A stretch of DNA of 26,342 bases from a virus, in IMG/VR virus record IMGVR_UViG_3300033144_001287, positions 1 through 26,342 of that record; one strand, written 5' to 3'. Below the pieces are notes generated by a model. That model was not told where the DNA came from. It saw nothing but the letters and a program-made list of their open reading frames with translations, and ran no database searches. The position numbers were made by a program, and so were the translations under genes. Below are positions 1 to 26,342 of the stretch, piece after piece (the stretch's first letter is position 1; every line of letters begins with the position of its first letter).

Positions 1-156
1 GCGATCAGGTACGTCGTAGCGATCACTGACCTTCGCGCAGCTCGCCACGCTTTGAGAGCGAAGGGGCTGACCCCCGCCGCTACGCGGTGGAATGTTCACG
101 GTTCTGTGCGCGGCGGCAAGGTTACGACAACACCAAACAAAGGAGACACACGATGA
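1..156 (+). CDS. 3' end of an unrecognised gene, cut by the window edge
   Basis: Reading frame 1 is open from the first base of the window and ends at TGA 154-156, giving the last 51 residues of a protein whose start lies outside. The end overlaps the next gene's ATG at 153 as ATGA, the same coupling used by every following gene on this strand, which is the main reason to call it real. The visible part is basic and rich in Ala, Arg and Thr (it contains RAARHALRAKGLTPAATRW). Its last residues (TPNKGDTR) are encoded by the Shine-Dalgarno region of the next gene. No family is recognised. An Arg-rich helix would suit a small nucleic-acid-binding protein, but that is a guess. Confidence 0.6.
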   Translation, partial: AIRYVVAITDLRAARHALRAKGLTPAATRWNVHGSVRGGKVTTTPNKGDTR

Positions 157-161
157 CGAAG
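134..161 (+). repeat. Direct repeat copy 1: ribosome-binding site plus start codon segment
   Basis: This 28-bp segment is identical to 532-559. It contains the Shine-Dalgarno AAAGGAG, an 8-nt spacer, the ATG at 153 and codons 2-3 (Thr-Lys). It also encodes the C-terminal NKGDTR of the preceding gene. Confidence 0.85.
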
Positions 162-554
162 GAGCGAAAGATGTACGGCCACCACCACAACCACTTGCCC
201 TCGGCATGGGACGAGGCGGGAGAGACACCCACGGGACTCTCAATCCGTTGGATGATATGTTCGCGCCTCGTTTTGACCCCAGCCGGGGTCGCTGGCCGTC
301 TTGTGATCTTCGACAAATTCAGGGGCAAGCGGGCTCTCTACGCATCGACCGCAAGGTGGGTTGTCTGCCTGGAGCGAGGCACAAGGACTACTCATTTCTC
401 ATGGGAAGTCGGGCCTGACTTCACAAGCGAGCGCAAGGCCCGCGCCTTCCTTAGAGGTGAAATTCACCTGGCTGCCCTGGGCCTCGGTGACTATGTGTGG
501 GGCGACGGAAATCTAATCAGCGGCAGTCCTGCAAACAAAGGAGACACACGATGA
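153..554 (+). CDS. Unrecognised 133-aa protein
   Basis: I do not recognise this protein. The ATG at 153 is chosen over upstream starts because AAAGGAG lies 8 nt before it and it overlaps the preceding stop as ATGA. The N-terminus is His-rich (GHHHNH, residues 9-14). Residues about 35-80 are hydrophobic with alternating strands (LVLTPAGVAGRLVIFDKF), followed by basic and aromatic segments, suggesting a small mixed alpha/beta soluble domain. No signal peptide or clear membrane segment is seen. The last residues (NKGDTR) are encoded by the translation-initiation region of the next gene, which overlaps as ATGA. As part of a coupled rightward operon with a lysozyme-like and a DUF932-like gene it is probably an accessory phage protein. 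Confidence 0.65.
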   Translation: MTKERKMYGHHHNHLPSAWDEAGETPTGLSIRWMICSRLVLTPAGVAGRLVIFDKFRGKRALYASTARWVVCLERGTRTTHFSWEVGPDFTSERKARAFLRGEIHLAALGLGDYVWGDGNLISGSPANKGDTR

Positions 555-559
555 CGAAG
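532..559 (+). repeat. Direct repeat copy 2: ribosome-binding site plus start codon segment
   Basis: Identical over 28 bp to 134-161. It supplies the Shine-Dalgarno AAAGGAG and the ATG at 551 of the 85-aa gene, and the C-terminal codons of the gene before it. Confidence 0.85.
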
Positions 560-808
560 AACAGAAGCAAGCACAGCGGTCGAGCAGCAGAGGCGAGTCG
601 TCGAGCTGTCGCCGCGCAGGCGAGCACGCCGAAGGCGCGGCCCGGAGTGCGCCCGCCCGTCCCCGCAACACCAACAAACAAAGGCGAGCACGCCGAAGGC
701 GCGGCCCGCGCCATCGTCAGTCGCGGGGAAGCTTCGTCGATGGCGCAGGCACGCCGGATGGTACGACAAGGTTTTACCAGCACCAACAAACAAAGGAGAC
801 CGCGATGA
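551..808 (+). CDS. Unrecognised 85-aa Arg/Ala-rich basic protein
   Basis: The ATG at 551 follows AAAGGAG at 8-nt spacing and overlaps the previous stop as ATGA. The product is strongly basic and of low complexity, rich in Ala, Arg, Pro and Ser. Residues 1-45 look disordered; residues about 50-75 (ARAIVSRGEASSMAQARRMV) could form a helix. It may bind nucleic acid by charge, but no family is recognised. The gene contains a decayed copy of the initiation segment (669-684) and two copies of a 26-bp repeat (619-644, 683-708) read in different frames, so it may be a fusion or rearranged product. The coding potential is less certain than for its neighbours, but the start and stop couplings on both sides support translation. 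Confidence 0.55.
   Translation: MTKNRSKHSGRAAEASRRAVAAQASTPKARPGVRPPVPATPTNKGEHAEGAARAIVSRGEASSMAQARRMVRQGFTSTNKQRRPR
619..644 (+). repeat. 26-bp direct repeat, copy 1
   Basis: Identical to 683-708 (begins GGCGAGCACGCCGAAGG). The copies are 64 bp apart, not a multiple of three, so this copy is read in a different frame from copy 2. Confidence 0.85.
669..684 (+). repeat. Decayed copy of the gene-start leader inside a gene
   Basis: CACCAACAAACAAAGG here is identical to 781-796, where it leads into the ribosome-binding site of the 64-aa gene. Here AGGAG is changed to AGGCG and no start codon follows, so it looks like a relic junction now inside the 85-aa coding sequence. Confidence 0.65.
683..708 (+). 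repeat. 26-bp direct repeat, copy 2
   Basis: Second copy of the 619-644 repeat, directly abutting the decayed leader. It is read as GEHAEGAA in this copy. Confidence 0.85.
781..800 (+). repeat. Partial third copy of the gene-start leader
   Basis: CAAACAAAGGAGAC (787-800) matches the corresponding part of the 28-bp repeats, and 781-796 matches 669-684. It provides the Shine-Dalgarno AAAGGAG for the ATG at 805. Confidence 0.75.
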
Positions 809-999
809 CCCCGCTTGGAATTGACCCGGTGGAAGCCCTGACGCAGGCGCTCGCGCTTGCGCTCACGGCACCGAGCGACGAAAAGATGAAGGAGTGTGTT
901 GAGATCGCAGAGCTGATCGCGCAGCAGCACTCGCTTACTGACGACGATGTTGCAGCGGCGAAGCAGCGATGCCTCGATTCGCTGGAGGTGGGACAATGA
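805..999 (+). CDS. Small helical 64-aa protein of unknown function
   Basis: The ATG at 805 follows AAAGGAG with a 6-nt spacer and overlaps the previous stop as ATGA. The product is acidic and predicted mostly helical: an Ala/Leu helix (ALTQALALALTAP, about residues 11-23), then a charged helix through ECVEIAELIAQQ and a third (DDDVAAAKQRCLDSLE). Two cysteines are present but no CxxC motif. Small proteins of this helical pattern are common in phage operons and generally lack assigned function. It overlaps the lysozyme-like gene as ATGA, so the two are probably co-translated. Confidence 0.65.
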   Translation: MTPLGIDPVEALTQALALALTAPSDEKMKECVEIAELIAQQHSLTDDDVAAAKQRCLDSLEVGQ

Positions 1000-1670
1000 T
1001 CGCTTCCCTCCTCATGGCAGTGGCGCAACAGCAGTCCTACTCCTGGCGCGAAACGCTCGACGCGATCCGCGTCGTGGAAACGGGAGGCTCACCGAACCTG
1101 GGCCTCGGCGCGACGGGTGACCGGGGGAAGTCGATTGGTCCGTACCAGATCGGGCAGCTCTACTACCTCGATGCGGCGTCCAGGGATCGGTCCCTGCTTC
1201 GTAACCACTACCGCCGTTGCCTCACCTCGGCGACATTCAGCGAGCGCGTCGTCCAGGCGTACATGATCCGTTATGGACGCCCGGCCTTCGAGCGCCTGAA
1301 GCGCAGCCTCGGAACTCTTGGTGATGTCGAGCAAGTTGCCCGTCTGCACAGCGGCGGTCCGCGAGGCCCGTCAAAAAAAGCGAGCCTCAGATACTGGTTG
1401 CGCGTCCGTTCGCAGCTCGAACTTCAACATCAAACTCGAAGGGATCTTTTCCGCATGGATACGGTCGGAGCAGCACTACCTAGCCGGGGGACGAAGCAGC
1501 TCGTCTGCTTCATGTGTTTAGCGAACTCGCGGAGCCAGCCAGCTACCGTCGAGGTCGTTGGGAACGGCGCATTCACATTCGTTTGCGCGGCGTGTATGAA
1601 GACCATCGAAACCGTGCGCCGTCAGCGTGACGGTGCAGAACGTCACATCTTACCGGGAGACAAGCGATGA
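996..1670 (+). CDS. Probable i-type (destabilase-family) lysozyme with C-terminal Cys4 zinc-finger-like tail; candidate endolysin
   Basis: A 224-aa protein. Residues about 18-140 carry the pattern of the destabilase/invertebrate-type lysozyme family, which cleaves peptidoglycan glycan strands: ETGG with Glu28, then GDRGKSIGPYQI with Asp42, YYLDA at 56-60, HYRRC at 71-75, YMIRYG at 89-94, ARLHSGGPRGP at 115-125 and a terminal YW. Glu28 and Asp42 occupy the places of the family's catalytic pair. Residues 170-200 hold CFMC and CAAC separated by 23 residues, resembling a ClpX-type Cys4 zinc finger. ATG 996 is chosen because GGAGG lies 7 nt upstream and it overlaps the previous stop as ATGA; an ATG at 969 in the same frame would add nine residues including an Arg, giving a more signal-like N-terminus, but lacks a ribosome site. 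The N-terminus (IASLLMAVA) is only weakly signal-like. An A7 run lies inside the gene. Confidence 0.7.
   Translation: MIASLLMAVAQQQSYSWRETLDAIRVVETGGSPNLGLGATGDRGKSIGPYQIGQLYYLDAASRDRSLLRNHYRRCLTSATFSERVVQAYMIRYGRPAFERLKRSLGTLGDVEQVARLHSGGPRGPSKKASLRYWLRVRSQLELQHQTRRDLFRMDTVGAALPSRGTKQLVCFMCLANSRSQPATVEVVGNGAFTFVCAACMKTIETVRRQRDGAERHILPGDKR
1373..1380 (+). other. A7 run forming a potential -1 slippery heptamer in the lysozyme gene
   Basis: The zero-frame codons are TCA AAA AAA GCG, so the sequence is A AAA AAA G, a classic -1 slippery arrangement. A -1 shift here would read to a stop at 1519-1521, replacing the YW motif and zinc-finger tail with about 46 other residues. No function is shown. 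Confidence 0.35.
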
Positions 1671-2893
1671 GCCTGTACAACGGGCACGATGAGTGGTGGA
1701 GGCGTCCCCTCGATGACAGCTTCTGGGATCTCGACGAGTTGGCCGTGGCCTGCACGGTGTCGAAGCGTAACGCGCTCGAAGCCACCGCCGATCTCTCTAC
1801 CTGTCGGTTCACATCGGATTGCGGAGACGAAGACCGCCGAGGGCTTCGCTTCGTCGACCTGTCGCCCGACTCGTCTGTCGGTCGAAGCCGCATGAGCTAC
1901 CACGGGTTCGGGAGGTGCGCCGAGATTCTCGGCGCACCCGTGGCGTACCTGCGAGGGTTGCCGGAGCGGGTTGCGGTCGATTGCCTGGAGGCCGGGCGCG
2001 AGCGCCTCCTTTCAAGGTCGAAGGGAAGCCTCATTCGGACGGTGCTCTACGAAAGCGATACCGACAAAGCGGGTGCCGTCGTGCGGGACATCGGTACGAG
2101 GCGCTCGGATTCGTCTCGAGTGTGGGATCTTGATGTGGTCAAGGAGCTGTTCGAGCTTCAAGAGAACGGCTGGTCCGTGGCTCCTCCGTTGCCAGCCGGG
2201 TTGAACCCCTCTCGCATTCGTGTCGCGGAGAAGGCCGACGCCAAGAGCGGAGGGTGCGTCGAGGGCCAGACCATCGCTCCGGGGGGGTTGTTCCGATCTG
2301 ACCACGATGTAACTGCCTTCATGGTTAACACTGGCGAGGTAATAGATGACGGTGAGGGTGGCCTGCTTCGGGGCCTTGTCGTCTGGAATTCTGAGGTGTG
2401 GAGCCAGCGCGAAGGGCCTGGCGGACTGATGCGTTGGGGTGACCCTTGTTCGCCGTTGGGGATCGCCGGGGGGCAGCGCCTGTGGGTCGCCGAGGGGTTG
2501 TTCAGCCCTGCTTCTGGAAATCACACGATCCTGCCAGCTTACAACGGCGCAGCAGCGGCAGACTGGTCCCTCGGCGGCTCTGCGGCATCAGCGGCGGCGG
2601 CACTCATCCGACGCGCCAAAAACCTTACGCTTGGGACCGACCTCGGGGAGGTGATCGACCACGTAGCCTCAAACCACAGCATCCCCGGCCCCGTCGTTCG
2701 TGCAGCCTGCCGATTGGCGGAAGAGAACGAAGACGGGGATCCCCGCTCCGCATGGGGGATCGTGCAGGGGCTCGGTAGGGTGGCTCAGGAGTGCCCCTAC
2801 ACCGACGAGCGCCTCTGCTTAGACCTCGCGGCGGGGGAAGTTCTGGAGTCGGCCCTAAAAGGCTTTCCGCCTTGGACATCCTACCGCTTATGA
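1667..2893 (+). CDS. DUF932-like phage protein
   Basis: A 408-aa soluble protein whose ATG overlaps the lysozyme stop as ATGA. Two segments resemble DUF932 (phage/plasmid-like) proteins: residues 81-110 (FGRCAEILGAPVAYLRGLPE), like the family's N-terminal helix pair, and residues 234-247 (LRGLVVWNSEVWSQ), like its hallmark strand with an asparagine-serine turn. Residues 120-150 contain the TVLYESDT strand. DUF932 proteins occur widely on phages and plasmids and have no settled biochemical role; involvement in DNA recombination or replication has been suggested in general. No catalytic motif or membrane segment is visible. The C-terminal 100 residues are helical and acidic. It is the last gene of the rightward operon, followed by a structured region and a terminator. 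Assignment rests on pattern recognition only and the sequence is divergent. Confidence 0.5.
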   Translation: MSLYNGHDEWWRRPLDDSFWDLDELAVACTVSKRNALEATADLSTCRFTSDCGDEDRRGLRFVDLSPDSSVGRSRMSYHGFGRCAEILGAPVAYLRGLPERVAVDCLEAGRERLLSRSKGSLIRTVLYESDTDKAGAVVRDIGTRRSDSSRVWDLDVVKELFELQENGWSVAPPLPAGLNPSRIRVAEKADAKSGGCVEGQTIAPGGLFRSDHDVTAFMVNTGEVIDDGEGGLLRGLVVWNSEVWSQREGPGGLMRWGDPCSPLGIAGGQRLWVAEGLFSPASGNHTILPAYNGAAAADWSLGGSAASAAAALIRRAKNLTLGTDLGEVIDHVASNHSIPGPVVRAACRLAEENEDGDPRSAWGIVQGLGRVAQECPYTDERLCLDLAAGEVLESALKGFPPWTSYRL

Positions 2894-2957
2894 CGCGCCC
2901 TGACGGTACAATGCGAACCCGGCGATAAACAGCTTCGTGGTGTGGCTGTCGCTGGTA

Positions 2958-3029
2958 CTAGAGGGCGCTCGGCGCGGCACCCGTACACTTGCCGCTGCCA
3001 TGTCTCCTAACAAAAAACGCGCCCTCTAG
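2958..3029. other. Nested inverted repeat (possible structured RNA or recognition site)
   Basis: CTAGAGGGCGC at 2958-2968 is perfectly complementary to GCGCCCTCTAG at 3019-3029. Inside lies a second perfect pair, GCGGCA (2974-2979) with TGCCGC (2990-2995), closing a 10-nt loop. The arrangement directly precedes the rightward terminator. It could fold in the 3' untranslated RNA of the operon, form a separate small RNA, or act as a DNA site. No convincing promoter was found immediately upstream; TACAAT at 2907-2912 lacks a matching -35. The rest of 2894-2957 shows nothing recognisable. Confidence 0.5.
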
Positions 3030-3030
3030 G

Positions 3031-3077
3031 AACCCCCCCCTCCCTCCCTGTCATCAAAGGGGGGAGGGGGTTTTTTT
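3031..3077 (+). terminator. Rho-independent terminator for the rightward operon
   Basis: A C-rich arm (AACCCCCCCCTCCCTCCC, 3031-3048) pairs imperfectly with GGGGGGAGGGGGTT (3059-3072), followed by a T7 run at 3071-3077. The U-tract is on the + strand, fitting termination of the DUF932-like gene transcript. Confidence 0.85.
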
Positions 3078-3090
3078 GTGCCCGATTGCT

Positions 3091-3112
3091 GTCGGCAATA
3101 GCGTCGGCAATA
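3091..3112. repeat. Short tandem repeat, 12-bp period
   Basis: GTCGGCAATA occurs at 3091-3100 and 3103-3112. The first copy is also part of a small ATTGC/GCAAT palindrome. It lies between two terminators; no function can be assigned. Confidence 0.5.
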
Positions 3113-3180
3113 CTCCGGGGTTAACGGACCAAATGGGGGGCTCCGTGGGGTTACGACGCACCCCCAGGGCGTTCTCAGAG

Positions 3181-3225
3181 GCTCTCCCTCCTCTTGACCG
3201 CCGGGAGGTATGCTCTCCCTCCTCT
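3181..3225. repeat. 14-bp direct repeat pair in the convergent intergenic region
   Basis: GCTCTCCCTCCTCT occurs at 3181-3194 and 3212-3225, 31 bp apart. On the - strand each reads as a purine-rich AGGAGGGAG. No start codon is usefully placed after them, so they are not called ribosome sites. Confidence 0.5.
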
Positions 3226-3227
3226 CA

Positions 3228-3303
3228 GAAAAGAGCGGGCCAGACCCACGCCAGGAAGCAGGACCGGGGAGGCAGCTCGGTCCTGCAAGCGGATCCGGCC
3301 CGC
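3228..3303 (-). terminator. Two-stem terminator for the leftward late operon
   Basis: On the - strand, just after the stop at 3310, GCGGGCC (3303-3297) pairs with GGCCCGC (3241-3235), enclosing a second perfect stem GCAGGACC/GGTCCTGC (3286-3279 with 3265-3258). The outer stem is followed by TCTTTTCT. The long loop makes the outer stem less certain than a simple hairpin. Confidence 0.5.
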
Positions 3304-3309
3304 AGAAGG

Positions 3310-3597
3310 TCAGGTTTTCTTCTTCGGACGCAGCCTGCCAGCGAGCCCGCCCGCGAGCGAGAGGACCAGGGCTCCGAGCCCCGCTCCCACGACCGGGTTG
3401 CCCGTCGCGGTGGAGGCGATCCCGCCAGCCAGGTTCGAGGCAGTTTTGCCCACATTGGTCACGGCGTCCGCGAGAACGTCGCCCACGGTGCTTTCGACCA
3501 CCTCGCCAGTGTGGGGGTCGGTGATCGAGACCACCTTCCCGAGCGCAGCGCAAGATGCGAGCAGTCCGATTGCCAGTGCGAAGAGGGCGCGTTTCAT
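3310..3597 (-). CDS. Small lipoprotein with C-terminal membrane helix; candidate unimolecular spanin
   Basis: A 95-aa protein, last gene of the leftward operon. The N-terminus MKRALFALAIGLLASC is a lipoprotein signal with lipobox Leu13-Ala-Ser-Cys16, so the mature protein would carry lipid on Cys16. A second hydrophobic stretch, about residues 68-87 (VVGAGLGALVLSLAGGLAG), is followed by the basic tail RLRPKKKT, which would place the C-terminus in the cytoplasm. Outer-membrane lipid anchor plus inner-membrane helix is the architecture of u-spanins such as T1 gp11, which join the two membranes in the last step of lysis of Gram-negative hosts. The periplasmic part (about 50 residues) is shorter than in T1. 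The ATG overlaps the upstream gene's stop as ATGA with AAGG upstream. An alternative is an ordinary small lipoprotein. Confidence 0.5.
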   Translation of the reverse strand: MKRALFALAIGLLASCAALGKVVSITDPHTGEVVESTVGDVLADAVTNVGKTASNLAGGIASTATGNPVVGAGLGALVLSLAGGLAGRLRPKKKT

Positions 3598-3791
3598 TTT
3601 GTCACCTTCGCACGCTGGCGCATCACGCAGTAGACCGCCGCGACGATTGCGAGACCAATGCAGGCTGCCGCCTGCACAACGGCCTCGTCGCTTGAGGTCA
3701 TGCGCTGAACGAGTGCCGTCATGGCCCCGGTACTGAGCAGGCCCTCCGAACTATTAAACATAGACCCCGGAGAGATCATTTTTTTTGCCAT
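3594..3791 (-). CDS. Small single-helix membrane protein; holin-like candidate
   Basis: A 65-aa protein with one hydrophobic segment at about residues 38-57 (VVQAAACIGLAIVAAVYCVM) followed by a basic tail RQRAKVTK, predicting an outside N-terminus and inside C-terminus. The ATG at 3791 has AAGGA about 10 nt upstream; internal Met5 and Met11 are less likely starts. It overlaps the lipoprotein gene as ATGA and follows another single-helix protein gene at a 16-bp gap. Size, topology and neighbours suit a small (class III-like) holin or antiholin, but no specific family is recognised. Confidence 0.45.
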   Translation of the reverse strand: MAKKMISPGSMFNSSEGLLSTGAMTALVQRMTSSDEAVVQAAACIGLAIVAAVYCVMRQRAKVTK

Positions 3792-3807
3792 TAGGAGTGT
3801 TCCTTTT

Positions 3808-4110
3808 TTATCGGGTCGCCTGGTGGATTAAAAACCACTCGGCAACGCGCCAGGCGAGCGAGCCGAAGAGGGTCAAAATACACACGGCGAGCCAACGCCG
3901 AAGTGATCGGAGTTCGAGGATGAACTCTTCGCAGGAGGCGACACGCTTCTCCAGCACGGCAAGCTGCGTGGTCAACCCCGTGGTGCCGTTGCCTCGTATT
4001 GACTCGTCCACGCGCTCCAGGCGTAGGTCGAGTTGCTCGATGACGAGCTGCATCGCGTCGATCTGCGTCTCCATCCGGGGATGCAGTATACGTTTCCTAT
4101 GACCAGCCAC
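3808..4110 (-). CDS. Coiled-coil protein with C-terminal membrane helix; lysis-associated candidate
   Basis: A 100-aa protein beginning with GTG at 4110 (GGAGCGAT just upstream); an internal ATG at codon 13 is an alternative start without a clear ribosome site. Residues 14-70 form a predicted amphipathic coiled coil (IEQLDLRLERVDESI), and residues about 73-95 (WLAVCILTLFGSLAWRVAEWF) a membrane helix. This layout resembles XhlA-type haemolysin/holin-associated proteins, in which a coiled coil is followed by one C-terminal helix, but similarity is architectural only. Its first 46 codons overlap the end of the upstream fibre gene in another frame, an unusually long overlap. It precedes the other small membrane genes and probably belongs to the same lysis group. 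Confidence 0.5.
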   Translation of the reverse strand: MAGHRKRILHPRMETQIDAMQLVIEQLDLRLERVDESIRGNGTTGLTTQLAVLEKRVASCEEFILELRSLRRWLAVCILTLFGSLAWRVAEWFLIHQATR

Positions 4111-4484
4111 ATCGCTCCGTCGCTGATTATAGTTCGATACTGCCCCTGGGAGGAGAGCGTCACGGACGTTGCCCCATTGATGGTTTGAACCCCGTTCGGG
4201 TCGAGGATGACATCGTTCGCGGCATCGTTTTTCCAGATCGTAACGACGCGGCCTTTTGCTGCATCGCCCGTAGTCGCATCGGGCAACGTCACCGTGACGT
4301 TGCCTCCTGCGCTTGCGACCGAGTACAGGTCTTTGGGAGACCCGACCGCATCGTCAACCCAGGCTGTGAAGTCTGCGGTCATCTGGGCGATGTTGAGATG
4401 CGACCGGAAGAGAAAGTTGGAGTTGATCTTTGTGGGGACGGTCTCGGAGAGGTCGTCCGTAGAGAGCAGCACTTGGTAAGTCAC
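3972..4484 (-). CDS. Small tail fibre/appendage-like protein with out-of-place C-terminal extension
   Basis: A 170-aa protein starting at GTG 4484, which overlaps the previous stop as GTGA and has GAGG about 6 nt upstream. Residues about 60-130 are strand-rich, with NVTVTLPDA, GRVVTIWKNDAANDVIL, and GQYRTIISDGAMWLVIG, a pattern typical of the C-terminal beta domain of phage fibres and appendages, which often ends near a WLVIG motif. Residues 131-170 are a Ser/Arg-rich tail that looks unlike the rest and lies entirely over the start of the 100-aa membrane protein gene in another frame. The tail may be translated overlap, or the natural stop may have been lost. It follows the C1q-like fibre gene, so both likely sit at the virion surface. 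No specific receptor is indicated. Confidence 0.55.
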   Translation of the reverse strand: MTYQVLLSTDDLSETVPTKINSNFLFRSHLNIAQMTADFTAWVDDAVGSPKDLYSVASAGGNVTVTLPDATTGDAAKGRVVTIWKNDAANDVILDPNGVQTINGATSVTLSSQGQYRTIISDGAMWLVIGNVYCIPGWRRRSTRCSSSSSNSTYAWSAWTSQYEATAPRG

Positions 4485-5110
4485 CTGAGCCTCTTTATGT
4501 AGACGAGAGATGCGTTGGGCGTCGAGTCCACAGCCGTTGTCGGCGTGGACTCTCGATCCACCTTGATGAAAAAGAAGTCGTTGGCGGTGAAGAGGTATGC
4601 GAACGGAGTGATGTGTAGCGAGGTCTCATCCTGTCCCGTCGCATCGCGGATGTACCCGCCCTTCCCCTCACTTCCTATTTCTTGCGATGAGTATGGGAAC
4701 GTCCCCGAGGTCATCTTGAAGCGCATGATGCCGTTGTACCTCGCTGCGGCACTCGCCTGTGCGCTCAAGGCCAGCGATGCACTGAGTTCGTAAACCCCGG
4801 TCGTGTTGACGATGAACTTGTGCGTGTTGGTGGCGACATCATGCGTAATGTCCACGCCCCAGGTCAGGCTGTTCGTGTCCCAAAGGAGCAGGTTGTCAGT
4901 CGCCAGGGCGTTTACGTCCTGGCTGACCGAGTTGTAGGCGACAAGAAGCGTTGCCGGAACCGTTGCGGGGATCCCTCCATCGGTTCCGCCGTCCCCGACG
5001 AAGAGGGCTTTCGTGCTCGTTGAGTAGATGGGCTCGCCCTGGGCGGGCACGCCGAGCGTCCCGTCCGTTCGGGCTGTGTCCGTCCCACGCTTGAAAGTAA
5101 TCTCGGGCAT
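4481..5110 (-). CDS. Receptor-binding fibre-like protein: Mtd-type N-terminus and C1q/TNF-like C-terminus
   Basis: A 209-aa protein. Residues about 2-45 (ITFKRGTDTART, then PAQGEPIYST and FVGDGG) match the N-terminal domain pattern of the Bordetella phage major tropism determinant and many phage fibres, used to attach to the virion. Residues about 65-209 look like a C1q/TNF jelly-roll: short strands ending in HKFIVNTTGVYELSASL, RYNGIMRFKMTSG, and a final SLVYIKRL. Such domains form trimers and bind ligands. The start is ATG at 5110; an in-frame GTG one codon earlier is possible, with GGAG serving either. The ATG overlaps the previous stop as TGATG. It lies directly after the hub and a membrane protein gene, where phages commonly place accessory fibres. 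Receptor specificity cannot be read from sequence. Confidence 0.6.
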   Translation of the reverse strand: MPEITFKRGTDTARTDGTLGVPAQGEPIYSTSTKALFVGDGGTDGGIPATVPATLLVAYNSVSQDVNALATDNLLLWDTNSLTWGVDITHDVATNTHKFIVNTTGVYELSASLALSAQASAAARYNGIMRFKMTSGTFPYSSQEIGSEGKGGYIRDATGQDETSLHITPFAYLFTANDFFFIKVDRESTPTTAVDSTPNASLVYIKRLR

Positions 5111-5550
5111 CACTTCTTCTCCTGGTCGTTCTCTTCCGCGTGACCGTTGCCTGTAATGATGCTCCGCAGGTTCGCCATGAGCCCCGTGACGACGAGAGTA
5201 AGAACGGTCGCGCAGGTGCTCACCGCTTTATCCGGTATCGCGTTCGTCGTCAGTGCGATGATGAATCCCGAAACGAGGAGCAAAAGGTAAAATGGACCAG
5301 CCTGAGCAATATGGGCGCGAGCCTTCTCCACCGCTGACATCTGGTAGCTGTGCGTCAGCTTCATTTTCTTGATCTCGGCGCGTAATTCCATGCGGCGGCG
5401 ACGTTCAGCCTGCTTCGCTTCGTTTAGCTTTGCCTTGGCCGAAACGCGCTTCATCTTCAGCGCGGTCTTGAGATCGCGCACAACATGGCGCACCACTGGC
5501 GACTTGAGGGGCTCGTCGTCATCAAAGTCATCGTCGTCGTACTTGCTCAT
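5110..5550 (-). CDS. Two-helix membrane protein with acidic and basic N-terminal segments; possible holin
   Basis: A 146-aa protein starting at ATG 5550 with GAGGAG 8 nt upstream. Residues 5-13 are almost all Asp/Glu, residues 20-80 are strongly basic and helical (KQAERRRRMELRAEIKKMK), and two membrane helices follow at about 85-104 (GPFYLLLLVSGFIIALTTNA) and 109-130 (AVSTCATVLTLVVTGLMANL), with a polar C-terminus. Both termini would face the same side, as in class II holins; the long charged N-terminus is unusual for a holin. It sits between the tail tip gene and the small fibres, 12 bp after the hub gene. It could instead be a virion or superinfection-related membrane protein. Confidence 0.5.
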   Translation of the reverse strand: MSKYDDDDFDDDEPLKSPVVRHVVRDLKTALKMKRVSAKAKLNEAKQAERRRRMELRAEIKKMKLTHSYQMSAVEKARAHIAQAGPFYLLLLVSGFIIALTTNAIPDKAVSTCATVLTLVVTGLMANLRSIITGNGHAEENDQEKK

Positions 5551-5562
5551 GCGATCAGCTCC

Positions 5563-8500
5563 TCAAAAGGTGCCACCGTCAACGTCTCCAGGATCGAACA
5601 GCGGGGCGACGTAACACTTCAGCGTGAACCGCGCCAGGCGCACCTGGAAGGAAGCGGTGGGGCGTGTCCAGACCAGACGCATCTGGCACTTGCGGAAGAG
5701 CACCTCTTTCGGCTCGAAGTCGCGGTATGTCTCAGCGGCAAGGCTGCTCCCGCTAGTCCATCTCCACTGGATCTTGACCGATGCGTTTTCTGGCGTGGAG
5801 CCGAAGTCGTCCATCGGTCCTTCGAGCGACCAGCGGCGTCCCTTCTCGCTCCCAAGTGTGAAGGTCAGATCCGCCAGCGTCTCAGGGCGCACTTGCGAGC
5901 CCTCGATGAGGGCTACAGGCAGCGCACGTTTCGCCGTGGTCAGGTCGATCTCGTTCATTTCGGCGTAGACTGGACCGAGGGCGGTCGAAGGCGTGGTCTC
6001 ATTCCACTGGAGCACCCCCAGCGCCACTTCGAGATCCGCAGGGATGCTTACGAGGTTCGCTGCGAAGTCGTCCTCTGCGATGTTTTCCTGAGTGCTCGAC
6101 TCGTCTCGGAACGCCGCCGAAGTGGTGACGGAGACCGCCTGCCCGAAACGTCCAGACGCGAACTGGGAGCGCGACACCACGGGGAAGTTCGTCGCTCCCT
6201 TTGAGTTCGTCGCGCCTATCGAGATCCCCTGCTGCGTTGTGAACACACGGTCGTCGGGGAGAGCACTGAAAGCTGGCGTCGATATGATCCAGCCTCCCAC
6301 GCGCCCTTCGACGCTCGCAGCGCGAGCCGATTGCGGGGTGACGGTGTATATCTGAGAGAAGCCATCGGTGTCGATCTCGACGGACGGGGCACCCAGGAGC
6401 GGAGGGGTAACTACCGGCGTGACATCGACGAAGGGGCACGACGTAAGCGGTGGTCCGGTTCCACGCCAGCCGACTCGCTGCGCTCGGATCCGATAGGTGA
6501 AGTCCGGATCGAGCGCCGTGTCGTCGTAGCGGTACGACTGAACAGAGAATGGGAGGGTGGCGATATGCCTGGCCGAGCTTTCCCGCCCCGTTGTTCCTAG
6601 CGCGAGGGCCTTATCGGACAACTGGCTGATCCACAGCCGCACCTCTTTGTATGGCATCGTCCCGCGAGGCGGTGTGACCGTGACCTCGATGGCCGCACAC
6701 GACTTCGCGTTCTGGTCTCGATACGGCGTGGCGGTCGCGGAGACGTTGAACGATGACCCCTGCGGCCCGGAACCACCGAACCCGTAGAGTGCGCTGCTAC
6801 CTCCTGCTGTCGGTGGCGCGAGGTCGGATACGGTGAGGTCGCCCATCGTGCCGAAATCGGTATCCGTGTAGACCTCTTCGACGTATTCGAGCGCCTTAAT
6901 TTCACGGTGCATGGTTTCGGGGTTCGTAGTGATCTCGGTTACTACGAGGTCTTCCACAGCCTTGTCGAGTTGTCCGAAGGAGTAGATGTCTCCTGTAGTC
7001 GGCGTGAACGACCTGGGCGAGGAGACGCTGATCTCCGTTCGGGCCGAGACTAGCCCGCTCTCGTCCTCGCTCACGAAGATTCGCTCTGACGTATCGCCCC
7101 CGGTCAACGCATCTGGCTGACGGGTGGACCGCACATAGACTTCGTAGCTCTCGTCCGCTGCGATTGTCACGGGGCGGTCGAGCTGGATACGAGCGCCGAT
7201 CTCGAACGCTGTCGGAGCAGCCGTGTCCGCGTTTGAGTTGTAAAGCGACCCCCACATCAGAGTCCCCCGATGCGCGTTCTCGATGACGTATCGGTTAGTG
7301 GCAGAGCATCCCGCCGACGAACAATCCAACGTCCCGGCCTCTCCGTGGATGCGAGGCCCCCAGAACTGCACAGAAGCATCCCCTCCGCTATTGCCCGCAC
7401 ACATAATTTGCGTGTACAGGACACGTTGCCCCGACGAATCCGTGGGCCAGTCGATCAAAGCTTCCCAGGAGAAGTTAACCTGATACCAGTCGTCGGTGTC
7501 ATCCGTCGTAGAGGTCTGCCTGACCAGGGCGATTTCATCGTCTAGGGGTTGATAATCAGACAAGCTGCCTGAAATATCGAAGGTAATCGTTGGCGGATCT
7601 GTGTTGAAGTTGATGGCGCACTGAGCCCCATCTCCGTTGAGATAGCCGCCAGCAGTTGTCGAGTCCTCGGTGCTCATACGCACATACAGGGTGGCGTTGG
7701 ATGCCGCGTTGTCGCTCTTCAGTCGGACGTAGATCGTGCAGCAGATCGCCTGCTCTCGCAGGCTCCCCGCCGCGAAGCTCGGATTCGGCCAATCCCCAGG
7801 CATGACGATGTTTTGCTGGATGATCGGATTTTGGTTTGCCCCCCCAAAGGCTTCGCTGTTTTTCATGTTGACGACGTACCCTCGCGTCCCAGCGAGGGTG
7901 CCCGTGTCGTCGGGGTAGAACGGTGGGGACTGGCCCGTGTCGTGCCCGATGGAGTTCGTCCCGACGCTGCCGTTTATCTGAGTCCACGCCTTCGTGGTCC
8001 CGTTGGGCATGTTTCCGTCGAGGCTGAGGGGATCACCGAAGCGCAACAGTTGGTTATTCCTCCCACTAGGCGACGGCAGGAACGTGGGAGATCCTGTTTC
8101 TCCGGTGATAACGGACTGATCTGTTGCGTAAGTGTAGTAGACCCGCACCTGGATGTAGTCGCCGTCCGCCGCGCTGCCTGCGCCGTCAGCCGCCGTGTCG
8201 TTGTCGTACCAGACCGTCGCTCTCCACCAGCCGGTGCCGACGACTTCCTCTATTTGGTGGGAGAGGCCATACGGGTCGGTGAGCGTGGGCGAAGAATCCC
8301 CAGGGCTATATTCCGTGGCCCCAAACTCCAAGTTCCCTGAGTTCCAGTCGAATCGGACTGCGTGCGTGGCCCGAACGTACTCCCCATCCGCGTCGAGATA
8401 ACGGTAGATGTTGAGACGCACCGACTGGCTCGCTCCGTAAGCGGGCTCCTTCAGGTAAACGCTGTACTCCTTAACTTGGTCGTCCCCGTCTATCCTGTCG

Positions 8501-11500
8501 AACGGGGCGAGCGGGCTCGCCGTGTTGCCGGGGAACGGATACAGGCCGTCCGCGACCGTCACCATCTGCGCTGACCACGCCAAAGTCGCGTTGTACCCGT
8601 CCCCGCCAACCTGAAGGGCGGGGTAATACTTCCCGACGCTGTTCGCCGTGGGGAGTGCGTAAGCCAAAGCTACTCCGGTGGTGAAGTCAGCTAGGGGCGG
8701 TGTCGTAGAGTCCGCGACGAGGAGAGAGGCTGCCGTGATGACGGACGCGCCACCGTTCTGCGTCCACTCAGCTACGAGATCCCGAGAACCTGGGTGAATG
8801 TTGTAGATCGCAATATCTGCCGCGAGTCTCCCGCTATAACCGTACTGGGGGACATCGTGCGAGAGCAGGATGCGATCACCGGGCAGCGCGTTGATTGCGT
8901 CGGGTCCGACCTCGAACTTGGCCGTCCTGATTTGGAGGTTGTATCGGTTGAGCCTGTAGTAGGCGTCCCTGATGGCCTGCGATCTGCGCGTGATCCCAAG
9001 ACGGGACGACCTCTCTTTGCGTACCTGGCCGAAAGCTGCCGGGTTCTGAATCGAATCGTGGTCAACCAATACGGTACGTCGTTCGTACCCGTTATCCGCG
9101 TCAAGGATCTCGACTTCGAGGGAGTTCGGATTCACCTCGGGAGAGAGGTAGCTCATCTCCAGCGAGCCCTCGACGATGTTCGCCATCGTGTACATCGCGA
9201 CGGGATCTCTTGGGCGGTCCCACACCGGGACGATCTTGCGCCCGAGCTTCACAGGCATCGCCCGGCCTGTCTGGAATACGTCAATGAGCGCGTCCCACGC
9301 GGATCGCTCCTGCTGATCGAACACGCCGTCAAACGTGCATCGCTTTTCGTACTGGCCCGAGCTGCCGAGCACCGTTTCTCCGTGCGCGTCTGCAAACTTC
9401 CTGTTCCCGTAGTGGATATAGACCGCGCCATCCGCGCCATCGCCTCCTGCTGTTGTCCTGTTCGCACCCCCACCAGCTCCCGCGATAAACCCGTCTGCGC
9501 CTGATCCCCCTCCCGCAGATCCGCCCCCGTCAGCCCCCCCGTCAGCCGGGCCATCGGTTCCGATTCCACCGCCGCCAGACCCGAACCGTCCGAACTCTTC
9601 GATGAATACGCCATCACCGCCTTTTCCTGAAGCGTCAGCCGTCCCGTCTGCGCCGACTTCTCCAGAACCACCACCGCCGCCGCCGTTGTGACTCCCCGAG
9701 CCAGTGTAGCCAGTTCCTCCAGCCGCGCCGAATCCAGTGGCCCCCCCGGAGACGGCCTGTGTCGCCGCGCCACCGACTTCTCCCTCTCCACCACCGCCGC
9801 CAGAGCCGCCGCTTGCTCCGACCAGGCCGTCGCCGCCGCCACCGCCGCCGCCCTCGGCCTGGATTGTCGTCGAACCGCTGATTAGCGTAGACGCTGCACC
9901 ATCCGTCCCACTTGCCCCACTTGTCCCCCCGGCACCTCCACCTCCAACCGTAACGGTCCAGGTATCTCCAGGCGTTACGGCCAGTTTCCCGGTGTAGCAG
10001 ACGCCGCCGCCACCACCGCCGCCCGCTCCGTGTGCGCTCACGGCGTCGTCATGTCCCCCACCGCCTCCTCCTCCGACCACTAGCACCGAGATTTCGGTTA
10101 CGTCTGCCGGGACGACCCATGAGCCGCTCGATGTGAAGTTCGCTTCCTGCGGGTTGTGCCCGCTGGGCCAACTCGGCTCGTTGGATGAGTTTTGGCGGTT
10201 CCACCGGCACTCCATCGCCAAGTAAGAACTCCATGTGTGGTATTCGTCAGGTGCGGGTGCGTCCACGAACTCCATCTTGGTTACCAAGAGCCGATTGGAT
10301 GCTTGGTTCGTACCCTGCGCGAAATCGTCGGCTGTCACCCAGGACTGATTAATCGTTCCGTCAGTGATGGTGGCGATGGACTGATACTTCCCAGGTGCCC
10401 AGTTTTCGGGGATCCCGCCAGCAACGTCGGCGGTTCCGATGAAGAGCGTGATGCTGCCGCCATTAAGATCGCTCGTCCGAAACCCGAAGAGATCCCTCGA
10501 ACCGAACGCATCGGGTACGCCTTCGTCGCAGAACTCTGCCCAGGCCAAGAATGCCGGGAGGTCCACGTTCTCGTAGCCGCCCGTAGGGGCGAAGATTGCC
10601 CCGAGCCCGTAATCTGGGGCGGTTATCATGTCGAGAGCAACCCAGCTCGGATTATTCGACCACGCCGTATCGAACACCGGATTGCCAACGTCGCCGCCTT
10701 GCCAAACCTCCAGCTTCTTCCCGTGGACGATAGCTGTGATGTTGGGCTCAGAAGAGTTGATCTGTTCGCTCGCCCGAATGGATGTGGCTAGGTAGGCGAC
10801 AAAGGGGTAGTTGTAGTCCTGAGTTGCCCAGGAGGTGATGGTGTCAATCGTGGTGCGGTCCCGGTCGTCTCGATCATCGGGGTCGTTCGCTGCCGGGAAA
10901 CTGGGCGACTGCTTGAAGACCTCGATGAAATAGTGATCTTTTGTCGGGACGCCTGACTCGCCAAACCAGACCGGGCCGTTTACATCTTGGACAACAGGCC
11001 CGCTGAACTGAAAGTTGGTAGACCCTGCGTCTCCGAAGGCGAAGTTGCGATACTCAAACCCACCTCCTGTGACATCGCTATCGTCCAGTGGAAGACAGAT
11101 ACGGAGATCGTTCGCATAGGCCGGGTCATCAGGCATCGAGCGAATGTCATAGCTCCGGTTGTTGTACGGATCGCGCTGGTTTGCAGCCTGGTTTGCCCAC
11201 GCAGCCACCGTCGCGTCCGAGCCCCCCACCAGCCCGTTATGCAACAGCACCTGCGCGACACCTCCGAGAGAATGCCAGTTGGCGCTGTTGGCGATCACCC
11301 CGATATCTGCCCGTGGGACGTTGCTCGGAGAGCCGAGGTTCAATGTCGGGAAGGGAGGCGAGACATGATCGTAATTAATGACACCGCCCTTCCACAGGAA
11401 CCCCGACGTACTACCGTCGTAGGCGTGGCTGGAGTCGGCAGTCAGTGTAGTCCCGGCCTCGCCCATGCGGAATCCGATCTCTACCCCGTCGATATAACAG

Positions 11501-13137
11501 TGGAAGAGGCCAGGCCCCCCGGTTGAGGTCCAATTGGACCCGTCGTAAGAGAGCGTGATATGTTTTTCGGGAGAAGCACCCGGCCAGTCTTCGCCCGGAT
11601 CAACTCGCCCAATCGGCTCCGTTGACCTCCACCATGACGCCGCGTATCCGGCGGCTGTTTTTTCGTAGGCTTCGACAATAACGTAGATGTCGCCGTCGTC
11701 ACCGCCGAAATCACCGGCTTGGGGTGAGGCGAAGCGTGTCGTCCGAATGCCAAACCAACTGCTGCCGTTGGGCCATAGGTTAGGGCTATCTGGGTTGCGG
11801 AAGACATCCAAGTCTTGTGCAACCTGCCCAACGCCATCCCCCGTGTTATTGGTCCACGATAGAAGCCAGAGGTTCGCACGGATGTAAAAGAAACAGGCGA
11901 ACGTGAATTGAAGGTTTCCGGGGTCTCCCGTTCCTGGCCGAAGGGAATCGAGGCCGATGGACCACAGATTGCCCACCATGTTCTGCACCGCTGCGTACCC
12001 CTGCTGCACTACCGGGAGGTATGTCGGGGGGTCGAAAAGCGTGAAGGGAACATCGACGGTGAAGACAGAATTCGATGCGTTCGTCACCTCAATCGCGGGA
12101 AGCAGAACGACATCCCCTGTCGTAGCGCCAGTGCTGTCCGTGCGCCAATACTGGATCCGTATGGTTGCCGTTGCGTTATCAGGAGTTCCGTCTTCCCCGC
12201 CCGAGAACAGCCCCTCCCATAACAACTGCACGTTACAAAGGTCCGCCTTTGTCGTGAGTAACTGAGACACGAACTGTTCAGTGAGCACCTCGACGATGCG
12301 CGAGGCGTATGGGTAAACCCCCACCGGCTTATCCAATTCGCTGATGGCTGCCGTCCCGTTCGGGATTTCAAACTGGAGGTCGTAGCTCGTCCCGGCGTCC
12401 GTGACGGGTAGTGAGCCAGCTCCCAAGAGTCCCCGGATGGGCTCCTGCGTGCCGCCACCAGTACGCCACTGGAAGATCGTCGGGATGTGCCGCCCGTCGA
12501 TGCCGTTGATGTGAAAGCCTATTCGTTCAGCGATAGCCGCTGATCCCGTCCCGACTATATCGTTGAAGTCTTCCTGGTTGAATACGTCCCCTTGGTAGCT
12601 CCCGAGGCCAAGGATAGGGCCTTGGCTGATCGCATACATAGAGTTCAGTCGTTCGTTATGGCTGATCTGCGATCCTACCGGGGCGTCTCCAGTTACGCTC
12701 TGATTGATGCAAGGAGGAGCCACACGCATCTTCCCGTAGACGACGGGGAGCGCATCGCCTTCTGGGCGGTAGGCGTTGCGGAAACCGTAATAAGAGTAGT
12801 TCTGGCCTCCAAGCTCGTCCTGTACCGGAGGTACCTTTGGGAGGAGCACCCGTATTAGATGCCTGGCCGTAAGGCCGACGAGTGCCCCAATAGCGAGATA
12901 GACCACGAACTCCCCGACGCCTCCCGTTATCGCTGGCGCGAAGTGCAGGAAATCGCCATCGGACACTTCTGGATCGCCGTCCATTACGAGCGATCCGTTC
13001 CGCCACACTACTGCATTCACCCCCCTAAGCCGTGCGGGGGTATATGCAGAGACGCGCTCACCGCTCCTGAAGTTGACACGCTGTTGCGTTCTGCGTTGCG
13101 GCTCAAAAACGCTCTCCAGCTCGACGATGTTCAACAT
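5563..13137 (-). CDS. Giant TipJ-type tail hub / host-specificity protein with inserted lectin-like and glycine-rich domains
   Basis: A 2524-aa protein. ATG 13137 is preferred (GGAGG 6 nt upstream) over a TTG two codons earlier. Approximate domains: residues 30-75 ubiquitin-like with a hydrophobic segment at 75-96, like a lambda gpI domain joined to gpJ; 105-170 the TipJ start with the ALPVVYGKMRVAPP motif; 385-665 a laminin-G/concanavalin-like insertion (CYIDGVEIGF); 735-850 core hub (ALDMITAPDYGLG); 1000-1241 glycine-rich domain; 1265-1420 hub core resumes (DQQERSAWDALIDVF); 1530-1670 and 1715-1925 two jelly-roll, carbohydrate-binding-module-like segments (YSVYLKEPAYG, GWWRATVWYD; CTIYVRL, DWYQVNFSWE); about 2120-2230 FnIII-like; then a C-terminal strand-rich region. 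The hub caps the tail and contacts the host; lambda gpJ is 1132 aa, so this is more than double. It overlaps the NlpC/P60 gene by 7 bp. Confidence 0.85.
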   Translation of the reverse strand: MLNIVELESVFEPQRRTQQRVNFRSGERVSAYTPARLRGVNAVVWRNGSLVMDGDPEVSDGDFLHFAPAITGGVGEFVVYLAIGALVGLTARHLIRVLLPKVPPVQDELGGQNYSYYGFRNAYRPEGDALPVVYGKMRVAPPCINQSVTGDAPVGSQISHNERLNSMYAISQGPILGLGSYQGDVFNQEDFNDIVGTGSAAIAERIGFHINGIDGRHIPTIFQWRTGGGTQEPIRGLLGAGSLPVTDAGTSYDLQFEIPNGTAAISELDKPVGVYPYASRIVEVLTEQFVSQLLTTKADLCNVQLLWEGLFSGGEDGTPDNATATIRIQYWRTDSTGATTGDVVLLPAIEVTNASNSVFTVDVPFTLFDPPTYLPVVQQGYAAVQNMVGNLWSIGLDSLRPGTGDPGNLQFTFACFFYIRANLWLLSWTNNTGDGVGQVAQDLDVFRNPDSPNLWPNGSSWFGIRTTRFASPQAGDFGGDDGDIYVIVEAYEKTAAGYAASWWRSTEPIGRVDPGEDWPGASPEKHITLSYDGSNWTSTGGPGLFHCYIDGVEIGFRMGEAGTTLTADSSHAYDGSTSGFLWKGGVINYDHVSPPFPTLNLGSPSNVPRADIGVIANSANWHSLGGVAQVLLHNGLVGGSDATVAAWANQAANQRDPYNNRSYDIRSMPDDPAYANDLRICLPLDDSDVTGGGFEYRNFAFGDAGSTNFQFSGPVVQDVNGPVWFGESGVPTKDHYFIEVFKQSPSFPAANDPDDRDDRDRTTIDTITSWATQDYNYPFVAYLATSIRASEQINSSEPNITAIVHGKKLEVWQGGDVGNPVFDTAWSNNPSWVALDMITAPDYGLGAIFAPTGGYENVDLPAFLAWAEFCDEGVPDAFGSRDLFGFRTSDLNGGSITLFIGTADVAGGIPENWAPGKYQSIATITDGTINQSWVTADDFAQGTNQASNRLLVTKMEFVDAPAPDEYHTWSSYLAMECRWNRQNSSNEPSWPSGHNPQEANFTSSGSWVVPADVTEISVLVVGGGGGGGHDDAVSAHGAGGGGGGGVCYTGKLAVTPGDTWTVTVGGGGAGGTSGASGTDGAASTLISGSTTIQAEGGGGGGGDGLVGASGGSGGGGGEGEVGGAATQAVSGGATGFGAAGGTGYTGSGSHNGGGGGGSGEVGADGTADASGKGGDGVFIEEFGRFGSGGGGIGTDGPADGGADGGGSAGGGSGADGFIAGAGGGANRTTAGGDGADGAVYIHYGNRKFADAHGETVLGSSGQYEKRCTFDGVFDQQERSAWDALIDVFQTGRAMPVKLGRKIVPVWDRPRDPVAMYTMANIVEGSLEMSYLSPEVNPNSLEVEILDADNGYERRTVLVDHDSIQNPAAFGQVRKERSSRLGITRRSQAIRDAYYRLNRYNLQIRTAKFEVGPDAINALPGDRILLSHDVPQYGYSGRLAADIAIYNIHPGSRDLVAEWTQNGGASVITAASLLVADSTTPPLADFTTGVALAYALPTANSVGKYYPALQVGGDGYNATLAWSAQMVTVADGLYPFPGNTASPLAPFDRIDGDDQVKEYSVYLKEPAYGASQSVRLNIYRYLDADGEYVRATHAVRFDWNSGNLEFGATEYSPGDSSPTLTDPYGLSHQIEEVVGTGWWRATVWYDNDTAADGAGSAADGDYIQVRVYYTYATDQSVITGETGSPTFLPSPSGRNNQLLRFGDPLSLDGNMPNGTTKAWTQINGSVGTNSIGHDTGQSPPFYPDDTGTLAGTRGYVVNMKNSEAFGGANQNPIIQQNIVMPGDWPNPSFAAGSLREQAICCTIYVRLKSDNAASNATLYVRMSTEDSTTAGGYLNGDGAQCAINFNTDPPTITFDISGSLSDYQPLDDEIALVRQTSTTDDTDDWYQVNFSWEALIDWPTDSSGQRVLYTQIMCAGNSGGDASVQFWGPRIHGEAGTLDCSSAGCSATNRYVIENAHRGTLMWGSLYNSNADTAAPTAFEIGARIQLDRPVTIAADESYEVYVRSTRQPDALTGGDTSERIFVSEDESGLVSARTEISVSSPRSFTPTTGDIYSFGQLDKAVEDLVVTEITTNPETMHREIKALEYVEEVYTDTDFGTMGDLTVSDLAPPTAGGSSALYGFGGSGPQGSSFNVSATATPYRDQNAKSCAAIEVTVTPPRGTMPYKEVRLWISQLSDKALALGTTGRESSARHIATLPFSVQSYRYDDTALDPDFTYRIRAQRVGWRGTGPPLTSCPFVDVTPVVTPPLLGAPSVEIDTDGFSQIYTVTPQSARAASVEGRVGGWIISTPAFSALPDDRVFTTQQGISIGATNSKGATNFPVVSRSQFASGRFGQAVSVTTSAAFRDESSTQENIAEDDFAANLVSIPADLEVALGVLQWNETTPSTALGPVYAEMNEIDLTTAKRALPVALIEGSQVRPETLADLTFTLGSEKGRRWSLEGPMDDFGSTPENASVKIQWRWTSGSSLAAETYRDFEPKEVLFRKCQMRLVWTRPTASFQVRLARFTLKCYVAPLFDPGDVDGGTF
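9412..10140 (-). other. Glycine-rich domain inside the tail hub gene
   Basis: Codes for roughly residues 1000-1241 of the hub. It opens with a strand segment (SGSWVVPADVTEISVLVVG), then has repeated runs of 6-7 Gly separated by short Ala/Ser/Thr stretches, and ends at GAVYIHYG. The DNA is a visible GGC/GGA-type low-complexity stretch. Poly-glycine helical bundles of this sort occur in phage adhesins such as S16 gp38, where Gly-rich helices display receptor-binding loops. Confidence 0.75.
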
Positions 13138-13577
13138 GGGCAACCTCCCGCGATGCGATACACCCCGGAGATGCTGTGCGTCATAAACCGATTCATCGTT
13201 GCAATCTGCCCACGCCTCATCGACCGCACGCCTTGGGTGTGGGTCGCGGTCAAGAACGTGCCGCGTGACGGTTCAACAAGGACGTAAAGGTGACGCGCCA
13301 TTCCATGCTCATCGCAAGCCAGCACGAGGTCTCCTGTTTTCGTTGCGTCGGAGACCACGCTCCCGATCCGGTCGAAACCGGCTTCAAGACTCGAAAGGAA
13401 AGACCCGATCTCCCCCTCCTCTCCCGCCCTGTTCGCCGCTCGGTAGGGCGACGATTCAGGAGGGGTCGCGCCGGTTCGGCGCAAGACCTCCTCTGCGAGC
13501 GTGGAGCAGTCCATCCCAGATCTGTCCGTGCCGTGGAGCTTCCAGGGAATCGAGAGGAGGTCGTGCCACATCACCAT
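13131..13577 (-). CDS. NlpC/P60-type peptidase, tail tip (lambda gpK-like)
   Basis: A 148-aa protein whose ATG overlaps the previous stop as TGATG. The motif GMDCSTLAEEVLRR supplies Cys24 as nucleophile; GDLVL (82-86) and ARHLYVLV with His96 match the following strands and catalytic histidine of NlpC/P60 cysteine peptidases, and HTQGV near 113 could carry the third polar residue. Family members cleave peptide bonds in peptidoglycan cross-links; in tail tips they help the tail cross the cell wall at infection. The position between an L-like gene and the hub gene is the same as lambda K and gene transfer agent gp14. The C-terminus ends CPC, with no known role. The hub gene starts 7 bp inside the end of this one. 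Confidence 0.8.
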   Translation of the reverse strand: MVMWHDLLSIPWKLHGTDRSGMDCSTLAEEVLRRTGATPPESSPYRAANRAGEEGEIGSFLSSLEAGFDRIGSVVSDATKTGDLVLACDEHGMARHLYVLVEPSRGTFLTATHTQGVRSMRRGQIATMNRFMTHSISGVYRIAGGCPC

Positions 13578-14260
13578 CAGATCGAGCCCTCCGTTGTTGG
13601 CGTCGGGATTCCGGGGAATCCACCGAACCGATCAGGGTGCTCTACGGTGACACCAGCCGCCGCCTCCGAAGCGCCGTGGACCTCGCAGCCGTTCGCACCA
13701 TCGAGAGACTTGTCGCAAGTTGCCAGGAATTCGGCATCGCTCGTATCGACGGAGTATCCGCACGCGCCCCCCCGATATTGATGACGGCAAAAGAAACGCA
13801 TCATCCTCTGCGCGGGGAAGAATGTCTGGTACAGCGGGAGGTCTCCGAGCCGCGCCGAGCATGCCTCTTCGGTCGCTGTCATGCTCATTATTCTGAAATC
13901 GTGCTCGATGATCGGAGCGAACTCAAGCGCCTCCATGTTTGCCAGGAGGATCCGGACGGGCTGCCCGATGAGCCCCCGGTAGCTCTCAAGTGTCGCGATG
14001 ATCTCACGCGAGACGTTGGAGGCCGTCAACGTCACCTCGGGGAGATCGCCCGTCTCGCTTTGCCTGACCACCGAATGCACGATGGGGAACGGATAGTAGA
14101 TGTTGCCGCGAAACGATATTTGCTCCTGAGTCCTGACGAAGCGGTAGCGCGTCGGAGGTGTTGTCGGCACCTCGATCTCGTAGAGCCAAACCCACTGGGC
14201 ACCCGTCGCCAGCAGGTTCTTCTCGGCCATCAGAAACGCATCAATCCCCTGGACGCTCAT
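13577..14260 (-). CDS. Tail tip protein, lambda gpL-like / DUF2163-position, with four C-terminal cysteines
   Basis: A 227-aa protein (lambda gpL is 232 aa). Residues 20-150 form the strand-rich body (YRFVRTQEQISFRGNIYYPF, then EVTLTASNVS and VRILLAN). Near the C-terminus, Cys158, Cys167 (GGACGY), Cys182 and Cys192 (NGCEVH) are spaced like the cysteines of gpL, which bind an iron-sulfur cluster in lambda; GGFPGIP at 213-219 is the typical end. The protein connects the distal tail ring to the hub. The order Dit-like, this gene, NlpC/P60, hub matches lambda M-L-K-(I)J and gene transfer agent gp12-gp15. Start ATG 14260 overlaps the previous stop as ATGA. An extra Cys134 lies outside the cluster motif. 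Confidence 0.75.
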   Translation of the reverse strand: MSVQGIDAFLMAEKNLLATGAQWVWLYEIEVPTTPPTRYRFVRTQEQISFRGNIYYPFPIVHSVVRQSETGDLPEVTLTASNVSREIIATLESYRGLIGQPVRILLANMEALEFAPIIEHDFRIMSMTATEEACSARLGDLPLYQTFFPAQRMMRFFCRHQYRGGACGYSVDTSDAEFLATCDKSLDGANGCEVHGASEAAAGVTVEHPDRFGGFPGIPTPTTEGSI

Positions 14261-16914
14261 GCGACGATCAGCTCCTCGACCGAGAACGCGATGTCATATA
14301 TCTTCGGGGCGACCTCGGAGATGACCAGAGTATCATCCGTGAACCACGCATTGACCGTCTCGGTTTCGTCTGCCGTGCCTGAACCTGTGCCGTCGTCCGA
14401 GATCGGAACGACGAAGGCAAACGGTACTTCCATCCCACTGTGATCGTTGAAAAACGTTTGGAGCGATTGGTAAACGCCCAGGCTGGCCGCTCTGACGATG
14501 ACGCGCCACCTTCGCCTGGCCTTCGACGCCGCGGGGGAGGTGTAGGCGTGCCCCGAGTCGAACGGGATCCTCCTGATTGCGAGCGACGATTCCACCGTGA
14601 CCTCGACCTCTACGTTGTGGATCCCGCCGCCGCTGATGCCGAGCGCCCCCGCCGATGTGTTGAGTTCTCCAACGGGGGTGCCCTCGCCTCCGACGACGAT
14701 GGACACCTGGGAGTCCGGTCCATCTCCGCTGACCGGATCTGGTTTTAGAGCGCCCTCGGTCCAGAGCTTTGCCTGCGGCGGATTGAAAACAAGGTTGCCA
14801 GACGCATCGAATTCCGGCCTGGTCGGACGGAACCAGAAACCCTCTTGGCGACCTGAAAAGTGTTGAGGCCCCAGATCAGGTACGATGATCCCTTGGCTTT
14901 GGTGGCCGGGGTCGTCGAAGTTTACGGTGATCCCGCCGAACGTCACCTCGTAGAGCGCCAGTGCATCCGGGGCTGTCCCGTTATCGTGCGCCTCTGCCCG
15001 AAAGTCGAAGGTCTTGAATGCGGGGTCTCCTGTCGTTGGGTATAGGTCGAGGGCGGTGATCTCGCCAGCGGTGAGAGTGTGGCGAGCGATGACCGTGGTA
15101 TTCGCATCGTTCGGAGCCGAGTCATAGCTCACGTTTCGATAGGCGAGCGTCATCGAAGCTCCCAAAACAGAGCCGGTCCCCCCGTGCCCCGATGAGTTCA
15201 TGCCATTCGTGCCCCAGGTCAAGTAAGCCGTCAATCCGTTGAAGGTGTTTCCGTTGAACGACCCGCGCAACATAATTCCGAACTCGTATGTAATGTTGCC
15301 CAGAGGAGCCGATGCACTCTCAAACCCGGCCCTGAAATCTACGGACCGATGGTGATTGAAGAACTGCGTCGATGGCCGTTCATGGACAAAGACGCGCATC
15401 ACACTAGAAGGGAGCTGGTTATTGTTGTGGATCGCATCGTAGTCTAGCGTCACATAGTCGTTCGGGTCGTTGGGGTCTCCCTCGGGATCCTGAACACTCG
15501 TCTGGAGCATCAGCCTTCGGATCTCGTTGTTGCCCCCGCCGAATCCTGGCGTGTAGGCGTCGAAAGTAAACAGCCCGTTTACCGAGTTGCCTGTGTGCGT
15601 GAAGCTGTCCGAAACAGGAAGGATGATGTCAGGCCCGGTCGTCCCCGTGCCCGTCACCGACCGCTTGAACTCGTCGCGGTAAATCACGGTCCCCGCGCTC
15701 AGGTCCGAAACGTCCACGGATGCGACGGCCTCGAAAGCACCGTAGTCGAACGGGTCGGGAATGGACCCATCGGGTGTCAGGCGATCCCTGATGTTCATAG
15801 TGCGGTCGCGCCCCATCCCCCAGCCGAACGTGGTTCTAGCCGAAGTGGTTATCTTCCCGGTGCCTGTGTCCTTGACCAGCCCCGAAACGGCTGTGTGCGT
15901 CACGCCGGATCCTGGCACCACATAGTCATTGTTCCCGAATACGTCGTCCTTAAAGAGCTGCTGCTCGGATCCGCTGTGGCCGAGGTACGCATTCAAATCG
16001 ACATCGGATCCGTTGGTCTCGCAGGTAACGCGGAGGGAGTAGTTCGAGAAGTCAATGCCGCTCACCCCACCGTCAATGACCTGGCGGATCAATCGTCTGG
16101 CTTCTCCGCTGTCATCCGAGGTGTTGAAACTGTGCGCCAGCCACAGCTCCGCGTAGAGATCGACCCGGTTGTCCCCCACATTGACTACGGGATAGACGCA
16201 TAGGCTGTAATGGTCAACCTTGGTGCAGTACCATCTCCGCGAGCTTGCGTTGTTCGGAGAATCGCCAAAACGGACTTTCGGCGACCCGGTGCCTGCGCGG
16301 AAATACAGGGCGTTCCCTAGCCACGCCATCCAGAGCTGGGGGTCATCTGGCGTCCCTCCACCGGGGGTAACGCCTCTCGCGGGGCCAGCGATAGGAGTGT
16401 AGTTGCCCACGGTAACGGCATGGGTGCCCCCCATCCCCGTATGGTTGATGTCGGTCGAGGCCGTATCGCCCCTCGGGAATGGGAAGCGCCCGCCCGCTGT
16501 CGGTGACGCCGTGCCAGATCCGCCGAAGCTCGACCCGACCGCAGAAGAGGCTCCGGTGGACATCCGAAACGTGACCGTGTAATTGATGTCGCCTCCATCC
16601 AGGGCGTCGTCTACGCGGCACAGGACCGAACGGATGTCTTCTGGGCCGTTCATGCCGAGGTCGGTCATCAGCGCCGGGTACGACTCCGCGACGTTGTTGT
16701 CGATGAAGAGGAGCTGAAACCCCCTGCTCTCCATCTCCCCGTCCTCCCGAAACGGGTACTCACCGGGGGGGTCGGCACTTCCAACGTCTTCGTTGGGGTC
16801 GAAACCTAAGTACCAGAAATACCAGGGCGAGACGTAATCGGTGGCGTCGAGGACCAAGCCAACCAGCCATTTCGGCGCGGCGAAGGTCTCATCGGGAGGA
16901 AGGGTCTGTGCCAC
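14257..16914 (-). CDS. Very long distal tail (Dit, gpM/DUF2460-like) protein with lectin-like N-terminal part
   Basis: An 885-aa protein starting at GTG 16914, with GGAGG 8 nt upstream, 4 bp after the tape measure stop. The last 120 residues or so (from about 765) look like the distal tail domain: ARRRWRVIVRAASLGVYQSL, then LQTFFNDHSGMEVPFAFVVP and a terminal YDIAFSVEELIV, matching the pattern of gpM/DUF2460 proteins that form the ring between tube and hub. Usual relatives are about 110-250 aa. The preceding 750 residues are mostly strand and loop, with two jelly-roll-like stretches (around 100-350 and 350-690, for example YSLRVTCETNGSDVDLNAYL and ITYEFGIMLRGSFNGNTFNG), suggesting decorated lectin-like domains. 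Such evolved Dits are known in phages of lactic bacteria. The N-terminal 80 residues are unrecognised. Confidence 0.65.
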   Translation of the reverse strand: MAQTLPPDETFAAPKWLVGLVLDATDYVSPWYFWYLGFDPNEDVGSADPPGEYPFREDGEMESRGFQLLFIDNNVAESYPALMTDLGMNGPEDIRSVLCRVDDALDGGDINYTVTFRMSTGASSAVGSSFGGSGTASPTAGGRFPFPRGDTASTDINHTGMGGTHAVTVGNYTPIAGPARGVTPGGGTPDDPQLWMAWLGNALYFRAGTGSPKVRFGDSPNNASSRRWYCTKVDHYSLCVYPVVNVGDNRVDLYAELWLAHSFNTSDDSGEARRLIRQVIDGGVSGIDFSNYSLRVTCETNGSDVDLNAYLGHSGSEQQLFKDDVFGNNDYVVPGSGVTHTAVSGLVKDTGTGKITTSARTTFGWGMGRDRTMNIRDRLTPDGSIPDPFDYGAFEAVASVDVSDLSAGTVIYRDEFKRSVTGTGTTGPDIILPVSDSFTHTGNSVNGLFTFDAYTPGFGGGNNEIRRLMLQTSVQDPEGDPNDPNDYVTLDYDAIHNNNQLPSSVMRVFVHERPSTQFFNHHRSVDFRAGFESASAPLGNITYEFGIMLRGSFNGNTFNGLTAYLTWGTNGMNSSGHGGTGSVLGASMTLAYRNVSYDSAPNDANTTVIARHTLTAGEITALDLYPTTGDPAFKTFDFRAEAHDNGTAPDALALYEVTFGGITVNFDDPGHQSQGIIVPDLGPQHFSGRQEGFWFRPTRPEFDASGNLVFNPPQAKLWTEGALKPDPVSGDGPDSQVSIVVGGEGTPVGELNTSAGALGISGGGIHNVEVEVTVESSLAIRRIPFDSGHAYTSPAASKARRRWRVIVRAASLGVYQSLQTFFNDHSGMEVPFAFVVPISDDGTGSGTADETETVNAWFTDDTLVISEVAPKIYDIAFSVEELIVA

Positions 16915-16918
16915 CGGC

Positions 16919-19900
16919 TCACCCTCCCCGCATCGTGTTCCTGAAGAGCCGGTCCTCGGTCATCGCTTGGCGGACGATGGATCTGATAGTGTCTTGCCGC
17001 TCGACCAGTAGCTCGTCCACGCCACGCGCATCAACCGCGTTGATCGTGAACGAGATCGAGGTCTCTCCACCGCCTCTCATCTCGACCGGGATGGAGCGCC
17101 CGTCAGGCAGAGGAACGATTGCCTCGTTCATTTTGCCCTCACCGATGACGGCCATGTGCGGCTCCTTGACGATGGAGCCCCCCATCGCGTATCCGCGCAC
17201 TGGGAGCGCACGCCCGAGCCCCATCGGAATCGCGGCGCTCAAGCCATCAGGGACGACGCCGCCCTTGGCGAACTCCATCGCGGGCTTCCAGTCGATTGCG
17301 GTGCGCGGCCCGAGGCCCCCGCCAAAGACGCCGCCATCGGCTACGAGCGCCCCGGCAGCGCCCTGATTCGCTATTGCATCGGTAACGGGGCTTGAAGGAT
17401 CGGCAATAAAGTCCAGCGGTGCAGACACAGGATTAATGAACGTCAGACCCAACCGGATCGCTTGCAGAATCAGCATCTGAATAATCATCGCTGAGATCTG
17501 CCTCAAGAACTCCTTGGCAAAGTCCTTCCACGCCTCGTTCGCTGACTTGGAATCGTCGATGAAACTGCTGAAGGCGTTTGTCATCCCGGTGACGAAGGAG
17601 TTGAGGGCTCCGCCCGTAACATCTGCGATGGCGGTGCCCAGCTCGGGGATCTGGTCGATGAACTGCGCGAACCCTGTCTTGAGTCCTTTCACCACCGGGC
17701 TGAGTCCCTCCAGCGTTCGGAGGTAGTTGAACAGGGCCGCATCGGCTTCTAATGTCTTGAGCCCCACCGTCTCCAGGTCGAAGATGAGAGCGCCGAGGGA
17801 TTCCTTCTGCTCCGAAGAGAACTTGTCCGAGATGGGCTGATCGAACAGCACCTTCAACTTCGCCAGGTCGTCGCGGAACTGCGCTAGCTGAAGCGTCGGT
17901 GTAACGTCGAACGAGGCGTACTGAGTTAGATTGGCAAGCGACGGGTCCAGGGACTCGGCCAACGTGGTGCCTAGCTTCGTGAACGACGCCTCCCATTCGA
18001 GAGTTAACAAGCGGCCCGACCTGATTCCCTCGACCATCGCTTCCAGGTGCGCCCGATCTTCTACGGTGAACTCCAAGGTGATCGGCTTGTTCGCAAGCTC
18101 TTGTTCCGCCTGAGCTAACATCTCCTTCAGGATTTCCAGTTCGAGCTTTGGCGTAACCTCGAACTCGGCGTACTGGCTCACGAACTCAAGCGCACCGCCA
18201 AGGGACTCGGCCAAGTTGGTTCCGACCAGCCTCGCGTTCGCCGCCACCTCTGCGGAAGCCAACGTAGTCTCCTTCCAGCGGTCGAGGAAGAGCTGGACCA
18301 TCGCCAACTGTTCGGGGTCCAAGAACTCCTTCATCCCCGCTCTCAGCGGCGTTGCGCCCTCTTCGGGAACGCCGTAGATGGCCGAGATAATGTCATCGAG
18401 TTCTTTTTGTGCCGCCTCAAAATCAGCCTTGAGAAGCTCGAAGTTCATCTTCGGCGTGATCTCGAAATCCCCCGCCAGCCTCTTGAACGCCGCGCCCACG
18501 GTGCTCGCCAGGGCCGCGCCTTGGAGACTGGCGAAAGCTGCGTACTTCTTCTCGATGTCTTTTAGCTGGCGCTTATCAACCGCAGCCTGTGTCTTGAGGT
18601 TATGCGCCATAACCTCATCGGCAGCCTTCAACTTAGCTGCCATCGTCTTGTCGATCTGGGCCTGGCTCAGATCGTTGTCTTCTTTAAGTCGCTCACGGAG
18701 CAAACTGAGTGCCTTGGACTTCTCTACGGCCAGTCCGAGCAGGGCTTCCTTGCTCCTGAATGCGACCATAGCCCTTTCCTTTGCAAACCCATCGGCCATC
18801 CCCTTGAGCCGTATCTTCTCCATCTCTAACAGGAGATCCACGTTCTCCTTTATCTGTTCATGCGTCCCTCTCAGGATCCCACCCCAGTCAAACTGCTCAC
18901 TGATCTGCCCAGCCATCTCCCTCATCAGGCCCACGTTCACGGTGGCGTCTGCGATCCCCTCTTTGAGGATCGTCCCGTCGTCGATCATCTTCTTCCATGT
19001 CAACTGCGTATCGTTCAGCTCAATCCCGAACCTCTCTGCGGCTTCCACCAATACAGAAGAATCCCTCTTGAGCCCCCCAAGAATGTCCTTCTCTTCCGGC
19101 AGCTCTGCAACAAAATCGAACTTGGCGAGTTTCCCCCACGCCGCCATCTCTTCGAGGGATTCAAGGAAGATGACTCCCGCTTGAGCCATCGCACCCCCCA
19201 GGCCATCCTTGAACCCAAGGGCGAACTGTTTTGCCGACTTCGAGCCGAACTCGCCGGTAGCGTGGGGCACCTTGAGCTGCTCAAAGTCCAAGGGAAGCAC
19301 GGCTAGGGTGTCCGCCGCAAAAAACCGCTCCTTAAAGACCCCCCATGCCTCGCCCGCAGTTTTTGTTCCGTCGATGACGCTGCCGAGAGCTTCTGCTATT
19401 CCTGAAAAGACCTTTGGGACAGGTTGCTGTGAGAACTTCTCATACGCCGCCCTGCTATCTGACAGTACCTCTATGTTCTTCCGCAGCTTCTTGTCCACCC
19501 GATCAATGGCTGCATTGATGTCCGAGCCGTGCTGGCGGGTGGTCTCGTTGGCGAGGCTAAAGAACTTCGCAAGCCTTTTGGGGTCTTCTTCTCCCCACAC
19601 CCTGAGATCCATCGCCCTTTGGGTCTCATCGCGGAGACGAATCGCCTCCTCAAGGTTTTTTTTGTAGTTGGCAATCGTCTCTTCCTGCCCCCCAATAACG
19701 ACCTGCACGAGTTCCGCCGTGACCAATTTCGCCCTCGCCGCCGCAACTGCCGAAGCTGTCACCGCTACGTTGCGTGCCTCTTCTGCCAGCTCCCCGGCAC
19801 GCAGCTCCTTGTTGAGCCGCTTAAGCTCAAGGCCATACTCAGCCAGGGCTTCCTTCGCCTTGTCGATTTTGACGAGATCTTTCCCCCTCTCAAAGGGATC

Positions 19901-21274
19901 CCGTGGCCTCTGTGGATCGTTCAAGGCATAGAGGTCCGTTATCTCCATCCGAAGACCCGACATCGAATCCTTCACCTTCTCGATGCCCCTCTCAATGTTG
20001 GAGATCAGGGGGTCAAAGGTGAAACCCCGGATCAGCCCAACGGTAGATTGAAGCCCGGCGAGTGCAGCAGTCCCAATCGCTGCTCCCGCAGCCGCGAGCG
20101 GTGCCAACTCCTCGATACCTTCCTTAACGCCTCCTGCCGTCTTCTGAAACTCATCGAGATCCTTCTCACCGTCTAGCACGATCTCCACAACCTCTTTTAC
20201 CATCCCTTCAAACCCCTGCACGACCGCCTCTTTCATCACAGCAAAGCGTCGTTCCGTGGTGTCCATCATCTTCTTGAAAGCCTCCTCGGTCTCGCCCGAA
20301 GCGCCTCCAATCATCCGTAGCTGCTTGGCGAACTGCCCAGCCTGCTTGCCAGTCAGCGCCATGAGAGCCTTCATGCCTTCTTGGCGTCCCATCAACTTGA
20401 TGATCTCGTCGCCGCTCCCGCCCGTGGCATCCGCGATGTCCCGCATCGCCTTGGCGAGGCCCTTCGACCGGATCGCGTTCATGCCCATCAGGTTGTTCAG
20501 CCTGGGGTAGAGCACCTTCGCAACTTCCGCTTTTCGCAGGAACGCCGTGAACAGCGAGGTCATCTGCGTAACGGCCTCGGATGCCGATAGACCGGAAAGC
20601 GTGAGCGTGCCAACCGCAGCCGAAACCTCTTCAAGAGACACTCCGAGAACCGCCGCCTGGGGGATCACGCGCCCGAACGCAGCGGCAGTCTCGGGGATGG
20701 TGAGCTTACCTAGCCTCACCATCTGGAAGATCATGTCGCTGGTCTTCTCGATGCCCTCTTTGGTGACGGTCTCCCCGTAGGCGTTGATGATCGTCGTCAG
20801 GAGATCGACGGATTGCTTCGTCGTGGCAAGACCGGCTACAGCGAGCTTGCCCGCCTGCCCCATCAAGACGAGAGCCTCGGCTGAATCGGTGACACCGGCA
20901 GAGAGCGTTTGATAGAGCCCCTTGGCAACCGCTGGCGCTGGATTGCCGAGCTGGATGGCGAGCTTACGCACCTCCGCTTCCGCCTCCGCGAACGAAACCG
21001 TGGTCTCGTCCATGATTGTTCGCACCTCTCCCATCGCCTTCGAGAACTCAAGAACGCGCCGAACACCCATGCGTGCCCCAAAGAAGAACGCCATCGCCGA
21101 CGCTGCGGCCTTGAGACCGAGCGCGTACTTCTTGAGCGTCCTCGTTACCCCCGCGAAGGCCCACTTCGCCTTATCGGCAGCCTTCTTGGCGTTTGTCCCA
21201 AACATCCGAAGGGACTTCTGCGTGAAGTCCCTTAGCCTGACCTGGTACTCAAGTGTCTGTTTGGCTGTAGCCAT
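16919..21274 (-). CDS. Tail tape measure protein
   Basis: A 1451-aa protein. Residues about 60-370 match the TP901-type tape measure core (FSKAMGEVRTIMDETTVSF, GLYQTLSAGVTDSAEALVLM, AAAVGTLTLSGLSASEAVTQ). Two hydrophobic stretches lie at about 391-413 and 1260-1288, typical of proteins ejected into the host envelope. The middle is long coiled-coil helix. Degenerate repeats begin at about 935 (FEITPK), 1036 (FEVTPK) and 1120 (FDVTPT), 101 and 84 residues apart. The C-terminus has the Gly-rich and AVIGEGKMNEAIVPLPDGR segments usual for this family. The protein sets tail length: at about 0.15 nm per residue it predicts a tail near 218 nm. It starts at ATG 21274, 3 bp after the chaperone gene; no strong ribosome site is seen, suggesting coupled translation. 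Confidence 0.93.
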   Translation of the reverse strand: MATAKQTLEYQVRLRDFTQKSLRMFGTNAKKAADKAKWAFAGVTRTLKKYALGLKAAASAMAFFFGARMGVRRVLEFSKAMGEVRTIMDETTVSFAEAEAEVRKLAIQLGNPAPAVAKGLYQTLSAGVTDSAEALVLMGQAGKLAVAGLATTKQSVDLLTTIINAYGETVTKEGIEKTSDMIFQMVRLGKLTIPETAAAFGRVIPQAAVLGVSLEEVSAAVGTLTLSGLSASEAVTQMTSLFTAFLRKAEVAKVLYPRLNNLMGMNAIRSKGLAKAMRDIADATGGSGDEIIKLMGRQEGMKALMALTGKQAGQFAKQLRMIGGASGETEEAFKKMMDTTERRFAVMKEAVVQGFEGMVKEVVEIVLDGEKDLDEFQKTAGGVKEGIEELAPLAAAGAAIGTAALAGLQSTVGLIRGFTFDPLISNIERGIEKVKDSMSGLRMEITDLYALNDPQRPRDPFERGKDLVKIDKAKEALAEYGLELKRLNKELRAGELAEEARNVAVTASAVAAARAKLVTAELVQVVIGGQEETIANYKKNLEEAIRLRDETQRAMDLRVWGEEDPKRLAKFFSLANETTRQHGSDINAAIDRVDKKLRKNIEVLSDSRAAYEKFSQQPVPKVFSGIAEALGSVIDGTKTAGEAWGVFKERFFAADTLAVLPLDFEQLKVPHATGEFGSKSAKQFALGFKDGLGGAMAQAGVIFLESLEEMAAWGKLAKFDFVAELPEEKDILGGLKRDSSVLVEAAERFGIELNDTQLTWKKMIDDGTILKEGIADATVNVGLMREMAGQISEQFDWGGILRGTHEQIKENVDLLLEMEKIRLKGMADGFAKERAMVAFRSKEALLGLAVEKSKALSLLRERLKEDNDLSQAQIDKTMAAKLKAADEVMAHNLKTQAAVDKRQLKDIEKKYAAFASLQGAALASTVGAAFKRLAGDFEITPKMNFELLKADFEAAQKELDDIISAIYGVPEEGATPLRAGMKEFLDPEQLAMVQLFLDRWKETTLASAEVAANARLVGTNLAESLGGALEFVSQYAEFEVTPKLELEILKEMLAQAEQELANKPITLEFTVEDRAHLEAMVEGIRSGRLLTLEWEASFTKLGTTLAESLDPSLANLTQYASFDVTPTLQLAQFRDDLAKLKVLFDQPISDKFSSEQKESLGALIFDLETVGLKTLEADAALFNYLRTLEGLSPVVKGLKTGFAQFIDQIPELGTAIADVTGGALNSFVTGMTNAFSSFIDDSKSANEAWKDFAKEFLRQISAMIIQMLILQAIRLGLTFINPVSAPLDFIADPSSPVTDAIANQGAAGALVADGGVFGGGLGPRTAIDWKPAMEFAKGGVVPDGLSAAIPMGLGRALPVRGYAMGGSIVKEPHMAVIGEGKMNEAIVPLPDGRSIPVEMRGGGETSISFTINAVDARGVDELLVERQDTIRSIVRQAMTEDRLFRNTMRGG

Positions 21275-21277
21275 CGC

Positions 21278-21778
21278 TTACCGCCGACCTCGCGGCGAGG
21301 CTTTCTGCTGCTGCCGCCGAGTGCGCTCCATCTCGCGCTCCTGGTGGTCGTGGAGCAGGCCGTCCCAGTAGGAACGCTCCGCGTCGATCATGTCCACGCC
21401 CGCGAGGAACGACCGCGCCTGGTCAAGCCATGCGCCCGCAGCCGGTAAGACGTTGCGCCTGTCGTAGTGCGAGTAGGCCCGCATCAACAGATCCAGGTGA
21501 ACACGCAAACCCGGCGTAGCCTCGTTCACCATCGACGAGGGGCACCGCCTGTGCGCCACGATCCCGCGCCCACCGCAGCGACCGCACTTAGGAGAGTGCC
21601 CGGTACACCGTGGGCAGGTAGACTCCCACACCTGACGCAGGGAGTCATGGTCGCACCCCCACGTTTTGCGGATCTCTTCGCTTCCTGGGCGACGGCACCG
21701 GGCGCAGTCGGGGAACGACTGACCGCACGCCTTCGCGGTGGCCGCGCCCCAACCCTGGGCTACCGCCGCCCGGATCAC
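21278..21778 (-). CDS. Tail assembly chaperone, downstream (T-like) ORF with Cys-rich zinc-binding region
   Basis: A 166-aa protein in the -1 frame relative to the upstream chaperone, starting at GTG 21778 that overlaps its stop as GTGA. Residues 18-79 contain nine cysteines including CARC (25-28), CPRC (55-58) and CGRC (65-68) followed by GGRG, like a DnaJ-type zinc ribbon. Residues about 91-140 (RRNVLPAAGAWLDQ, DAERSYWDGLL) resemble the end of tail assembly chaperones made from the second frame (gpGT in lambda). In such phages a fraction of ribosomes shift -1 to make the fused chaperone. The C-terminus is basic and Gln/Arg-rich. It lies directly before the tape measure gene, the standard place for this pair. 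Confidence 0.6.
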   Translation of the reverse strand: MIRAAVAQGWGAATAKACGQSFPDCARCRRPGSEEIRKTWGCDHDSLRQVWESTCPRCTGHSPKCGRCGGRGIVAHRRCPSSMVNEATPGLRVHLDLLMRAYSHYDRRNVLPAAGAWLDQARSFLAGVDMIDAERSYWDGLLHDHQEREMERTRRQQQKASPRGRR

Positions 21779-21785
21779 TCCCCCT
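21775..21785 (-). promoter_or_regulatory. Possible -1 frameshift or coupled restart site at the chaperone junction
   Basis: On the - strand the end of the upstream chaperone reads GAG GGG GAG TGA. The G5 run (21784-21780) would let a GGG-decoding tRNA slip back one base into the downstream frame, giving EKEG joined to GVIRAA. Alternatively GTG in GTGA restarts translation. The canonical X XXY YYZ motif is incomplete. Confidence 0.4.
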
Positions 21786-22167
21786 CTTTCTCCGTCACCG
21801 CACCTCGCTCTAGGATGACCCCGACGAGTTCCTGACGGTGACGCGGAAAGAGCCGGTCCAGGCACTCGTTGGTTACATGACGAGGGTTCCCCTTCGTCGT
21901 GTCGTAGCTGACCGCTTTCCCGTTCGAGTCAATAAAGTTTGACCAGTCGCGCAGCCCGTAACGCAGCACCGTGAGCTGGTGCGTCCCAGATCGGAACGAA
22001 AGCTCCTCTTGGCCGGGGATGCTGGCGATCATCGAATCGGCCACCTTGGCCTCTTCGGAGACCGTCAAGCCGCGCAGGGTGAACATCGTTTGTTCGCCTT
22101 CGGGCAGCTTACGGTCGTCTTCAAGAACATGAGTGAACGTTGCCTTCGGATCCAGTGCTATCGGCAT
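21775..22167 (-). CDS. Tail assembly chaperone, upstream (G-like) ORF
   Basis: A 130-aa protein with ATG 22167 and GGAGG 9 nt upstream. It has the usual pattern of small siphophage tail chaperones that coat the tape measure before tube polymerisation: TMFTLRGLTVSEEAKVAD near residue 27, then QLTVLRYGLRDWSNFIDSNG, and the helical end ECLDRLFPRHRQELVGVILE. It is acidic, with no membrane segment. It lies between the tube genes and the tape measure gene and overlaps the T-like ORF by 4 bp, the classic arrangement for a frameshifted G/GT pair. Confidence 0.8.
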   Translation of the reverse strand: MPIALDPKATFTHVLEDDRKLPEGEQTMFTLRGLTVSEEAKVADSMIASIPGQEELSFRSGTHQLTVLRYGLRDWSNFIDSNGKAVSYDTTKGNPRHVTNECLDRLFPRHRQELVGVILERGAVTEKEGE

Positions 22168-22209
22168 AGCCGTTTGCCTCCAAATGTTGTTGCCGTGTTG
22201 TCGTGAAAG

Positions 22210-23676
22210 TCAGAGTGCGTAGAGGACGAACTCGTTGTCTATTCCCATTTTTGGGTTGAGTCGCGCCGACGCTGGTGCGGTCGTATCATCATCGTGGTCA
22301 TAGGGGGCATTCACAGAGCTGCCGTAATCCCCGCCGGTAAGAGTGCTTGTCGTGTCGTAAACCTGCACCTCATCTCGGTTCCCGTCTGAGATCCCAGTGA
22401 ACTGCAACGCAGGGGCGCGGAACTCAAACATATTCCCAGAATCCGTACCCACGGTAAGCCGCATACGAGAGGACTCGCCAACGAGGAACCGAGACCAGAA
22501 CTCATAATCAGCATCCAACACCGCGTCAGGGTTCCATGTCATTTGAGGATTGCGCCCGGTGATAATACACGGGCTATACCCCGAGATCTCGTTTGTATCT
22601 TCCCTCACCGACAGCTCATTGTTCATGTTGAGCGTCAGGGAGTTGAAAACCAAATCGGTGACGGAAACTGCGTCGGAAGCGCCTGCGCTCGAATCCTGAA
22701 TACCCATACTGACCCCAACAAACGCCGGGGGTATCGGACGGCCTTCTGCTGTGGATCTGAGGTGTGGAGCCACCGCGGCGGTGACCGAATGGAGCCTCCC
22801 CATGAAGGTAAAGTTCATGAGCACTCGGTCGCCTGCAACAAAAACAAACTCTACGTTTCCACGACACCCCGACGCCTGGATGCCAAGACGATCCCCAGAC
22901 ACGCCAACCGTAGATGGCCCCGCCTCGAACTCCATACTAAGCGATCCACCCCAAAAAGGGCTCGCTGCTTCGGTCGCGCCAAGCTGTATCCCCGAAGTGG
23001 TCCACCAGGCAACACCGCTCGCTGCCACAACGTCAGCAGAAAGCTCGCCATAGTTCCCGCTGATCTCACCGATGAGTTCATCACCAGACGTTCCTGTAGG
23101 CGGGACGGATGCGCCAGTGGCAATCAGATAGACGCCATCGTCATACCCCGTGTCCCCGATGATCCGACCAACCTGCTGACCGGCGACATAGGCTGGCGTG
23201 CCTGTTGTAGACGTAGAGACATTTTCTTTGTGGAGGAGAAACGTAGGCGGTCCCTCCACTCCTCCGTTGGTGAGCGCGGCGGTCAAATTGGCCTTGTATA
23301 GCTTATTTCCGTTCACCGCAGCCCCCCCAGAAGCGGCAAGCCCGTCTGCCGCTTGAAAGCCGCACGCCTTTAGGAGCGTGCTCCACCGAGGCGGGGTTGC
23401 GGCTGTTCCACTCCCGTTCAGCTCCACCGAGAAGCTGAACTCCACCATAGCACTAGGCGCTGTGCTTCCTACAGTCGTAGCTGCCGTCCCCGGCGCAATC
23501 AAAGGAACCTGCGTGATCGAACCCCGAGTCGGGTTTCTCTCTTTTGTGGAGGACGTAATGGTGAAGGTCGGCTCCGTGGTCTCGCAATAGAAGTTTTCAG
23601 CACCCGGAGAGAAATAGGTGCCCTCTACGGACTCCTCCCTAAACCGAATTTTGCGATCAAATTGCTTGATGGACAT
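22210..23676 (-). CDS. Tail tube protein, paralog B
   Basis: A 488-aa protein, second of two tandem paralogs. ATG 23676 has AAGGAG 8 nt upstream. Shared conserved blocks with its neighbour include KERNPTRGSITQVPLI (45-60), APSAMVEFSFSVELNGSG (73-90), PPRW and LLKACGF (95-107), and in the C-terminal half CRGNVEFVF, RVLMNFTFMG, EGRPIPPAFVG, NPDAVLDA and QVYDTTSTLTGG. These fit tail tube proteins that stack into rings around the tape measure. Residues about 113-270 differ strongly between the paralogs. At about 480 aa it is roughly twice the length of a minimal tube protein, so the variable middle is probably an outer decoration. It could be a second tube subunit or a specialised ring protein. 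Confidence 0.75.
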   Translation of the reverse strand: MSIKQFDRKIRFREESVEGTYFSPGAENFYCETTEPTFTITSSTKERNPTRGSITQVPLIAPGTAATTVGSTAPSAMVEFSFSVELNGSGTAATPPRWSTLLKACGFQAADGLAASGGAAVNGNKLYKANLTAALTNGGVEGPPTFLLHKENVSTSTTGTPAYVAGQQVGRIIGDTGYDDGVYLIATGASVPPTGTSGDELIGEISGNYGELSADVVAASGVAWWTTSGIQLGATEAASPFWGGSLSMEFEAGPSTVGVSGDRLGIQASGCRGNVEFVFVAGDRVLMNFTFMGRLHSVTAAVAPHLRSTAEGRPIPPAFVGVSMGIQDSSAGASDAVSVTDLVFNSLTLNMNNELSVREDTNEISGYSPCIITGRNPQMTWNPDAVLDADYEFWSRFLVGESSRMRLTVGTDSGNMFEFRAPALQFTGISDGNRDEVQVYDTTSTLTGGDYGSSVNAPYDHDDDTTAPASARLNPKMGIDNEFVLYAL

Positions 23677-23694
23677 AGCTGGATCTCCTTCTTG

Positions 23695-25101
23695 CTAGAG
23701 TTGGTACAGGACAATCTCGTTGTCTACGCCCATCTTGTCATTCAGGGCCACGGAAGCCACAGTGCTTGCATCGTCGAAGACTTCCTCGACGGACGACCCG
23801 TATTCACCGCCCGTCAAGGTGCTCGTCGTATCGTAGACCTGCACCTCGTCTCGGTTTCCATCAGCGATCCCAGTGAACTGTATCGCTGGCATTTTGAATA
23901 AGAACTTGTTGCCGCTCGTAGTCCCGATGTCGAGTCTCGTCCGTGAGGTCTCTCCAATCAAGAACCGATCCCAGAAGGGGTAGGTGGCATCAAGGACGGC
24001 ATCAGGGTTCCAGGTCAGTTGAGGGTTTCTCCCCGTGATGTGGCACACGCCATATCCCGAGGCATGGTTCACATCCTGCCGCACGGCCAGCTCATTGTTC
24101 ATGTTGAGCGTAAGGGCATCGAAGATCAGTCCGGGTACGGCGGTGGCGTTTGTTGCGCCCGCACTCGAATCCTGAATAGTCATCCCTGCCCCAACAAATG
24201 CCGGGGGTATCGGACGACCCTCTGCGGCGGCGGGGTCACCTATGCCCTCGTCGTATGCGTACATGCGCCCCATGAAGGTAAAGTTCATGAGCACTCGATC
24301 ACCCGCTTGGAACACAAACTCCACGTTTCCACGACATCCGGTAGCCACGATTACCGACGCCGTGGGAGGTGCCCCCGCGTCCTGATTGATTACGAACGCC
24401 ATCGATAAGGATGAAGCGCCCGTGCCTCCAAGCTCCTGCCCAGAAACAGGGAACCACGCACACCCCGAGGCCGCACCATCCTCGTCGGCTTCGAAGGTAG
24501 TGCCCGTAAGCGCGTTGCTTAGGCTCCCCGTGACATTATCCGTATCCGCAACCGAGAGGGCCGATCCAGCCTTCACATAATAGAGCGTCCCATCGTCATA
24601 CGCGAGGTCGCCGATCACCCTCCCCATGCGGGTTGCAGGGGCATAGGGTATAAGCGTTTGTGCGGATAAGTTTTCCTTATGGAGCATCCATGCAGCGGTG
24701 CCGGTAAGATTCCCCCCGGTAACCGGCACTTCCCACAGTGCGCGGGCGGTGGAAGGGGAACCACCAGAATCGAACCCATCGGCAGCGTCAAACCCGCAAG
24801 CCTTTAGAAGTTCTCCCCAACGCGGAGGTGTACCTTTTGTCCCACTTCCGTTCAGCTCCACCGAGAAGCTGAACTCCACCATCGCGCTAGGCGCTGTAGC
24901 AGAAGTGCCAGCCGCGATCAACGGAACCTGTGTGATCGAACCCCGAGTCGGGTTTCTTTCCACGGTACGGTTCGTGACTGTCCAAGTCGGCTCGGTGGTT
25001 TCGATGTAATTTGCAGCGGCGTAGGACGCGCCGAGAGCGTAAGTCCCCTCCGTAGCTTCCCGCTGAATGAATAGTTTTCTGTCAAACGTCTTGAATGCCA
25101 T
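23695..25101 (-). CDS. Tail tube protein, paralog A
   Basis: A 468-aa protein with ATG 25101 and AAAGGA 8 nt upstream, ending in TAG. It shares with paralog B the conserved N-terminal (VERNPTRGSITQVPLIAAG, SAMVEFSFSVELNGSG) and C-terminal blocks (CRGNVEFVF, GRPIPPAFVGAGMTIQDSS, TLNMNNELAVRQD, GNRDEVQVYDTTSTLTGGEY), while the middle third is divergent. The two genes are separated by 18 bp and also match at DNA level over several blocks, for example around 22690-22740 with 24171-24220, consistent with a tandem duplication. The upstream neighbour is a tail terminator-like gene, as expected for the first tube gene. Which paralog forms the main tube cannot be told from sequence. Confidence 0.8.
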   Translation of the reverse strand: MAFKTFDRKLFIQREATEGTYALGASYAAANYIETTEPTWTVTNRTVERNPTRGSITQVPLIAAGTSATAPSAMVEFSFSVELNGSGTKGTPPRWGELLKACGFDAADGFDSGGSPSTARALWEVPVTGGNLTGTAAWMLHKENLSAQTLIPYAPATRMGRVIGDLAYDDGTLYYVKAGSALSVADTDNVTGSLSNALTGTTFEADEDGAASGCAWFPVSGQELGGTGASSLSMAFVINQDAGAPPTASVIVATGCRGNVEFVFQAGDRVLMNFTFMGRMYAYDEGIGDPAAAEGRPIPPAFVGAGMTIQDSSAGATNATAVPGLIFDALTLNMNNELAVRQDVNHASGYGVCHITGRNPQLTWNPDAVLDATYPFWDRFLIGETSRTRLDIGTTSGNKFLFKMPAIQFTGIADGNRDEVQVYDTTSTLTGGEYGSSVEEVFDDASTVASVALNDKMGVDNEIVLYQL

Positions 25102-25128
25102 GTGAGGGTTCCTTTGTTCGGTTCTGGG

Positions 25129-25623
25129 TCAGGTGGGCTGGTTGAGGTCATCCCATTCGGTTCGATACGATATCGCCAAAACGACATTGGCACTCGTGTA
25201 GGGCTCGTCATCAGTGGGATAAAATACTTCGTCAACGGAGACACGAGTATTAAGCGCGTTCGCGTTCCGATAGCGGTCGATTAGGACGGCTTTGTGGACA
25301 TCACGGATGAAGCGTTCGAGCTTGCTCGCCGCGCCGGTTCGCGTCCGAAGAAACAGCGTGAGCTGTAGCTGGAACGTCGCCGCGATGGTTAGCGTTCCTT
25401 GCGTACCCTCTTTGTCGTACTCTGTGGATAGGGGGACCAGGACGATGGCCGGAAACTCCTTCAGCTCCATCGGACCCGCATCAATGCGCTGGATGTTTTG
25501 GACCTCGGTGTAGTACGCATCCCCTGCACCGGAACCGGCACCGGCAGCGATCAACGGGAGAGCCGTGTTCTGGATATCGTCGATGATCGCTTCCTTCACC
25601 GGAGATCCGCTAGGAGGGGGCAT
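25129..25623 (-). CDS. Tail terminator-like protein (gpU position)
   Basis: A 164-aa protein with ATG 25623 and GGAGGAG 10 nt upstream, starting 14 bp inside the end of the previous gene. It has the layout of small tail terminators that cap the tube and fix its end: an N-terminal helix (VKEAIIDDIQNTALPLI), central strands around FPAIVLVPLSTEYDKEG, a strand FQLQLTLFLRTRTG, a helix SKLERFIRDVHKAVLID, and a closing strand ANVVLAISYRTEWDDL. Sequence motifs are weak in this family, so the call rests on size, predicted fold and position just before the tube genes. A head-tail or minor tail protein is the alternative. Confidence 0.6.
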   Translation of the reverse strand: MPPPSGSPVKEAIIDDIQNTALPLIAAGAGSGAGDAYYTEVQNIQRIDAGPMELKEFPAIVLVPLSTEYDKEGTQGTLTIAATFQLQLTLFLRTRTGAASKLERFIRDVHKAVLIDRYRNANALNTRVSVDEVFYPTDDEPYTSANVVLAISYRTEWDDLNQPT

Positions 25624-26014
25624 TCGTCAACATCTCCTCCAGCACGACGCTGAATGCGTACTGGTTGTGCGCCCGCTTTCGCAGCAGGAACGGCGCGGCC
25701 TTCATCCGAACAACCAGAGCCTCGGTCCCACTGTAGGCTTCGTTTGTCGTCGTGTAATTGATCCCGAGCGCACCACCCAGGGAGGTCTTCCACAGCGCCA
25801 TCGCCCGGTTGTACTCTGTCTTCGTCGCCAGTCGGAAATTCAACGTGAACTCACGAATGCCAGCCTGCCCCTGGGCCGACTCGCTGGAGAACGTCTGCCT
25901 ACGCTGGACGAGCGGACCAGCCCAAGGCGTGCGGACTCCACGACGGCGCACGCTCACCGCGACGGGGTAAGTGTCAGGCACAACATCCCAGGTCTCGACA
26001 CCCGAGTACGCCAT
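25610..26014 (-). CDS. Minor tail protein of unknown exact role
   Basis: A 134-aa protein with ATG 26014 overlapping the previous stop as TGATG. Residues about 53-134 (FTLNFRLATKTEYNRAMALW, then APFLLRKRAHNQYAFSVVLE) read like a small strand-helix-strand domain with a closing beta strand ending in VLEEML, a pattern also seen in Dit/DUF2460-type tail proteins. The N-terminal 45 residues are basic (SVRRRGVRTPWAGP). It sits between a gpZ-like and a tail terminator-like gene, so a role in tail completion or joining is likely. No specific family is recognised with confidence. Confidence 0.5.
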   Translation of the reverse strand: MAYSGVETWDVVPDTYPVAVSVRRRGVRTPWAGPLVQRRQTFSSESAQGQAGIREFTLNFRLATKTEYNRAMALWKTSLGGALGINYTTTNEAYSGTEALVVRMKAAPFLLRKRAHNQYAFSVVLEEMLTNAPS

Positions 26015-26342
26015 CAGCCTTTCGCCTCCACAAGGACACGAAGCAATCTCCGCGCTATCTTCGGACCGTGCTGCTTCGTGATGATCTCGACCTCGGCCTG
26101 CGCGTCCAACCTGCCAGGAACCTTGACCTTCTTTCGCAGGATATAGAGCGCGGTGACATCCCCCTCCGTGCCCTTCTTGACGGCAAGAAGGGGAGACGAT
26201 TTCTTTAAAGGAACAAAGAAGATCCGCCCCATGTCCGTGTAGTACCCGCGCCGACCCTTCACTGAATACTTGCGAATCTTCGCCGCTGCCTTCAGAACGC
26301 CTCTGCCAGTCATCGCGGACTCAAGCGGGACCGTCAAGAACC
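26014..26342 (-). CDS. 5'-truncated tail completion protein (gpZ-like)
   Basis: The frame is open to the right edge of the window, so the true start probably lies outside; an internal TTG at 26337 is not a convincing start. The visible 107 or so residues are basic. The middle (GRIFFVPLKKSSPLLAVKKG, then ALYILRKKVKVPGRLDAQ) and the helical end (HGPKIARRLLRVLVEAKG) resemble the C-terminal half of minor tail Z/tail completion proteins, which often read 'YxLxxxVxVPxR' before a final helix. The position at the head side of the tail operon agrees. Its stop overlaps the next ATG as TGATG. Confidence 0.45.
   Translation of the reverse strand, partial: FLTVPLESAMTGRGVLKAAAKIRKYSVKGRRGYYTDMGRIFFVPLKKSSPLLAVKKGTEGDVTALYILRKKVKVPGRLDAQAEVEIITKQHGPKIARRLLRVLVEAKG

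Follow-up and report, generated by a model that had tools for sequence, protein, structure and literature searches.

The window, a virus record of 26,342 bases analysed over its whole length, carries a lambda-like series of tail genes in the order tape measure, DUF2460/gpM-like protein, gpL, gpK and hub (I)J (Table 1). The hub reading frame is uninterrupted over about 7.6 kb of the minus strand, from an ATG at 13137 (or a TTG at 13143) down to 5563. Hub residues are numbered from the ATG at 13137 on that strand, and the TTG start would add two residues. A preliminary description of this DNA had read the gene as a TipJ hub with separate modules between conserved TipJ segments and more than twice the size of lambda gpJ. 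Pfam, PHROG and comparison with the gpJ structures bear out this reading, the lambda protein having 1132 residues. The same description gave no strand for the hub and missed both the gpI part at residues 1–158 and an insert at 882–993. It had put the large size down to glycan-binding-type insertions; such modules are present, and the gpI fusion also adds about 158 residues.

Table 1. Positions of the hub, its segments and the neighbouring tail genes.
Feature	Hub residues	Position	Strand	Basis or remark
TipJ-type tail hub with N-terminal gpI	1–2524	5563..13137	minus	2524 aa
gpI-like part	1–158	12664..13137	minus	phmmer, hhalign, gpI chains, model
FNIII-A-like domain, N-terminal half	286–376	12010..12282	minus	Pfam on relatives, mapped to hub
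LamG/pentraxin-like (ConA-like) domain, site 1	377–727	10957..12009	minus	VIA; clade homology
Family-specific insert, old part of site 2	882–993	10159..10494	minus	between lambda gpJ 319 and 320
Gly_rich_2 domain, site 2	994–1240	9418..10158	minus	Pfam PF21722; comparison with relatives
Conserved TipJ core (Phage-tail_3)	1264–1443	8809..9348	minus	Pfam, alignment, clade identity
First CBM-like β-sandwich, site 3	about 1490–1689	8071..8670	minus	model; Foldseek to CBM22 tandem
Second CBM-like β-sandwich, site 3	about 1690–1945	7303..8070	minus	VIA
End of HDIV region	1985–2095	6853..7185	minus	model to lambda gpJ 357–604; clade conservation
C-terminal part	2096–2524	5566..6852	minus	no recognised lambda-type fibre or receptor-binding domain
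Mtd_N and jelly-roll-like head protein, downstream of hub		4481..5113	minus	210 aa; Pfam Mtd_N, E 6e-6
gpK homologue, NlpC/P60 only		13131..13577	minus	Pfam NLPC_P60
gpL homologue		13577..14260	minus	Pfam Phage_tail_L
Giant DUF2460-like protein, conserved upstream partner		14257..16914	minus	885 aa; family match

The TipJ identity of the hub was supported by several searches. Pfam Phage-tail_3 matched residues 1276–1432 with 42.2 bits (cut-off 23), PHROG 31 ("central tail fiber J") matched the hub with E 5e-73, and sequence comparison with the solved structures of lambda gpJ gave E 3e-20. The NCBIfam model NF040662 (attach_TipJ_rel) reached 109.9 bits (E 1e-31), below its whole-protein cut-off of 140 bits, and the other NCBIfam TipJ models also scored under their curated cut-offs. 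Because the inserts split the match, we describe the hub as TipJ-like and not as a member of NF040662. A model of residues 1241–2140, built from 19 sequences and starting at hub 1241 (mean pLDDT 62.4), matched the solved gpJ 8k35 in Foldseek (E 2e-8) and in VIA (Z 10.9, 240 aligned residues, 5.9 Å); in the latter comparison, lambda gpJ 357–604 spanned model residues 62–858, which correspond to hub 1302–2098. With phmmer, lambda gpJ 257–319 and 320–484 aligned to hub 815–881 and 1264–1428, respectively. As these blocks abut at gpJ 319/320, the whole of hub 882–1263 occupies a single position of lambda gpJ, designated site 2. When hhalign was run with the full-length hub against lambda gpJ, the N-terminal alignment was forced, and the result was used only where phmmer agreed. 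Pfam detected no family in hub 2140–2524.

The first 158 residues match lambda gpI by phmmer (E 6e-7) and the solved gpI chains with E 0.003–0.008, while hhalign aligned hub 1–172 to gpI 14–223 (probability 90, E 1.5e-6). This part consists of a ubiquitin-like β-grasp (about 1–70), a hydrophobic helix (75–98) and a C-terminal "plug" region that contains the motif EGDALPVVYGKMRVAPPCINQSV. The β-grasp and the helix are both seen in the model of hub 1–1000, which was built from 20 sequences and starts at hub 1 (pLDDT 72.7); the β-grasp resembles MoaD 6jbz with a probability of 1.00 but a weak E-value of 0.06. The hub is thus a gpI-gpJ fusion with a ubiquitin-like N-terminus and a gpI C-terminal domain. 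Such fusions, accompanied by a gpK that lacks the JAB domain, have already been recorded (PMC1779556), and the C-terminal part of lambda gpI forms a trimeric plug (PMC10721106). The gpK of the window is likewise of the NlpC-only type recorded for these fusions.

Relatives were collected from metagenomic contigs. A search with the core segment gave six close relatives, 63–81% identical in the core, and alignment searches raised the set to 19 related hubs. These are partly non-independent: over their shared coverage, L025 and L026 show two residue differences, and L092, L095 and L096 are alike. Queried against viral contigs, the full-length hub found one distant relative only, and the N-terminal, CBM or LamG segment alone found none. 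Searched by tblastn against 50,697 phage records, the LamG, CBM and Gly-rich segments gave no match, the test being weakened for the Gly-rich segment by the low-complexity filter. A seven-sequence alignment was too diverse and was dropped.

At site 1, the laminin-G-like insertion previously placed at about residues 385–665 was confirmed by the model and by structural comparison, with a longer extent of about 377–727. In VIA, this segment was closest to 4dqa, a putative carbohydrate-binding protein from Bacteroides (Z 16.4, 207 aligned residues, 3.5 Å), followed by the LamG domain of PAPP-A (Z about 16), pentraxins (Z 13–14.6) and CBM40 (about 11.6). It thus has the ConA-like sandwich fold, with Z of 11–16 to LamG, pentraxin, CBM40 and TSP-N domains. 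Pfam found no match to any LamG family in the hub segment, and Laminin_G_3 matched one family member only (E 0.008); since the Pfam sequence match is missing, we call the domain LamG-like by fold and do not file it under Pfam LamG. The surrounding domain was traced through the relatives. Pfam FNIII-A_GpJ matched L054, L024, L066, L067 and L088, always under the 27-bit cut-off; the first part of the profile precedes the LamG segment, and the last part follows it in L027 (corresponding to hub 704–770, also sub-cut-off). From these matches, the LamG-like domain is apparently nested inside FNIII-A. The top structural match of the whole N-terminal model was the Sf11 tail 9occ_E, with Z 17 but an rmsd of 11 Å over several domains.

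At site 3, the two jelly-roll/CBM-like units described earlier at about 1530–1925 were structurally confirmed, with firmer support for the second, and their outer bounds now lie at about 1493 and 1958. Most residues of the second unit have a pLDDT of about 80 or above, and the first is weaker. The CBM region matched the CBM22-CBM22 tandem 4xup in Foldseek (E 6e-6). The second unit resembled in VIA the Pa193 baseplate (Z 13.4), the K2-2 tailspike (11.7), the alginate CBM 8zqf (11.5) and CBM16 2zew (11.2). Comparison of the two units with each other for tandem duplication gave a weak signal only (probability 29, E 6e-4). In hubs that lack the inserts (L029, L031 and L080), low-scoring segments of 9–39 residues span site 3, compared to about 540 residues here. 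We infer that the pair falls in or near the HDIV insert of lambda gpJ. Part of the second unit (7465–7743, hub 1799–1891) also gave a weak hit to PHROG 9703, "head decoration" (E 5e-4), as if the same type of module were used on capsids.

The glycine-rich block, formerly given as 1000–1241, proved to be a complete Gly_rich_2 domain: PF21722 matched with 56.3 bits (cut-off 24.3, E 6e-15) and was covered from position 7 to 225 of 226. Its exact bounds, 994–1240, were set by comparison with the relatives. The domain was absent from all 19 related hubs, in which the flanks are intact and the sequences ...WPSG and GNRKFAD... directly adjoin. The alignments therefore indicate a clean in-frame insertion, seen in this phage alone among the hubs compared.

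The other modules are shared by the clade. Site 1 measures 313–428 residues in all relatives that fully cover it, and a LamG profile from the close group detected the remaining ones with E-values no worse than 2e-5. The exceptions are L060, where the domain is weak (E 0.011, hhalign probability 96), and the outlying L066, where it is unrecognised. The CBM pair is homologous by sequence or profile in 14 of the 15 relatives covering site 3; L066 has 365 residues there with a weak CBM_4_9 match only. L066, L068 and L069 form a sister clade in which the LamG and CBM sites hold segments of similar length that are unrecognisable. The LamG-like domain is the most divergent segment of the hub, with a mean identity of 25% and 23% gaps, against 40–48% identity for its flanks, 37–41% for the CBMs, 60% for the core and 50% for the end of HDIV. 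By these comparisons, the hub clade inherited the LamG-like domain and the CBM pair from its ancestor, and only this phage is known to have the Gly-rich block. The modules are absent from lambda gpJ and are not integral domains conserved in all TipJ proteins; two of the three, the LamG-like domain and the CBM pair, are nonetheless integral within the clade.

Among the neighbouring genes, the match of the giant upstream protein to DUF2460 is limited to about its last 100 residues and lies below the cut-off, as does that of its L028 homologue (E 5e-5). For the long N-terminal remainder no family was matched, although it is kept in the clade (857–1215 aa in most relatives). No signal of common ancestry was obtained when this protein was compared to the hub modules. 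The Mtd_N/jelly-roll protein is encoded separately here and in most relatives, and the C-terminus of the L028 hub (6752–14158) carries a homologous head (33% identity, E 3e-12), which suggests that the separate protein acts beside the hub. Further upstream, the tape-measure protein (16919–21274, minus strand, 1451 aa) matches at both ends a 1003-aa protein of L084; it has about 400 extra central residues, so that a longer tail is predicted. Two adjacent minus-strand genes, 22210–23676 and 23695–25101, encode paralogous tail-tube-like proteins that both align to the same proteins of relatives.

Modular hubs with inserted binding-type domains have precedents. Lambda gpJ itself has inserts, FNIII-A (72–215) in the HDII-insertion and a β-sandwich (483–569) in HDIV (PMC10721106). 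The lambda gpJ/gpI structures (8iyk, 8k35, 9e7m) share with our hub the HDII-HDIV core, the gpI plug region and inserts in the FNIII-A and HDIV places. Here, in contrast, gpI is fused, a LamG-like domain lies within FNIII-A, two CBM-like domains lie at the HDIV insert region, two further inserts occupy a third loop, and the C-terminus shows no recognised fibre or receptor-binding part of the lambda type. In the J-type hub (megatron) of roseophage R4C, cryo-EM shows one inserted CBM (PMC10276861); this hub and that of RcGTA resemble ours in carrying an inserted carbohydrate-binding domain, although R4C has a single CBM in the peripheral domain, whereas several modules of other folds occupy other loops here. 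The NCBIfam model GTA_megatron matched only one relative, L054, very weakly. CBM insertions in the evolved Dit and Tal of phages of lactic acid bacteria are reported to help adsorption (PMC6669499, PMC10688798), these being Gram-positive phages with other carrier proteins. An AlphaFold study described an extra Ig-like domain (HDII-ins3) in the Jersey hub and a polyglycine "brush" in the LSH1 hub (PMC13243795), such glycine-rich brush domains being proposed antireceptors. The LSH1 brush is C-terminal and our Gly-rich domain internal, and PF21722 may or may not be of the brush kind. The known TAPI-TAPJ fusions share the joining of gpI to gpJ and the NlpC-only gpK (PMC1779556); they are not described with LamG, CBM or Gly-rich inserts. 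The Gly-rich insertion is known only from the present phage.

We favour, as somewhat more probable than its rivals combined, a gpI-gpJ hub of an uncultivated siphophage, with outward lectin/CBM-type modules for multivalent adhesion to surface polysaccharide. The hub would be trimeric, its TipJ core capping the tail tube and its gpI part plugging it, by analogy with lambda for the trimer and the plug. The modules would be housed in loops of the core (LamG in FNIII-A, the CBM pair in the HDIV insert region and the Gly-rich domain in a third loop) and would face outward. Judging from fold and position, the LamG and CBM modules are predicted to bind glycans, and binding to surface polysaccharide would be weak, multivalent and reversible. 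Such reversible binding, in concert with the giant DUF2460-like protein and the Mtd_N/jelly-roll protein, may guide the tip to its trigger. The preliminary description had proposed that multivalent adhesion resides in the hub itself and not in separate fibres. The first half agrees with the lectin/CBM-type folds found between core segments and with the fast change of LamG, binding itself being a prediction; the second half is not supported, as the tail module also encodes the giant DUF2460-like protein and a separate Mtd_N/jelly-roll protein, a version of whose head is fused to the hub in L028. Moreover, the 26-kb record is probably a fragment, so that separate fibres may be encoded elsewhere.

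A β-sandwich fold by itself is no proof of glycan binding, and the same folds also have structural roles. The modules might serve as spacers in the structure or stabilise the virion. More specifically, the LamG and CBM modules may widen or stabilise the tip, or touch the DUF2460-like ring, with adsorption left to separate proteins. Their retention across the clade at similar size, the roughly 40% identity of CBM segments that are not extremely variable, and the separate conserved Mtd_N protein all fit this explanation. However, LamG diverges faster than all other hub segments, the loops concerned hold segments in the L066 clade that are unrecognisable and may differ in kind, and saccharide binding has been proposed or demonstrated for known hub and Dit inserts; we therefore regard a purely structural role as rather unlikely, though it deserves consideration.

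Two further explanations are much less probable. One is that the inserts are ballast from the past, gained neutrally in exposed loops that tolerate them and now lacking a role. This would agree with the inserts that other hubs carry in the same loops; we consider it very improbable, since the LamG-like domain and the CBM pair remain intact and in frame even between hubs sharing only about 30–40% identity. Hardly more credible is an assembly chimera at the Gly-rich block, which would then not be a genuine part of the gene. The block occurs in one contig only, being missing from the 19 relatives, and its GC content is 68%, against 57–60% alongside. On the other hand, it is a whole Gly_rich_2 domain, in frame at both ends and with intact flanks, and its GC excess is explained by glycine codons, its GC3 being lower than that of the flanks.

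On the adhesion reading, the Gly-rich module is the foremost candidate for causing a difference in host range. As a tentative extension, to which we give distinctly less credence than to adhesion itself, the hub may be a socketed platform in which three fixed TipJ loops take whole binding modules; the hub, not fibres, would carry most of the adhesion, and a single in-frame gain of a module such as the Gly-rich domain could change the host. The roughly 19 related hubs, together with one that has an extra Gly-rich module, form a well-bounded natural series for testing inserted lectin-type domains, and this series reveals in which of its loops the TipJ core can accommodate large modules.
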